59,828 bases of DNA, from positions 1 to 59,828 of the forward strand of contig JANYBS010000096.1 of NCBI GenBank assembly GCA_025360715.1, read 5' to 3'. Source of the DNA: Candidatus Eiseniibacteriota bacterium. Its GTDB lineage: Bacteria > Eisenbacteria > RBG-16-71-46. The position numbers were made by a program, and so were the translations under genes. The notes below the pieces were generated by a model. The model ran no database searches. It worked only from the letters and a program-made list of their open reading frames with translations, and was not told the DNA's origin. Positions within the stretch are counted from its first letter, which is position 1. Each line of letters starts with the position of its first letter. This document shows positions 1 through 59,828 of the stretch, in pieces.

Positions 1-462
1 GACGTGGTCAAGCTCGTGCGCCAGCTCACGTATGACGAGACCAAGGCCCGGCTTGCCGCGGTGCACGCGTACGTGAAGACGATCCCCAGTGCGAACGGCA
101 AGTGGGCGACCGCGGGTTTCTGCTGGGGTGGCGGCCGCAGCTTCCAGACCGCTTGCGAGAGCGACGCACCGCAGGCCGCGGTCGTGTTCTACGGCGTCTC
201 GCCCGACAGCGCGGCGCTGCTGAAACTGCACGCGCCGGTACTCGGCAACTACGGCGGCGATGACGCGCGCGTGACATCGACGATCGCGCCCGCGCAGAGC
301 GTGCTCAAGGCCGTGAAAGGCTCACGTTACGAGCCGAACGTGTACGACGGTGCGGGCCACGGCTTCCTTCGCGATCAGGCAGGGCGCGATGGCGCGAACC
401 TCAAGGCCACGCAGAGGGCGTGGCCAAAGACGATCGAGTTCCTGCGCAAGAAACTCAAGTAG
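1..462 (+). CDS. dienelactone hydrolase family protein (5' truncated)
   Basis: Alpha/beta-hydrolase of the dienelactone hydrolase family. The reading frame is open from base 1, so the N-terminal part lies outside the window; about 153 residues remain of a family usually 230-290 long. The nucleophile elbow GFCWGG places the catalytic Cys near residue 40. The GGDD segment supplies the likely Asp and GAGHGF near the C-terminus the His, giving a complete Cys-Asp-His triad. DLH enzymes cleave lactones or related esters; the substrate here cannot be told. A GTG at base 4 could be read as a start, but the missing N-terminal beta strands argue for truncation. Confidence 0.85.
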   Translation, partial: DVVKLVRQLTYDETKARLAAVHAYVKTIPSANGKWATAGFCWGGGRSFQTACESDAPQAAVVFYGVSPDSAALLKLHAPVLGNYGGDDARVTSTIAPAQSVLKAVKGSRYEPNVYDGAGHGFLRDQAGRDGANLKATQRAWPKTIEFLRKKLK

Positions 463-567
463 CTGTCAGGTTGTTCGCAGATCGGGCGGCGCGCGGTCAC
501 ACCGTGCGCCGCTTCGCGTTCTGGTGACGGTGCAAGGCCGCGCCTGCCACGTTCACCGGAGGATCCG

Positions 568-1125
568 ATGCCCCGATTCCTGATTGCAAGCTTGTTGCTG
601 CTCGCGCTGGCCCAGCCGGTCCGCGCTGCCGGGCCGACTTACGCGGAGGACCGCGCTTGGCTGCGCGACCTGGGCCCAGCGCCCGAACTCACCGGCATCA
701 CGGGCTGGATCAACACGCCGCCTGCGTCGCTGAAGGCCCTGCGTGGCAAGGTCGTGCTCGTGAAGTTCTGGACGTTCGCATGCATCAATTGCAAGCACAC
801 GCTGCCCGCCACGCAGGCGTGGTACGACCGCTATCACGACAGGGGCTTCGAGATCGTCTCGGTACACACGCCCGAACTCGACGAAGAGCGCGTGCCAGCG
901 AACGTGGCGGCCGCGGTGAAGCGCGATCACATCACCTACCCCGTGGCACTCGACCGCGACTTCGCCACCTGGAACGCCTACGGTAACCGCTACTGGCCCG
1001 CCGCCTACCTGATCGACGCCCGCGGCCACATCCGTTTCGTGCACTTCGGCGAAGGCGCCTACGACCAGATCGATCATGCGATCGACGTGCTGCTGGCGGA
1101 GGCGAAGGTACCGGCGGGCAAGTAG
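568..1125 (+). CDS. secreted thioredoxin-fold protein, DipZ-like, with CINC motif
   Basis: Predicted exported thioredoxin/redoxin-fold protein of 185 residues. A signal peptide covers about residues 1-20 (basic start, Leu-rich core, VRAAG). The fold begins with VVLVKFWTFACINCKHTLP, so the redox pair is C-I-N-C rather than the usual C-[GP]-[PH]-C. That motif and the following VSVHTPELDEE stretch resemble the C-terminal thioredoxin domain of DipZ/CcdA-type proteins, but no CcdA membrane part is present. The likely role is periplasmic thiol-disulfide exchange. The ATG is supported by GGAGG 5 bases upstream. The gene stands alone, 105 bases after the preceding stop. Confidence 0.8.
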   Translation: MPRFLIASLLLLALAQPVRAAGPTYAEDRAWLRDLGPAPELTGITGWINTPPASLKALRGKVVLVKFWTFACINCKHTLPATQAWYDRYHDRGFEIVSVHTPELDEERVPANVAAAVKRDHITYPVALDRDFATWNAYGNRYWPAAYLIDARGHIRFVHFGEGAYDQIDHAIDVLLAEAKVPAGK

Positions 1126-1469
1126 TCCGCACCGGCGACTGCGGCGGTAAGAGCACGCAAGTCATGACGACGCCGGGCCTCGCCGCGTGTCCGCGAGCCC
1201 GGCGTACCTCGAAGCAGTCCGGCCGATCGGCTGTGGCTCGTAGAGAGCCATGGGTGTCAGCCCTGGCGCACCGGCATGCGACGAATGCGAAGGAGAGGAC
1301 CCGCGGCGGATCACTTCGCTTGGAAAGCCACCGGTGGGCCGGTTGCCCGCTTCTCCCACCGTGGGCCGACCACCAGGGTCATCCCTCGTGCAAGTACTCT
1401 ACGCGGGGCGCATGGCGCCGGCGTGACAGGGCTGTTACCGGCGGTTGAATTCCGGAGCGTTCCGCCCGG
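1126..1469. other. 344-bp convergent intergenic region rich in hairpins, no gene recognised
   Basis: This gap lies between two convergent genes. It holds a strong interrupted hairpin (1171-1183 with 1193-1204; the CGCCGGG and CTCGC arms pair, with one bulged C) that may terminate the upstream gene, although no T-run follows. Further inverted repeats continue to about 1420, for example GGCTC/GAGCC around 1241-1257 and CCACCGGTGG near 1330. Reading frames inside it have no recognisable protein similarity. I compared it by eye with RNase P, tmRNA, 6S, SRP, 5S rRNA and several riboswitch cores on both strands and found no match. An unidentified structured RNA is possible. Confidence 0.3.
1171..1204 (+). 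terminator. strong GC hairpin after the thioredoxin-like gene
   Basis: CGCCGGG (1171-1177) pairs with CCCGGCG (1198-1204), and CTCGC (1179-1183) with GCGAG (1193-1197), around a 9-base loop with one bulged base. It lies 46 bases after the stop at 1125. There is no T-tract, so intrinsic termination is uncertain. Confidence 0.4.
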
Positions 1470-2036
1470 TCAGCGGACGCCGCCAGTCTGGCTCACCGCG
1501 CGTAATACGGAGTACAGATCCTTCCAGCTCGTTTCGCTGTACGGACCGCTGCTCTGCCAGGCCAGCCGGCCACCGCTGTCGAGCACCACGAGCACCGTCT
1601 GCTTGGGGTGATCCAAGCCGAGCCGCTTCTGCCACAGGCCGGCATCGCGATAGAGCGGCATCACGTGCGCTTGAAGATCTGCCGGCGTGCCGCCGCGCAT
1701 GCTGCCAGTGATCATCCCGGCGAAGAGCCGGCCGCCGGAGCCCACCATAGGCATCTCGAAGAAATCGAAGCTCGAATCCGCGCGCCAGACCTGATGCACC
1801 TGCGTGGTCCACTTCTTCACGTCGTCGCGCGAGTCCTTCACGAACCCCATCAACAACAACACCGGCCGGTGATGACCGCCGGGAACGATCACCGCGCGGT
1901 CGTCGAGCGTGCGGGCCGCGATCGCCGGGAACGCATCGCCCACGCGCAGCCGCGCCTCGGCGCCCGCGTGTGCGATCGCCACGACGAACAGCAGGAGAGC
2001 TGCCGACAGTGCGATACGAAGACGGTGCGGATGCAT
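1470..2036 (-). CDS. secreted thioredoxin-fold protein lacking cysteines (ATP10/redoxin-like)
   Basis: Predicted exported protein of 188 residues with a signal peptide (about 1-24, ending AIAHAGA). The RVGDAFPAI..TLDD opening and the VLLLMGFVKDSRDDVKKW and TVLVVLDSGGRLAWQSSGPYS segments fit a redoxin/thioredoxin fold, with similarity in style to the ATP10 mitochondrial assembly-factor family. There is no cysteine anywhere in the protein, so it cannot be a thiol oxidoreductase and is more likely a chaperone or assembly factor. It is the second gene after the symporter on this strand (25 bases apart) and may be co-transcribed with it. The family assignment is tentative. Confidence 0.6.
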   Translation of the reverse strand: MHPHRLRIALSAALLLFVVAIAHAGAEARLRVGDAFPAIAARTLDDRAVIVPGGHHRPVLLLMGFVKDSRDDVKKWTTQVHQVWRADSSFDFFEMPMVGSGGRLFAGMITGSMRGGTPADLQAHVMPLYRDAGLWQKRLGLDHPKQTVLVVLDSGGRLAWQSSGPYSETSWKDLYSVLRAVSQTGGVR

Positions 2037-2061
2037 GATCCCTCCGTGAATCGGTCGTCCA

Positions 2062-3315
2062 TCAGGGTTTGAACGCGCGCGCCTTCTCGTCGTCGAACAC
2101 GCCTTCCCAGCGCGCCACCACCACGGTCGCCAGGCAGTTGCCGAGCAGGTTCACCGACGTACGCGCCATGTCCATGAGTTCGTCGATGCCGAAGATCATC
2201 GCCACGCCGATCGCTCCATAGGGCGCGGGCAGAAACGCATTCACCGTAGCAATCAGGATCACGAGCGATGCGCGCGGCACCGCGGCGACGCCCTTGGACG
2301 TGACCATGAGCGTGAGCATCATCGCCAGCTGCTGGGCGAGCGGCACGTGGAAACCGGGAACCGTCGAAGCACACGCCTGGGCGATGAAGATGGACGCCAT
2401 CGACAGATAAAGCGTCGTGCCATCCAGGTTGAAGCTGTAGCCCGCCGGCATGACGAAGCTCACGACGCGCTTGGGCACGCCGAAGCGCTCCATCGCTTCC
2501 ATCGCCTTGGGCAGCGCGCTCTCGCTGCTGGTGGTGACGAAGGCGAGCGTGAACGGTTCGCGCACCGCCGCAAGGAACCCGCGCAGCGGCAGGCGGATGA
2601 TCATCGCCACGGCTCCGAAGACGAAGACCACGAAGAGCAGAAGGGCCAGGTAAAGAGACCCGACGAGCAGGCCCAGGTTCTTGAGCACGTCCAACCCCTG
2701 ATGCCCGATCGTGACCGCCATGGCCGCGCCAACACCAAGCGGCGCCATGAGCATGACGTAGCCGGTGAAGCGGAACATGACCTGGCTCACGCTCTCACAC
2801 AGTGCCACCACCGGCGCGCCCTTGCCGCCCACGGCAGCGGTCGCGATCCCGAACACCACCGCGAACGCCACGACCTGCAGTACGTCGCCGCGCGCCATGG
2901 CGTCGACCAAGCTGGCAGGGAACACATGCACGAGCGTCTCGATGAGCGTGCTGGGATGGTTCTGCGTGACCTGTCCGAGCACACCGGGGTCGCCTTGCAA
3001 GTGAATGCCGGCGCCGGGCTGGATCACGTTCACGACGAGCAGGCCGATGAAGAGCGCGAGCGTCGTGACCACTTCAAAATAGAGCAGCGACTTCCAGCCC
3101 ATGCGGCCCACCTGCATCAGGTCGCCGCCACCGGCGATGCCCACCACGACCGTCGAGAACACCAGCGGCGCGATGATGGACTTGATCAGGTGCAGGAAGA
3201 TGTCGCGGATCCACCCGAGCTTCGTGGCGTGGCCCGGGTCCAAGTAGCCGAAAGCCGCGCCCAGCACGAGACCGAGCAGGATCATCTGGGTGAGCGAGGG
3301 CCGGCGCAGGTTCAT
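2062..3315 (-). CDS. dicarboxylate/amino acid:cation symporter (DctA/GltP family)
   Basis: Inner-membrane secondary transporter of the DAACS family, moving C4-dicarboxylates or acidic amino acids with H+ or Na+. About 417 residues, the usual length. Eight or more hydrophobic segments are visible. Family hallmarks are present: the serine-rich reentrant loop (TTSSESALPKAMEAMERFGVP), the GYSFNLDGTTLY motif, and the late MVTSKGVAAVPRASLV segment. An in-frame ATG lies 48 bases further upstream (3363), but the ATG at 3315 begins the normal family N-terminus and has GGAG 10 bases before it, so I chose it. Substrate specificity between glutamate and dicarboxylate cannot be set by eye. Confidence 0.93.
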   Translation of the reverse strand: MNLRRPSLTQMILLGLVLGAAFGYLDPGHATKLGWIRDIFLHLIKSIIAPLVFSTVVVGIAGGGDLMQVGRMGWKSLLYFEVVTTLALFIGLLVVNVIQPGAGIHLQGDPGVLGQVTQNHPSTLIETLVHVFPASLVDAMARGDVLQVVAFAVVFGIATAAVGGKGAPVVALCESVSQVMFRFTGYVMLMAPLGVGAAMAVTIGHQGLDVLKNLGLLVGSLYLALLLFVVFVFGAVAMIIRLPLRGFLAAVREPFTLAFVTTSSESALPKAMEAMERFGVPKRVVSFVMPAGYSFNLDGTTLYLSMASIFIAQACASTVPGFHVPLAQQLAMMLTLMVTSKGVAAVPRASLVILIATVNAFLPAPYGAIGVAMIFGIDELMDMARTSVNLLGNCLATVVVARWEGVFDDEKARAFKP

Positions 3316-3648
3316 GTATGGGGGGCTCCGGTGGGTCCATGGGCGTGAGATGAGACGCGACACGCCAATCTAGCCTACGGCCGCGCCTGCGTCATGGCTT
3401 CGCCGCGTCCGCGGGGCGTGGGGCATGCGCCCCAACCCCCCGAAGGGACACGGGTGCGTTTCCCCTTTCGGCGCTGTGATACCGGCCGGCACCGCGCATC
3501 GCAAAGCGCACGAACCGGCCTCGGCGCCGCTGCCGGCGCGGTCGCGCGCATGCCGCGCCAACCGCCCGAGGGACTCGGCACGCGCGATGCAATAGCTACT
3601 CCTTCACGCAGCGTCGCACGAAATCCCACTCTTTCTCGGAGGTCTCGC

Positions 3649-4092
3649 ATGTCGGTCCGCAATGAACGTGGCTTCACCCTCATCGAGCTCATGATCGTGG
3701 TCGTCGTGATCGGTATCCTTGCCGCCATCGCGATCCCGAACTTCATCGCGATGCAGAACCGGGCGAAGGAAGGCAGCACGAAGGCGAACATGCACACGTT
3801 CCAGCTGAGCGCCGAGGACTACGCGACGCAGAACGACGGTGCCTATGCGGACGACGCGGCGACTGTCGCGAACCTGCTGCCCGCGGGCGGCGCGAACTAC
3901 AAGAACCCGTTCACGCTCAACACCACGAACGCGTGGGAGGATCGCGCGGACTTCACGACCGACCCTTCCGCCACGTCGGGTGTCGTGAGCTACGGCGACT
4001 CCGCCGGCGTGAGCTACAACATCAAGGCTGTCGGCAAAGACACGAACGGCGCGAACTTCCCGCTGCCGCTGGTGCTGGGTACGTCAGACTGA
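3649..4092 (+). CDS. type IV pilin-like protein (prepilin N-methylation motif)
   Basis: 147-residue type IVa pilin or pseudopilin. The N-terminus has a short basic leader and the prepilin peptidase site ERGFTLIELMIVVVVIGILAA, with cleavage expected between G and F and the invariant Glu at +5. A hydrophobic helix follows, then a small soluble head with a YATQNDGAYADD segment as in other major pilin subunits. The longer open frame upstream is discarded because this ATG has GGAGG 6 bases before it and starts the canonical leader. No other pilus gene is nearby, so the assembly machinery must be encoded elsewhere. A terminator follows at once. Confidence 0.92.
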   Translation: MSVRNERGFTLIELMIVVVVIGILAAIAIPNFIAMQNRAKEGSTKANMHTFQLSAEDYATQNDGAYADDAATVANLLPAGGANYKNPFTLNTTNAWEDRADFTTDPSATSGVVSYGDSAGVSYNIKAVGKDTNGANFPLPLVLGTSD

Positions 4093-4117
4093 CGCACTCC
4101 AGAAAAGACCAATGAGA

Positions 4118-4150
4118 AGACGCCGGACGCCACCCGCGCCCGGCGTCTTT
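4118..4150 (+). terminator. rho-independent terminator after the pilin gene
   Basis: AGACGCCGG (4118-4126) pairs perfectly with CCGGCGTCT (4140-4148) around a 13-base loop and runs into TTT. It sits 26 bases after the pilin stop and just before the end of the minus-strand phosphatase gene. Confidence 0.8.
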
Positions 4151-4155
4151 CGTCA

Positions 4156-4851
4156 TCACTCCTCGGTGGGGTCCCACCAGGGCGAGAGCCTGGCGCCCGG
4201 CTCGCCGGGGATCGCCAGGCCCGCATCGGAATAGTGCGAGGTGTCATTGAAGAGCGAGAGCCGCGAGCGTGTGGCGCCGCGCAGATCCACGATGTTGAGC
4301 GCCGCGGGGCTCTGGTCCAGGTTGTCGCGGTAGCGCCGCGGATCGAATCCCAGCAGCGAGCTGAGCAACAGCCGGATCGTCGCCTTGTGCGAGACGATCA
4401 GCACCTTCTCGCCGGGGTGCGCGCGAACGATCTCGAGGAACGCCGGCAGCGCGCGCGCCGTCACCGCAAGGCCGCTCTCTCCGCCTTGAGGAGCGAACGT
4501 GAACGGGTCTTCATCCCAAGCGGTCATCTCGTCGGGAAAGCGCTCCTCGACCTCGTGGCGCGTGAGCTGCTCCCAGCGCCCGTGCGAGATCTCGCGCAGG
4601 CCGTCGCGCGTCTGAACGGCCAGTCGGTGCGGCGCAGCCAGGATGCTCGCCGTCTCGACCGTGCGAGCGAGCGGCGAGGCGTAGACCGCACTCACTTGCT
4701 CGCGCGCAAGCCGCGCCGAGAGCCGGCGCGCCTGTTCGCGGCCGTCATCGGAGAGCAGCACATCGGTGGCGCCGGCGAAACGATCCTCGGCGGTGAGCAC
4801 CGTGGCGCCGTGGCGAACGAGGAACACGCGGGTGGTCGGCACATCGGTCAT
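4156..4851 (-). CDS. histidine phosphatase family protein (phosphoglycerate mutase-like)
   Basis: 231-residue member of the histidine phosphatase superfamily. The catalytic signature VFLVRHGAT near residue 10 carries the phospho-accepting His. The second half supplies the conserved SPLARTVETA and LIVSHKATIR elements, whose His completes the active site, and the acid-base Glu lies in LREISHGRWE. This resembles cofactor-dependent phosphoglycerate mutase, alpha-ribazole phosphatase (CobC) and broad-specificity GpmB-type enzymes; no cobalamin genes are near, so the substrate is open. The chosen ATG matches the family start; a longer in-frame upstream stretch is probably untranslated. Confidence 0.88.
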   Translation of the reverse strand: MTDVPTTRVFLVRHGATVLTAEDRFAGATDVLLSDDGREQARRLSARLAREQVSAVYASPLARTVETASILAAPHRLAVQTRDGLREISHGRWEQLTRHEVEERFPDEMTAWDEDPFTFAPQGGESGLAVTARALPAFLEIVRAHPGEKVLIVSHKATIRLLLSSLLGFDPRRYRDNLDQSPAALNIVDLRGATRSRLSLFNDTSHYSDAGLAIPGEPGARLSPWWDPTEE

Positions 4852-4927
4852 CCATGACCTCGCTGGCGGATGGGACGGCGATCGGGGTAGGTGCTTGCGC
4901 AGCCGCGCCGCGCGAGCTCGCAGCTTA

Positions 4928-5305
4928 CTACGCGACCGCCCGCTCGCGCAGCGTGCCGGCCGCCCCATGCGCCAGCAACACGGCGGCCAAGACGACCGTG
5001 TAACCTTCGAAGTGGGCGGCATCGGCGCGCAGCGCGAGCGCCAGGCCGGCCACCCCGGCCGCAAGTGCGAGGGCCGAGGCCGCGGTGGCGACGGCGCCCA
5101 ATACCCGCGAGTGCGCCGCGATGGAAGCCAGCGAGAGCACAGCGTGCGCCGCGAATGCCGAGGCGATGCCCGTCCAGAGCGGCACATGCGCAGGGTCCCG
5201 CGCAGGCAATACGAACAGGACCACCGAGAACAGCCACAGCGACGCACCCAGCGACAACAGGGCGAGCGGCGCGAACGAGGCGGATGCGAAACGGCGCAAG
5301 GTCAT
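4928..5305 (-). CDS. small hypothetical membrane protein, four predicted TM segments
   Basis: 125-residue hydrophobic protein, Ala/Leu rich, with about four membrane-spanning segments (residues roughly 8-35, 42-62, 66-88 and 95-118) and short loops. No family is recognised. The start was placed at the ATG with a very good ribosome site (GAGGAGG, 5 bases away); the open frame continues upstream but without signal. It lies 76 bases upstream of the histidine phosphatase on the same strand and may be transcribed with it. Confidence 0.6.
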   Translation of the reverse strand: MTLRRFASASFAPLALLSLGASLWLFSVVLFVLPARDPAHVPLWTGIASAFAAHAVLSLASIAAHSRVLGAVATAASALALAAGVAGLALALRADAAHFEGYTVVLAAVLLAHGAAGTLRERAVA

Positions 5306-5472
5306 GAAGCCTCCTCTGGCCTGCCTGGGAACGGAACCACGGAAGCATAACGGTAGTGGCGATCCAGACGGTGTGAAATCCACCTGCGCGCCCCTGCATC
5401 CTTGATACGGCATTGGCGCTCGAGCATCACAAGCCATCATATTCGCCGTCCACCTCTGACGCGGAGACCTGA

Positions 5473-7869
5473 TTGCGCAGCCTGCTGCTTCTTGCCGCCC
5501 TCCTGATATCCGGCCTATCGCCCTCGCCCTCTTACGCCGGCGGCGGCACCATCCGCGGACGTGTGCTCTCGGCACTGAGCCATGAGCCACTCGCCTATGC
5601 CGACGTCACGATACCTGCCGCCCAGCGCGGCACCCGCGCGGCCGACGACGGCACGTTCACGCTCACGGACCTGGCGCCGGGCCGCTATAACGTGCAGGTG
5701 AACCTGCTGGGCTACAAGCGTCTGACGCTCTTCGAGCTCGACGTGACGAACGTCCTGCCAGTCACGCTCGAGGTGCTCATGGATGAGGACGTCGTGAAGA
5801 CGGACTCGGTCAGCGTGACCGCTTCGCCCTTCCGCCGCACGGCCGAAAGCCCGGTCAGCGTCCGCAGTATCGGCGAGTCCGAGATCCAGCGCTTCCCGGG
5901 CGGCGACCGCGACATCTCGAAGGTGCTGCAGGGGCAGCCGGGTGTGGCGCCGGGCGTGAGCTTTCGCAACGACATCATCGTACGCGGCGGCGCGCCCAAC
6001 GAGAACCGCTTCTTCCTGGACGGCATCGAGGTGCCGAACATCAATCACTTCGCCACGCAAGGCTCCTCGGGCGGCCCGGTGGGCATGATCGACGTGGCTT
6101 TCATCCGCGACGTCGACCTGTTCACCAGCGCCTTCCCGGCGGCGCGCGGCAATGCGCTCAGCTCCGTGCTCGACTTCAGGATGAAAGACGGCAACTCCCA
6201 GCGGGCCGTGCGCAAGTTCACCGTGGGTGCCTCGGATGCCGCACTCGCGTGGGACGGTCCTCTGGGCCGCAACACGACCGGCATCGTCTCGTTACGCCGG
6301 TCGTATCTGCAATTCGTCTTCAAGCTGCTCGACCTGCCGTTCCTGCCCACGTACAACGACCTGCAGTTCAAGACGCGCACGCGTCTGGGCGCGCATGACG
6401 AAGTGGAACTGCTGGGGCTGGGCGCGATCGACCGCTTCAAGCTCAACCCCGGCGCGAAGCCCACGGAGCTCAACCAGTACCTTCTGGGCAACATACCCGT
6501 CTCGCCGCAGTGGAGCTATTCCGCGGGCGGTGCGTGGCGGCACTTCGAGGCCGATGGCGTGCGCACGCTCACGGTGAGCCGCAACCAGCTCGACAATCGC
6601 GCGTACAAGTACAAGGGCAACGACGAGTCCAGCCGCGCCAACCTGTTGCTCGACTACCGCTCGCGCGAGACTGAACACAAACTGCGGCTCGAGCAGACCA
6701 AGGCGGTGGGCGCGATGCGGCTCTCGGGCGGCGTGTCGGCCGAGGCGGCCGAGTACACGAACTCCACGTACGAACAGACGGTCACGCCGTCGGGGCTGCT
6801 GGTGGTGGACTTCGCGTCCAAGCTCAGGCTCGCGCGCTACGCGTTGTTCGCTCAAGCCAGCCGCAGCTTCGCGCGCGAGGCCCTCACGCTGTCGGCGGGC
6901 CTGCGTACGGACGCGAGCGACTACTCGCGCGAGATGAGCGATCCCGGCCGCCAGCTCTCGCCGCGGTTGGCGGCATCGCTGCGAGTGGCGCCGCGGCTCA
7001 CGCTCAACGCAAGCGTCGGCCGCTATTTTCAGCTGCCCGCTTACACGGTGCTGGGCTATCGCGACTCGAACGGCGTGCTGGCGAATCGCGCCAGCGGTAC
7101 GCGCTGGATCCGGGCCGAGCACGCTGTCGCGGGATTGGAGCTGACCGGCGCGCACGATTCGCGCGTGACGCTGGAGGGCTTCTACAAGCGCTATCATGAC
7201 TACCCGTTCTTGCTGCGCGACTCCGTGAGTCTGGCCAACCTGGGCGCGGACTTCGGCGTGATCGGCAACGCGCCGGTCGCCCCGGCGTCGCAGGGCCGCG
7301 CCTACGGCGTGGAGTTCCTCGCGCAGCAGAAGCTCTACCGGGGCTACTACGGGATCCTCGCCTACACGTTCGTGCGCAGCGAATTCACGACCCGCGGCGG
7401 CGTCTATGCGCCCTCGGCATGGGACAACCGCCACCTTTTGTCATTCACCGGCGGCAAGCGCTGGGGCAAGGGCTGGGAGCTTGGCGCGCGCTGGCGCTAC
7501 ACCGGCGGCGCGCCGTATACACCCGACAACGTGGAACTCTCGTCGCGTACCGATGTGTGGGATGCGAGCGGGCGCGGCAAGCCGGACTACGCGCGGCTCA
7601 ACACGCTGCGCGGCAGCGCGGCGCACCAGTTGGACCTGCGGCTGGATCGCTCCTGGTTCCGCGCCAACCGCACGTATACGCTCTACATCGATATACAGAA
7701 TGCGTATGGGAGCCGGCCCGAACTCAAGCCGATCCTGCTCGTGCAGCGCGATGCGAACGGGAAGCCGGTGCTGGACCCACAGCGGCCCGGGCACTACCGC
7801 ACGTACTTCATCAAGGACGACTCGGGCGGCGAGACCATCCCGACGATCGGCTTCACGATGGAGTTCTAG
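5473..7869 (+). CDS. TonB-dependent receptor with N-terminal carboxypeptidase-regulatory-like domain
   Basis: Outer-membrane receptor of 798 residues. A signal peptide (about 1-22) is followed by a CarboxypepD_reg-like beta-sandwich (about 25-110, GTIRGRVLSALSHEPLAYADV), a plug domain (about 113-230; IIVRGGAPNENRFFLDGIEVP) and a beta barrel ending in GFTMEF with the C-terminal aromatic expected for Bam-assembled proteins. The start codon is TTG at 5473; GGAG lies upstream and no ATG fits the signal peptide better. No SusD-like partner or TonB/ExbBD gene adjoins it. The ligand is unknown. The stop overlaps the tail of the convergent next gene by 17 bases. Confidence 0.92.
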   Translation: MRSLLLLAALLISGLSPSPSYAGGGTIRGRVLSALSHEPLAYADVTIPAAQRGTRAADDGTFTLTDLAPGRYNVQVNLLGYKRLTLFELDVTNVLPVTLEVLMDEDVVKTDSVSVTASPFRRTAESPVSVRSIGESEIQRFPGGDRDISKVLQGQPGVAPGVSFRNDIIVRGGAPNENRFFLDGIEVPNINHFATQGSSGGPVGMIDVAFIRDVDLFTSAFPAARGNALSSVLDFRMKDGNSQRAVRKFTVGASDAALAWDGPLGRNTTGIVSLRRSYLQFVFKLLDLPFLPTYNDLQFKTRTRLGAHDEVELLGLGAIDRFKLNPGAKPTELNQYLLGNIPVSPQWSYSAGGAWRHFEADGVRTLTVSRNQLDNRAYKYKGNDESSRANLLLDYRSRETEHKLRLEQTKAVGAMRLSGGVSAEAAEYTNSTYEQTVTPSGLLVVDFASKLRLARYALFAQASRSFAREALTLSAGLRTDASDYSREMSDPGRQLSPRLAASLRVAPRLTLNASVGRYFQLPAYTVLGYRDSNGVLANRASGTRWIRAEHAVAGLELTGAHDSRVTLEGFYKRYHDYPFLLRDSVSLANLGADFGVIGNAPVAPASQGRAYGVEFLAQQKLYRGYYGILAYTFVRSEFTTRGGVYAPSAWDNRHLLSFTGGKRWGKGWELGARWRYTGGAPYTPDNVELSSRTDVWDASGRGKPDYARLNTLRGSAAHQLDLRLDRSWFRANRTYTLYIDIQNAYGSRPELKPILLVQRDANGKPVLDPQRPGHYRTYFIKDDSGGETIPTIGFTMEF

Positions 7870-8464
7870 CCGGGAACCATGCGCTGCGGACGGCTGCGAC
7901 GAACGCCGCGAAGCGCGGTGTCTTGCGGCGCACGCCCGTGCGCGTGACGTCGCCGAACATCTCGCGGCGCAGGCCCAGCGCGACCTCCAGTTGCACCCCG
8001 GCGCCCGTGCCCCCGCGGTTACACACGTTCGCCGGATCGCGGCCGGCGAGCACGGCGTGGGCCTGGGCGGTGAAGCCAGCCGCGACGAGTGCTTCGCGCA
8101 GCCGCGAGGCCGCGGCATCGTCGCCGCCGCCCACATAGACGATGCGATCCTCGGAACTTTCGCCGTGCACGGCGAGCACGTGCGTGGCCGCAGCGAGCAT
8201 CGCGAGCAGGCGCGGCTCGTCGAACCGCGAGCTGGTCACGTGCAGCGCCGAGTTGCCAGTGCGCTTGAGTCCCTCGAACACATAGAGCGACGCTTGCGCG
8301 CCCGCGATCGAGATGGCGAGTTCGCTGCTGCCGCGCTCGATCCCGCCGCCATGGGGCGCGCATACCACGCGCTGCGGGTCGCGAGCGCGCACGGTGATCG
8401 CGAAGTCGTCGCCTTCTCGCTCACGCGCGGCCAGATGTGCGAAATCGCGATAGGTGTCGGCCAT
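7853..8464 (-). CDS. poly-gamma-glutamate hydrolase family protein
   Basis: 203-residue protein resembling the zinc-dependent poly-gamma-glutamate hydrolase family (PghP-like, PF05908), first known from Bacillus phages and YmaC/YoqZ-type proteins. The signature is the HGGGIERGSSELA segment near residue 38, with His and Glu as likely metal ligands, and the later HGESSEDRIVYVGGGDD segment (second His near residue 100). No signal peptide is seen, so it would act in the cytosol unless exported otherwise. GGAGG lies 5 bases before the ATG. It overlaps tail-to-tail with the TonB receptor. The substrate is inferred from family only. Confidence 0.75.
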   Translation of the reverse strand: MADTYRDFAHLAAREREGDDFAITVRARDPQRVVCAPHGGGIERGSSELAISIAGAQASLYVFEGLKRTGNSALHVTSSRFDEPRLLAMLAAATHVLAVHGESSEDRIVYVGGGDDAAASRLREALVAAGFTAQAHAVLAGRDPANVCNRGGTGAGVQLEVALGLRREMFGDVTRTGVRRKTPRFAAFVAAVRSAWFPARTPS

Positions 8465-8488
8465 GGCGCCTCCGGCGGCGGATAGACG

Positions 8489-8517
8489 ATGGGCGCCCTC
8501 TTATCGAGGGCGCCCAT
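8489..8517 (-). terminator. perfect hairpin downstream of the S1-domain gene
   Basis: A 12-bp perfect stem, ATGGGCGCCCTC (8489-8500) with GAGGGCGCCCAT (8506-8517), closes a 5-base loop 29 bases after the stop of the S1-domain gene. No T-run follows on the minus strand, so it may act as a terminator or as a 3'-end stabiliser. Confidence 0.6.
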
Positions 8518-8546
8518 GCGGATCTTGCGGTCCTCGAGACGCGGAC

Positions 8547-10112
8547 CTACTTCTGCTTGGCCTCGGCCGCCTCGCGAGCCAGACGCAGCGCGCGGCCCAT
8601 CGAAGTCTCGCCACCGGTCGGATCCGGTGTGGAATAGAACGCCGGAGCGCGCTCGCCGCGGTCACGGCTCCCGCCAGCGCCACCGTCGCGGCCGCCGCCA
8701 TCACGGCCACCGGGGCGGCCACCACGCTCGCCACCACGACCACCACCGCCGCCGCTGCGCGGACGCGAGTCGCCGCCGCCGAAGCCGCCGCCGCCGCCAC
8801 CCGCGCCACCCGGACGGCGCTCGCCACGCGGGGAACCGCCACCCTCGGAGCGCTCCGTGCGAGGAAGGCGCGCCGGCGGGAGCGTGTCGGAGTCGGCATC
8901 CTTGATCGAGAGCGAGACACGCTTCTTGTCGGGCTCCACCGCGAGCACCATCGCGCGGACCTCCTGCCCCACATGAAGCACATCCTTCACGTGCTCGATG
9001 CGCGTCGGCGCGACCGCCGAGACGTGCACGAGGCCGTCGATGCCGGGCGCGATCGTGACGAACGCGCCGAAGTCGGCCAGACGCGCGACCTTGCCCGTGA
9101 CCTTCTGGCCCGGCGTGAACTGCAACGCCACGCCCTGCCAGGGATCGTTCACCGTGGCCTTGATCGAGAGCGCGACGCGCGGCTTGCCGTCCTTGCCCTC
9201 GTCCATGCGCAGGATGCGGACGCGGACCTTCTCGCCTTCTTTGAGCGCTTCCTTGGGGTGACCCAAGCGCTCGTGGCGGATCTCGGAGACGTGGATCAGA
9301 CCGTCGATGCCGCCAAGGTCCACGAATGCACCGAATGCTTCGAGGCGGCGCACGGTACCTTCGAGCTCGTCGCCCACCGTGAGGTTGGCGAGGCGCGCCT
9401 TGGCCGTCTCGCCCTCGGTCTTGCGCAGCAGGTTGCGGCGCGAAAGCACCACGCTGCCACGCGACTCCTCGACGGCGGTGACGAGGAATTCGAGCGTCTT
9501 ACCCACATAGACGGACGGATCGGCGCAGAAGCCGGACTCGATCTGCGAGACCGGGCAGAACCCACGCGCACCACCGACGTCGACCGTGAGGCCGCCCGTG
9601 TTGGTGCCCGTGACCTTGCCGCTCACCGGCACACCCGACGCCATCGCGTCCTTGTAGGGCTGCAACGACACCTTCTTCTTCTCGGCCTTGCCCTTGTACG
9701 CGTTCGACAGCGTGACCTGCTCGCCCACCGCGATCACGAAGAGTTCGACGGCGTCGCCCACCGCGATCGACACGGTGCCATCCTCTGCCTTGAACAGGCG
9801 CGTCTCTGCCACACCTTCGGAGCGCGCGCCGATGTCCACCAATACGGACTCGTCGCCGATGCTCACGACCTTGCCCTTCACCTTGAGACCGGCATGCAGC
9901 TTCTTCTCGGCCTTCGCGGCCTTCTCGGCCAGTTCCGGCGCTGCCGTCTTCTCGTGCGCTTCGAGCGCCTGGGCGAACTCCGCCGAGGGAGCTTCGTCGT
10001 CGGCTTCGGGGGCGGGTGCAGGCTCCGCAGCGGATCCCGCCGGCTGGACTTCGGCGTCGGCGGCGGTCACGGGCGTAGCGGGGGTCACGGCCTCGGGTAG
10101 CTCTTGCGTCAT
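8547..10112 (-). CDS. S1 RNA-binding domain protein with four S1 repeats and an Arg/Gly-rich tail
   Basis: 521-residue protein related to ribosomal protein S1. After an Ala/Glu/Pro-rich N-terminus (1-70) come four S1 OB-fold repeats at about 76-145, 160-228, 245-318 and 333-404; repeats 3 and 4 carry the classic FGAFV..IDGL(I/V)HVS signature. Residues about 421-488 are a low-complexity RGG-like tail rich in Gly, Arg and Ser, unusual for bacterial S1. A short conserved-looking end (SMGRALRLAREAAEAKQ) follows. It probably binds mRNA during translation. An in-frame ATG exists 51 bases upstream (10163), but 10112 has AGGA before it. It follows the DEAD-box helicase gene by 149 bases on the same strand. 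Confidence 0.88.
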   Translation of the reverse strand: MTQELPEAVTPATPVTAADAEVQPAGSAAEPAPAPEADDEAPSAEFAQALEAHEKTAAPELAEKAAKAEKKLHAGLKVKGKVVSIGDESVLVDIGARSEGVAETRLFKAEDGTVSIAVGDAVELFVIAVGEQVTLSNAYKGKAEKKKVSLQPYKDAMASGVPVSGKVTGTNTGGLTVDVGGARGFCPVSQIESGFCADPSVYVGKTLEFLVTAVEESRGSVVLSRRNLLRKTEGETAKARLANLTVGDELEGTVRRLEAFGAFVDLGGIDGLIHVSEIRHERLGHPKEALKEGEKVRVRILRMDEGKDGKPRVALSIKATVNDPWQGVALQFTPGQKVTGKVARLADFGAFVTIAPGIDGLVHVSAVAPTRIEHVKDVLHVGQEVRAMVLAVEPDKKRVSLSIKDADSDTLPPARLPRTERSEGGGSPRGERRPGGAGGGGGGFGGGDSRPRSGGGGGRGGERGGRPGGRDGGGRDGGAGGSRDRGERAPAFYSTPDPTGGETSMGRALRLAREAAEAKQK

Positions 10113-10261
10113 GGTGCCCTGTTCCTGATCGAGTGTGGCGGAGCGCAACGTGAAGGTGGTCAAGCCTTGGGATTCTACCAGTATCGCCGCCCGTCATGGA
10201 ACTGGGCAACCACTGCGCGCCCGGGATCCCAGGACCCGGGCCGCAGCGTGACGACGATGCC

Positions 10262-11587
10262 TTACATGCGTTTGCGGCCGCGTCCGGGCTTCGGACGACG
10301 GCCATGCTCCACGGGGCTTGCAGCGCCCGGCGCAAGCGACGGACGGCCGGAGCCGCCCGGGCCACCCGAGCTGCGGTCGCTGGAATGCCCACGCGAACCG
10401 CCATGGCCACGTTCGCGTTCGCGGCGCGGCTCACGATCCTCGGCCGCGCCGGGATCGGTGCGGCGCGTGTAATCGAAGTCCGGCAGTTGCACGCGCGGCA
10501 GCGCGACACCGAGGAAGCGTTCGATGGCCGCCATGTCCTTCTTCTCTTCGGGCGCCATGAACGTGAAGGCATCACCGGTAGCGTTCATGCGACCGGTGCG
10601 GCCGATACGGTGGACGTAATCCTCCGGCGAGTGCGGTACGTCGAAGTTGACCACATGTGTGATGTCGTCCACGTCGATACCGCGCGAGGCGATATCGGTC
10701 GCCACCAGTACGGTGACACGGCCGCGCTTGAGGTCGCGCAGCGCCTTCTCGCGCTGGCTCTGCGTGCGATTGCCATGCAGCGCCGCAGCGGCGTGACCGC
10801 GCTTGAGCAACTGCCGGCCCAGACGGTCGGCGCCGTGCTTGGTGCGCGTGAAGCAGATCATGCTGCCGATCGGCCCGCCCGAGAGGATGCGGTGCAACAA
10901 GTCGGTCTTGAGGTGACGCGGCACCGGGTAGACGGCCTGCGTGATGCCAGCGGCCGGACGCGACGGCGGCGCCAGATCGATGCGCACCGGATCGACCAGC
11001 GCGTAGTCCGCGACCTTGTTGAGCGCGGGCGGCATCGTCGCGGAGAACATGAGCGTCTGGCGCTCATCGGGCAGCATGCGCAGGATGCGCATGAGGTCGG
11101 GCGCAAAGCCCATGTCGACCATGCGGTCGGCTTCATCGAGCACGAGGCACTCGATGTCCTCGAACGCCACGCTCTGCCGGCCGTGCAGGTCGAGCAGCCG
11201 TCCCGGGGTGGCGACCAGCAGGTCGACGCCCTCGACTCGCAACATGCGCTCCTGCGGACCGATCGCGACGCCGCCGAAGACGACGCCGACATTCAGCTTC
11301 GTGAAGCGCGCATAGTCGCGCGCGTTGGTCTCGACCTGCGCAGCCAGTTCACGCGTGGGGACCAGGATCAGGGCGCGCAGGGCGCGCGGACGGTCGAGCA
11401 GACCGGCGAGGATCGGCAGCACGAACGCAGCGGTCTTGCCACTGCCCGTCTGCGCGGCACCGACCACATCGTGGCCGTCAAGGATCAGAGGGATCGCCCG
11501 CAACTGGATGGGCGTAGGGTCGGTATAGCCGACCGCCCGGACTCCCTTGACGAGCAGCGGCGGCAGCCCGAGGGCTTGAAATGACAA
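10262..11587 (-). CDS. rhlE: DEAD-box ATP-dependent RNA helicase (RhlE-like)
   Basis: 441-residue DEAD-box RNA helicase. Motifs appear in order: Q motif (FQALGLPPLLVKGV..PTPIQ), motif I AQTGSGKT near residue 45, PTRELAAQ, TPGRLLD, DEAD in VLDEADRM, SAT in FSATMP, then the second RecA domain with FTRTKHGADRL, ATDIASRGIDVDD and HRIGRTGR. This order and spacing fits RhlE. The C-terminal 60 or so residues are basic and Gly/Arg/Ser-rich, like the tail of the neighbouring S1 protein. The start is TTG at 11587 with AGGAG 6 bases upstream. Likely role: RNA remodelling in ribosome assembly or mRNA decay. Confidence 0.93.
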   Translation of the reverse strand: MSFQALGLPPLLVKGVRAVGYTDPTPIQLRAIPLILDGHDVVGAAQTGSGKTAAFVLPILAGLLDRPRALRALILVPTRELAAQVETNARDYARFTKLNVGVVFGGVAIGPQERMLRVEGVDLLVATPGRLLDLHGRQSVAFEDIECLVLDEADRMVDMGFAPDLMRILRMLPDERQTLMFSATMPPALNKVADYALVDPVRIDLAPPSRPAAGITQAVYPVPRHLKTDLLHRILSGGPIGSMICFTRTKHGADRLGRQLLKRGHAAAALHGNRTQSQREKALRDLKRGRVTVLVATDIASRGIDVDDITHVVNFDVPHSPEDYVHRIGRTGRMNATGDAFTFMAPEEKKDMAAIERFLGVALPRVQLPDFDYTRRTDPGAAEDREPRRERERGHGGSRGHSSDRSSGGPGGSGRPSLAPGAASPVEHGRRPKPGRGRKRM

Positions 11588-11907
11588 ACGGTACTCCTAT
11601 GGACAGATGATGGAATGGGCGCTCGGAGGCGCCAGGGGGACCCATGCCACAGTCCCGCAACCGGTAGTCTCTCACGTCAGCGGGCCAAGGGCGAATGGGC
11701 CGCCGGGGTCCGGCCGGCCGGCCCGGCGGCAGCAGCAGCCCAAGCCCGGGCTGCCCATCGCAAGCGGCCACCAGCGAGATATGGTGTCCGCCCCATGAGC
11801 ACGCGCGCGCCGGAGCCCCGATCCGGGATATCGCTTCAGCCACAGGCCCCTCTTCATGAGCGACGAGAACGCTTCCGTGTTGCCCGCCGGCCTGCTCGCC
11901 GACTTGG
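11588..11907. other. 320-bp divergent intergenic region, no gene recognised
   Basis: This stretch lies between the start of the helicase gene and the cysteine synthase remnant and must hold the promoter for the minus-strand helicase/S1 unit. Reading frames in it (Arg/Pro/Gly rich, no family features) look like chance openings in GC-rich DNA. I see no convincing -35/-10 pair, operator or riboswitch. Confidence 0.4.
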
Positions 11908-12087
11908 TGACGGCGCAGCGCCGCGCGCGAGGAAGGCATATTCCTGGGCATCTCCTCGGGCGCCTCGCTGGCGGCGGTCGCGCAGACGCTGCCCAAGCTG
12001 CCCGCCGGCAGCCGCGCGCTCACGTTCTGCTACGATACGGGCGAGCGTCACTTGTCGATCGAAGGGCTCTTCCCACTGCCAGAATAG
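11908..12087 (+). pseudogene. decayed C-terminal fragment of cysteine synthase (CysK/CysM family)
   Basis: From 11929 to the stop at 12085-12087 the plus strand encodes [19 protein letters not shown] and, after a short linker, a [15 protein letters not shown] segment. These are the GISSGA phosphate-binding loop and the DTGERYLS C-terminal motif of PLP-dependent O-acetylserine sulfhydrylases. Upstream, the family-like stretch VTAQRRAR is in another frame, so one base appears lost near 11930. Everything N-terminal, including the PLP lysine, is missing. It ends 21 bases before the kinase start. I read it as a relic of a deleted gene; an assembly error is the alternative. Confidence 0.65.
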
Positions 12088-12108
12088 CGGCGCACCGCGC
12101 GAGGACCA

Positions 12109-14373
12109 TTGCTCGGTCAGACCTTGGGCCGTTACCGGATCATCGAACGCCTTGGCCGCGGCGGCATGGGTACGGTCTACCGGGCCGAAGACCCGCGGCT
12201 GGAGCGCGACGTCGCGCTCAAGGTCGTGCGCGAGGACCTGCTCGCCGATGAGCCCACCCGTAAGCGTTTCCGCCTCGAGGCGCGGGCGCTCTCGCGGCTG
12301 CTGCACCCGGGCATCGCCACGCTCTTCGACCTCGACACGGACGCGGAGAAGGACTTCCTGGTCCTGGAGTTCGTGCCCGGCGTCTCGCTGGCCGAAATGC
12401 TCGGCGCCGGACCGCTGCCCGAGCCACGCGCGCGCGCCATCGCGCTCGAGGTGGCCGATGCGCTCCATGCCGCCCATGAGCAGGGCGTGGTGCATCGCGA
12501 CCTCAAGCCATCGAATATCGCCATCACGCCGCGCGGCCGCGCCAAGGTGCTCGACTTTGGTCTGGCCGCGTTCCTGCCGGGCACGGCGCCGGTGAGCCAG
12601 GCGCCCACCACGAGCGGCCCGCCGGCGATGTCGGGCACCGTGCCCTACATGGCACCGGAGCAGATCCAAGCACGGCCCATCGATGCGCGCACCGACCTGT
12701 TCGCGCTTGGCGTGATGATGTTCGAGATGGTCGCGGGACACCGGCCCTTCGCGGCCGACGACACCGTTGCGTTGCTCTATAAGATCGTGCATGAGCCTGC
12801 GCCGCTGCTTCGTGACGCGCGCCCGGGAAGCTCGCGCGAGTTCGAGGGCATCGTCGCGCGCTGCCTTGAGAAGTCCGCCGACCGCCGCTTCAGCGATGCG
12901 GCGGCGCTTGCGCGCGCGCTGCGTGGCGAGATGCCGGCGGCCGAGGCCTGGTCGCCAGCGCCCGCAGGCTCGCGCGTAGAGAGTTCGGGCTCCAAGGCTG
13001 ACATCCGCTCGCTGCTGGTGTTGCCATTCGAGAACCGCTCGGGCGAGGCGAGCCAGGAGTTCTTCGCCGATGGCCTCACCGACATGCTCATCGCCGACCT
13101 GTCGCAGATCGGCGCCCTGCGAGTGATCTCGCGCACGAGCGCGATGCGCTTCAAGGGCACTCGCAAGCCGCTGGCCGAGATCGCGCGCGAGCTCCACGTG
13201 GACTCCATCGTGGAGGGATCGGCCATGCGCGTGGGCGACCGCGTGCGCATCACGGTGCAGTTGGTCGACGCAATCGAGGACCGCGGGCTGTGGGGCAAGA
13301 ACTTCGACCGCGAGATGACCGACATCTTCGCCCTGCAGTCCGAGGTCGCGCAGGCGATCGCCGCCGAGATCCGCATCAAGATCACGCCCGAAGAGAAGAC
13401 GCGGCTCGCGCCGCGCGGCCCGGTCAATGCCACGGCACACGTGGCGTACCTGCAGGGCCGCTTCCTGTGGAACCAGTGGACGAGCGAGTCGCACCAGAAG
13501 AGCATCGCGCGCTTCGAAGAGGCGCTGGCGGCCGACCCTTCGTATGCACTCGCCTACGCAGGGCTGGCCGACGCGTGGAACGCGCTCGGCAACACGAACG
13601 CTTTGCCGCCCGGAGAGGCGTTCTCGCGCGCCCGCGCCGCGGCACAGACCGGGCTCACACTTGCGCCCGCGCTCGCGGAACTGCATGGGTCGATGGGATT
13701 CATCCATCGCTTCCATGACTGGGATTGGCCGGCGGCCGAGCGCGCGTTCCTGAAAGCGCTCCAGCTCAATCCAGGTTTCGCCATGGGCCGGCGCTGGTAT
13801 TCGGGCTTCCTCTCGGGCCTGGGCCGCCACGAGGAGGCGATCGCCGAAGGCCAGCGCGCTCTCGAACTCGATCCGCTCTCGCTGATCATCCACACCGCAG
13901 TCGGTGACGTGCTCTTCTATGCGCGTCGCTATGAACAGGCCATCCACTACTACGAGCGGTGCATCGAGATGGACCCCGGCTTCCGTGCCGCGCAGACCGA
14001 CCTCGCGCGCGCTTACGAACACGTGGGCCGGCTGGATGAGGCCATCGAGCTATTCGAGCGCCCGGGACCGGACGGCGCTGCACGCGCACCTTCGGCCGGG
14101 CTCGCGATCCTACAGTTACGCAAGGGTGATCGCGTGCAGGCTCAGGGCACGCTCGAGGCCGCGCTCGCGCTGCCGGGCTATGTCTCGCCGTACGGCATCG
14201 CGTCCTATCACGCCATCGCGGGCGATCGCGCGACCGCGCTCGACTGGCTCGAGCGCGCCTACGCGCAGCGCGACGGCACGATGTTCTGGATCAAGGTGCA
14301 TCCCCGCTTGGATGGCCTGCGCGGGGAACCGCGCTTTCGCGTGCTGCTGGCCGGCATGAAGCTCGACGCCTGA
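12109..14373 (+). CDS. serine/threonine protein kinase with TolB-like and TPR domains
   Basis: 754-residue eukaryotic-type kinase. Kinase domain about residues 8-270: glycine loop GRGGMG, Lys38 in [13 protein letters not shown] with catalytic Asp131, DFG at 149-151, APE at 182-184. A TolB N-terminal-like/FlgO-like region follows (about 300-425; [26 protein letters not shown]), then TPR repeats (about 445-745). Many relatives have a transmembrane helix after the kinase domain; none is visible here, so the protein seems cytosolic. The start is TTG with GAGG 4 bases upstream; the cysteine synthase relic ends just before it. Its partners and target are unknown. Confidence 0.9.
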
Positions 14374-14413
14374 GCCCGGACGACGGCCCGCAGGGCGCGA
14401 ACGCGGCTCAGGC
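14368..14413. terminator. long-loop hairpin across two convergent stop codons
   Basis: GCCTGAGCC (14368-14376) is complementary to GGCTCAGGC (14405-14413), with a 28-base loop itself able to pair. Both stop codons, of the kinase and of the DUF2721 gene, lie in the stem. It could act as a bidirectional terminator, but there is no T-tract. Confidence 0.35.
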
Positions 14414-14848
14414 CCGCCCGATCCGCACGGTGCCGGTGGCGAGGAAGATCTCGCGCAGGAACGACACAAGGGCGCCGATGAACGCGAGCATCGCGGCCAC
14501 GAAGAGCGCGCCGATCAGACCCGAGAGATCCACACGGAACAGCCCGCCCGTGAAGAGCGCCACGATGACCATGCAGATGAGCAGCGCACAGCTCGTGGCC
14601 AACGTGAGCGCCAGATTCACCATGCGCGAACGCCGCGCCAGCACCGCCAAGCGCGCATCGAGCTCCGCTTCGGCGGCCGGATCGATGTGCGGGAACTTCG
14701 CTTCCAGCGCACGGGCGCGGTCGACGATACGGCCAAGACGGTTCGTGAGCACCGTGATGATCACGCCCACGCCCGAGAGCAGGAACACGGGCGCGACCGC
14801 CAACTGGATCACATGAGCGATCGCCGGCACGAACAGTTCGGTAGCCAT
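14408..14848 (-). CDS. DUF2721 domain-containing membrane protein
   Basis: 146-residue inner-membrane protein matching DUF2721 in length and layout: a first membrane helix (about 12-35), the conserved polar loop TNRLGRIVDRARALE, a short cytosolic helix ending LARRSRMVN, then two further helices (about 72-95 and 105-135). The function of the family is unknown. The ATG at 14848 was chosen because it starts the family-type N-terminus; upstream sequence in frame belongs to the preceding gene. It begins 8 bases after the msrA stop, so the two are probably translated from one message. Confidence 0.82.
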   Translation of the reverse strand: MATELFVPAIAHVIQLAVAPVFLLSGVGVIITVLTNRLGRIVDRARALEAKFPHIDPAAEAELDARLAVLARRSRMVNLALTLATSCALLICMVIVALFTGGLFRVDLSGLIGALFVAAMLAFIGALVSFLREIFLATGTVRIGRA

Positions 14849-14856
14849 GGCAGAGC

Positions 14857-15402
14857 TCAGCGCAACGCCCCGGGCTTGAGCCGCGCGGCGTACTTGGCGC
14901 GGAGCTTCGCGACCTTGGGCGCGATCATCGCCTGGCAATAGGGCTGCTGGGGATTGTTGCGGAAGTAGCCTTGATGATGGTTCTCGGCCGCGAAGAACGC
15001 CTCGAACGGCGCGATCTCGGTCACGATGGGCGCGTCCCAGATGCCCGCATTCCCCAGTTCCGTCATGAGGCCGCGCGCAGCGGCCTCCTGCTCGGGCGAA
15101 TGCGTGTAGATGACCGAGCGGTACTGCGTACCCACGTCCGGGCCCTGACGGTTGAGGGTCGTGGGGTCATGGAACGCGAAGAACAGCTCGAGCAGTGCGA
15201 CGTAAGGGATCACGGCGGGATCGAACGTGACCTGGATCACCTCGGCGTGACCGGTCGTGCCATTGCAGACGTCACGGTAGCTGGCGCCGGGCACGTGACC
15301 TCCGGCGAAGCCGCTCACGACGCTCGACACACCCTCGAGCGGCTCGAACACCGCTTCGAGGCACCAGAAACAGCCACCGCCCAGCGTCGCGATCTCGGTC
15401 AT
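14857..15402 (-). CDS. msrA: peptide-methionine (S)-S-oxide reductase MsrA
   Basis: 181-residue MsrA, reducing methionine-S-sulfoxide in proteins and as free amino acid. The active-site motif GGCFWCLEAVFE sets the nucleophilic Cys11. Family segments GVSSVVSGFAGG, YRDVCNGTTGHAEVIQVTFDP, FAFHDPTTLNRQGPDVGTQYRSVIY and the ENHHQGYF end are all present. A single further Cys near the C-terminus (QPYCQAMIAPK) fits recycling by disulfide exchange. No signal peptide, so cytosolic. AGGAG lies upstream of the ATG. It follows the RND pump gene by 18 bases and precedes the DUF2721 gene by 8. Confidence 0.95.
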   Translation of the reverse strand: MTEIATLGGGCFWCLEAVFEPLEGVSSVVSGFAGGHVPGASYRDVCNGTTGHAEVIQVTFDPAVIPYVALLELFFAFHDPTTLNRQGPDVGTQYRSVIYTHSPEQEAAARGLMTELGNAGIWDAPIVTEIAPFEAFFAAENHHQGYFRNNPQQPYCQAMIAPKVAKLRAKYAARLKPGALR

Positions 15403-15420
15403 GGGAACCCTCTCCTGCGG

Positions 15421-18400
15421 CTAGCTCGTGGTCGTGACAACGGGCACCGCGGCTTCGGCGACCGCCGGCGTACGGCCGCGGCGGAAGCGCTTCTGGATTT
15501 CGTCGAAGTAAGTGTAGAGCACCGGCGTCACGTAGAGCGTGATCACCTGTGAGACGGCCAGACCACCAACGACCGCGAGCCCGAGCGGCCGGCGCGAATC
15601 CGCGCCGGCGCCAAGCCCGATCGCGATCGGCAGCGTGCCCATGAGCGCGGCGAACGTGGTCATCATGATCGGACGATACCGCACGCGGCAAGCCTCGAGG
15701 ATCGCCTCGCGCGGCGTCCGGCCCTGCGAGCGTTCCGCCTCGAGCGCGAAGTCGATCATCATGATGGCGTTCTTCTTGACCAGACCGATGAGCAGGATCA
15801 CGCCGACATAGGCATAGATGCTCAGTTCGGTCCGGAAGATCCACAATGTGAGCAAAGCGCCGAATCCGGCGAACGGCAATCCGGACAAGATGGTGAGCGG
15901 ATGGATGAAGCTCTCGTAGAGCACGCCGAGCACCAGATAGATCACCAGAACGGCGATGAGCAGCAATGCGAGCAGGCCCTTCTGGCTGTCCTGGAACACC
16001 TGAGCGGTGCCGGCGAAGGCGGTGGTGACGCTCGAGGGCAGCGTATTGCGCGCAGTGCGCTCGACGACTTCGACCGCCTGACCGAGCGCCACGCCAGGCG
16101 CCAGGTTGAACGCCAGCGTCACGGCCGGCATCTGCCCCGAGTGATTCACCGTGAGTGGCCCCACGGTGGCGCGCAGATGCGCAACAGAGGAGACCGGCAC
16201 GAGCGCACCGCTCGAGGAACGCACGCGCAGCGAACCAAGTGCGGTGATGTCGCGCTGGGCCTCGGGCACGACCTCCAGGATCACCCAATACTGATTGTCG
16301 GGCGTATAGATGGTCGAGACCTGGCGCGAGCCGAACGCGTTGTACAGCGCGTCCTCGATCTGCGCTGCGTTCACGCCCACGGCCGCCGCACGGTCGCGGT
16401 CGAGGTCGACCACGACCTGCGGGTTCTTGATCTGCAGGTCACTGGTGACGTCGGTCAGCTCGGGCACCTGGCGCAGCTTGGCCTCGAGCGCCTTGGCGCC
16501 ATCGTAGAGTGCCGGCATATCGGGACTCTGCAGTGTGAACTGATAGAGACTCTTGGCCGTGCGCGCGCCGATATTGACGGTAGGCGGGTTCTGAAGGAAC
16601 GCGCGGATGCCGGGGATCTTGTTCAACTTCGGCATGAGGTCCTGGATGACCTCATCGATCTTCGGTCGCTTGTTTCGCGGCGCGAGCTTGATGAAAAGCC
16701 GGCCCTGGTTGGCGGTGTTGTTCTGTCCACCGCCGCCGCCGAGTGACGACATGAAGTGCTCGACGCGCGGATCCTTCTCCAACTGGTCGGCGAGCGCCTT
16801 CTGGTGGCGCGCCATCTCGTCGAACGACGTGCCCTCGGCGGACTCGGTGGTGCCGCGGATGAGCGAGAGGTCATCGTTGGGGATGAAGCCCTTGGGCACG
16901 AGCTGGAACAGGACCACCGTGCCCACGAACAGCAGCGCCGAGCCGAGCATGGTCATACCACGATGCGACATCGCCCACGCGAGCGTGCGTGTGTAGCCGG
17001 CCAGCGACGCGTCGTAGACCCGCTCGAACGCGCCACCGAAACCGCGCGCCGGTGCGGTGTTCTTCGCATGGGGCGCGTGCTTGAGGAAGCGGCTGCACAT
17101 CATTGGCGTCAGCGCGATCGACACGAAGCCCGAGACCAGGATGGCCACCGAGATCGTGACGGCGAATTCGTGGAAGAGCCGGCCGAGCAGGCCGCCCATG
17201 AAGAGCACGGGGATGAACACCGCGGTGAGCGAGAGGGTCATCGAGAGGATCGTGAAGCCGATCTCCCGCGAGCCGTCGAGCGCTGCTTGAAGCGGCGGCT
17301 CCCCCGCTTCGAGGTGGCGCACGATGTTCTCGAGCATCACGATCGCGTCGTCGACGACGAAGCCGACCGAGAGGGTGAGCGCCATGAGCGAGAGGTTGTC
17401 GAGGCTGTAGCCGAGCAGGTACATCACGGCGAACGTGCCGACGAGCGAGAACGGCAGCGCGAGGCTGGGGATGACCGTGGCCGACAGGTTGCGCAGGAAC
17501 AGGAAGATCACGAGCACGACGAGCACGAGCGTGAGCAACAGTGTCATCTGCACGTCGTGCACGGATTCGCGGATCGACTGCGAGCGGTCATACAGAAGAC
17601 CGATCTTGACCGATGAAGGCAACTGGCCCTTGAGCTTCTCGATCGCCTCCTTCACGTGGTCGGCGACCTCGACGGTATTCGTGCCCGGCTGGCGCTGGAT
17701 GAAGAGCGTGATGGCGCGCTTACCGTCGAACCAGCTCGCGGCACGATTGTCCTGTACGTCGTCAAAGACATGCGCCACATCGCCCAAGCGGATCGGGCGG
17801 CCGTCGCGATGCACCACGATCAGGTCGCGGAACTCCTTCGCGTCGTGAAGCTGGCCGTTCGCATTGACGGTGAGCGCGCGTGTCGCGCCCCACAGCACGC
17901 CGGTCGGCTGGTTCACGTTGCCATTCGCGATCGCGCTCGTGACCTGGTCGATGCCCACATCACGGGTGGCCAGCGCGTCGGGTAGGAGTTGCACGCGCAC
18001 GGCGTACTTCTGAGCGCCGGCCACGTTGACCTGCGCCACGCCCTCGACCGCAGAGAGCCGCTGCGAGATGAACGACTCAGCGTAGTCATCGAGCTTCGAG
18101 AGCGAGAGCACATCGGACTGCACCGCGTAGAGCAGGATCGGCGAATCCGCCGGGTTCACCTTGCTGTAGCTCGGCGGCAGGATGCCCTGCGGCAGGGACC
18201 GCAGGGTCTTCGAGATCGCGGCCTGCACATCTTGAGCTGCGGCATCGATGTTGCGATCGAGCGCGAACTGCAGCGTGATGTTCGTCGAGCCCAGGCCGCT
18301 CGTCGACGTCATCGCCTCGATGCCCGAGATCGTCGTGAACTGCTTCTCGAGTGGCGTCGCTACCGCCGAAGCCATGGTCTCGGGGCTCGCGCCCGGCAGG

Positions 18401-18549
18401 CCGGCCGACACACTGATGACCGGATAGTCCACGTTGGGCAGGTCGCTCACCGGCAGCATGCGGTACGCGATGATGCCGAAGAGCAGGATCCCGAGCATGA
18501 CCAGGGTGGTCATGACGGGTCGGCGGATGAAGATCGCGGATAAGTTCAT
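15421..18549 (-). CDS. efflux RND transporter permease subunit (AcrB/MdtB-type)
   Basis: 1042-residue inner-membrane proton-driven pump of the HAE1/RND family. The N-terminus (IRRPVMTTLVMLGILLFGIIAY) starts TM1; two large periplasmic loops and two blocks of TM segments follow. Diagnostic stretches include GLPGASPETMASAVATPLEKQ, ALTLSVGFVVDDAIVMLENI (TM4, with the paired Asp of the proton relay), and GLVKKNAIMMIDFALE with the TM10 Lys. It normally works as a trimer with an adaptor and a TolC-type channel. The start ATG overlaps the stop of the adaptor gene as ATGA, giving translational coupling. No TolC gene is adjacent. Substrate: drugs or other hydrophobic compounds, not determined. Confidence 0.95.
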   Translation of the reverse strand: MNLSAIFIRRPVMTTLVMLGILLFGIIAYRMLPVSDLPNVDYPVISVSAGLPGASPETMASAVATPLEKQFTTISGIEAMTSTSGLGSTNITLQFALDRNIDAAAQDVQAAISKTLRSLPQGILPPSYSKVNPADSPILLYAVQSDVLSLSKLDDYAESFISQRLSAVEGVAQVNVAGAQKYAVRVQLLPDALATRDVGIDQVTSAIANGNVNQPTGVLWGATRALTVNANGQLHDAKEFRDLIVVHRDGRPIRLGDVAHVFDDVQDNRAASWFDGKRAITLFIQRQPGTNTVEVADHVKEAIEKLKGQLPSSVKIGLLYDRSQSIRESVHDVQMTLLLTLVLVVLVIFLFLRNLSATVIPSLALPFSLVGTFAVMYLLGYSLDNLSLMALTLSVGFVVDDAIVMLENIVRHLEAGEPPLQAALDGSREIGFTILSMTLSLTAVFIPVLFMGGLLGRLFHEFAVTISVAILVSGFVSIALTPMMCSRFLKHAPHAKNTAPARGFGGAFERVYDASLAGYTRTLAWAMSHRGMTMLGSALLFVGTVVLFQLVPKGFIPNDDLSLIRGTTESAEGTSFDEMARHQKALADQLEKDPRVEHFMSSLGGGGGQNNTANQGRLFIKLAPRNKRPKIDEVIQDLMPKLNKIPGIRAFLQNPPTVNIGARTAKSLYQFTLQSPDMPALYDGAKALEAKLRQVPELTDVTSDLQIKNPQVVVDLDRDRAAAVGVNAAQIEDALYNAFGSRQVSTIYTPDNQYWVILEVVPEAQRDITALGSLRVRSSSGALVPVSSVAHLRATVGPLTVNHSGQMPAVTLAFNLAPGVALGQAVEVVERTARNTLPSSVTTAFAGTAQVFQDSQKGLLALLLIAVLVIYLVLGVLYESFIHPLTILSGLPFAGFGALLTLWIFRTELSIYAYVGVILLIGLVKKNAIMMIDFALEAERSQGRTPREAILEACRVRYRPIMMTTFAALMGTLPIAIGLGAGADSRRPLGLAVVGGLAVSQVITLYVTPVLYTYFDEIQKRFRRGRTPAVAEAAVPVVTTTS

Positions 18550-19703
18550 CGGCCGGGCGTACCCGGAAGCGGCTTGCCGGGCGCCGTGGCGCCCAATGAC
18601 GGCGCCGGCGCGCGCACCACGACCTTGGCACCGGGAGCCAGACGGAACTGCCCGTCGGTCACGACGATGTCGCCGGGCATGAGGCCCGAGGCGATCACCG
18701 ACCAATCCCCAGCGTCACGTTGCACACGGACGGGCTGCATCTTGACGGTGCTATCGGCCTGCATCACGAACGTGAAGGGCCCCTGCTGCCCGAGCGTGAC
18801 GGCGGCACTGGGCACGGCGCACGCGACCTTCTCCTGCGCGAGCACCAGGCGCACGCGCACGGACTCGCCCGGCCAGAGCGTGCCCTTCGTGTTCGCGCAT
18901 TCGGCCTTGAGCAGCACGGTGCCGGTCGCTGGATCGAGAGCGTGGTCCACGAACGTGAGCTTGCCGTCCGCGAGCAGGGAATCGGTGTTCGCCGAGTACA
19001 CGTGTACAAGCGCGCCCGCTGCGGTGCGGCCGCGCAGCGCATCGATCGCGTCAGCGCCGAGCGTGAAGCGAACGCGGATCGGCGCGAGTTGGTTCACGTC
19101 GACAAGCGGCTGGTCCGTGGCGTTGGCTTTGACCAGGTCGCCCACATGCACCTTGGCCTCACTGGTGCGGCCGCGGATCGGCGAGCGGATCGCCGCGTTC
19201 TCAAGGTCGATGCGGGCGCGCACCATGGCACCCGAATCCGAAGTGACGCTGGCACGCAGCGCCTCGGCGGCCGCCACGCGCTGCTCCTGATCCTGCGGCG
19301 CGATCAGGCTCTGCGCGAGCATGGTTCGGCCACGCTCGGCGATCGCCTGCGCGGCGACCCAGCTGGCGCGGTCGCGCGCGAAGACGCCCTGCGCCTGCGC
19401 GAGCGCGGCCGAGAACGGGCGCGGATCGAGCTGGAAGAGCAATTGAAAGGCCCGCACCTCGTCGCCCTCGGTGAACGCGATGCGCGTGACCAGCCCGCCG
19501 ACCTGGGCATGCACCGTAGCGCTCTGGATCGCCTCGACGCTGCCGGGAGCGCTGAGCACGAGCGGGACGACGCGGCTCTCCGCCTTGGCGACGGTCACCG
19601 AGACTCGGCCACCGCGCGGCGCCTGCGGCTTGGCGCAGCCCGTCAAGAGGGCGTAGAGCATCAACGCAGGCGCGATCACGCGCCCGAGGGAGGATCGGGT
19701 CAT
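18546..19703 (-). CDS. efflux RND transporter periplasmic adaptor subunit (MFP lipoprotein)
   Basis: About 385-residue membrane fusion protein bridging the RND pump to an outer-membrane channel. The N-terminus is a lipoprotein signal (LYALLTGC), then the barrel-sandwich (SVEAIQSATVHAQVGGLVTRIAFTEGDEV), a helical hairpin with the DRASWVAAQAIAERGRTML region, the second lipoyl half (AAIRSPIRGRTSEAKVHVGDLVKAN) and beta-barrel plus membrane-proximal domains. The start could be ATG 19703 or an adjacent GTG at 19706. The stop overlaps the pump start by 4 bases. Expressed first in a unit of adaptor, pump, msrA and DUF2721. Confidence 0.93.
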   Translation of the reverse strand: MTRSSLGRVIAPALMLYALLTGCAKPQAPRGGRVSVTVAKAESRVVPLVLSAPGSVEAIQSATVHAQVGGLVTRIAFTEGDEVRAFQLLFQLDPRPFSAALAQAQGVFARDRASWVAAQAIAERGRTMLAQSLIAPQDQEQRVAAAEALRASVTSDSGAMVRARIDLENAAIRSPIRGRTSEAKVHVGDLVKANATDQPLVDVNQLAPIRVRFTLGADAIDALRGRTAAGALVHVYSANTDSLLADGKLTFVDHALDPATGTVLLKAECANTKGTLWPGESVRVRLVLAQEKVACAVPSAAVTLGQQGPFTFVMQADSTVKMQPVRVQRDAGDWSVIASGLMPGDIVVTDGQFRLAPGAKVVVRAPAPSLGATAPGKPLPGTPGR

Positions 19704-19940
19704 CACAGCGGCGTGCCTTTCGCAATGGCGAGCTGGCCATGAGGGTGCGTGGGGACACCGTCGCAGCGAGCTTCGAATGATCAGGGTCGGGCCTTCTTCG
19801 GGCTGGACAGTCTAGCGTCAGAGACGGTGGGTTCGGCAAGCCGTTCCCCTGCCGCGCGACGACCGCGCCATGTCAGGCTCCCAGCGTAAGGCATCCGAGT
19901 CAGCAGCGGGCGATCCCTCCAAGGGCCGCGGGGCACGCGA

Positions 19941-19972
19941 AAGGCCGCCCCCACAACAGCGGGAGCGGCCTT
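19941..19972 (-). terminator. terminator hairpin after the 274-aa secreted protein gene
   Basis: GGCCGCCCCC (19943-19952) pairs with GGGAGCGGCC (19961-19970) around 8 bases, with one internal mismatch; read on the minus strand it runs into TTT. It lies 28 bases past the stop at 19998. Confidence 0.7.
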
Positions 19973-19997
19973 CGCGATGATTCGGTGCTTCGAAAGA

Positions 19998-20822
19998 CTA
20001 CCGGTACAGGCTCTTGAGCTTGCCCCAGCTGGTCTTCTCGGCCGCCGTGGTGGAGCTGAAGTTCGTGTACTGCGTGTTCGTCCACGTCGCACGCATCGTC
20101 GACTGGAAGTTACCCGGATCCAAGCGCGCCTGCAGGTAACCACCCGCGGACGCCGGGCTCAGGATGCCCCAGAGACCATGGGGCGGGTCCTCGCCGGGGT
20201 TGCCCTGGTCGAGGGCGAACGGGCCGGCCGGGTAGTTGTTGCCGTTGTAGAACACGTTGTACTCGATCGTGCCCGGGCTCGCCGACGTGAGGCCGTTGTG
20301 GTGATAGGTCATCGTGAGCGTGATCGGCGTGTTGGCGAGGTAGTGCAGGCCACCATGCGCCGGGTCGGTCCACGAGTAGAACGGCATACGGCCACCGAAC
20401 GCCGCGATCTCACCATCGGGGATACGGCAGTTGATGCGGCCATCGGCCACGAACCACCAGGGCGCGATGTTGACGCCGGCTTCGGAGCCATTCGCATCGT
20501 TGCCGCCAAGGACCATCGTCGACGTGAAGCTGAAATCCGCCCAGTTGTCGAGCAGGGCAGCGGTCGCGCCGCCGTCCGACGAGAACTGCCACACGTGCAG
20601 GTTCGCGAAGCCGCTGCACGGCAGGAGCGTGTCGTCGATGAAGACCGTCGCCGGGTAAGCCGAGCCGTCGGTGGTGACCGTGGACGCGGGGCAATCGTTG
20701 AAGATACGCGTGATGAAATGCACGCCGTTCGGGTTGACCGAATACGCCTGAGCCGACGCGGCACCCAGCGTCAGCGTCAGCGCGAACGCGCCAACCAAGG
20801 TCTTGTAGCCGATCCGCTTCAT
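19998..20822 (-). CDS. hypothetical secreted protein (274 aa)
   Basis: Exported protein of unknown family. A clear signal peptide covers about residues 1-26 (KRIGYKTLVGAFALTLTLGAASAQA). The mature part is rich in Gly, Asn, Thr and aromatic residues with alternating beta-like pattern and two or more Cys near the N-terminal half, as in extracellular beta-sandwich proteins. It has no sorting tail. GGAGG lies just before the ATG. Its own terminator follows and a LacI-type operator (21042-21055) lies 220 bases upstream, which ties it to the glycan locus. I do not recognise a catalytic motif; a carbohydrate-binding role is only a guess. Confidence 0.7.
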   Translation of the reverse strand: MKRIGYKTLVGAFALTLTLGAASAQAYSVNPNGVHFITRIFNDCPASTVTTDGSAYPATVFIDDTLLPCSGFANLHVWQFSSDGGATAALLDNWADFSFTSTMVLGGNDANGSEAGVNIAPWWFVADGRINCRIPDGEIAAFGGRMPFYSWTDPAHGGLHYLANTPITLTMTYHHNGLTSASPGTIEYNVFYNGNNYPAGPFALDQGNPGEDPPHGLWGILSPASAGGYLQARLDPGNFQSTMRATWTNTQYTNFSSTTAAEKTSWGKLKSLYR

Positions 20823-21271
20823 GATGGGGATCCTCCGGATGATGATGGAACAGCGGGACGACGACTGCTGACCACTTCCTGTTTCACTGCGACTTCACTT
20901 AAGTCTGGGGACTTCTCCTCGGCCCGCTTTCACGAGCGCGAAGGCGGGTTTCGTGCACCAGAACTGAGTCGTTCGGCATGGGGCCGCGAAGAAGTCCCGA
21001 AAGCCTCGAAGCAGGATTCTCCCGCGCTTCTCGGCTGTCGGTGTAAACGATTACATGCGGCCCTGACCCATGTCAACGATTGGTGCACAAAAAAACGTTG
21101 TAACCGCATGAAAATACGCCATGTAACGCATCCTGCACGGGCCGTTTTGTTTCATGAAAACGCCACCCTCGGGAAGGTCGGCGGCCCGGCGTGGCCGTGA
21201 CTCGAAGCGGCCCTTGGAGATAGCGCCTTGCGGGCACCCGGACGCGGTACCGCGGGTGGTCCCGGACGCCA
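20823..21271. other. 449-bp intergenic region with a LacI-type operator
   Basis: This gap lies between the GH94 gene stop and the start of the 274-aa secreted protein. It contains the palindromic operator at 21042-21055 and, to its right, two looser relatives (TGTAACCGCATGAA near 21099 and TGTAACGCATCC near 21122). AT content is locally higher than in genes, as expected for a promoter. No protein-coding frame in it looks real. Confidence 0.55.
21042..21055. promoter_or_regulatory. LacI-family operator palindrome TGTAAACGATTACA
   Basis: TGTAAACGATTACA is a near-perfect inverted repeat centred on CG, the architecture of LacI/GalR-family operators. The identical 14-mer recurs at 37256-37269 and a variant at 47836-47849, each before a LacI-type gene of this locus. 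Here it is 220 bases upstream of the 274-aa secreted protein gene. Confidence 0.75.
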
Positions 21272-24200
21272 TCACGCCCGCGCTCCGAGCAAGATCTCGA
21301 CACGGTGGTCCCGCCCGTCGTTCAGCATGGGCGCGAGCACGACTCCGCCGTGCACAAGGATCGGCGCCCCGTCGAACGTGGCGCGGATGACCGTCTCGCT
21401 GCAGCCTTCCGGATTGCGCACGACGATCGCGATGCGCTGCGTTGTACCCGGAACGCGGTACCACATCTGGTAGCCCGGCCACGCGTCGGGGATCACCGGC
21501 GCGATGCGCAGGTGATCGCCATTCACCGGCGTCACGCCAAGGACCGATTCGATCGCCACTCGCAGCATCCAGCCCGCGGAGCCCGTATACCAGGTCCAGC
21601 CGCCGCGCCCCACGTGCGGTGCCTCGCTATAGACATCGGCCGCGATCACGTAAGGCTCGGCCTGATAGCGTTCCACATCGGCGCGCGTGCGCGTGTGCGA
21701 GACCGGGCTGAGCATCTCGAGCAACGCCGCGGCGCGATCGCGGCGGCCGAGTTCGGCCATCGCGCGGACGACCCACAAGGCGGCGTGCGTGTACTGCCCG
21801 CCATTCTCGCGCACACCCGCCACGTAGCCCTTGATGTAACCGGGATCGTTCGGCGTATCGCGGAACGCCGGTGTGAGCAGGCGGATCAAGTTCTCACCGT
21901 CGCAAATGAGATGCTTCTCGACCATGTCCATGGCCTGCGCCGCGCGCGCGGCGGGTGCTGCGCCCGAGATCACGGACCACGCCTGCGCAAGCCCATCGAT
22001 GCGGCACTCGCTCGCGCTGTGCGTACCGAGCGGCGTGCCGTCATCGTAGTACGCGCGGCGGTACCACTCGCCATCCCAGCCGGCATCGCCCAGCGCCACG
22101 AGCAGCCGCTCGCGATGTGCGCGATACGTGGCGGCGCGCGCATGGTCGCCGCGGCTCTCGCACACCGGGGCGAACGCGGCCAGGATGGTGACCAGGAAGA
22201 AGCCCATCCAGACGCTTTCGCCGCGGCCCTCGCGGCCCACGCGGTTCATGCCGTCGTTCCAATCGCCGGTGCCGAAGAGCGGCAGTCCGTGCGCACCGGT
22301 GGTAAGTGAGCGATCGAGCGCCAGGACACAATGCGTGTACAGGTCCGCGTCGGCTGTGAGACGGCGCGGCTGCAGGAAGACCTCATCCTCACCGGGCTCG
22401 AGCGCGCGCGCGGCCACGAAGGTCGCGCGTTCATCGAGCACCGAGCGGTCACCCGTGGCCGCCAGATAGGTCGTGGCCAGGTACGGCAACCACAGCAGGT
22501 CGTCGGCGAAGCGCGTGCGGATGCCTTTGGAAAGCGGCGGATGCCACCAGTGCAGCACATCGCCTTCTTCGAACTGATGCGCGGCGTTGAGCAGCAGCTG
22601 CGCGCGCGTGAGTTCCGGGCGCGTGTGCATGAGCGACGCGGCGTCCTGCAACTGGTCGCGGAATCCGAACGCACCGCCGGACTGCGAGAACGCGGTGCGG
22701 CCCCAGATCCGGCAGCTGAGCGTCTGATACGCGAGCCAGCCGTTGACCATCAGGTCGAGCGCAGGCGAGGGCGTCTCGATTCGTACGCCCGAGACGATCT
22801 CGTCCCAGAACGCACGGACCTCGGCAAGCGCCGCGGCGACAGCGCCCGGTGCGCCCAAGCGCGCCACGCTGGAGCGCGCGTCGTCGTGCGTAGACGCCTC
22901 GCCGAGCAGAAAGGTGATCTCGCGGCGCTCGCCAGGCGCCAGCAGCATGCTCACGGCCTGCGCGAAGCATGCGTCGAGTCCGCCGCCCGTGCGGCCATCG
23001 AGCGGCACATTCGCGATCAGCGCAGCAGGCTCACCCACGCGGCCGGCAGCGCCGAGGAAACGCGCGCGGTCGGTGGTGGTCGAGCGAGCGGTGACCGCGC
23101 CGTCACTGATGGCAGCGGCGAAGGCGACGCCGTCGGCGAACTCGCGCGCCGCGGCGTTCGTTGCGAACAGCATCGCGGCGCCGGGATCGGCACTCGTGAC
23201 GATGCGGCGGCCGTCGTCCTCTGGTGTCACGCCCAGTACCAAGCGCTGATAGGCGGCCAGCGTGATCCGGCGCGCTTCGGCCCCTGTGTTGGTGATCGCG
23301 ACGCGCGCCAGCTTCAAGCGCTCGGCGCGCGCCACGAAGATGGTGGTCTCGTGGCCCAGTCCCGCATACGTCGAGCGAAACAGCGTCGATCCAAAACCGT
23401 GGCGCACCTCGTGGAATGCCGCGGACGCCGACGGCCCCGGCAATGGCGACCACAGCGCGCCCGTCGCATCGTCGCGCACGTAAAGCGCTTCGGCATGCGG
23501 ATCGGCAAGCGGGTCGTTGAGCCATGGCGTGAGGCGGTGTTCGCGGCTGTTGCGGCTCCAGGTGCAGCTCGCGCCGCTCTCGGTGACGAGCGTGCCGAAG
23601 GATTCGTTCGCCATCACGTTCGACCACGGCAGCGGCGGCCACCGCAGTTGCCCGCCGGCGTCGCGCGCCAACTCGATCACGTATTCGCGGCCGTCGGCGC
23701 TGAAGCCGCCGAAACCATTGGCGCACTGCAGCGCCTCGCGCGTGCCCAGCACGGTGTGGCCATTCGTCTGCGGGAGCGCGGGAGCCAGTTGCGGCGTGGG
23801 CGTCTCGGCCAGCAGTTCGGGCAATGGCCCCGTCACGATCAGACTGGCGTCGGCGAGCAATGCATCGAGGTCTGCTTCACTCAGGTCGCCCGCTGCGAGC
23901 ACGTGCAGCGCGTCGGTCTCGCCGTGCAGCACGACACTCGCCGGCAAGCGGTCGGGATCGTCGCAGAGTACGAGCGTGCTCACCGGCAGCCCGAGCGCCG
24001 ACCAGTAGCGGTGCGCAGCGATCGCGTCTTCCAGGTGCGTCAAGCCGCCAACGAGGTCGGCGCGCACGATCACCAGCGGCCGGCCGCCGCGAATACCCAC
24101 TCGCAAGCGCACCGGAGCCGCATCGCCCGCTCGCACGAGCACCGCGCTCTCCGCGCGCAGCAGCGGCGAGCCGCTGTGCACGCCGACCGCGAGAGCCTGC

Positions 24201-25141
24201 AGCATCGCCGCGCGCACGGGCGTGAGACCCAGCATCTCGAGACGTGCGTGCTCCGCCTGGGCAGCGCCAAGGAATGCCGTTTCGACCGACGAGTCGTTCG
24301 AGAACCGCGCCGAAAGCGCGAGCGCGGCGCCACGCGTAGGCGCGGCAGCGAGCACCGAGACCACGCTCACCGACCCGCCCGCAGGCACATCGACGATGCG
24401 CCGCACGCTCACGATGGGGTCAAGCACATCGCCCGTGGTGCCCGAGAGGCTGCCTCCTTCGGTCATCGCACGCGGCTCGCGCACGCTGCGGCCGCGGCCG
24501 ATGAAGCGCACACGGTCGGTCTCCCACTGCGCCACGCCCGGACCATGCAACGCATGCACCAGCCACGGATGCGTCTCATCGTGGCCGCGCGGGCGGCGGC
24601 GCGCCAACAGCGTGCCATGCGCACCGTCCGCCTCGGTCTGGATGAACAGCTTCGAGAACGCGGGATGCGAGGCATCGGCCTCCGGGTGATGCAGCACGAC
24701 CTCCGCGTAAGTCGTGACCTCGATGCGGCGCGGGCTCGCTCCCGGATTCATGAGCGTGAGGCGCCGCAACTCCACGGGCGCATCGTGCGCGATCGTGACC
24801 TCAAGGCGCGAGCGCATGCCATGGTGCTCGGTGTCGAACACGATCACGCCGACGCGCGGCTCCATGCGCGCCACCGCGCTTGCCGGCAGCGCCGGCTGCC
24901 GCGTCGCGGACCACCACTGACTGTCGGCGGTATCGCGCAGGTAGACGAAGAGCCCGTCGCAGCCCTCGACCGCATCACGACTCCAGCGGGTGAGCGCATG
25001 CTCGCCGTGCCACGAACAGCCCGTTCCGTCGGCAGTCACGAACGCATGCGCCGCGCCGAGCCCCAGCACGCCGCCCGCAGGCGTCGCGCCCGTGCGGGCG
25101 GCCCCGGTCGTGGCCGCGATGTGAAGTCGGGAGACGGTCAT
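21272..25141 (-). CDS. GH94 glycoside phosphorylase, NdvB C-terminal-like (candidate 1,2-beta-oligoglucan phosphorylase)
   Basis: 1289-residue cytosolic enzyme with no signal peptide. Two beta-supersandwich regions (starting about residues 40 and 540) precede an (alpha/alpha)6 barrel and a C-terminal beta sheet. The barrel carries GTGDWNDGMNRVG near residue 960, whose first Asp of DWND is the general acid of GH94 phosphorylases. The surrounding GRGESVWMGFF closely resembles the GH94 half of cyclic beta-1,2-glucan synthase (NdvB/ChvB), but the GT84 synthase domain is absent. This favours phosphorolysis of beta-1,2-linked oligoglucosides to glucose-1-phosphate. The ATG at 25141 follows the GH144 stop by 2 bases, so translation is coupled. 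Cellobiose or other phosphorylase activity is the alternative. Confidence 0.85.
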   Translation of the reverse strand: MTVSRLHIAATTGAARTGATPAGGVLGLGAAHAFVTADGTGCSWHGEHALTRWSRDAVEGCDGLFVYLRDTADSQWWSATRQPALPASAVARMEPRVGVIVFDTEHHGMRSRLEVTIAHDAPVELRRLTLMNPGASPRRIEVTTYAEVVLHHPEADASHPAFSKLFIQTEADGAHGTLLARRRPRGHDETHPWLVHALHGPGVAQWETDRVRFIGRGRSVREPRAMTEGGSLSGTTGDVLDPIVSVRRIVDVPAGGSVSVVSVLAAAPTRGAALALSARFSNDSSVETAFLGAAQAEHARLEMLGLTPVRAAMLQALAVGVHSGSPLLRAESAVLVRAGDAAPVRLRVGIRGGRPLVIVRADLVGGLTHLEDAIAAHRYWSALGLPVSTLVLCDDPDRLPASVVLHGETDALHVLAAGDLSEADLDALLADASLIVTGPLPELLAETPTPQLAPALPQTNGHTVLGTREALQCANGFGGFSADGREYVIELARDAGGQLRWPPLPWSNVMANESFGTLVTESGASCTWSRNSREHRLTPWLNDPLADPHAEALYVRDDATGALWSPLPGPSASAAFHEVRHGFGSTLFRSTYAGLGHETTIFVARAERLKLARVAITNTGAEARRITLAAYQRLVLGVTPEDDGRRIVTSADPGAAMLFATNAAAREFADGVAFAAAISDGAVTARSTTTDRARFLGAAGRVGEPAALIANVPLDGRTGGGLDACFAQAVSMLLAPGERREITFLLGEASTHDDARSSVARLGAPGAVAAALAEVRAFWDEIVSGVRIETPSPALDLMVNGWLAYQTLSCRIWGRTAFSQSGGAFGFRDQLQDAASLMHTRPELTRAQLLLNAAHQFEEGDVLHWWHPPLSKGIRTRFADDLLWLPYLATTYLAATGDRSVLDERATFVAARALEPGEDEVFLQPRRLTADADLYTHCVLALDRSLTTGAHGLPLFGTGDWNDGMNRVGREGRGESVWMGFFLVTILAAFAPVCESRGDHARAATYRAHRERLLVALGDAGWDGEWYRRAYYDDGTPLGTHSASECRIDGLAQAWSVISGAAPAARAAQAMDMVEKHLICDGENLIRLLTPAFRDTPNDPGYIKGYVAGVRENGGQYTHAALWVVRAMAELGRRDRAAALLEMLSPVSHTRTRADVERYQAEPYVIAADVYSEAPHVGRGGWTWYTGSAGWMLRVAIESVLGVTPVNGDHLRIAPVIPDAWPGYQMWYRVPGTTQRIAIVVRNPEGCSETVIRATFDGAPILVHGGVVLAPMLNDGRDHRVEILLGARA

Positions 25142-25143
25142 GG

Positions 25144-26763
25144 TCAGTGCAGGACCACGCAACGCTGCGTGCGCTGGACGCCGCCCATCTCCAAGCGCGC
25201 CAGGTAAACGCCATCGGGCAACCGCGCCGCGTCGAACGTCTCGCGATGGGTGCCCGCCGCGTGCTCGCCACTGGCGAGCACCGCGACCTCGCGCCCAGTC
25301 ACATCATAAACCGAGAGTCGCACGCGTCCTGCAACCGGCAGCGTGTACGCGATCGACGCCGGCCCATGCAACGGATTCGGCGACGGCACCGAGAGCATGA
25401 GCCCCGGCAGCGGATCGCGCGGGCCATCCACGCCGAGCACGTAAGGCGTGAAGCCAGCGCTGGTCAGACCGCGCTGGATGTCGGCATTGGCCATCATGCG
25501 CGTCCACACCTTGCCGGTGCGCGCGTTCTCGAGCATGAGCAGGATCGGACCCTGATCGATGCCCAGATAGTCGGTGCCGACCCACTGGAAGCCCAGATTG
25601 AAGCCGTCCTTGAATCCGTACACTCCCCACAGCGGGTTCGACGCCGGCCTCGCGTACGTGCGGTAGTTATTCCACAGGTTGCGGATGAACCGCATCGACT
25701 CCACAGGCGTGAACGGCAGCGAGCTGATGCCGGCCGTGGGCGAGATCGTGTCGTCGTCGCTCTGCGCGGGCGGCGCGCCGTGCGCCACATAACCGGAAGG
25801 GTCGTCGCTCGCCGTAAGGCCCCACAGGCTGTCGCTATAGCCCGGCATGTGATTGGGGTTCTGCGAGCAGTACTGCACCTGGGCGAGCGAGGCGCGCACC
25901 GAGTTCTGGAAGTAGTCGCTGTTCTTGCCCAGCATGTACGCGTCACGCTTGTCGCGGAAGTCCACCCAGCACGCCGGGTACTGGTGTGTGAAGAGCGGCG
26001 GGCAGTTCAGGAAGTCATAGCCGTACCACGTCTGCCACGAATATCCACTCGTCCACGCGTTCCACGCGGCGGGATTCGGCACACCGTGCGTGGGCGATCC
26101 CGAAGCGATCACGTACAGCAGCAGGCCTTCGTTGTAGCCGAGCCAGCCGTTGAAGGTGCCGAAGCCGCCCTCGGTGTTCGGCTTCCACCCCATCATGATG
26201 TAGGGGTGCAGGTTGCGCATGAAGTTCCAGTCGGCGCGATGCACGATCGAATCGGCGAACGTGCGGATCAGCGTCTCGTTCACGTCGGCGCCATCGAAGT
26301 ACTGCCGCACGTCGAGGATGCCGGCAAAGAGCAGCGCGGTGTCGATCGTCGAGAGCTCGCTGCTCCACGTGCGCGTGGCCGTGCCCATATCCAAGAAGTG
26401 ATAGAACAGCCCCTTGTTGCCGATGATGCCGGTCGACGCCGTGCCCTGCGGGCCGTTCAAGAACGTGTTGAGCGTCGTGAGCACGCGGTCACGCGCCTGC
26501 TGCCGCGTGATCCAGCCGTGGTCGGCGCCGATGCACATGGCGCTCAGGCCAAAGCCCGTCGCCGCGATGCTCGCGGGTGAGTTCACGGTGCTGCGGTCCT
26601 TCACCAGACCGTTAGCGACATTCGCCTCCACCCAGAAATAGCGGAACGCGGTGTACTGCAGGGAATCGAGGATCGCCGCATCGGGAGTCTGGGCGCGCGC
26701 AGGCGAGATCGTGACGACCAGCGCCGAAGCAAGAGCGAGAAGTAGGAGCAGGATGCGCTTCAT
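25144..26763 (-). CDS. secreted GH144-type (Glycoamylase domain, PF10091) glucanase with C-terminal sorting domain
   Basis: 539-residue exported enzyme. Signal peptide 1-24 (ending SPARA); catalytic (alpha/alpha)6 domain about 30-430; FlgD-like/type-IX-style tail about 455-539 (PSPNPLHGPASIAYTLP, VYDVTGREV, GVYLARLE). The Glycoamylase family was renamed GH144 after members proved to be endo-beta-1,2-glucanases. The conserved Glu in GYNEGLLLYVIASGSPTHG (about residue 210), HQYPACWVDFRD and DDTISPTAGISSLPFTPVES are family blocks. It is directly followed by the GH94 gene. The expected reaction is endo-cleavage of beta-1,2-glucan into sophoro-oligosaccharides outside the cytoplasm. Older annotations call such proteins glucoamylases. 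Confidence 0.85.
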   Translation of the reverse strand: MKRILLLLLALASALVVTISPARAQTPDAAILDSLQYTAFRYFWVEANVANGLVKDRSTVNSPASIAATGFGLSAMCIGADHGWITRQQARDRVLTTLNTFLNGPQGTASTGIIGNKGLFYHFLDMGTATRTWSSELSTIDTALLFAGILDVRQYFDGADVNETLIRTFADSIVHRADWNFMRNLHPYIMMGWKPNTEGGFGTFNGWLGYNEGLLLYVIASGSPTHGVPNPAAWNAWTSGYSWQTWYGYDFLNCPPLFTHQYPACWVDFRDKRDAYMLGKNSDYFQNSVRASLAQVQYCSQNPNHMPGYSDSLWGLTASDDPSGYVAHGAPPAQSDDDTISPTAGISSLPFTPVESMRFIRNLWNNYRTYARPASNPLWGVYGFKDGFNLGFQWVGTDYLGIDQGPILLMLENARTGKVWTRMMANADIQRGLTSAGFTPYVLGVDGPRDPLPGLMLSVPSPNPLHGPASIAYTLPVAGRVRLSVYDVTGREVAVLASGEHAAGTHRETFDAARLPDGVYLARLEMGGVQRTQRCVVLH

Positions 26764-26818
26764 GATTCCTTCGTGCGACGGCCGAGGACGACCGCCGCGA
26801 TGGGTGATGGGACTGCGA

Positions 26819-27859
26819 TCACTGGAATGTGAGTCCCAGACTCAGCCGGTGTACATGCCCGAGCCGGCCTTCGTCGGCCCACGCGTAGTCACAGTGGTAA
26901 TGATAGACGTCGAGCTTGCCCGTGAGCCCCGCGCCAAGCGTGAGCCCGACTTCGGAGTCCTGCAGGAACAGGTTCTGCCAGCCGGCGCGCAGCGCGAGGC
27001 AGTTCTTCAGTGTGGCTTCGGCGCCAACGCTCATGCTCTCGGTGTTGTCGTTCGGATGGAACAGGTCGGCCGCCACGAGCAACTTGGTGTCGTGCGAAAG
27101 TTCGTACGGCATGCCCAGACCCACGCGGAACAGCACGGGCACCGGGAACGGATCTGTGAAACGGCTGCCCGGCAACTGGCTGTTGTCGCCATAGACCGAC
27201 GGCGTGTTGTCGTAGGTGAATCGCAGGTCCGCGCCGTTGAACGCGCCGTGGGTGCCGAAGTTCGACAGGCTCGAGCCGATCCGCAGGCCGTGATCGCTCA
27301 AGCGGTAGAGCGTACCGATGTTGAACGTGATCGTGCTCACCGAGCTGTGCCAGATATTCTCCTGCATGTAGTTCACCTGCGCGCCGGCGGCGAAGCGATA
27401 TGAGATCTGCTTGGCGTATCCCAAGCCCAGCGCGATATCCGACACGTTGTACAGCTCGCCTGTACCGAGCGGCTGGTTCACCGTGCGCACGGCGATGTCA
27501 CCCGAGTTGAGCGCCGTGAGCGTGCCGTAGAGCTGGCCCAGGCTGCCGATCGCCATCGATGCTGCCGCGTAGTCGTACGTGATACCGGCGAACCACGCGC
27601 TGTGCGTGAACGAGAGCTGGTAGCCCGTCTCACGAGCCGCCAGCGCTGGGTTGTAGTACGCCGCGCCGAGGCCTTCGTACATCGAGACACCGGCGTTGCC
27701 CATGCCGGCGATACGCGCATTCGGTTCGATCAGCAGGAACTGTCCGATGGTCGTGCCGGTATTCGTCTGCGCCGAAGCGCCACTCGCGCAGGCGAGCGCG
27801 GCGGCGGCGGCGGTGGCGATCAGGATCTTGAGTGCGTGACTTGCCATGGCGTCTCTCAT
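26819..27859 (-). CDS. PorV/PorQ family outer-membrane protein
   Basis: About 346-residue beta-barrel protein. A signal peptide ends near ASGASAQ. The opening FLLIEPNARIAGMGNAGVSMYEGLGAAYYNPALAA is the FadL-like PorV/PorQ signature, in which PorV acts as the shuttle and anchor of type IX secretion cargo. Alternating strands run to the end LSLGLTFQ. Two starts are possible: ATG 27859, 2 bases after the previous stop, and ATG 27847 with GAGAG before it. It sits between the large sorting-tail protein and the GH144 enzyme, which also carries a sorting tail, suggesting it serves export or anchoring of these neighbours. Confidence 0.82.
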   Translation of the reverse strand: MRDAMASHALKILIATAAAAALACASGASAQTNTGTTIGQFLLIEPNARIAGMGNAGVSMYEGLGAAYYNPALAARETGYQLSFTHSAWFAGITYDYAAASMAIGSLGQLYGTLTALNSGDIAVRTVNQPLGTGELYNVSDIALGLGYAKQISYRFAAGAQVNYMQENIWHSSVSTITFNIGTLYRLSDHGLRIGSSLSNFGTHGAFNGADLRFTYDNTPSVYGDNSQLPGSRFTDPFPVPVLFRVGLGMPYELSHDTKLLVAADLFHPNDNTESMSVGAEATLKNCLALRAGWQNLFLQDSEVGLTLGAGLTGKLDVYHYHCDYAWADEGRLGHVHRLSLGLTFQ

Positions 27860-27861
27860 GA

Positions 27862-30800
27862 TCACTTGATGATGGCGAACTTGCCGATGAAGGTGCCGAC
27901 TCCCGGCCCATCCACGTGGAACACGTAGAGGCCCGGCGCCACATCGAGGTTGTCCTTGGTCCGCAGGTCCCACGGCACGAAGCCGTTCGTGGACCCGTCC
28001 TGCCGCAGCGTGCGCACCAGGTCGCCGTGCACGGTGTAGATGCGGATCGTCGCCGCGAGTGGGATGTTGCGGAATTCCATCCGGCGATCGCCGCGACCGG
28101 AATCCGCGAAACGCTGCGGCTCGAACGAGGCCGCGGCCACGTAGGGATTCGGCACGACGTATGGCTTGTTGCCTGCATCGGCAAGCGCCTTGCTGGCGTC
28201 GATGTGCTCCGCGCCCGTGGTGAAGAGGAACGTGTCGCTCGCGTTGAGCGGGCGGATCACCCGCAGCTGATACGTATCGCCCAGCTTGGGCCCGACGATG
28301 GCGCCACGCGCTCCCTGCCCCAGCGTGTCCAGCTGGACACGCCACGTGGGCTGCGCCGAGAGCGGGTCCGTCGGCGAGTAGGTGACGATATCGATGAACT
28401 CATCGGCGCGGCTGAGCGTGCCGTCGTTGTCGCGGTCGCGGAACCGGCACTTGAGGCGCACGTCGCCTGCAGGGCTGTGCGCGACGATCGTGAACTTCGT
28501 GGGCTTGGGTGGGTCGAGGCCGATACGCACCGAGGTGTCACGCGGCACGTCATCGAACGCGATCGTGATGTCGTCGGGCCAGCCCGGACGACGCAGGTTC
28601 GGCGACAACCCGGCTTGTGCGGCGGCTTTCAAGAGCGTGTTCGTGATCGCGCCGGCGTTATAGCCCGAGTGCGCGGCATCAAAACGCGAGACGGAATCAC
28701 TGGTGACGACGGCGAGCAATCCCGCTGCGACCGGGCCGGTGCCGGCACCCAGGAAGTCCGTACCTGTCTTGTAGAAGCGCTGGTGAGTGGTGCTGTCGAT
28801 CAGCGAGTAGGTGGTCGCGCGCACGCTGTCCTTGTCGGGCACCGTGAACTGCACCGCGAACAGGTGACGATCGGGCACGAGCGCCGAATTCACGACCTGG
28901 ACGGCCACGGAGCCGGCGCCGTTGCCGCCGGTCTTCTGCACCGAATCCACGACTGCTGCCTCGTAGCCGCCCACCTTCGCGTTCGGCCGCACCGCCACCA
29001 CGTTCGTCGGCAGGATCGTGCCGCCGCGCGGCGTGCGGGAGACGGCGATCGAGTTCTCGCTCGGATAGAACGAGAGCGAGTCGACGCCGTTGTCGAAACC
29101 ATAGTCATAGGCGCAGACGGCGTAGTAGTACTGCTGGCCGTTTGTGACGGTGGTGTCGGTCCACGTGTGCGTGAGGCCGGTGTCGGTGCCCAGCCAATAG
29201 GCCACGCCGTTCACGGTAAGGCGCGAGTAGCCGGTCTTCTGGTCGATCACATCGAACTGCGCGATCGGCCGGCCGTTGCCCACCAAGTCGGAACCCTGGC
29301 CGTTCGTGACCAAGCGCGCATCGCGGAATTCGGGATCGGTCGCGCGATAGATGCGGTAACCCTCGAAATCCTTCTCGTGCGAGACGGGGTCGACCGACTG
29401 CTCGGCGACGTCGTCCCACGACAAGCGCACCTTGTGGTCGCCGACTTCAGCAGTCGCGGTCGGCTGCTTGGGCGGCACCGCGAACTGGTAGTTCGCGTTG
29501 TAGATCTGCTGAACCGTCTTGACCTGTGAGCGCAGTTCCGGAAGCGTCGCGCCATAGGCAAGCGCCAGGCTGAAGCGCTCCTGCTGGCCGGCGTCGAGCC
29601 GGAAGGGTCCCGAGGCGAAGAGGAACGCGATGTTGTAGTTCGATGCGAGCAGCGAATCGAAGCGCGCGGGCGCATAGGGGTTCGAGAATTTCTCAAAGAG
29701 CCGCTGCGGCCAGTTCTGTTGGTCGGTATAGAAGAGCACGCCGTCGGTCGTGGGATCCGGATTCCCCTGCCCCGACTTGATGCGGTTGAACTTGAAGCCC
29801 GTCAGGCCGATCTGGTCGGACTCGTCCTTGTCGGTCTTGTCGAAGTTCGGCTCGCCGTTCGTAGGCATGCCATCGCCTTCGCCCAGATCGTGCGTGTCGG
29901 CCACGCCGTCGGCGCCCACATCATCGGTGTCGGCGTTCCAGTCGAGGTCCTCGTCGCCCGTCCACCAGCGGCCGGCGCGATAAGCCGGACGCCTGTCGAT
30001 GGGCCCATAGAACGCCGTGAACTTGGTGGTGTCGTAGTGTGCGGCCACGTACGCGCGGATCGCATCCTTGCCGGTGATCAGGGTGCCGGGGCCGCTGCTG
30101 CGCGATTCATCGGTGATGCCATCATTGTCGTCGTCGATACCATTGGTGGAGTTGCCCGGGGTCTCGAGATACGCGTAGCCGAGGTAACCCGTCTTGGCGC
30201 AGTTGCCGCTCAAGTCCACGCCGTGGCCAAAGCGGTCGTAGGTATAGACCAGGTTGAGTCCCGAGGACTTGTCGAAGAACGCCACGTCGTCGTCGGACTC
30301 GAAGATGCCATCGCAAGAGAGCCCGGAGCCGCCCACGCCCGAGTCCATGTAGAGCCCGAAGATGATGTTGTTGTCGTAGTTGGTCGTGCCTTCGTTGGTG
30401 ATGTCGTAGTGCCAGAAGATCACATTGCCGGCCTGGGGATTGGCCCATTGGAAGCCACGCACTTCCACGCGCAGACCCAGACCGAAGCGCGACGAGTCGC
30501 GGCTGTCGGGATAGAACCGCCACGCGTCATAGAAATCATCGTCCATGACGGTGTAGCTCTCTTGATCCGCCGCAGGACGCTTGCCGAAGTACCCGTTCCA
30601 GCTCGCGGCCCAGCCCGGATCGTCGGGATCGGCGACCTTGTCCGGCCAGCTGTTCGGCCACGTGCGCGGATCATTGCTCATGGCCGGGGAGCGGCCCTTG
30701 TTGATGGTCGGGTCGGGCTGGAAGTAACCCGGGCGCGGCTCGAAGCGCATGATGCGAAAGTGCCGCGGGCTCGTGTCCTGACGCTCGCGGAAGCCCGTCT

Positions 30801-31146
30801 CCATGATGTAGGAGTCGGTACCGTCGCTCTGGCGGATCTTGGCGAGTACGAACGGCGTGATGCCGTCGCTGTAGTTCATGCCCGTGCCCTTGGGTACCTC
30901 GACCGAGTGGAACACGCTCAAATCGACATTGCCCGGGTTCGCCGGGTAGTCGCCGACCATGCCGTAGTTCCAGAAGATCGTGCGCAGGTTGTTCGCGTCG
31001 TGCGTTCCCGAGCGCTCGGCGTCAAGCGAGCCGCGCTGCGCCGGCGGCACCGTGACACTCTGCGCTCGCGCCGTGCCTGCGGCGACCAGCACCAGCAGCG
31101 TCGCGGCGGCGAGCAGCAGATGGTTCTGCGATCCCTGCACTCTCAT
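27862..31146 (-). CDS. large secreted protein with FN3-like domain, Ca-binding-type repeats and C-terminal sorting domain
   Basis: 1094-residue exported protein. Signal peptide about 1-30 (AAGTARAQ). The N-terminal 650 residues are Asp/Gly/Trp rich with calcium-binding-like stretches (NGIDDDNDGITDES near 370 and an NADTDDVGADGVADT stretch near 430) resembling thrombospondin type 3/EF-like loops. An FN3-type module lies near residues 560-690 (VRLSWDDVAEQS..GYRIYRA). The last 90 residues are a sorting-type beta domain (VVPNPYVAAASFEP..LYVFHVDGPG). No catalytic motif seen. It lies directly after the TonB receptor (40 bases) and before the PorV-like gene, where a SusD-like surface protein would sit in Bacteroidota loci. 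The upstream in-frame extension overlaps the receptor and is rejected. Confidence 0.75.
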   Translation of the reverse strand: MRVQGSQNHLLLAAATLLVLVAAGTARAQSVTVPPAQRGSLDAERSGTHDANNLRTIFWNYGMVGDYPANPGNVDLSVFHSVEVPKGTGMNYSDGITPFVLAKIRQSDGTDSYIMETGFRERQDTSPRHFRIMRFEPRPGYFQPDPTINKGRSPAMSNDPRTWPNSWPDKVADPDDPGWAASWNGYFGKRPAADQESYTVMDDDFYDAWRFYPDSRDSSRFGLGLRVEVRGFQWANPQAGNVIFWHYDITNEGTTNYDNNIIFGLYMDSGVGGSGLSCDGIFESDDDVAFFDKSSGLNLVYTYDRFGHGVDLSGNCAKTGYLGYAYLETPGNSTNGIDDDNDGITDESRSSGPGTLITGKDAIRAYVAAHYDTTKFTAFYGPIDRRPAYRAGRWWTGDEDLDWNADTDDVGADGVADTHDLGEGDGMPTNGEPNFDKTDKDESDQIGLTGFKFNRIKSGQGNPDPTTDGVLFYTDQQNWPQRLFEKFSNPYAPARFDSLLASNYNIAFLFASGPFRLDAGQQERFSLALAYGATLPELRSQVKTVQQIYNANYQFAVPPKQPTATAEVGDHKVRLSWDDVAEQSVDPVSHEKDFEGYRIYRATDPEFRDARLVTNGQGSDLVGNGRPIAQFDVIDQKTGYSRLTVNGVAYWLGTDTGLTHTWTDTTVTNGQQYYYAVCAYDYGFDNGVDSLSFYPSENSIAVSRTPRGGTILPTNVVAVRPNAKVGGYEAAVVDSVQKTGGNGAGSVAVQVVNSALVPDRHLFAVQFTVPDKDSVRATTYSLIDSTTHQRFYKTGTDFLGAGTGPVAAGLLAVVTSDSVSRFDAAHSGYNAGAITNTLLKAAAQAGLSPNLRRPGWPDDITIAFDDVPRDTSVRIGLDPPKPTKFTIVAHSPAGDVRLKCRFRDRDNDGTLSRADEFIDIVTYSPTDPLSAQPTWRVQLDTLGQGARGAIVGPKLGDTYQLRVIRPLNASDTFLFTTGAEHIDASKALADAGNKPYVVPNPYVAAASFEPQRFADSGRGDRRMEFRNIPLAATIRIYTVHGDLVRTLRQDGSTNGFVPWDLRTKDNLDVAPGLYVFHVDGPGVGTFIGKFAIIK

Positions 31147-31186
31147 GGCACTTCCCTCGTGGCGAGACAGCGTCCGCATGGGCATG

Positions 31187-33856
31187 TCAGTTCCGGGCGC
31201 TGAACGTGAGCCCGACCTCGATACGGCGCGGGCCGTAGTAACGGGTCGGGTCGTTGAGCAGTGCGCGCTGGGTGCTGGCGCCGAACGCGGTGTAGTACGG
31301 GCTATTCGTATCGTTGAAGACGAAGCCATTGAAATAGCGCGTGTCGAGTACATTGAAGACGCGGGCGAACAGCGAGCCCGTGCCCTGGCGCGTGACGAAC
31401 GAATGATCGGCGCGCAGGTCCATGAGGAACGCGTTGGGCTTGGCTCCCGAGTTCTGGGTGAGGCCGCCGCTGAACCCCGAAGTGATCGTCGGCGTGTACG
31501 GCTGACCGCTGGCCGCACGCAGGATCGTGCTGACGCTCCACTGCTTGGGCCGCGACCACATGAGCGTCATGTTGAGCGTGTGGCGTTGGTCCCAGTTGAA
31601 GGGCACCGAACGCGGCCGCGGATCCTCGCCGGCCGACGCGCGCGTCGCGGTCTCGGACGGATCGCTGGAGTTGCCCTGCGCGACCTGCCACGTGTAGTCG
31701 ATCGTGGAACTGAACAGCCCCTTGGCGCGCTGGTCGAGCGTGACGGTGAGGCCGATCACGTTGCCGAAGTCCACATTCGTGAGCCGCGCGTAGGTGGCGT
31801 CGTTGTAGGTATCGATGAACTGCACGCCAAGCAGATCACGGATGTCTTTGTAGTAGGTGCTCACATCCAGGCCCAGGTATTCGGACAGCGCCTGCTTGTA
31901 GCCGAACTGGTACTGCACCGTGCGCTCGGGCTTGATGTCGGGATTGCCCATGACGCCGAAGTTGTTCGAGCTGGCTTGGAGATTCGCCAGCTTGGAGTAG
32001 TCGGCGTTCGTGAAGATCTGGCCCAGCCCGGGGAACTGATAGAAGTGGCCGTATGCGAAGAACAACGCCGCGTTCTTGTTGATCGGGTAGGACAGGCCCA
32101 AGCGTGGCGCCAGCGAATACTTGGGATCGACCGAGCGCAGCGTGGAACGCGGCGCGCCGGCGATCGCGTTCGCGGGATTCGCCAGGTCGCTCGGCACCGT
32201 GGAGCGCGCGTCGAAATACTCGAAGCGCAGGCCGCCGCGGAACGTGAGGTCATTCCATTCGAGTTCCTGCTGCGCGAACGCCGCACCGATGAACGGCCGG
32301 TATTCCTTGACGCCCGGATACTCGGGCGCATCAATCACGCGGGTGATCGCCTGCGTGCCGTTCTGGCTGTTGAGCACCAGCGTGCCCGGAGCGCCAAAAG
32401 CCACATGCGGCGCCTGGAACTCGCCGCCGAACTTGAGCTGGCGTTCCCGACTCACTTGATCGACGAACGACGCTTTGAGGATCGCGCCGTTGGTCTTTTG
32501 ATGGAAGCGAGAGAAGTCGACGCCCTGATACCACGCGCCCAACTCGAAGTTGTCGTTGCTCTCGAGTTTGCCCGCTTGATCGTAGCGCGGGTCGTAGACG
32601 TTGTCGTACGCGAGGTCTTTATAATCCGTGTAGTTCTGCCGCACGCTCAACGTATAGAACGTCGTCTTCGAGAGCGTGTGAGTGAGATCCATGCCCTGCA
32701 CGAACGACAGCGTGTGCTGCTTGGTCTGGCCTTCGGGATCGAACCGGAACGCCCACTTGGCAGCGCGCGCGTCCGTCACGTTGAGCAGCATCTGGTAGCT
32801 CAGCTCCACGTTCGAGATCGAGCGGTTCGTGATCTTGGCGATGCCCGACCAATCGTGTGTGTAGCCCAGCGGCACATCGGCGCTGTCACCTGTCGCCCGA
32901 AGGTTGAGGGTCACCTTCGAGGTCGAATCATGCGGCACGAGCGGATCGAACCGCCGCGTCGCCCGCAGGTAGTCATCCGAAACCGAATGGCGCGCGCTCA
33001 GCAGGTAGAACGTCTTGGCCAGCGGCGCGGGTCCGCTCACGTTGACTTGGAAGTTCTGCAGCGCCGCCGGATGGATGTTGTCACTCACGATGCGATCGGC
33101 GCCCGGGAACACGTAGCCACCGCTGAAGACCTCGGCGTCCCAGTGGAACTTCTCACCGCCGCGCTTGAGTATCGCGTTCACGACACCGCTCATCGCCTGA
33201 CCGTACTCGGCGTCGAACGTGCCGCTGATGACCTGCACCTCTTCGAGCAGCGACCGGTCGAGTTTGAGCGTGGACGCATTGTTGAACGCGTTGTTCACGC
33301 TCACGCCGTCGACCTGGTACTGCACCTCGCCGGTGCGGCCGCCGCGGAAGTGTCCGTCGACGACGCCGGCTTGCAGATTCACGACGTCCTGGAGTTCCTG
33401 CACGGGGAGCGCCGCGATCTGCTCGCGCGTCACGCTCGCGATGTTGCTCGTGCGATGGATCTCGACCACCGGGCGCCGCGCGCTCACCACGACCTCGGCC
33501 ATGGCGACCGCGGTCTCGACGAGTTCGATGTCGAGGGTGGTCGTCTGGTCGGCCGAGATGTCGATGTTCTGCACCAGTGTGGGGCGGTGGCCGATCTGGC
33601 TCGCCTTCACCTGGATGCGGCCGGCGGGGATATTCACGATGGTGAAGCGGCCCTCGGCGTCGCTCGCCGCACCGAGTGGCTGCCCGACCACGATCACGTT
33701 CACGCCTTGCAGCGGCTGTTTGTGATCATCGACCACGCGGCCCGAGAGCTTGCCCGACGTGCCGGCCCAAGCGAACGCAGCCCCGGTCACGCTCAGCACG
33801 AGCATGACGAGACTTGCGAAGGCTGCCGGTCTCCATGTCCTGGTGTGGCGTTCCAT
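31187..33856 (-). CDS. TonB-dependent receptor of the glycan locus
   Basis: 889-residue outer-membrane receptor. Signal peptide about 1-32; carboxypeptidase-regulatory-like domain about 35-115 (GKLSGRVVDDHKQPLQGVNVIVV, DAEGRFTIVNIPAG); plug domain about 120-240 (LQDVVNLQAGVVDGHFRGGRTGEVQYQVDGVSVNN, YGQAMSGVVNAI); beta barrel to EVGLTFSARN. The domain order is SusC-like, but no SusD partner is encoded. It lies between the tandem-CBM9 protein and the FN3 sorting-tail protein on one strand. Expected role: TonB-powered uptake of oligosaccharides released from the glycan. The start ATG matches the signal peptide. Confidence 0.92.
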   Translation of the reverse strand: MERHTRTWRPAAFASLVMLVLSVTGAAFAWAGTSGKLSGRVVDDHKQPLQGVNVIVVGQPLGAASDAEGRFTIVNIPAGRIQVKASQIGHRPTLVQNIDISADQTTTLDIELVETAVAMAEVVVSARRPVVEIHRTSNIASVTREQIAALPVQELQDVVNLQAGVVDGHFRGGRTGEVQYQVDGVSVNNAFNNASTLKLDRSLLEEVQVISGTFDAEYGQAMSGVVNAILKRGGEKFHWDAEVFSGGYVFPGADRIVSDNIHPAALQNFQVNVSGPAPLAKTFYLLSARHSVSDDYLRATRRFDPLVPHDSTSKVTLNLRATGDSADVPLGYTHDWSGIAKITNRSISNVELSYQMLLNVTDARAAKWAFRFDPEGQTKQHTLSFVQGMDLTHTLSKTTFYTLSVRQNYTDYKDLAYDNVYDPRYDQAGKLESNDNFELGAWYQGVDFSRFHQKTNGAILKASFVDQVSRERQLKFGGEFQAPHVAFGAPGTLVLNSQNGTQAITRVIDAPEYPGVKEYRPFIGAAFAQQELEWNDLTFRGGLRFEYFDARSTVPSDLANPANAIAGAPRSTLRSVDPKYSLAPRLGLSYPINKNAALFFAYGHFYQFPGLGQIFTNADYSKLANLQASSNNFGVMGNPDIKPERTVQYQFGYKQALSEYLGLDVSTYYKDIRDLLGVQFIDTYNDATYARLTNVDFGNVIGLTVTLDQRAKGLFSSTIDYTWQVAQGNSSDPSETATRASAGEDPRPRSVPFNWDQRHTLNMTLMWSRPKQWSVSTILRAASGQPYTPTITSGFSGGLTQNSGAKPNAFLMDLRADHSFVTRQGTGSLFARVFNVLDTRYFNGFVFNDTNSPYYTAFGASTQRALLNDPTRYYGPRRIEVGLTFSARN

Positions 33857-33902
33857 CCCAGCCGTCCTTGAGTAGATACCGCGAGAAGACCGCGCAGCCC
33901 GC

Positions 33903-33930
33903 GCGGGGCGTGCCCGAAGGCGCGCCCCGC
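33903..33930 (-). terminator. GC hairpin between the CBM9-like gene and the TonB receptor gene
   Basis: GCGGGGC (33903-33909) pairs with GCCCCGC (33924-33930) around 14 bases that can pair further. It lies 20 bases after the stop of the CBM9-like gene, without a T-run. It may attenuate transcription inside the operon rather than end it. Confidence 0.4.
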
Positions 33931-33950
33931 TCTGGTCTGCGCAGCGTCTG

Positions 33951-35876
33951 CTACTGGAGCACCATCATCTTGCCGGAGAGTTCCGCCTTCTTGGCGCCGC
34001 TCACGTGATCGACGACCCGAAGTCGGTACATGTACACACCGTTGCCCTGACCAACGGTGGGCAGCGCGGCTTCACGCATACCCGCGGCGATCGAACCCAG
34101 TGCGCGTGAGGCGACCATACGGCCCTGCAGGTCGAACACTTCGATCGTCACGTCACCGGCTTCCGCCATGGCGAAGCGCACCGTGGAGGCATGCCGCGCC
34201 GGGTTCGGATACGAGCCCATGAGCGCGAATGCGAGCGGTGTGTGCGGCGTACCGTCGACAGCCGTCGTCTGCAGTACGTTTGCAGCGTCGAAGAAGCCGA
34301 CCGCCGGACCGTCCAGGCCTTCATACTCGCGGAAGAACCAGGTACGCGTGGCGTAGCTGTCCGTGAACGGCACCTGCGAATCGCCATCGAGCAAGGTGAT
34401 GCCGAAGAACAACCGGCCATCGCCCAGGCCGTGCGGATAGCCGAGTTTGGTCATGTCGATATCGAGTTCCGCCTGGTAACCGGCGTCAACGTCCAGGCCG
34501 AGCGTATCCAGCGTGGTACCCGGCTTGAGCTTGAGCGCGAGCCGCGCACCGCCCAGCGTGTCACGCAGGAACGGCAGGTAGTCCTGAGCCAGCGCCTTGC
34601 CATCCGGGCCGACCTGGAAAGACAGGCGGCGCGTGAGCAACTGCTGGTCCGGCCCCTTGGTCGAGTACTCGGACAGCGTGACGATGAAACCGTCCCAACT
34701 GTCGAAGTTCGGATGGTACTGCACCACCGCGTCACGCACGTCAAAGCCCAAGTAGAGCGAGTCGTTCTTGAACGCGTAGTACACCGTGGCGTCGCCCGGA
34801 TCGAGGACACTGGCCCTGCCGCCATTGACCGGCGGCTGGTACTGGCCCGAGCGGTACGGGCCGGTGCCCGGGTAGCTCGCGCGCAGCGCATCATCGGCGT
34901 AGCGGATGTCGAAGTGCGGCGCCTTGCTCCACAGCGCATCGTTGAGCTGGCCATCGATCACCGGCGTGGCGACGCTGCCCGCATTCGGCACCCGGATGTC
35001 CGGACCGATCGTGGGCAGCACGGCGGTGTTCACCGTCACGGACGGCTTGGCGTAGATCTTCACGTCGCTGTACCAGTAGTCGTTACCCCAGGGTCCCTGG
35101 ATCCACGAGCGGTTCACGCTGAAGCGGAAGAAGTTCGACAGCGGCCAGAACCAATCGATGTCGTACACGCTCAGGTTCCACTCGACGATATCGCCAGCGG
35201 GCTTGGTCACGTCGTAGCCCAGACTCGCCAGGGAGAACTTCATCTCGACCGTGTAGCTGGTGTCCACGACGGCGTCGGAGTTCGTCGTGCCCTTGACGAT
35301 CGTGCGCGCATCCCAGTTGAGGATGTCATTCGCGGGACGCGGGTTCGTGATCGGGTAGGTGCCGAACTTGCCCTTGAAGTTGGGCATCTTGCCCACCGAC
35401 GACGCGGTCGCCGCCGGCTCGCCGCTCTCGACCGGATACCACCACGAATACAGGTATTCGGCGGGCGGAGCCGGGCGGTCCAGGCCCGAGTGGTCCTTGA
35501 GGCCCATGAGCAGGCCGTCAAAACGATTGAACGTGTCCGAGCCGCCGATCGAGCTGTCCCGCACGACAGCGCCCATGAAGAGCGAGTCGCCGACGACCAG
35601 GAATTTGATCGTCGCATAGGTCTTGTCCGATGCCGGGAAGCCGCCTTCATCCTTCCAGCCGCTACCGGGGATGCCATTTTCCTGCTTGTAGCGGACCGTG
35701 AGGGATTCCGCCTTCGCCCACTCCGGCTCATTCAACTTGCCGTCGAGGGTGATGTGTGCGCCTGCCGTCGTGCGAGCCCAGATCACATCCTGACGCGGTG
35801 CCTGGGCAAAGCCCGAGCGCGCGGATGCGAGGGTCGCGACGACGAGCAGAGCCGTCATCAGACCTGCCTTCTTCAT
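33951..35876 (-). CDS. secreted protein with two CBM9-like carbohydrate-binding domains and sorting tail
   Basis: 641-residue exported protein. Signal peptide about 1-25 (ASARSGFAQ). Two homologous CBM9-like beta sandwiches follow, about 32-235 (ITLDGKLNEPEWAKAESL) and about 258-470 (PVIDGQLNDALWSKAPHF); the DG-LN-(E/A)-W opening is the usual mark of this domain. The last 85 residues are a FlgD-like sorting domain (YPNPARHASTVRF, EVFDLQGRMVAS, GVYMYRLRV). No hydrolase motif is present, so a surface or periplasmic glycan-binding role is likely. AGGAGG lies 5 bases before the ATG. The 164 bases between LacI-1 and this gene contain a small palindrome TTCCATGGAA (36002-36011). Confidence 0.82.
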   Translation of the reverse strand: MKKAGLMTALLVVATLASARSGFAQAPRQDVIWARTTAGAHITLDGKLNEPEWAKAESLTVRYKQENGIPGSGWKDEGGFPASDKTYATIKFLVVGDSLFMGAVVRDSSIGGSDTFNRFDGLLMGLKDHSGLDRPAPPAEYLYSWWYPVESGEPAATASSVGKMPNFKGKFGTYPITNPRPANDILNWDARTIVKGTTNSDAVVDTSYTVEMKFSLASLGYDVTKPAGDIVEWNLSVYDIDWFWPLSNFFRFSVNRSWIQGPWGNDYWYSDVKIYAKPSVTVNTAVLPTIGPDIRVPNAGSVATPVIDGQLNDALWSKAPHFDIRYADDALRASYPGTGPYRSGQYQPPVNGGRASVLDPGDATVYYAFKNDSLYLGFDVRDAVVQYHPNFDSWDGFIVTLSEYSTKGPDQQLLTRRLSFQVGPDGKALAQDYLPFLRDTLGGARLALKLKPGTTLDTLGLDVDAGYQAELDIDMTKLGYPHGLGDGRLFFGITLLDGDSQVPFTDSYATRTWFFREYEGLDGPAVGFFDAANVLQTTAVDGTPHTPLAFALMGSYPNPARHASTVRFAMAEAGDVTIEVFDLQGRMVASRALGSIAAGMREAALPTVGQGNGVYMYRLRVVDHVSGAKKAELSGKMMVLQ

Positions 35877-36040
35877 GATGGATACCTCCTGACGATGGGA
35901 CGCTGCGGTCCCGGAGCGAAGCAGCGGTGAAGCCCTTCGCACCGGCACCGGATCGAAGAAACGGACTGCCGTCGAGCGAGCTCCGGCACAAGGCCGCGAG
36001 CTTCCATGGAAAAACTTCCTGCGTTTCTCTTCACCTTCCC

Positions 36041-37153
36041 TCAGCTCACGCGACCGCGGTCGCGCCCTGCGGCCTCGCGGCCGTCCTCCTCTCGTCGCGC
36101 GGCCGCGGCGAGGGGCCGATGACGGCGAGGCTGCGCCGCATCGGACGTGGGTACGAGCGCGGCGCCGCACGACGCGCGCACGATCAATCTTGTCGGCACC
36201 GACACGCGCTCGGCCGGCACGGGCTGGCGCGCCTGCGCGTGCGGGAGCAGCATGCCCACGGCGCGCTCGCCCAGTTCATAGGCGTCGGCGCGCACGGTGG
36301 TGAGCTGCGGCGTCAGGTAACGGCCGATGGCGATATCGTCGAAGCCCGTGACTGCCATCTCCTCGGGTACACGCACGCCGGTATCGCGCAGCGCGGTCAC
36401 CATGCCAATCGCCATGGCGTCATTCGCGCAGAAGATCGCGGTCGGACGCGGCTCGATCGCGAGCAGGTCCGGCACGCACGCGGCGCCGCATTCCTCGCTG
36501 AAATCGCCGGCAAGCTCGAGCGCCGCATCCTGCATGAGGCCGGCCTCCGTGAGCGCGGCCCGATAGCCGCGCAGGCGTTCCTCGGCATCGACGTTGCCGG
36601 CAGGCCCGCAGAGCATGGCGATACGGCGGTGGCCCAGGGCGACGAGGTGGCGTGTCATCGCGAGTGCGCCATCGTGGTTCGCGATCGCCAGGGTGGCGCA
36701 CGCCAAGGTGTCGGGGCCCGAATGGATGAGCACCACGGGCAGGCTGGACGCGATCGACTCCACCACTCGCGCGGAGCCCGCATCGGGCGAGAGTACGAGC
36801 AGGCCATCGATGCGTCCGCGCAGCGCCCGCACCGCAGAGTTGAGCGCGTCGGCGTCGGCGTGCGAGCTGGAGAGCAGGATCTGGAAGCGTTCGCGGCGTG
36901 CGGCCAGGTCGATGCCGCGGATGACCTCGGAGAAGAACTCGCCGTGGAGGTCGGGAAGCACCACTCCCAGCGCGAGCGTGCGGCTGGTGATCAGGCTGCG
37001 GGCTGCACCGTTGGGCCAGTAGTCGAGCCGCGCGGCGACCTCGCGCACATTCTCACAGGTCTCTGGGCGCACCAGCGCGCTCTGGTTGAAGACGCGCGAG
37101 ACGGTCGCGATCGAGACCCCAGCTTCACGTGCGACGTCCCGGATGGTGGCCAT
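36041..37153 (-). CDS. LacI-family transcriptional regulator (LacI-1)
   Basis: 370-residue repressor/activator. The N-terminal helix-turn-helix and hinge (ATIRDVAREAGVSIATVSRVFNQ) is followed by a periplasmic-binding-protein-like sensor domain (LALGVVLPDLHGEFFSEVIRG to TVRADAYELGERAVGMLL) and a basic, low-complexity end. The DNA-reading helix is identical to that of LacI-2 (46708-47769), with which it shares most of the first 85 residues. The start at 37153 is the family-standard MATIRDVA; longer frames run through the operator region. Two operators lie 80-117 bases upstream, so it is probably autoregulated. It likely controls the minus-strand glycan operon below it and the divergent GH1 gene. 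Confidence 0.93.
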   Translation of the reverse strand: MATIRDVAREAGVSIATVSRVFNQSALVRPETCENVREVAARLDYWPNGAARSLITSRTLALGVVLPDLHGEFFSEVIRGIDLAARRERFQILLSSSHADADALNSAVRALRGRIDGLLVLSPDAGSARVVESIASSLPVVLIHSGPDTLACATLAIANHDGALAMTRHLVALGHRRIAMLCGPAGNVDAEERLRGYRAALTEAGLMQDAALELAGDFSEECGAACVPDLLAIEPRPTAIFCANDAMAIGMVTALRDTGVRVPEEMAVTGFDDIAIGRYLTPQLTTVRADAYELGERAVGMLLPHAQARQPVPAERVSVPTRLIVRASCGAALVPTSDAAQPRRHRPLAAAARREEDGREAAGRDRGRVS

Positions 37154-37231
37154 GCTCGGCTCCGATGCAGGCGATGCGAGGGGGATGGAGCGGGTCGAAG
37201 GGCTTTGCACTGTGCGCTCGCGAGAGCGCGA

Positions 37232-37245
37232 TGTATACGCTTTCA
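37232..37245. promoter_or_regulatory. second, weaker LacI-type operator TGTATACGCTTTCA
   Basis: TGTATACGCTTTCA fits the general LacI-family pattern TGTANNCGNTTNCA and lies 24 bases from the stronger site, between LacI-1 and the GH1 gene. The spacing would put both sites on nearly the same face of the helix. Confidence 0.5.
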
Positions 37246-37255
37246 CGCGTTTGGA

Positions 37256-37269
37256 TGTAAACGATTACA
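37256..37269. promoter_or_regulatory. LacI-family operator TGTAAACGATTACA between LacI-1 and GH1
   Basis: Identical to the site at 21042-21055, here extended to the 16-base near-palindrome ATGTAAACGATTACAT (37255-37270). It lies in the 384-base divergent region and can serve both LacI-1 and the GH1 beta-glucosidase. Confidence 0.8.
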
Positions 37270-37537
37270 TGGACATCAGCCTCTTGTCAAAGACTCACTT
37301 GTAGACGTCCTCGCGCGCATCGGATCTGCTCGGGATCCCGGCCTGCCATAGCACTTAGCTGCCATGTTCACAGACGTTTACTGAAACACGGACACGTAGC
37401 CATCGAACGCCTTGGGAACCGCTCTCGCGGCTCGGCGATGGACGCGAGCCGCGCACATCGCTATGTTCCCGCACCGCTTGCCGTGGAGCCCCAACTCCGA
37501 CGGCCATCATGAGTACCTCCCGCTGGAATGGAGTCCC

Positions 37538-38890
37538 ATGGCCGCCGCCTCGCGCTTTCCCGATGGCTTCCTCTGGGGCGCTGCAACCTCTGCTTACCAG
37601 ATCGAAGGCTCGCCGCTCGCCGATGGCTCGGGCGCCAGCATCTGGCATCGCTTCGTGCACTCCCCCGGCCGCACCTTCCAAGGCCAGCATGCCGACCTGG
37701 CCTGCGACCACTACCGTCGCTGGGAATCCGACGTGGACCTGATGCAGGCGCTGGGGCTGCAGGCCTACCGCTTCAGCATCGCGTGGGGGCGCGTGCTGCC
37801 GGAAGGCCGCGGCCGCGTGAACGGCAAGGGGCTGGACTTTTACAAGCGCCTGATCGACCGGCTGCTCGAGCGCAGCATCACGCCCAACGTCACGCTGTAC
37901 CACTGGGACCTGCCCGCCGCGCTCGATGACCGCGGCGGCTGGCTCAATCCCGATATCGAGCACTGGTTCACGGAATACGCGCAGGTGATGTTCCATGCGT
38001 TCGGCGATCGCGTGCCGATGTGGGCCACGCTCAACGAACCGTGGGTCGCGGTCGATGGCGGCTATCTGCATGGCGTGAATGCGCCCGGGCACGCGAACCT
38101 GTTCGAGGCCCCGATCGCCGCGCATCACCTGATGCTCTCGCACGCTTCGGCCGTGCGCGCCTACCGCGCCGGCGGCTGGCCGCATCAGATCGGCCTGGTG
38201 GTGAACCTGGAGCCCAAGGATCCCGCCAGTGACTCACCCGAGGACCTGGCGGCCACGGCCCGCGCGCACACGTACTTCAACGAGCAGTATCTGGACCCTG
38301 TCTTCTTCGGGCGTCACCCCGAGGGTCTGGCCCGCATCTACGGCGCCGGCTGGCCGGATTTCGCCGCGTCCGAGGTGGCGCGCATCCAGGAGAAGATCGA
38401 CTTCCTGGGCATCAACTACTACACGCGGGCGCTCACCAAGGACGATCCCACGCGGCCGCCCGTGCGCGACGCGCGGGTCGTGCCCGAAGGCGCGACGGTG
38501 ATGACCACCGGCTGGGAGTTGTATCCCAAGGGCCTCGAGGAGGTCCTCGTCTGGGTCAAGGAACGCTATGGGGATACACCGCTCTACATCACCGAGAACG
38601 GCGGCGCCTACGAAGACCCCGAGGCACCTGTGGATGGCCGCATCGACGATCCGCTGCGCGTGCTCACATATCGCGGCAACCTGCGCGCCTGCCGTGATGC
38701 GATCGCGCGTGGCGTCGACCTGCGCGGCTTCTTCGCATGGTCCTTCATGGACAACTTCGAATGGAGCTCGGGCTTCTCGAAGCGCTTCGGCCTGGTGCAC
38801 GTGGACTACGCCACGCAGCAGCGCACCATCAAGGCGAGCGGCGAGTTCTACCGCGACGTGATCCGGACGAACGGCGAAGCACTGGGGTAG
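37538..38890 (+). CDS. GH1 family beta-glucosidase
   Basis: 450-residue glycoside hydrolase of family 1, the usual length for bacterial beta-glucosidases. The N-terminal signature FPDGFLWGAATSAYQIEG is intact. The acid/base is Glu167 in TLNEPW and the nucleophile Glu353 in YITENGG; the +/-1 site Trp/Glu region WSFMDNFEW and the YHWDLP segment are also present. No signal peptide, so it acts in the cytosol. It would release glucose from sophorose or short oligosaccharides delivered by the ABC importer, although GH1 enzymes accept many beta-linkages. The ATG at 37538 starts the family N-terminus; more upstream ATGs are less likely. Divergent from LacI-1 with shared operators. Confidence 0.95.
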   Translation: MAAASRFPDGFLWGAATSAYQIEGSPLADGSGASIWHRFVHSPGRTFQGQHADLACDHYRRWESDVDLMQALGLQAYRFSIAWGRVLPEGRGRVNGKGLDFYKRLIDRLLERSITPNVTLYHWDLPAALDDRGGWLNPDIEHWFTEYAQVMFHAFGDRVPMWATLNEPWVAVDGGYLHGVNAPGHANLFEAPIAAHHLMLSHASAVRAYRAGGWPHQIGLVVNLEPKDPASDSPEDLAATARAHTYFNEQYLDPVFFGRHPEGLARIYGAGWPDFAASEVARIQEKIDFLGINYYTRALTKDDPTRPPVRDARVVPEGATVMTTGWELYPKGLEEVLVWVKERYGDTPLYITENGGAYEDPEAPVDGRIDDPLRVLTYRGNLRACRDAIARGVDLRGFFAWSFMDNFEWSSGFSKRFGLVHVDYATQQRTIKASGEFYRDVIRTNGEALG

Positions 38891-38913
38891 CCGCCGCGCG
38901 GATCAGCGGCGGC
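38890..38913. terminator. hairpin between convergent GH1 and six-hairpin enzyme genes
   Basis: GCCGCCGC (38890-38897) pairs with GCGGCGGC (38906-38913). The 12-base gap between the two convergent stops lies within it. No T-tract; it may act as a bidirectional stop. Confidence 0.35.
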
Positions 38914-41900
38914 GATGGATCTTCCGTGGCGTGGGCACAGCAGGAGGCGCGGCAGGCACCGGTGCTCCCGGCGGCACCCAGGCGATCGTCGCCGGCAACG
39001 AACGCACGGTCACACTCGCCGCGCTCCCGGCCAGCGGCCGACCATTCACATACACGCGCCACGCGTCGATGCGCAGTGGCGGCGAGACCGTGATGCCGCC
39101 CGGCGGCATGCGCAGGTCCGACTTCTCGAGCGTGGCGAGCACGCCGCCCCCCGGGCCGGCTGCCAGCGAATAACTCACGCCTCCCCAGCGCGTGCGCAGG
39201 TCCTTGACCGCCACGCCGGAATCCGCCAGCCACGCGTTCGTCACACCGGCCGCAAGTACCAGCGTGGAGTCGGCCTCGCGCTCATACGCGAGCATGTCGA
39301 GCACGCTGCGCACATAATCGGTGCCCACCCAGGTGTGCGGCATATCGCCGATGAAGTGCGCCGCGCGCGGATCGTGCCACACCACTTCGGCCCAGTGCTG
39401 GAATCCCTTGGGACGGCGGTCCGCCATGAACCACTGCATCGCCTCGTACGCGCGATCGCGCCAGCCCAGGCGCACCATGGCACCGACGTTGCGCCACTCG
39501 TAGGGCGTGTAAGCGTCCCACGGCTCGCGGCCATCGCGGCGCGCGGTGAAGTTCGCCCAGTACTTCTCGTAGGTGCGCTCGAGCGCGCCGTGCGGCAGCA
39601 CGCCCGCGGCGTCGGCGGGTGTGAGGCCGATGCTCGTGCTCGTCGCGTCGAAGTCGCCCAGGTCGGCGCAGCCGGGCAGGTAGTCGATCTTGTGCGCCGC
39701 CATCGCGGCCTCGAGCGAGGCGACGAGGTCATGCTGGAAGTCCGCGAGCGAGTGCTCCAGGGCCACGGCCTCTGGTTTGCCCAGTTCATGGGCCAGGAAC
39801 GCCGCGTCCTTGTAGCCTCGCAGTGCGAAGAAGTCATCCCAGTACGAATGCATCGGCTTGGCCGAATAGCCCTCGTGGCTGATCGACGGCGGCAACAGGC
39901 CGTGGAACGGCGCATTCTCGGGCGTGCTCCACTCGGGCGTCAGTCGCTGCGCGCGCAACGTGTCGAGATAGCCCGCGGCGGCGGCGACGTGGCTCCAATA
40001 GGTGGCCGCGAACGCCTTGTCGCCGGTATAGCGGTAGTACTCCGCGATCAGGTAGATGAGTTCGCCGCTGCTGTCGTGCTCCGGCGTCGGGTCGGCGCCG
40101 CGCGTGTCCACGCAGCACGGCGCCTTGCCATTCGGATACTGATGCGGCACGAACCAATCGATGAACTCGCGTACCGCCTGCGTCTCGCCCAAGCGTAGCA
40201 ACGCGCTGCTCGTGAGGCAGCCGTCGCGGATCCACGAACGCGCGTACGAGCGCGTACCCGGCTGGATCGCGGGGCCGCTGCGATTGATGAGCACGTACGC
40301 GAGTTGCGCCTTGAGCGCATGCACCACGTCGGAATCGGGCAGTTGCAGCGTCACGCGCCCCTGCCGCGTGCGCCAGCGCGCCTCGACTCCGCGTTGCAGT
40401 TCGTCCGCATACTTGATCACCGAGGCCTCGTCCATGCGCACCGTGGGCTCGGCCGGCGGCTCGGTGAGCGGCACCGTGATCACGACCTCGTGCGCGGTGT
40501 GTGCGGCCAACGTGAGCGGGTACAGCAGCGCCCCGGATGCCCGGCCACTCGCGTCGGAGGTGCGCGCGGCCGGCGGCACCTGCCCCAGGGCCAGGTATTC
40601 GCTCACGTCGCCGGACTCGAATGACGTGGCACCCGTGGCCGAAGGCGCCGCGATGCTCTGGAAACCCTTCGTCCCGTTCACTCGCACGACGCGGCCATCG
40701 AATGCGATGTCGTGGATGTCGGCGACGCCACCCGGCGCGTTCAGGAACTGCGAGGGCGGGTCCACCTGGAGCGGCCGCACCGCAAGACACAGCGTGTCGG
40801 TGCGCGGCACGTCGCTGTCGTTCGCCAGCCGGTATCGCGCCATGAGCGCGGCCCGCCCAGGCACGCCGATGCCGCACGCGGTCACGGTGAGCCGCACGTC
40901 GCCGGCCCGCCATTCCACCACCGGAACCGGCAACTGGCCCTCGCGCAGTGCCTGCGTGACGGTCGCGTCGTTCCAGGTGATGAGACGGCCCCGGCTGCGC
41001 ACGAAGGGCTCGATGCTGTAGAGACCTTTGCCCGCTTCGAGCCGGCCATATTCGTCCAGCAAGCCTTCCGCGTTGTCGAAGTCAACGCCGACCACCGTCC
41101 AATACAGCATCTCGCCCAGCATGCTGCGAGGGTAGCGCCCGCGCGGCGCGTCCTTCGCGGCGGCCATGGCGAAATCATTGGGCGTCGCGCTCCACGCGAG
41201 CGGCTGCACGCTTGCCTCGCGCAGGCCCACGCGGCCTTGCGCATCCCACGTGCGCGTCACGTGCAGGCGCACGTAGCGCGCCTCGCTCTCCGGCAGGTCG
41301 AGCAGGTCGCGCAGGCCGCGGCCGCTGCGCACGGCGCGCACGGTGTGCCACGCTCGCGCGTCGCTCGAGAGCTCGAGCGTGTACTCGCGCGCGCCCATGC
41401 CCGGCGCCCAGTCCAGCACCAGACCGCCGAACTCGCGCTCGGCGCCCAGGTCGAGCGTAAGCAGCGGCGCCGCGTCACCGCCCGCGCTGATCCACGCGCT
41501 GGCGGCGTCACCGTCGACCGCCGCGCCGGCATTCGCGCCGCTGCTCGCACGCGCGACGATGGCGCGCTGCGTGGTGTCGGGCGGCGGCAGCGGCTGCAAT
41601 TCCAATTGGTCGATCCACACCGTGCCCTTGCCGCCTTGGCCCGCGGTGACCGCGAACTCGAGGGCCGCGATGTGATGCGGTTCCCCGCCGCCGAGCGGGC
41701 CCCACGCGAACGACACGTGGCGTTTGGAGATGCTCACATCCTGCCACTCGCGCGGGAAGACGAAGTCGCGCTGGTTGTCCCACCACACATTCTCGCCACT
41801 CGCGTCCACGAGTTTGAACTCGAGGTTGTTGGGCTTGCAGTCGCCCTTCACACGAAAGCGAAAGCGGTAGTTCGCGGGGATGTCGAGGGCGACGGCGCGA

Positions 41901-42127
41901 TGCGCCACGGCGTAGCCACCGCCGCCGTGAAAATCGAAGTCCAAGCGCAGCGCGCCGGATTCCTGGCCGAGCGCCAAGCCCACGCCGTCGGCGGGTATCG
42001 ACTTCCATTCGCCAGCCACACCGGTGGCGATGGCGATGGGCTTGAGTTCGGCGGCCTGCAGGGACCCCGCCGCGAAAGATACGAACAGACACGAAGCAAG
42101 CGCGGTGATCGCCCGGAGGCCCGTCAT
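38903..42127 (-). CDS. secreted multidomain six-hairpin glycosidase-like enzyme with discoidin-like domain
   Basis: 1074-residue exported protein. Signal peptide about 1-25 (AAGSLQAAE). Residues about 30-180 form a CBM11/CIA30-like beta sandwich (FRFRVKGDCKPNNLEFKLVD, WQDVSISKRHVSF). Residues about 190-315 look like a discoidin/F5-8C module (SSGANAGAAVDGDAASAW, LTLDLGAEREFGGLVLDW). A beta-sandwich linker leads to an (alpha/alpha)6 barrel about 600-1000 with RSWIRDG near 630 and PEHDSSGEL near 682, typical of clan GH-L/GH15-like six-hairpin glycosidases. The exact family is not recognised. Its start overlaps the upstream permease stop as ATGA, so it is the last gene of the LacI-2 operon. Confidence 0.75.
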   Translation of the reverse strand: MTGLRAITALASCLFVSFAAGSLQAAELKPIAIATGVAGEWKSIPADGVGLALGQESGALRLDFDFHGGGGYAVAHRAVALDIPANYRFRFRVKGDCKPNNLEFKLVDASGENVWWDNQRDFVFPREWQDVSISKRHVSFAWGPLGGGEPHHIAALEFAVTAGQGGKGTVWIDQLELQPLPPPDTTQRAIVARASSGANAGAAVDGDAASAWISAGGDAAPLLTLDLGAEREFGGLVLDWAPGMGAREYTLELSSDARAWHTVRAVRSGRGLRDLLDLPESEARYVRLHVTRTWDAQGRVGLREASVQPLAWSATPNDFAMAAAKDAPRGRYPRSMLGEMLYWTVVGVDFDNAEGLLDEYGRLEAGKGLYSIEPFVRSRGRLITWNDATVTQALREGQLPVPVVEWRAGDVRLTVTACGIGVPGRAALMARYRLANDSDVPRTDTLCLAVRPLQVDPPSQFLNAPGGVADIHDIAFDGRVVRVNGTKGFQSIAAPSATGATSFESGDVSEYLALGQVPPAARTSDASGRASGALLYPLTLAAHTAHEVVITVPLTEPPAEPTVRMDEASVIKYADELQRGVEARWRTRQGRVTLQLPDSDVVHALKAQLAYVLINRSGPAIQPGTRSYARSWIRDGCLTSSALLRLGETQAVREFIDWFVPHQYPNGKAPCCVDTRGADPTPEHDSSGELIYLIAEYYRYTGDKAFAATYWSHVAAAAGYLDTLRAQRLTPEWSTPENAPFHGLLPPSISHEGYSAKPMHSYWDDFFALRGYKDAAFLAHELGKPEAVALEHSLADFQHDLVASLEAAMAAHKIDYLPGCADLGDFDATSTSIGLTPADAAGVLPHGALERTYEKYWANFTARRDGREPWDAYTPYEWRNVGAMVRLGWRDRAYEAMQWFMADRRPKGFQHWAEVVWHDPRAAHFIGDMPHTWVGTDYVRSVLDMLAYEREADSTLVLAAGVTNAWLADSGVAVKDLRTRWGGVSYSLAAGPGGGVLATLEKSDLRMPPGGITVSPPLRIDAWRVYVNGRPLAGSAASVTVRSLPATIAWVPPGAPVPAAPPAVPTPRKIHRRR

Positions 42128-42945
42128 CCCTTCACACTCCCCATGAGCACGCCTTGGATGTAGGAGCGCTGCATCACCAGGAACACGATCAGCACGGGCA
42201 ACACCGTGAGCACGCTGCCGGCCATCATGAGTTCGGTGTCCTGCACGTGCTCGCCCACCAGATTGGCGAGCGCCACGGGCAGCGTGTACTTGGCGTCATC
42301 CGACAGCACGATGAGCGGCCACATGAAGTCGTTCCACGCCGACAGGAAGCTGAACGTGGCCATGGTGACCAGGATCGGCTTGAGCACCGGCAGCACGATG
42401 GTCCAGAAGATGCGGAACTCACTCGCGCCATCGATGCGCGCGGCGTCGAGCAGGTCATCGGGGATCGACAGAGCGAACTGGCGGATCATGAAGATGCCGA
42501 AGATGCTCGCGAGCCCGGGGATCATGACGCCCCACGGCGTGTTGACCAGGCCAAGGCCTTTGACCATGAGGAACAACGGCATCATGCCGACCTGCGACGG
42601 GATCACGAGCGCGGCCATGAGCACCCGGAACAGCTGGTCGCGCGCGCCAAAGCGCAACTTGGCGAACGCATAGCCCGCCATGGCGTTCACGACCACCGAG
42701 ATCACGGTCACCGTGACGGTGATGAATAGCGAGTTGCCGAAGTCGCGCGCCAGATGGAGTCGCGTGAACAAGTCGATGTAGTGCGCGAACGTGGGGTGCA
42801 TCGGCAGGATCGGTGGCGGAACGGTGTTCGCGCCGCCCGTGGGCATGAACGACGCCGACACCATCCATAACAAGGGCGTGAGCGTGAGCGCAGCGCCGAA
42901 GAGCAACAGCGCGTGGACGAGGATCGATCGCCATGCCTTCTTCAT
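42124..42945 (-). CDS. carbohydrate ABC transporter permease (MalG-like)
   Basis: 273-residue inner-membrane permease of the CUT1 sugar importer class. About six membrane helices; the cytoplasmic EAA loop reads DAARIDGASEFRIFWTIVLPVLKP, which contacts the ATPase. The start ATG overlaps the upstream permease stop (ATGA), and its stop overlaps the start of the six-hairpin enzyme gene in the same way. It pairs with the MalF-like protein at 42942-43844 and the lipoprotein at 43841-45145. No ATPase gene is present nearby. Confidence 0.93.
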   Translation of the reverse strand: MKKAWRSILVHALLLFGAALTLTPLLWMVSASFMPTGGANTVPPPILPMHPTFAHYIDLFTRLHLARDFGNSLFITVTVTVISVVVNAMAGYAFAKLRFGARDQLFRVLMAALVIPSQVGMMPLFLMVKGLGLVNTPWGVMIPGLASIFGIFMIRQFALSIPDDLLDAARIDGASEFRIFWTIVLPVLKPILVTMATFSFLSAWNDFMWPLIVLSDDAKYTLPVALANLVGEHVQDTELMMAGSVLTVLPVLIVFLVMQRSYIQGVLMGSVKG

Positions 42946-43844
42946 GCCTTGCGGGCCTCCCCGCCCTGGAACCGCAGCTGGATCGCGGTCGCCACGAGCA
43001 TGAGCACGAACAACAGGAATGCGATCGATGTGGCCAGCCCCATACGCCACCAGCGGAAGCCCTGCTCGTACATGAGCATGACCACCGTCACGGTCGAGCG
43101 CAGCGGGCCGCCCTGCGTCATCACATAGGGCTCTTGGAAGATCTGGAATTGCCCGATCATGGTCATGACGCCCACGAACAGGAAGGTCGGCGCCAGCGAC
43201 GGCAGCGTCACGTGCAGAAAGCGGGCCCACGCCCCGGCGCCGTCGAGCTCCGCCGCCTCGTAGAGGTCCTCGGGGATCGAACCCAGACCGGCGATGAAGA
43301 TGAGCATGTTGTAGCCGAAGTTCTTCCACACAGCGAGCAGGATGATCGCGGGCATCGCGTAATGCGGATCGCCCAGCCAGTCGACCGGCTTGAAGTGCAA
43401 CGCGACCAGCGCGGCGTTGATCAGGCCATAGCGCGGATGCAGCAGGTAACGCCACACGATCGCCACCGCGACCATGGTCGTGACCACGGGCGTGAAGTAG
43501 ACCGTGCGGAAGAAGCTCTTCATGCGCGCGACCTTGGCGTTCACGAGCAGTGCCGCCACGAGCGAGGCGAGCACCGAGAGCGGGCCGCCCACCGCGACGA
43601 AGTAGAACGTGTTGCGCAGCGCGTTCCAGAACTCGTCGTCATGCAGCACCTGCGCATAGTTGCGCAGGCCCACGAAGCGGATCGACGCCGGCGTGCCGAT
43701 GGCGTAGACATCGAAATCCGTGAAGCTCATGACGAGTCCCACGAGCACGGGCAGGAAGAAGAACACGGCAATCAGCCCCAGAGCCGGCAGCAGAAAGCCC
43801 CACGCCGCGCTGCGCTGGCGGCGCTCGCTCGTCTGGTTGCTCAT
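42942..43844 (-). CDS. carbohydrate ABC transporter permease (MalF-like)
   Basis: 300-residue inner-membrane permease, partner of the MalG-like protein. About six helices (first near residues 12-35); the EAA loop EAAELDGAGAWARFLHVTLPSLAP is intact. The start (MSNQTSERR) overlaps the stop of the solute-binding protein gene as ATGA. Its short N-terminus, without the long periplasmic loop of E. coli MalF, is the standard form for CUT1 transporters of oligosaccharides. Confidence 0.93.
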   Translation of the reverse strand: MSNQTSERRQRSAAWGFLLPALGLIAVFFFLPVLVGLVMSFTDFDVYAIGTPASIRFVGLRNYAQVLHDDEFWNALRNTFYFVAVGGPLSVLASLVAALLVNAKVARMKSFFRTVYFTPVVTTMVAVAIVWRYLLHPRYGLINAALVALHFKPVDWLGDPHYAMPAIILLAVWKNFGYNMLIFIAGLGSIPEDLYEAAELDGAGAWARFLHVTLPSLAPTFLFVGVMTMIGQFQIFQEPYVMTQGGPLRSTVTVVMLMYEQGFRWWRMGLATSIAFLLFVLMLVATAIQLRFQGGEARKA

Positions 43845-45145
43845 CGCGCGCCTCCGGCGGCCAGCGCGCGCTCGCGCATCCAGCGGCGTTTCTCGAGCAT
43901 CAGGTCGACTTCGCGCGACAGGGCGGACATGGCCGAATCCGGCGAGACCGAGCCGCGCACAACACGCTCGACCTGATCCTGCAGCCGGATCGCGATCTGC
44001 TCCCACTCTGCGGTCTTGGGCGTGGCGACCACGTGTTCGAGCTGCTGCTGGAACGCGTGCATGTTGGGATCGGCCATCAGAGCGCTATCGCGCCAGGCTT
44101 CGACGCGGCCCGGAAGGTCGCCCGTGAGCTTCCAGAACCTGAGCTGCACCTTGGGGCGAGAGAGATATTCGATGAACGCCCATGCCTCACGCTTGTGCGG
44201 TGAGTCCTTGTAGAGCACCAGACTCGAGCCACCTGCGAGCGACACGCCGCTCGCGGCGCCAGCGGGGCCCGGCAGCGGCGCCGTGGCCCAGTCATTCTGG
44301 CGCTCGGCCGGCAATCGGTTGCGCATCTCGCCCAGGTTCCACGGTCCGGTGATCCACATGTTCAGGTATCCGCGGCCGAATTCCTGATAGACATTCGCCA
44401 CTTCGTTGTTCCCCACCGGCGGCGCCAGGCCTTCGTGGAAGAGCGACAGGTAGAAGTCGAAGCCCTGCTTGTAGCTCGAGTCGGTGAAGGCCGCACGGGT
44501 CGCATCGTCCTTGAGCAGCGGCGAGCCCGCCTGCATGGCGAAGATCACCGGCGGGTTCCATTCGTTGAGCGGCAGGAAGATCGGGTAGTTCTTCTCGCCC
44601 ACGACCTTCTTCATCGCCCGCAGCGCCGTGCGCCACTCGCTCCACGTGGTGGGCATGCTGCGATAGCCCGCCTTGGCGAGCACATCCTTGCGATAGAACA
44701 GCACGCGCGTGTCCACGTACCATGGCAGGCCGTACGCTTGCCCGTCGATCACGTTCGTGTCCCAGATGCCCGGGAAGTAGCGGCTCGAATCGAGTGCGCT
44801 CGAACTCGCGAGCCACGGCCGCAGGGGCTCGAGTGCATTCAAAGCGGTGAACTCCGGCACCCACGTGTTGCCCAGCTGGCTCACATCGGGCGTGGAGCGG
44901 CCCACGAAGCCGGTCACGAGCTTCTCGTGTGCGGCCGACCACGGCACCTGCTGCACGATCACATGGATATCGGGATGCTCGCGCTCGAAATCGGGGACGA
45001 GATCCTGCACCACCTCGCCCTCACGGCCCATGCCCCAGAAGCGGATGGTCGTGCGCGCCGACTTCGCGCTTTGGCACGAAGCGGCCAGCAGCGCCGCGAG
45101 CAGCAGCGCGGCCGGGGCGAGCATGCGCGACGAACGCGGCGTCAC
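43841..45145 (-). CDS. sugar ABC transporter substrate-binding lipoprotein
   Basis: 434-residue extracytoplasmic solute-binding protein (family 1). The N-terminal lipoprotein signal ends LLAASC with the lipidated Cys near residue 24. TIRFWGMGREGEVVQDLVPDFEREHPDIHV begins the first lobe, and WVPEFTALNALEPL and YGLPWYVDTRVLFYRKD are typical segments. The start is GTG overlapping the stop of the GH144-type gene (GTGA); an ATG 21 bases inside is an alternative. In this operon it should bind the oligosaccharides released by the GH144-type enzymes; beta-1,2-gluco-oligosaccharides are my prediction. Confidence 0.92.
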   Translation of the reverse strand: MTPRSSRMLAPAALLLAALLAASCQSAKSARTTIRFWGMGREGEVVQDLVPDFEREHPDIHVIVQQVPWSAAHEKLVTGFVGRSTPDVSQLGNTWVPEFTALNALEPLRPWLASSSALDSSRYFPGIWDTNVIDGQAYGLPWYVDTRVLFYRKDVLAKAGYRSMPTTWSEWRTALRAMKKVVGEKNYPIFLPLNEWNPPVIFAMQAGSPLLKDDATRAAFTDSSYKQGFDFYLSLFHEGLAPPVGNNEVANVYQEFGRGYLNMWITGPWNLGEMRNRLPAERQNDWATAPLPGPAGAASGVSLAGGSSLVLYKDSPHKREAWAFIEYLSRPKVQLRFWKLTGDLPGRVEAWRDSALMADPNMHAFQQQLEHVVATPKTAEWEQIAIRLQDQVERVVRGSVSPDSAMSALSREVDLMLEKRRWMRERALAAGGAR

Positions 45146-46704
45146 TTAGCCACGCGCTTGGGTGCATGGCGGACGCCACGCCGCACCGGATTCGCGGCGG
45201 CGCGCGCCTGCGCATGGTTCATGGCCAGCCAGCCGCCGCGGAAGCCCGCGACCTCGAGGCCGCGCTGCACGTAAGGGTTGCGGCGCATGACGCGCCACAC
45301 AAGCCCGCTGCGCCAGTTCTCGATCATCATCAGGATCGGGCCCTGATCGATGCCCAGTTGATCGGTATCGAACCAGCCCACGCCGGCCACGATGCGCCCC
45401 ATGCGCACAGGCACCAGCGTATCGGTGAGCGTGGGATTGAACGCGTCGACGAAGCCATATTCGTTGAACACGTTCTCGCCGAAGCGCTCGCGCATGGCGA
45501 CCAGCGCGGGCAGCGCGATCTCGGGGCGGAACGGCATGGAGCCCGCCGCTGCGGTGGGCGCGATCGTGCCGTCATCGGTGATGTGCTGCACCGACACGCC
45601 GCGGCCAGCGTAGGTGTGGAACTGCCGCGAGAGGCCGTTCACGCTCATCACGGTGTCGATGGGCCCGTCGCAGGCGGTGATGCCCCACATCTGCCCGCCG
45701 TAGTCCTTCCAGCCCATGGGGTTCGCGACGGCGTAGCGGTACTGCGACTCGGTGGCGAGCTGCGAATTCTTGAAGAAGTCCGTGGCGTGCAGGCGCATGG
45801 CATCGTCCTGGATGCCACGGAAATCCACCCAGCAGTGCGTGTACTGATGGCCGAACAGGGGCGGGAAGCACAGGTGATTCACACCCTGGAACGAATCCCA
45901 CACGTAGTGCTTCTGGTAGCCGCGCCACAGGTCGATGCCACAGCCGTGCGAGGGCGAACCCATCGCGAGCAGATGCAGGATCACCGTCTCGTTCAAGCCG
46001 CCCCAGTCGTAGGGCAGGAATCCGGTCTCGGGGAACCAGCCCAGCGTGAGCAGCGGCTTGTGATTCTGCGCCCACGCGAAATCCACGCGGCGGTAGATCG
46101 AATCGGCGAGCGCGCGGATCTCGACCTCGCGGGGATCGCCATGGTCGAAGTAGCTGCTCGCGAACAGCACGCCGCCCAGCAACAGCGCGGTGTCCTGCGT
46201 GGAGAGCTCCACATCGGGAGCCCAGCGCGTGCCGGTCTTGGTGTCGAGGAAGTGATAGTAGAAACCGCGGTAGCCACTCGCGCCCATTCGGCTCGTGTCC
46301 TGCGGCGCAGACATAAGCCAGCGCAGCGCGTTGAGCGTGCGCTCGATGCCCTGGTCGCGCGTGATGTACAAGCGCTCGATGCCGATCGGCCACGCCGAGA
46401 GCGAGAAGCCCATGGCGGCCACGCTCACGAACGACTTGGCCGGCGCACGGTCGGGCGTGAGACCGGTCGCTGCGTCGCTCTTGTCCCAGAACCACTGGAA
46501 CGTGCGGTGCTCGAGCGTGTCGGCGAATGCCAGCTCGCGCTCGCTCGGGCGATGATCCTGCGCCGGCGCGGTGACCGGCACGGGCGGATGGCCGCCATGG
46601 CGGCGCGCGTGACGGCGCCGCGCCGAAGCGTCGTGAGGCTGGAATACGAACGCGATGAGCAGTAGCAGTGCGAACCATCGTGGCATGGGCAGCGGCATCC
46701 GCAT
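45142..46704 (-). CDS. second GH144-type (Glycoamylase domain) glucanase, no sorting tail
   Basis: 520-residue exported enzyme homologous to the one at 25144-26763. Signal peptide about 1-28 (FQPHDASA), then a His/Arg/Pro-rich linker (about 29-52) and the catalytic (alpha/alpha)6 domain (about 55-490). The conserved Glu lies in GGLNETVILHLLAMGSPSHG (about residue 237); HQYTHCWVDFRG and DGTIAPTAAAGSMPF match family blocks. It lacks the sorting tail of its paralogue, so it is probably periplasmic, acting on partly cut glycan. It starts 3 bases after the LacI-2 stop and overlaps the binding-protein gene, so it belongs to the ABC operon. Confidence 0.87.
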   Translation of the reverse strand: MRMPLPMPRWFALLLLIAFVFQPHDASARRRHARRHGGHPPVPVTAPAQDHRPSERELAFADTLEHRTFQWFWDKSDAATGLTPDRAPAKSFVSVAAMGFSLSAWPIGIERLYITRDQGIERTLNALRWLMSAPQDTSRMGASGYRGFYYHFLDTKTGTRWAPDVELSTQDTALLLGGVLFASSYFDHGDPREVEIRALADSIYRRVDFAWAQNHKPLLTLGWFPETGFLPYDWGGLNETVILHLLAMGSPSHGCGIDLWRGYQKHYVWDSFQGVNHLCFPPLFGHQYTHCWVDFRGIQDDAMRLHATDFFKNSQLATESQYRYAVANPMGWKDYGGQMWGITACDGPIDTVMSVNGLSRQFHTYAGRGVSVQHITDDGTIAPTAAAGSMPFRPEIALPALVAMRERFGENVFNEYGFVDAFNPTLTDTLVPVRMGRIVAGVGWFDTDQLGIDQGPILMMIENWRSGLVWRVMRRNPYVQRGLEVAGFRGGWLAMNHAQARAAANPVRRGVRHAPKRVAK

Positions 46705-46707
46705 CGG

Positions 46708-47769
46708 CTATCCCTCCTTGCCGGCCGGCAGCCGGTCGCTGGCACGCCGGCGCAGGCGCAGGTCATTCGGCTTGAGCGCACCGCAGGAGCCGCGCACCAC
46801 GAGGGTGGTCGGCAGGAGTTCATGGTGCCGTGCGCCGGCCTTGGGCTCGCGCTGGCGGCGCAGCAAGAGATCCACCGCGCGCTCGCCGAGCAACGCCGTA
46901 TTCACTCGCACGGTGGTGAGCGAGGGCGACAGGTAACGCGCCATGGCGATGTCATCGAAGCCGGCGACCGCCATGCCGGTGGGGGGATGCACGCCGGCGT
47001 CATGCAGCGCGCTCACGACTCCCACCGCCATATGGTCGTTGGCCACGAACAGCGCGCTCGCTCGCGGCTCCGCGCGCAGTACCGACTGCACGACTTCGTA
47101 GCCGGAAGGCTCGGTGAAGTTGCCGGGGAACTCCAGCGCTTCGCAAGGCTCGATGCCCGCCTCGCGCAGAGCCGCACGATAACCCTGCAGCCGTTGTACG
47201 GCATCCAGGTTGTGCTGCGGCCCGCGCACGATCGCGATGCGCGTGTGGCCCAGGCCCAGAAGGTGTCGCGTCATGTCGTGCGCGCCCTGGAAGTTCGAGA
47301 TCGAGATCGTGTCGCACTGATCGACCGCTTGTCCGGGATTGAGCAGCACCGTCGGACAGCTGAGCGCGAGACTCGCGATCGCCGCCGGCGCATCGATGTC
47401 GGGCGCCATCACGATCACTCCGTCGATACGGCCGCTCATCATGCGCAACGCATCTCCCAGCGCTTCGCTGTCGGCGTGCGAACTGGAGACGAGCAGGTGG
47501 AAGCCGTTCGCGCGCGCCGCCAGGTCGGCGCCGCGGATGACCTCGGAGAAGAACTCGCCATGGATGTCGGGCAGCAGGACGCCCAGCGCATGCGTCTTGT
47601 TGGTGATCAGGCTGCGCGCCACGCCGTTGGGCCAGTAATGCAGCTTGGCGGCCACCTCACGCACCGTCTGCGTGGTATCGGCGCTCACCAGCGAACTCTC
47701 GTTGAACACGCGCGAGACCGTGGCGATCGAGACACCCGCCTCGCGAGCGACATCACGGATGGTGGCCAT
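46708..47769 (-). CDS. LacI-family transcriptional regulator (LacI-2)
   Basis: 353-residue regulator with N-terminal helix-turn-helix (ATIRDVAREAGVSIATVSRVFNE) and sugar-sensing PBP-like domain. Its DNA-binding segment is nearly the same as in LacI-1, predicting the same operator, and the two share the segment LPD(L/I)HGEFFSEVIRG. GGAGG lies 4 bases before the ATG. It is the first gene of the operon LacI-2, GH144, binding protein, two permeases, six-hairpin enzyme. The operator at 47836-47849 is 67 bases upstream, so autorepression and induction by an imported sugar are likely. Confidence 0.94.
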   Translation of the reverse strand: MATIRDVAREAGVSIATVSRVFNESSLVSADTTQTVREVAAKLHYWPNGVARSLITNKTHALGVLLPDIHGEFFSEVIRGADLAARANGFHLLVSSSHADSEALGDALRMMSGRIDGVIVMAPDIDAPAAIASLALSCPTVLLNPGQAVDQCDTISISNFQGAHDMTRHLLGLGHTRIAIVRGPQHNLDAVQRLQGYRAALREAGIEPCEALEFPGNFTEPSGYEVVQSVLRAEPRASALFVANDHMAVGVVSALHDAGVHPPTGMAVAGFDDIAMARYLSPSLTTVRVNTALLGERAVDLLLRRQREPKAGARHHELLPTTLVVRGSCGALKPNDLRLRRRASDRLPAGKEG

Positions 47770-47835
47770 GGTCCTCCGCATCGAGAGTGCTGCGCGACAA
47801 GCTGTGCACGCGGCACAGACAGGGCGAGTATCGTA

Positions 47836-47849
47836 TGTAACCGTTTACA
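47836..47849. promoter_or_regulatory. LacI-family operator TGTAACCGTTTACA before LacI-2
   Basis: TGTAACCGTTTACA is the third member of the TGTAANCGNTTACA set, one position from a perfect inverted repeat. It lies 67 bases upstream of the LacI-2 start and 172 bases upstream of the divergent OB-fold-like gene. Confidence 0.78.
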
Positions 47850-48020
47850 ACTCTGTCCTCACACTGTCAATCCAAAGCCGCCGACATTGTGCTCCGGCAG
47901 GCAGGACGGACGCCAGCGGGAACCCACTTCCGCCCGCGCCGGGGTTTGCCGCCGTCGCCGCGATGGTGTTCCCTGCGCTCACCCCACGCGCGCCGTGCCC
48001 ACTTGCCGGAGGCCCCCTTG

Positions 48021-48851
48021 ATGTTCCCTCGACTCGCGCCGCTGCTCGCTTGCGCCGCCCTGCTTGTTGCAACCGCCGCGTTCGGCGATCCCATCGGCCC
48101 GCTGCACACCAAGGCCGGCGGCGCGCTCGTGGGCAAACCCGCCACGGTGCGCGGCGTGGTCACGGGGGTCTACACCACCGCCAAGGTGACGCGTATGTAC
48201 CTGCAAGACGACACGGGCGGCCTTTGCCTGTACGGCTCGCCGGTCACCTGCGCGGCGCTCGGCGATTCGATCGAAGCCACGGGTACCGTGGTCAGCTACA
48301 GCGGCCTCACCGAGCTCTCCGGCAAAGCCGATGCGCCGCTCGTGGTGACGAAGCTGGGCCGCGCCTCGGCGCCTCCCAAGCCGGCATCGCTGTCGATCAG
48401 CCAGTTGAATGCTGCAGAGCAAGCCGACGGCAGCGAGCCCGACGAGTCGCGCCTGGTGACGATCGCGAATGTCTTCATCCACATGAGCGACGGCAGTGCG
48501 CCTGCGGAAGGTGCGCGCTTCAAGGGCGACACGAACTACCGCCTGGTGCCAGCGGGCGCTGCGGGCGCTGTGGGCGCCGGGGGCCCCGACACCAGCGCCG
48601 CGTACGGGCTGCTGCGCGTGCAAGACGCCGAAGGCTGCGACGGCCTTGCGTCGCTCGATGGCGCGGCGATCCCTTTGGGCGCGATGAACGTGACAGGCGT
48701 CGTCTCACAGCACGCCGATCGCACCACGGGCAAGGGCGGCTATCAGCTGCTGCCGCGCACGCCCGCCGACCTGCAGGCCGCGGCTGCCAAGGGCGCGGCT
48801 GCCAAGGCCGAAACTGCCAAGGCCGCGGCGAGCAAGCCCGCGGATCACTGA
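48021..48851 (+). CDS. secreted OB-fold-like protein with Ala/Lys-rich tail
   Basis: 276-residue exported protein. Signal peptide about 1-22 (LVATAAFG). Residues about 25-115 look like an OB-fold module of the YhcR/DUF5689 nucleic-acid or ligand-binding type (ATVRGVVTGVYTTAKVTRMYLQDDTGGLCLYGSP, GDSIEATGTVVSYSGLTELSG), probably repeated in the second half (RLVTIANVFI, GAMNVTGVVSQ). The end is a low-complexity Ala/Lys repeat (KGAAAKAETAKAAASK). GGAGG lies 8 bases before the ATG. The function is not known; its divergent position to LacI-2 may put it under the same operator. Confidence 0.7.
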   Translation: MFPRLAPLLACAALLVATAAFGDPIGPLHTKAGGALVGKPATVRGVVTGVYTTAKVTRMYLQDDTGGLCLYGSPVTCAALGDSIEATGTVVSYSGLTELSGKADAPLVVTKLGRASAPPKPASLSISQLNAAEQADGSEPDESRLVTIANVFIHMSDGSAPAEGARFKGDTNYRLVPAGAAGAVGAGGPDTSAAYGLLRVQDAEGCDGLASLDGAAIPLGAMNVTGVVSQHADRTTGKGGYQLLPRTPADLQAAAAKGAAAKAETAKAAASKPADH

Positions 48852-48871
48852 CCACCCCACGGAGGCATGCG

Positions 48872-50161
48872 TTGGACGCACACATGATCGCCCGCCGCGA
48901 GCGCGTCGCGGCTGCATGGGCACTCACCGATGAAGTCGTGCTGATCGCGGCTGGCGAGAGCGTGAGCATCCCCGGCGGCGCGGACCAGACGTATCCATTC
49001 TTATCGCACTCGGACTACTACTACCTCGCGCAACAGGAGTGTCCGGGCGGCGTCGTGGCCTTCGATGCGAAGGAGGGCTGGATCGACTTCGTGCCCGAGG
49101 TCACCGAAGCCGAGCGCGTGTGGGAGGGCCGCACCGATGCTCCGGGCACGCCGCTGTCTCAATTAGGCGGCTGGCTCGCGTCACGCCGCGGCCGCGCGAT
49201 CGTCACGCTGGGCGCGGGGCTGCCGGGGCAGCGCGGCGCGCATCCGCGGGCGGCAGCCTTGGCCGAAGCGCTGTTGCACGCGCGCCGGCCCAAGGATGCC
49301 GTCGAGGCGGCGCGGCTGCGCGCGGCAAGCGCCGCCACGGCAGCGGGATATGCCTCGGTCATGAAATTCGCGCGGGCGGGAATGACCGAGCGCCAGGTGC
49401 AGATCGAGCTCGAGGCAGGCTTCTTCCGTGGCGGCGGCACGCGCACCGGCTACGGCACCATCGTCGGCGCGGGCACGCACAGCGCTGTGCTGCATTTCGA
49501 GCCAGGCGCGCGCGTGCTCGCCCCCGGCGATACGCTCCTGATCGACGCCGGCGCCGAGATCGACCGCTACACCGCCGACGTCACGCGCACCTACCGAGTG
49601 GCCGGCGGCGGCGATCCCGGGTTCTTCAAAGCCCTCTACGAGGTCGTGCTCCGAATGGAGACGCGCGGCATCGACCGATGCGTGGCCGGCGCGGAGTGGC
49701 GCGACATCCATCTTGCCGCATGCCGCGAGGCGATCGAAGGACTGGTCGCGCTGGGGCTCATGAAGGGCGCCACCGATGTGCTGCTCGAGCGCGACGCCCA
49801 TGCGCTGTTCTTCCCGCACGGCTTGGGCCACATGGTCGGCTTGGGCGTGCGCGATGCGAGCGGCTACCTGCCCGGGCGCGTGCGCTCGAACCGCCCGGGC
49901 CTGAACATGCTGCGCACCGACCTGCCGCTGGAGCCGGGCTACTGCATCACAGTGGAGCCGGGCTTGTACTTCATCCCCGCGCTGCTCACCGACGCTGGCC
50001 GTCGCGAGAAGTACGCCGACGCCGTGGTGTGGAGCAAGGTCGATGCGTTGCTCGGCTTTGGCGGCATCCGCATCGAGGACGACGTGCTGGTCACGAGCGG
50101 CGCGCCGGAAGTGCTCACCGCAGCGATCCCGAAGGACATCGGCGCGGCGCTGCTCGCGTAG
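48872..50161 (+). CDS. pepP: Xaa-Pro aminopeptidase (M24B family, PepP-like)
   Basis: 429-residue metallopeptidase removing an N-terminal residue linked to proline. An N-terminal creatinase-like domain (about 1-165) precedes the pita-bread domain. All five dimetal ligands are visible: Asp near 224 (LLIDAGAE), Asp near 235 (YTADVTRTY), His near 316 (HGLGHMVGLG), Glu near 360 (TVEPGLY) and Glu near 401 (GIRIEDD). I chose TTG at 48872 because GGAGG is 6 bases before it; an in-frame ATG lies 12 bases on. It follows the OB-fold-like gene by 20 bases and may share its transcript. Confidence 0.93.
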   Translation: MDAHMIARRERVAAAWALTDEVVLIAAGESVSIPGGADQTYPFLSHSDYYYLAQQECPGGVVAFDAKEGWIDFVPEVTEAERVWEGRTDAPGTPLSQLGGWLASRRGRAIVTLGAGLPGQRGAHPRAAALAEALLHARRPKDAVEAARLRAASAATAAGYASVMKFARAGMTERQVQIELEAGFFRGGGTRTGYGTIVGAGTHSAVLHFEPGARVLAPGDTLLIDAGAEIDRYTADVTRTYRVAGGGDPGFFKALYEVVLRMETRGIDRCVAGAEWRDIHLAACREAIEGLVALGLMKGATDVLLERDAHALFFPHGLGHMVGLGVRDASGYLPGRVRSNRPGLNMLRTDLPLEPGYCITVEPGLYFIPALLTDAGRREKYADAVVWSKVDALLGFGGIRIEDDVLVTSGAPEVLTAAIPKDIGAALLA

Positions 50162-50186
50162 CCTCGCGCACAGCGTGAGACGACTC

Positions 50187-50216
50187 GGCCCCCGCGAGCA
50201 TGCGTTCGCGGGGGCC
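50187..50216. terminator. bidirectional terminator between pepP and pckG
   Basis: GGCCCCCGCGA (50187-50197) and TCGCGGGGGCC (50206-50216) form an 11-bp perfect stem with an 8-base loop between convergent genes. Short T/A ends on both sides suit two-way use. Confidence 0.8.
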
Positions 50217-50240
50217 TTCGCATGCTCGCTTGCGAGTGCG

Positions 50241-52043
50241 TCAGACGCGCGAGCCTGCCGCCTGCAGACGCTGCTCGAGCGCCTGAAGTTCGGCCTTCAA
50301 CCCCTGCGGAAGCTTGGCGCCGAATTTTTCATAGTGCTTGTGGATCTCGCCCAACTGGTGCGTCCAGCCGTCCAGGTCCACGCGGAGCAGTTCGTCCATG
50401 GAGGCGGCAGGGACGCTGAGCCCACTCATGTCGAGCGCGCCCTGCTCGGGCAGGCGTCCGATCGGCGTTTCGACGGCGTTGGCGCTGCCGGTGACGCGCT
50501 CGAACACCCACTTGAGCACGCGACTGTTCTCGCCGTAACCCGGCCACAGGAACTTGCCGTCGGCGCCCTTGCGGAACCAATTCACGTAGAAGATGCGCGG
50601 CAGCTTGGCGCCGTCGGCGCCAGCTCCGATCTTGAGCCAGTGCGCGAAGTAGTCGCCCATGTGATAGCCGCAGAACGGCAACATCGCGAACGGATCGAAA
50701 CGCAGCGCGCCCACGGCGCCCGTTGCTGCGGCCGTGGTCTCCGAGCTCATGATCGAGCCCAGGAACGTGCCGTGCTGCCACGACATGGCTTCGTTCACCA
50801 GCGGCATCACCGTCGCGCGCCGGCCGCCGAAGAGAATCGCCGAGATCGGCACACCCTTGGGATCCTCCCACTCCGGCGCGATGCAGGGGCACTGACTCGC
50901 CGGCACGCAGAAGCGGGCGTTCGGATGCGCGGCCTTGCGGCCGCTCGCGGGTGTCCACGGGCGGCGCAGCCAGTCGGTGAGCTCGGCCGGTGGCGTGTCG
51001 GTCATCTCCTCCCACCACACATCGCCGTCTGCGGTAAGAGCGCAATTCGTGAAGACGGTGTTGGAGCCGATCGTCTTCATCGCGTTGGGGTTGCTCTTCA
51101 TGCTCGTGCCCGGCGCCACGCCGAAGAATCCGGCTTCCGGGTTGATGGCGTGCAGGCGGCCATCGGCGCCGAACTTCATCCACGCGATGTCGTCGCCGAC
51201 CGTCTCGACCTTCCAGCCCGGCAGCGTGGGCGTGAGCATGGCCAGATTCGTCTTGCCGCAGGCCGAAGGGAACGCCGCGGCGACATAGATCTTCTTACCC
51301 GCCGGATCCGTGATCGACAGGATCAGCATGTGCTCGGCGAGCCAGCCCTCATCGCGCGCCTGTACCGAGGCGATGCGCAGCGCGTGGCACTTCTTGCCCA
51401 GCAGCGCATTGCCGCCGTAGCCCGAGCCGTACGACCAGATCTCGCGAGTCTCCGGGAAGTGGCAGATGTACTTGGTGCTCGCGTTGCACGGCCACGGCGA
51501 ATCGGGCGTGTTGGCTTCCTTGAGGGGCGCGCCCACGGAATGCAGGCCGCGTACGAACTCACCATCACCCAGCACGTCGAGCACCTTCGTACCCACGCGC
51601 GCCATCACGTGCATGCTCGCGACCACGTAAGGCGAATCCGTGAGCTCCACACCGATCTTGGCGATCGGCGAGCCGATGGGCCCCATGCTGTAAGGGATCA
51701 CGTACATGGTGCGACCCTTCATCGCCCCTTGAAAGAGCCCGGCGAGCGTCTTCTTGCTCTCGGCGGGGTCGCGCCAGTTGTTGGTGGGGCCCGCGTCGTC
51801 CTTGGAGTTCGAGCAGATGAACGTGAACTCCTCGACACGCGCGACATCGGCGGGATCGGAGCGCACGAACACGCTGTTCGGCCGCTTCTGCGGATCCATC
51901 GGGATCGCCGTGCCCGACTGGATCATGAGCCGCAGCATCTCTTGGTATTCACCTTGGGTGCCGTCGCACCAGAGGACCTTGTCGGGCTGGCACATGGCGG
52001 CCATCTCCTCGACCCAGGTCTTCAGCTTGCTATTCGTCGTCAT
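50241..52043 (-). CDS. pckG: phosphoenolpyruvate carboxykinase (GTP)
   Basis: 600-residue GTP-dependent PEPCK converting oxaloacetate plus GTP to PEP, CO2 and GDP, the entry step to gluconeogenesis. The P-loop-like kinase-1 motif is [12 protein letters not shown]; the mobile-loop and metal sites appear in [13 protein letters not shown] and [17 protein letters not shown]. Length and motifs match the GTP family, not the shorter ATP family. The start ATG encodes [10 protein letters not shown]. It is divergent from the dGTPase gene, with a 274-base shared region. No regulatory site was recognised there. Confidence 0.96.
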
Positions 52044-52317
52044 GGCAATGGCCCGTTTCTTGGGTTTTCACCGCGAGAGATAGGGCGCCCTGTCCGGACA
52101 CCCCTGCATGCATCTGAGATTCACCACTGCGAGTCTAGGCCCGGCCTGCGAGCGCCGCAACCGAGTTGCCGATTGCGCGAACTGTTTGTCGCTCGTTGCC
52201 GGGCGCTCCCGCGCGGGCCGGGGCGGTGCGGCCGCTTGACCGCGCGAGCCTACCCGCTACCTTGCAAGGCTCCGTCCACATTCGTGCACCCAACCTTCCG
52301 AAGAGATCCCCGCCTCC

Positions 52318-53658
52318 ATGTCCTCGATGAGCGACCGCTGGCTGTCCCTGCTTTCCACCGCCCGTCTGGGTGATTCCACGACGGCGCAGGCCCCGGCGCG
52401 CTCACCGTTCCAGCGCGACTACGACCGGATCCTCTTCAGCGGCCCGTTCCGCCGTCTTGCAGACAAGACTCAGGTCTTCCCCATGCCGTACGACGACCAC
52501 GTGCATTCGCGGCTCACGCACTCGCTTGAGGTGGCCTCGATCGGGCGCTCGCTGGGCACGCTGGTCGGCGGCCGTGTGCTCGAGCGCGAGAGCGCGCTCG
52601 CGACGCATCACGATGCTCGCGACTTTGGCGACTGCGTGGCAGCAGCGTGCCTCGCGCATGACCTGGGCAATCCGCCGTTCGGGCACGTGGGCGAAGATGC
52701 GATCCGCGAGTACTTTCAGCAGGACTCGCGGTTGCTGGAAGGCCTTAGTGAACGGCAGCGCAGCGACCTCACGAACTTCGAAGGCAACGCGCAGACATTC
52801 CGCATCGTCACGCGGCTCGAGCGCCCCACACGCACCGGCGGCCTGCAACTCACGCTTGCAACGCTGGGTGCGCTGGTCAAGTACCCGTGCTCGTCCATCA
52901 CCGCCAGCCATTCGTCGCAACGCAAGAGCGCGCGCAAACCAGGACTGTTCGACGCCGACATCGCGGTGTTCTCGGACTTGGCCGATGCGCTTGGCCTAAC
53001 GCCCATCGGCAACGAACACTGGCAGCGCCACCCGCTCGCGCTGCTCATGGAAGCCGCCGACGACATCGCCTACCTGCTCCTCGACCTGGAAGACGGCCTG
53101 CGGCTCAAGCACGTGCCCGAGGCGCTCTTCGTGCAATGCCTGGCGCCGCTCTGCCAGGCCGATCCGCGCTGCCCCGACCTGACGCCGGAAGCCGGCGACT
53201 ACGCCTCGAGGCTGGACCGTGCCGATCTCCTGCGCGCGATCGCCATCAACACGCTGGTGCATGATGCCGCCGACGCTTTCATGGGTTCTCACGACGCGAT
53301 CGTCGACGGCACGTTCGGCAACGCGCTCGAAGCCAATATGAAGCATCAAGGCAGCATGAAGGCCATCCAGACCGTCTGCCTGGAGCGCTGCTACCGCGCG
53401 CGCGACGTGCTCAAGATGGAACTCTCCGGCGCCGAAGCGATCCAAGGCCTGCTGCAGATCTTCATCGGCGCGTTGCGCGACGAGCACTCGCTGCGCGGTG
53501 AACATATGCGCCGGCTCTATCCCAAGCAGTTCGCCGCGGGTACGGCCTACGAGCGCCTGCAGCGCCTGACCGATCACCTCTCGGGCATGACCGATCACTA
53601 CGCGGTGCGGCTCTACCGCGAACTGCGCGGCATGCGCTACCCGGGCGGGCGGGATTAG
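52318..53658 (+). CDS. dgt: deoxyguanosinetriphosphate triphosphohydrolase (dGTPase)
   Basis: 446-residue HD-domain enzyme hydrolysing dGTP (or other dNTPs) to the nucleoside and triphosphate. The N-terminal SPFQRDYDRILFSGPFRRLADKTQV is the family hallmark. Metal ligands are His68 (RLTHSLEVASIG), His114-Asp115 (CLAHDLGNPPFGHVGE) and a later Asp in EAADDIAYLLLDLEDG. The length suits the type 1 (Dgt) subfamily. A perfect terminator follows. Confidence 0.95.
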   Translation: MSSMSDRWLSLLSTARLGDSTTAQAPARSPFQRDYDRILFSGPFRRLADKTQVFPMPYDDHVHSRLTHSLEVASIGRSLGTLVGGRVLERESALATHHDARDFGDCVAAACLAHDLGNPPFGHVGEDAIREYFQQDSRLLEGLSERQRSDLTNFEGNAQTFRIVTRLERPTRTGGLQLTLATLGALVKYPCSSITASHSSQRKSARKPGLFDADIAVFSDLADALGLTPIGNEHWQRHPLALLMEAADDIAYLLLDLEDGLRLKHVPEALFVQCLAPLCQADPRCPDLTPEAGDYASRLDRADLLRAIAINTLVHDAADAFMGSHDAIVDGTFGNALEANMKHQGSMKAIQTVCLERCYRARDVLKMELSGAEAIQGLLQIFIGALRDEHSLRGEHMRRLYPKQFAAGTAYERLQRLTDHLSGMTDHYAVRLYRELRGMRYPGGRD

Positions 53659-53706
53659 GCGCCTCGCGCCGCGCGGCCCAGCGGGCTGCGAAGGTCCGTG
53701 CAATTG

Positions 53707-53741
53707 CCGAAGGCTCCCGGGATCGCTCCGGGAGCCTTCGG
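53707..53741. terminator. perfect 14-bp bidirectional terminator
   Basis: CCGAAGGCTCCCGG (53707-53720) pairs fully with CCGGGAGCCTTCGG (53728-53741) around 7 bases, followed by a pyrimidine-rich TTCTCTT on the plus strand. It separates dgt from the convergent secreted protein gene. Confidence 0.85.
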
Positions 53742-53769
53742 CGTTCTCTTGCGACTCGCAGCGCTAGGA

Positions 53770-56700
53770 CTAGCGGACGACCGCGACCTTCGTCGCCGCC
53801 ATCTTGCCGGCCTGCGAGAGACGCGCCCAGTAGATGCCCGGCTTGAGTGACGCCGAGACATTCACCGAGTGCTGACCCGCGGCCAGCGTGCCCAGATCCT
53901 GCTTGGCGATCATGCGGCCCGTGATATCCACGAGCTCGATGCGCGCGCTGCCCGCTTCGGGCAGCGACACGACGAACCACAGCGCGTTCGACGTGACCGG
54001 CAGGGCCTTGAGCGAGAACTCCGCGTTCACCGGCACGTCGACCCACACGTTGCCCATGATGCGCGTGCCGCTCGCCGACGTGATGCCGATCGCGTACTCG
54101 TAGCTGCGGCCCGCGACGGCGTTCACGTCTTCGTACGAGATCTGGCCCGAACCATCGGCCAGGATGTCCGAGACGTAGTCCAGGTTGCCGGGGACCGCGC
54201 GGCGATAGAGCTTCATCGTCTCGCGAGCGCCGTCCGCCGAGTACCACGTCAGCTTGGGGTGACCGTTCACGATCTCGGTGCCCACGAGCGCAAGCTGCGT
54301 GGCGACCGGCTGATCAAGGAAGCGCTCCCACATACCACGGCCGTGCGTCGCGACGCGCAGGATGCGCGCACCCTGCTGGATCTTCATGTCGAAGACCGAG
54401 ACGACCGGCATGCCCGTCGTGTAAGGCGCCCACGTCGCGCCACCGTCAGCGCTCGTGTACACACCCACGTCGGTGCCCGCGTAGAGGGCGGCCGGGTTGG
54501 TCGGGTCGATCGCGATCGCGCTCACCGGCACATCCGCAAGGCCGGTGCCCGACGCGGTCCACGTCGGCGTACCCGTGAGCAGGTTCGTCGTCTTCCACAC
54601 GTGCTGGCCCGCCGGGATGTTGAAGCCGCCGAAGCAGACGTAAGCGACGTTCGAGTTCGTCGGGTCGATCATGATGCGGCCGATGTACTTCACCGGCATG
54701 CCCGCGCCGGTCATGTTCGTCAGCGTGCTCGAGCCGGTGACCGTGCCCCAGATCTGGCTGTTGTTCAGGCCGACCAGACGCACGTTGTCATCGAGGGGAG
54801 CGATCGCGATCGTGCTGATCGGGATGCCCGCCGCAGCGGTGCCCGAGATCGGGGCCTGGCTCACGACCGGGTTCGTCGCGCCACCATCCGCAGAGCGGTG
54901 GAGACGATCCGAACCGTAGTAGATCGTGTTCGGGTTACCCGGGCCACGCACCAGCGGCGCGTAGAAGTTCACGCTCTCGGACGTCGTGATGCCATTGGCG
55001 TTGTTGCCGAGCAATGCCCAATTGCCGTCGAACGCGTTCGCCACGCCGACGACCTTGGCGTAGGCGACCAGGTTATTCCGCTGGTTGAAGTACGTGTGGT
55101 ACATGGTGACGTTCGTGTTGTCGGTCGCGTTCTGGTCGATCACCGCGAATCCGCCATCACCGAAGTCGATACGGTTCCACGTGGCGTTCGGCTTGTACAT
55201 CTGCGTGCCGTTATCCTGCGTGCCGCCGATCGAGAAGTTCGGGTCGATCGGGTGCACGTCGATGCTCTGGTACTGCGACGCGCTGAACGGATAGATGTTC
55301 AGGCTCGTCCACGTGAGGCCGTTGTCGACCGACTTCCAGATGCCGCCGTCGCTGCCCTGATAGACGACATTCGGGTTCGACTGCGCCATCACGATGGAAT
55401 GCGTATCCGCGTGCAGGCCGGCGCCGACCGCCGCGCCGCCCGTGAACGACGTGGCACCATTGGTCGAGCGCAGATACACGTTGTTGCCCGACGAGCCGCC
55501 GAGCAACACCACGTTCGCGTCCACGGGGCTCGCGGCGATCGCGATGTCATAGAAGCACTGGCCGCCGCAGAACGACGTGCCGCCCGCGAGCACCGCGGAC
55601 CACGTCGCCCCGCCGTCCAGGGACTTGCGGATGCGTCCGTTCGACTCGCCCGTGCCCACGTACATCGTGGTCACGTTCGCGATGCGCACGGCAGAGAACT
55701 GGCCGCGCACCGACGTCGTGCCAGGGACCAGTACCTGCGTGAACGTCGGCGACGCGGCCTTCGCGTTGATCGTGCGGTAGATGCCGCCATTGCCCGCCGT
55801 GTTCGCAGCATTCACCCACACGACGAACGTGTTGCCCGTCGCGTCGGTCGGGTCGTAACAGAGGTCGTTGATGACCGTGTTGCCCGTCACGTCGGGAGCG
55901 ATGCTGCCCGAGGTCGTGACCGTGAGCTTCGCGAACGCCGGGCTCGCCGTGGTCGCGTTGGTCGAGCGGTACACGCCGCGCAGCGACGAGAGAGGGGGAC
56001 CTCCCACCGCAAACGCCTCGCCACCCAGACCGCCGATGCCGCTGGCCGTGGAGACGAAGATCGTGCCGGCATCCGCGGGATCGACCAGGATCGCGCTGAT
56101 GGTGCGGCCCGTGAACGTCTTGGCGCCGATCACGTCGGTGGTCGGCGTGGGGTTGAACGGACCGTTCAGCACCGGAGCCGTGTCGGCGTTATCGACGCGG
56201 TAGAGACCGACGCCGAAGAACGAGTCACCCGAGCCGTTGGCCTCACCCGTACCCACGTAGAGGATGCTCGGGTTCGTCGGCGCCAGCGCAAGCGCGCCGA
56301 TGGCCAGCGAAGCCGCATTGTCGAAGATCGCGACCCACGATGCGCCGCCGTCGAGCGAGCGATAGACGCCGCCCTGCGCCGTGCCGACATACACGATATC
56401 CGGGTTCGTCGGGTGCACGGCGATCGCCGAGACACGGCCCGAGATCGCGGTCGCGATCGAAGTCGTCTGGCCGTTCGGGATCGGCCACGGGCCGATCGGC
56501 GTCCAGCTGCTGGCCGACGTGAAGGGGCCCTGACGCGACTTCTGGCGCTGGAGCTGCTCCACCGCCGCCGCGCGCGCGAGCGAGACTTCCGCCGCATTCG
56601 CATCGCTGTAGCGCTGGGTCATCGCGCCGGAGCGCGCCTGCAGATACTCGGTCTTGTCGATCGCGCCGCCCAGGTCACCGGGCAGATCCGGGTCTTCATC

Positions 56701-56823
56701 GACCGCCGTGGCGGTCGCAGATGCCGGCGCAGCCGAGGGCGTCCAGGGCTTGGAGCGCGGCGCCGCGAGGGCGAGCGTCGAACCCAGCGCAAGGAGCGCC
56801 AACACGAGGAGCAATTTCTTCAT
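53770..56823 (-). CDS. large secreted BNR/sialidase-like repeat protein with sorting domain
   Basis: 1017-residue exported protein. Signal peptide about 1-21 (STLALAAP). Residues about 105-830 form beta-propeller-type BNR/VPS10-like repeats, each with a pattern such as NPDIVYVGTAQGGVYRSLDGGASW and similar later copies (YAGTDVGVYTSADGGATWAP). Some relatives bind or cut polysaccharides, but no catalytic residues can be assigned here. An FN3-like part (about 860-930) precedes a C-terminal sorting domain (ARIELVDITGRMIAKQ, GIYWARLSQ). Start ATG at 56823 (MKKLLLVLALLALG). It stands alone between terminator hairpins. Confidence 0.85.
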   Translation of the reverse strand: MKKLLLVLALLALGSTLALAAPRSKPWTPSAAPASATATAVDEDPDLPGDLGGAIDKTEYLQARSGAMTQRYSDANAAEVSLARAAAVEQLQRQKSRQGPFTSASSWTPIGPWPIPNGQTTSIATAISGRVSAIAVHPTNPDIVYVGTAQGGVYRSLDGGASWVAIFDNAASLAIGALALAPTNPSILYVGTGEANGSGDSFFGVGLYRVDNADTAPVLNGPFNPTPTTDVIGAKTFTGRTISAILVDPADAGTIFVSTASGIGGLGGEAFAVGGPPLSSLRGVYRSTNATTASPAFAKLTVTTSGSIAPDVTGNTVINDLCYDPTDATGNTFVVWVNAANTAGNGGIYRTINAKAASPTFTQVLVPGTTSVRGQFSAVRIANVTTMYVGTGESNGRIRKSLDGGATWSAVLAGGTSFCGGQCFYDIAIAASPVDANVVLLGGSSGNNVYLRSTNGATSFTGGAAVGAGLHADTHSIVMAQSNPNVVYQGSDGGIWKSVDNGLTWTSLNIYPFSASQYQSIDVHPIDPNFSIGGTQDNGTQMYKPNATWNRIDFGDGGFAVIDQNATDNTNVTMYHTYFNQRNNLVAYAKVVGVANAFDGNWALLGNNANGITTSESVNFYAPLVRGPGNPNTIYYGSDRLHRSADGGATNPVVSQAPISGTAAAGIPISTIAIAPLDDNVRLVGLNNSQIWGTVTGSSTLTNMTGAGMPVKYIGRIMIDPTNSNVAYVCFGGFNIPAGQHVWKTTNLLTGTPTWTASGTGLADVPVSAIAIDPTNPAALYAGTDVGVYTSADGGATWAPYTTGMPVVSVFDMKIQQGARILRVATHGRGMWERFLDQPVATQLALVGTEIVNGHPKLTWYSADGARETMKLYRRAVPGNLDYVSDILADGSGQISYEDVNAVAGRSYEYAIGITSASGTRIMGNVWVDVPVNAEFSLKALPVTSNALWFVVSLPEAGSARIELVDITGRMIAKQDLGTLAAGQHSVNVSASLKPGIYWARLSQAGKMAATKVAVVR

Positions 56824-57072
56824 AAGGGGGGTCCTGCTTTCGAGGAGTAGCAAGGTGGTCTGGCAAGGGACCCCCGCCAGCAAAGGCAGGGGGAGGATGG
56901 TGATACGTCCTTTCAACTTACGCGGCTTGACACGGTACTTACAATGCCAAAAGGCCGGGCGCGGGTTTCTCACGTCTGCCCGGAGAGCGACGGCGAGCGT
57001 TTCCCTTAACTTTTAGCAGCGTGGCTAAACTTTCACGTTCGCTGGGTAGGGGCGATCCCACGAACCGCGTTC

Positions 57073-58881
57073 TCAATGAAGCAGCGCGAGCCGGGCGGTG
57101 CGAACGCAGCCCAAACTCTGGAGGCGGATCATGTACACGCCGACAGGGGCGGCGTTCCCCTGCGAGGTCCTGCCATCCCAGTTCGTCCGCGTCTCCCCGG
57201 CCGGCGCGAGCCCATCGAACAAGCGGGCGACCTCGCGGCCGGTCACGTCGAAGACCGATACCCGCGCCGGGGCATGACGCGGCTGCGACCAGCGCACGGT
57301 GAGCGCGCTCTGGCCGGCGATGAACGGGTCCGGCGCGGGCGGCGCAAGTGTCACGCCGCCGATCCCCGGCTCCCCAACTCCGGCGGTGAACGGCCCGAAC
57401 GGCGCCACGCTCGCATGCGCGGTGCCCTGCGCGGGCAGCACCAGGTCGACGTCGACGAGCAGTCTTCCGCTGGCCCGCACCACCTGCGAGATCGTGCCGC
57501 CGGTGGCGCGCACGGCCGAGTCGTGATCGGCCAGCACGAAAGTGAGCCGAGCGTGGTCCCAAGTCTCGTTGAATCGGTTGGTCACGGTGGCATCGAGTGC
57601 AGCCAGCGAACCGTCGTTCGCGCCTCCCCAGAGCAACGTGAGCGAGTCGGTCGGCGTGGCGGCCGTACCGCCGCTGTGATGCATGGGCCCCGGCGTCATG
57701 ACGCCGTTGTGAACGCGGAAGATGCGGAACGTGCGCCGCCCATCGATCACCGCTTGCAGGCCCAGGTTGAAGGGCTTCGCGGTGCGGATGCCCTCGGCGA
57801 CGCCGTGGTTGTGCCCCCAGATCGCGCCATCGAGTCCCATGGCGGCGGGATTGATCTGGGAGAAGTTCGCGCCCGCCGTACCCGTGGCCGTGGTGCCACC
57901 GAAATCGTAGTGATAGAAGGCCAGCCGGTGCGTGCCCGGCGCGACCGCCGCGGAATCCGCACGCAGCCACGCCAACTGCTCGGGCGTGAAGCTCTGCGCG
58001 CCATAGAGATCGGTGCGGAAGCTGTCGTACGAACCGTTGTTGATATACGTCTCGAGCCCGATCAGGTGCAGCGGGCCGTAGTCGAATGCGTAGTCCTGCG
58101 AGTGGAATGGCTCATCCGGCGGCGGCGTGAGCAGGTTCGGCCAGCCGAAGTAGCGCCACCAATTCTTCTTCGACGTGCCATCCGGCGGTGGCGTGGGCTT
58201 CCACCCACCTTGATCGTGATTACCCGAGACCACGAAGATCGGATCACGCAGCCGCGAGAGCATGTTCTTGGCGCGCCCCATCTCGTACATGTTCAAATAC
58301 TCCTCGAGTTCGCCTTCGTTCACCAGATCACCGGTGTGCAGGATGAACTCAGGGTGCAACACGTTCAGGTCGTCGATGATCGCATCGAAATCCGCCATCC
58401 CCGTGGTGTCATTCACACTGAACGACGCCACATCCGAGGTGGTGTGTTCGGGCAGATGCGTATCGCTGATCTGCGCGAAATAGTAGTCACCCTGATAGGC
58501 GCGCAGGACCTTCACGGCATGCTTCGACGTATCCGCAGGCGTGGTGTCTGACGTGAGCACCAAATCGTAGATCGCCTCCGGCGTTCCCGCCGGCACCCGA
58601 TACGAAAGCTCCCAGCGCAGCTTGCCCGTCACGTAGCCGCCGCCATTGGGCGTCCCCGGGATCACCAGGCCGCCATAGAGCAGGTTCGCTGACCAGCCCG
58701 TTGTGGTCGAAGGCGCATCCGCCCATACCGTGAACGCATCGCCCGGCCGCGCCAGCACCGGAAGGTTGGGCAAGGGCCGCCAGATGGTGGTGAGTGTGTC
58801 GCCATAGGTCCACGCATGAGCGGCCGCAGGCGTCAGCAACAACGCAGTCACGAGGGCGGCGAAACACTGAGGCAGACGCAA
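57073..58881 (-). CDS. secreted metallophosphoesterase with C-terminal sorting domain
   Basis: 602-residue exported calcineurin-like phosphoesterase. The start is TTG at 58881 with GGGAG 6 bases upstream, giving a signal peptide of about 24 residues (LLLTPAAAHAW); a longer in-frame extension lacks signal features. Metal-binding motifs run in order: FAQISDTHLPEH (about 140), LHTGDLVNEGE (about 180), VSGNHDQGG (about 219) and WGHNHG (about 360). An Ig-like module precedes it. The end is a sorting domain (VSVFDVTGREVARL, GVYMIRLQS). Substrate unknown; related proteins act on phosphodiesters or nucleotides outside the cell. Confidence 0.87.
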   Translation of the reverse strand: MRLPQCFAALVTALLLTPAAAHAWTYGDTLTTIWRPLPNLPVLARPGDAFTVWADAPSTTTGWSANLLYGGLVIPGTPNGGGYVTGKLRWELSYRVPAGTPEAIYDLVLTSDTTPADTSKHAVKVLRAYQGDYYFAQISDTHLPEHTTSDVASFSVNDTTGMADFDAIIDDLNVLHPEFILHTGDLVNEGELEEYLNMYEMGRAKNMLSRLRDPIFVVSGNHDQGGWKPTPPPDGTSKKNWWRYFGWPNLLTPPPDEPFHSQDYAFDYGPLHLIGLETYINNGSYDSFRTDLYGAQSFTPEQLAWLRADSAAVAPGTHRLAFYHYDFGGTTATGTAGANFSQINPAAMGLDGAIWGHNHGVAEGIRTAKPFNLGLQAVIDGRRTFRIFRVHNGVMTPGPMHHSGGTAATPTDSLTLLWGGANDGSLAALDATVTNRFNETWDHARLTFVLADHDSAVRATGGTISQVVRASGRLLVDVDLVLPAQGTAHASVAPFGPFTAGVGEPGIGGVTLAPPAPDPFIAGQSALTVRWSQPRHAPARVSVFDVTGREVARLFDGLAPAGETRTNWDGRTSQGNAAPVGVYMIRLQSLGCVRTARLALLH

Positions 58882-59036
58882 TGGTGGCTCCCGGGCTGAG
58901 GATCGGCTTGGTGGATGAGAAGCATCCGCCCGCGGCGCAAGGCCGTCAAGACCGCCAAGGCGCTCAAGCCCGGGACCACCTCTTGCCGATATCTCCCAAG
59001 CAGAGCAGCCGCGGTGGCAGCCCTCTCGGAGGTCGC

Positions 59037-59672
59037 ATGACGTTTCCCGGCTCCTTGGTGATCGCATTCATCGCTGTCACCCTTCTCTCGCTGCCCTTCC
59101 TGATCCGCATCCTCATCGCGGCGACTCATGGACGCGAGATCGGCGCACGCTCGCTGGCCAAACAGCCCGACACCATTGAATTGCTCGAAGCCAACACCTC
59201 GGCATGGAACCGCCTCGCGGAGATCCAGGCGCTCGAACAACCACTGCTTGCGCGCGGCTTCGCGAGCGCAGGTGTCTTTCGCGTCCGCGAGTTGCCTGGC
59301 GTCGTCGTGCAGTTGCTCGTCGATGAGTCGAACGCCGTGCTCGCGTGTCTCTATGAGCACCCCACCTCGGGCATCTGGGCTGAGTTGGTCGTACGCACCA
59401 CCGACGGCGGCGAGCACATCGTGACCAGTAACCGGCCCACGGGGCTCTCGCCGCGGCCCGGCGTGACCATCGAGAACATGCGCGGCAGCGGGAGCGAAGC
59501 GCTATGCGTGGTGCTCGGTCGCCAGACCGAGCCGGCACCGCGAGTGCCCATCCGCGTGAGCTTGGCTGGCGAGCTCTTCGAGCGTGCGTGGGCCGAGGCG
59601 ATCGCCTATCGCAAGCGTGTGGGGGTCTCGACTGCCGAAGTCGTGCAGGTGGTCTCACGCCGCAGCGCGTGA
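59037..59672 (+). CDS. hypothetical protein with one N-terminal TM segment
   Basis: 211-residue protein. The N-terminal segment (about 4-28, GSLVIAFIAVTLLSLPFLIRILIAA) is a single membrane helix; the rest is soluble, mixed alpha/beta. The DTIELLEANTSAWNRLAEIQ stretch, a GVVVQLLVDESNAVLACLYEHPTSGIWAELVV beta segment and a C-terminal helical region are visible but no family is recognised. CGGAGG lies just before the ATG. Divergent from the metallophosphoesterase gene with 155 bases between. Confidence 0.65.
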   Translation: MTFPGSLVIAFIAVTLLSLPFLIRILIAATHGREIGARSLAKQPDTIELLEANTSAWNRLAEIQALEQPLLARGFASAGVFRVRELPGVVVQLLVDESNAVLACLYEHPTSGIWAELVVRTTDGGEHIVTSNRPTGLSPRPGVTIENMRGSGSEALCVVLGRQTEPAPRVPIRVSLAGELFERAWAEAIAYRKRVGVSTAEVVQVVSRRSA

Positions 59673-59710
59673 CGCGCAGAATCGAAAGATGCCGGCGCGA
59701 GCGTCGCGGT

Positions 59711-59828
59711 TCACTGCACGCTGATGCGAAGCCCCGGCACCCAAGCGTTCCTGGTGGCCGTCGAGGTGCCCGGGTGCTGCACCCATTGCAGCGTCGGCGT
59801 GACTGACCAATGGTCGTTGAGCTTGGCC
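59711..59828 (-). CDS. C-terminal end of a possible carbohydrate porin/beta-barrel protein (partial)
   Basis: The last 118 bases, read on the minus strand, are open to a stop at 59711-59713 and encode about 38 residues (containing NDHWSVTPTLQWVQHPGTS, then NAWVPGLRISVQ). The alternating pattern and the VTPTLQW..HPG..NAWV..LRI layout resemble the last two strands of OprB-type carbohydrate porins. The rest lies beyond the window, so identity is tentative. Confidence 0.45.
   Translation of the reverse strand, partial: AKLNDHWSVTPTLQWVQHPGTSTATRNAWVPGLRISVQ

Follow-up and report, generated by a model that had tools for sequence, protein, structure and literature searches.

The window analysed here, a stretch of 59,828 nucleotides from a Candidatus Eiseniibacteriota genome, encodes a free-standing phosphorylase of family GH94 of the type that forms the C-terminal part of cyclic glucan synthases (NdvB/Cgs). 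We consider it probable, judging the function from sequence and gene context, that this NdvB-type module has been redeployed for the breakdown of beta-1,2-glucan beside GH144 glucanases to which it is unrelated. With somewhat less assurance, we propose that cyclic glucan synthase gave up its length-control phosphorylase on three or more occasions, always next to a glucanase of the GH144 type. The products would form a distinct free-standing class, in which the Rossmann-fold-like (RFL) subdomain of the window's clade would be a vestige in decay, at first kept, then shortened and finally lost. No paper describing a free-standing NdvB-type GH94 was found in the literature outside subscription sources.

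The initial annotation had read the region as an NdvB without its synthase domain, its biosynthetic parts redeployed for breakdown. This is half right, since the GH94 protein is of NdvB lineage and lies in a breakdown cluster, but its neighbour GlyA1 belongs to GH144 and not to GH189, the family of the NdvB middle domain, so that a single NdvB module is involved.

The gene pair and its neighbourhood

The GH94 gene is read from the ATG at 25141, within an enclosing open reading frame of 21272-25162, and directly follows an ATG-initiated gene for the 539-residue PF10091 protein GlyA1 (Table 1). The junction reads TGA-CC-ATG, in agreement with the initial description of separate genes two bases apart. 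The description of a secreted Glycoamylase-domain enzyme adjoining a 1289-residue GH94 protein likewise agrees with the reading frames and Pfam matches, and with a signal peptide of GlyA1 (seen by inspection) and its sorting tail. Pfam assigns PF10091 (5e-69) and Por_Secre_tail to GlyA1, whose tail also scores above the cut-off of TIGR04183 (type-9-secretion-like). The 1289-residue protein contains GH94 domains only, with PF06165 in two stretches and PF17167 (2e-115); these supersandwich and catalytic domains, above the curated cut-off, together with the catalytic aspartate D963 place it in GH94. In two relatives (L163, L159) glucanase and GH94 look fused in frame, but no such fusion exists, because the portion upstream of GH94 is the glucanase gene read in a different frame.

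Table 1. Features of the window discussed in the text
Feature	Coordinates	Strand	Basis or remark
Conserved gene after the GH94 gene	19998..20822	-	
Stand-alone GH94 phosphorylase (predicted), NdvB/Cgs C-terminal type, 1289 aa	21272..25141	-	
GP2-GP3: second supersandwich and catalytic domain, residues 471-1286	21284..23731	-	PF06165, PF17167
Catalytic motif GTGDWNDGMN, residues 957-966	22244..22273	-	D963 = Cgs D2528
RFL subdomain, residues about 300-455	23777..24244	-	
GP1: first supersandwich, residues 21-299	24245..25081	-	PF06165 and Cgs alignment
GlyA1: predicted secreted GH144-type endo-beta-1,2-glucanase	25144..26763	-	C-terminal T9SS-type sorting domain
PorV-like outer-membrane protein	26819..28345	-	By inspection; start inside ORF; conserved directly upstream of GlyA1
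Large protein without Pfam match	27862..31518	-	Conserved between TonB receptor and PorV-like gene
TonB-dependent receptor	31187..33856	-	Conserved upstream of GlyA1-GH94 in relatives
Second LacI-family regulator	36041..37246	-	
GH1 beta-glucosidase	37412..38890	+	
1074-aa exported protein	38903..42127	-	F5/8 type C domain and (alpha/alpha)6 GH15/GH94-like fold; kept in cluster
ABC permease 2	42124..43455	-	BPD_transp_1 at residues 260-430; true start probably near 42966
ABC permease 1	42942..44006	-	BPD_transp_1; ORF 5' end overlaps binding-protein gene
ABC sugar-binding protein	43841..45145	-	SBP_bac_1
GlyA2: predicted exported GH144 glucanase	45142..46704	-	XcSGL (XCC2207) group
LacI-family regulator	46708..47781	-	

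A second block, at 36-48 kb, which the initial description of the gene pair did not cover, comprises the two LacI genes, GlyA2 as a further PF10091 gene, the ABC binding protein, two permeases, the 1074-residue protein and GH1. Glucanase, importer (binding protein and permeases), beta-glucosidase and phosphorylase thus occur together, the composition of a beta-1,2-glucan utilisation cluster. In Duganella and Pseudoduganella the glucanase, binding protein, permeases, 1074-residue protein, GH1 and GH94 genes form a single run. The window's two blocks are contiguous in two relatives (L159, L162), in the order PorV-like gene, GlyA1, GH94, (LacI,) GlyA2, binding protein, permeases and 1074-residue protein. 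In another relative (L118) a shorter GH94 that lacks GP1 and RFL occupies the position between GlyA1 and the conserved gene that comes next, and a protein of the same shorter form lies beside GH1 at locus L117; in some relatives one phosphorylase has apparently replaced the other at the same site.

The phosphorylase is of the NdvB type

When the PDB was searched with the GH94 protein, Agrobacterium Cgs scored best, at 859 bits. No cellobiose or chitobiose phosphorylase exceeded 265 bits, and LpSOGP (5h3z) was absent from the matches at E<=0.001; the SOGP of Rhizobium sophorae (L153) matches that LpSOGP entry at 610 bits. The alignment with Cgs spans its entire C-terminal half, RFL included, at about equal lengths, and the GDWNDGM motif does not vary across the alignment rows compared, 12 of them stand-alone and 53 NdvB; the catalytic aspartate of Cgs is D2528 (PMC11842490). 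Cryo-EM of Cgs revealed three GH94 subdomains common to LpSOGP and, inserted between GP1 and GP2, the RFL, which contacts the N-terminal domain of the synthase and which LpSOGP does not have (PMC10901819). An AlphaFold model covering residues 15-475 of the window protein (pLDDT 83) agrees with three Cgs entries at TM 0.81-0.84 over 458-463 columns, against 0.47 over 263 columns for LpSOGP and 0.56 at most for the remaining GH94 structures.

The window protein is of the NdvB type, not of the LiSOGP/LpSOGP type, and falls outside the SOGP sequence group. Its GH94 motif had been called NdvB-like at the outset, and the Cgs match, the retained RFL and the grouping with NdvBs in the tree sustain this; in sequence and in the predicted structure of residues 15-475 alike, Cgs is far closer than LpSOGP.

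The initial annotation also noted that no GT84 is present, which holds for the window (the entire contig C138) but not for the genome. One further contig (C142) encodes at its end a glycosyltransferase region along with a PF10091 domain that breaks off halfway; the remaining half lies on another contig (C109), together with two supersandwiches and the beginning of a GH94 domain, and the two ends share an overlap of exactly 141 bp. Read as one gene broken at the assembly k-mer, these ends mean that the organism also has a full NdvB/Cgs, encoded outside the window and split across two contigs, which rules out that the organism lacks the synthase.

Origin of the stand-alone clade

In a GH94 tree of 69 rows, the window protein falls within an 18-member clade of stand-alone proteins (support 100), which spans the window's phylum and Pseudomonadota (Duganella, Pseudoduganella, Competibacteraceae). 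A more careful tree, built without the RFL columns, unites the clade with three full-length NdvBs (98/91), from Rubricoccaceae, Aliifodinibius and Mongoliitalea, which belong to Bacteroidota/Balneolota/Rhodothermota. The root rests on the short GH94s L117 and L118, chosen because rooting with SOGP and cellobiose phosphorylase gave very long branches. The sequences favour, but do not prove, a branching of the stand-alone clade inside NdvB, since the AU test does not reject a tree that holds all NdvBs together against the clade (p 0.18 and 0.096 in two tests). Of the question that the initial annotation put to a phylogeny, the grouping with full-length NdvBs is recovered, and a position inside them is preferred without rejection of one beside them (p 0.096-0.18).

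Stand-alone GH94s of R. sophorae (L039) and Rhodanobacter (L056) sit elsewhere among the NdvBs, and the AU test rejects one common origin for the stand-alone NdvB-type GH94s as a whole (p 1e-50). Besides its stand-alone GH94, R. sophorae bears a full-length NdvB as well as a true SOGP, which marks these lineages as distinct.

An ancient sister relationship, in which a free, RFL-bearing catabolic phosphorylase came first and was later fused to GT84 and GH189, is not rejected by the AU tests just given, yet we regard it as unlikely: the favoured tree joins three NdvBs of other phyla to the clade, the RFL that contacts the synthase is in decay or has vanished there, a fate to be expected of a part set free, and the two further stand-alone proteins clearly derive from among NdvBs.

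If the clade was freed from the synthase, as we favour, its RFL would be without a docking partner and would be expected to drift. With divergence of the catalytic part held equal, the ratio of RFL to GP1 identity is 0.59 in the stand-alone clade versus 0.83 in NdvBs, and the RFL measures 147-171 residues versus 175-213. With the tree kept fixed, clade length divided by the length of the remaining tree gives a ratio of 0.86 for the RFL, 0.49 for GP1 and 0.29 for GP2-3, the RFL ratio exceeding that of GP1 in 60 of 60 column bootstraps. RFL tips are also long in the independent stand-alone proteins (1.17 in L039 and 1.36 in L056; NdvB tip median 0.49), and most of the subdomain is missing from three clade members (L030, L069, L081). 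We favour the reading of the clade's RFL as a decaying remnant of a synthase-docking module; its fast evolution could also reflect a new role.

Proposed role in beta-1,2-glucan breakdown

How might a module of a synthase serve in catabolism? GlyA1, secreted and bearing a T9SS-like tail, and the exported GlyA2 would cleave beta-1,2-glucan on the outer side of the inner membrane, and the resulting beta-1,2-gluco-oligosaccharides would be imported by the TonB receptor, the ABC binding protein and the permeases. In the cytosol, the GH94 enzyme would act by phosphorolysis from the non-reducing end, yielding glucose 1-phosphate, GH1 would take sophorose to glucose, and the LacI proteins would regulate the pathway. 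The RFL, which docks to the synthase in Cgs, would have no partner in the stand-alone protein and so decay. A comparable route has been proposed for clusters of Listeria (PMC3960220) and Streptomyces (PMC12369401); for the cluster described here, sequence shows the domain content, the conserved catalytic residues, a retained and accelerated RFL, the GH144 placement, the synteny and the co-occurrence, whereas we infer what the enzymes do, on which substrate, where in the cell and in which direction they work.

The distribution of these genes was tabulated in 47 genomes of the window's phylum. A GH144 glucanase occurs in 18 of the 20 genomes with a free-standing GH94 and in 0 of the 27 without one (p 4e-11, kinship ignored), and free-standing GH94 co-occurs with GH1 (p 5e-8, kinship likewise ignored). 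NdvB shows no association with GH144 (p 0.52) or GH1 (p 0.34), and both are absent from the six genomes that have NdvB only. One genome (G033) is counted as free-standing through a short GH94; its contig C276 carries an NdvB and no stand-alone GH94, with the two main p-values unaffected. The status of free-standing without NdvB does not apply to G033 and is doubtful for two genomes (G035, G018).

The GH94 protein might instead still serve synthesis, as a free enzyme of length control or turnover acting on the cell's own NdvB product. The window's genome has an NdvB too, and Duganella, Pseudoduganella, Rhodanobacter and R. sophorae carry both genes; against this, G021, a genome that is 99% complete, encodes the stand-alone protein but lacks NdvB, six genomes with NdvB only are devoid of the stand-alone gene and of glucanases, and the stand-alone gene is tied to importer genes. 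We therefore hold a synthetic role to be quite improbable.

Slightly less credible again is a different beta-glucoside as substrate (cellobiose, cellobionate or laminaribiose), with the NdvB likeness reflecting ancestry only. GH94 does embrace several linkages, and XCC4077 bears the name NdvB yet phosphorolyses cellobionic acid (PMC8950772). However, the cellobionate phosphorylase 4zle matches the window protein at only 154 bits, far below Cgs, and the neighbours include two beta-1,2-glucanase-type enzymes in a conserved gene set. Breakdown of beta-1,2-glucan remains the reading that we prefer.

The partner glucanases

GlyA1 and GlyA2 match GH144 enzymes across their catalytic domains and keep the Glu, Phe and Tyr of the clan, and their base position is acidic; the clan-defining residues are listed, and XcSGL is filed under GH144, in PMC12102758. 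A tree of PF10091 domains places both on the glucanase side, grouped with XcSGL, and all NdvB (GH189) domains opposite (support 100), which rules out GlyA1 as a GH189 relic. We accordingly predict that both are GH144 endo-beta-1,2-glucanases.

Since GlyA1 belongs to GH144 and not to GH189, the gene pair is not a decomposed NdvB: that an NdvB was split into its glycosylase-type and GH94 parts after loss of GT84 would account for two NdvB Pfam families side by side and for the NdvB-type GH94, yet it is very improbable given the PF10091 tree, the signal peptide and T9SS-type tail of GlyA1 against the cytoplasmic soluble domains of Cgs (PMC10901819), and the Duganella clusters, which have a GlyA2-type glucanase in place of GlyA1.

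Significance

One shared module would connect the synthesis and the breakdown of beta-1,2-glucan, a factor in symbiosis and virulence. The stand-alone protein offers a soluble, single-gene form of the Cgs phosphorylase that is open to study apart from the membrane synthase, and members with and without the RFL permit a direct test of the role of this subdomain. The clade also provides a second, non-SOGP lineage to seek when consumers of beta-1,2-glucan are predicted.

Comparison with known systems

The window GH94 protein resembles Cgs in its GP1-RFL-GP2-GP3 order, its catalytic aspartate and its best match in sequence and structure. It differs in being free, without GT84, membrane part or GH189, in its shorter, fast-evolving RFL and in the placement of its gene within a breakdown cluster. 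Like SOGP it is free-standing and has no signal peptide, but SOGP is a separate GH94 lineage without an RFL, and LpSOGP goes undetected from the window protein at the threshold used. The SOGP cluster of Listeria similarly combines an ABC importer, a beta-glucosidase and a LacI regulator with GH94, the beta-glucosidase being GH3 there and GH1 here (PMC3960220).

GlyA1 and GlyA2 match the GH144 enzymes CpSGL and XcSGL end to end, with conserved clan residues, whereas GlyA1 differs from them in its T9SS-type tail and its pairing with a GH94 gene. The genes SGR_2422-2427 of Streptomyces griseus likewise bring together an ABC importer, GH1 and an enzyme of the beta-1,2-glucanase clan, which belongs to GH193 there and to GH144 in the window (PMC12369401); compared with that cluster, the window's has in addition the GH94 phosphorylase and the 1074-residue hydrolase-like protein.

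A candidate hydrolase and neighbouring genes

The 1074-aa exported protein of the cluster has a predicted fold whose Foldseek neighbours are GH15, GH94 and GH65, and Pfam gives no match to a catalytic domain. Duganella, Competibacteraceae and Rhodospirillales have homologues with 41-47% identity in their beta-1,2-glucan clusters. We regard the protein as a candidate glycoside hydrolase outside the existing classes. The 274-aa protein, for which Pfam gives no match at all, keeps its position right behind the GH94 gene in relatives, at 42-58% identity. The third glucanase of this genome is closer to PDB 4gl3.

Features in the window and in compared loci
Feature	Location	Strand	Remarks
RND efflux pump (AcrB-like) and HlyD-type adaptor genes	window 15421-19706	-	immediately past cluster
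274-aa exported-looking protein	window 19998-20822	-	directly after GH94 gene
1074-aa exported protein	window 38903-42127	-	F5/8 type C domain, (alpha/alpha)6 hydrolase-like fold
Third GH144-type glucanase	L093 (own contig C57) 11880-13460
545-aa protein	L081 12825-14462		PF10091 and DUF3131 matches; adjoins GH1 in Rhodospirillales cluster
Short GH94	L117 1348-3813
Short GH94	L118 1384-4050

GH94 and glucanase-type genes in other genomes

Rhizobium sophorae carries three kinds of GH94 in one genome: a full NdvB (L144), a true SOGP (L153) and a stand-alone NdvB-type protein (L039), whose gene lies 6 bases upstream of one of GH144 type. In a Gemmatimonadetes MAG (L028), a single 12-kb contig encodes a GH144-type glucanase together with a full-length NdvB. 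In BLAST comparisons the 545-aa protein resembles the NdvB middle domain more closely than it does GH144.

In sister species the GH94 position of the operon, between GlyA1 and the conserved unknown gene or else next to GH1, is taken by a short GH94 of about 820-890 aa that lacks the GP1 and RFL subdomains; its scores are intermediate between Cgs and the cellobiose phosphorylases.
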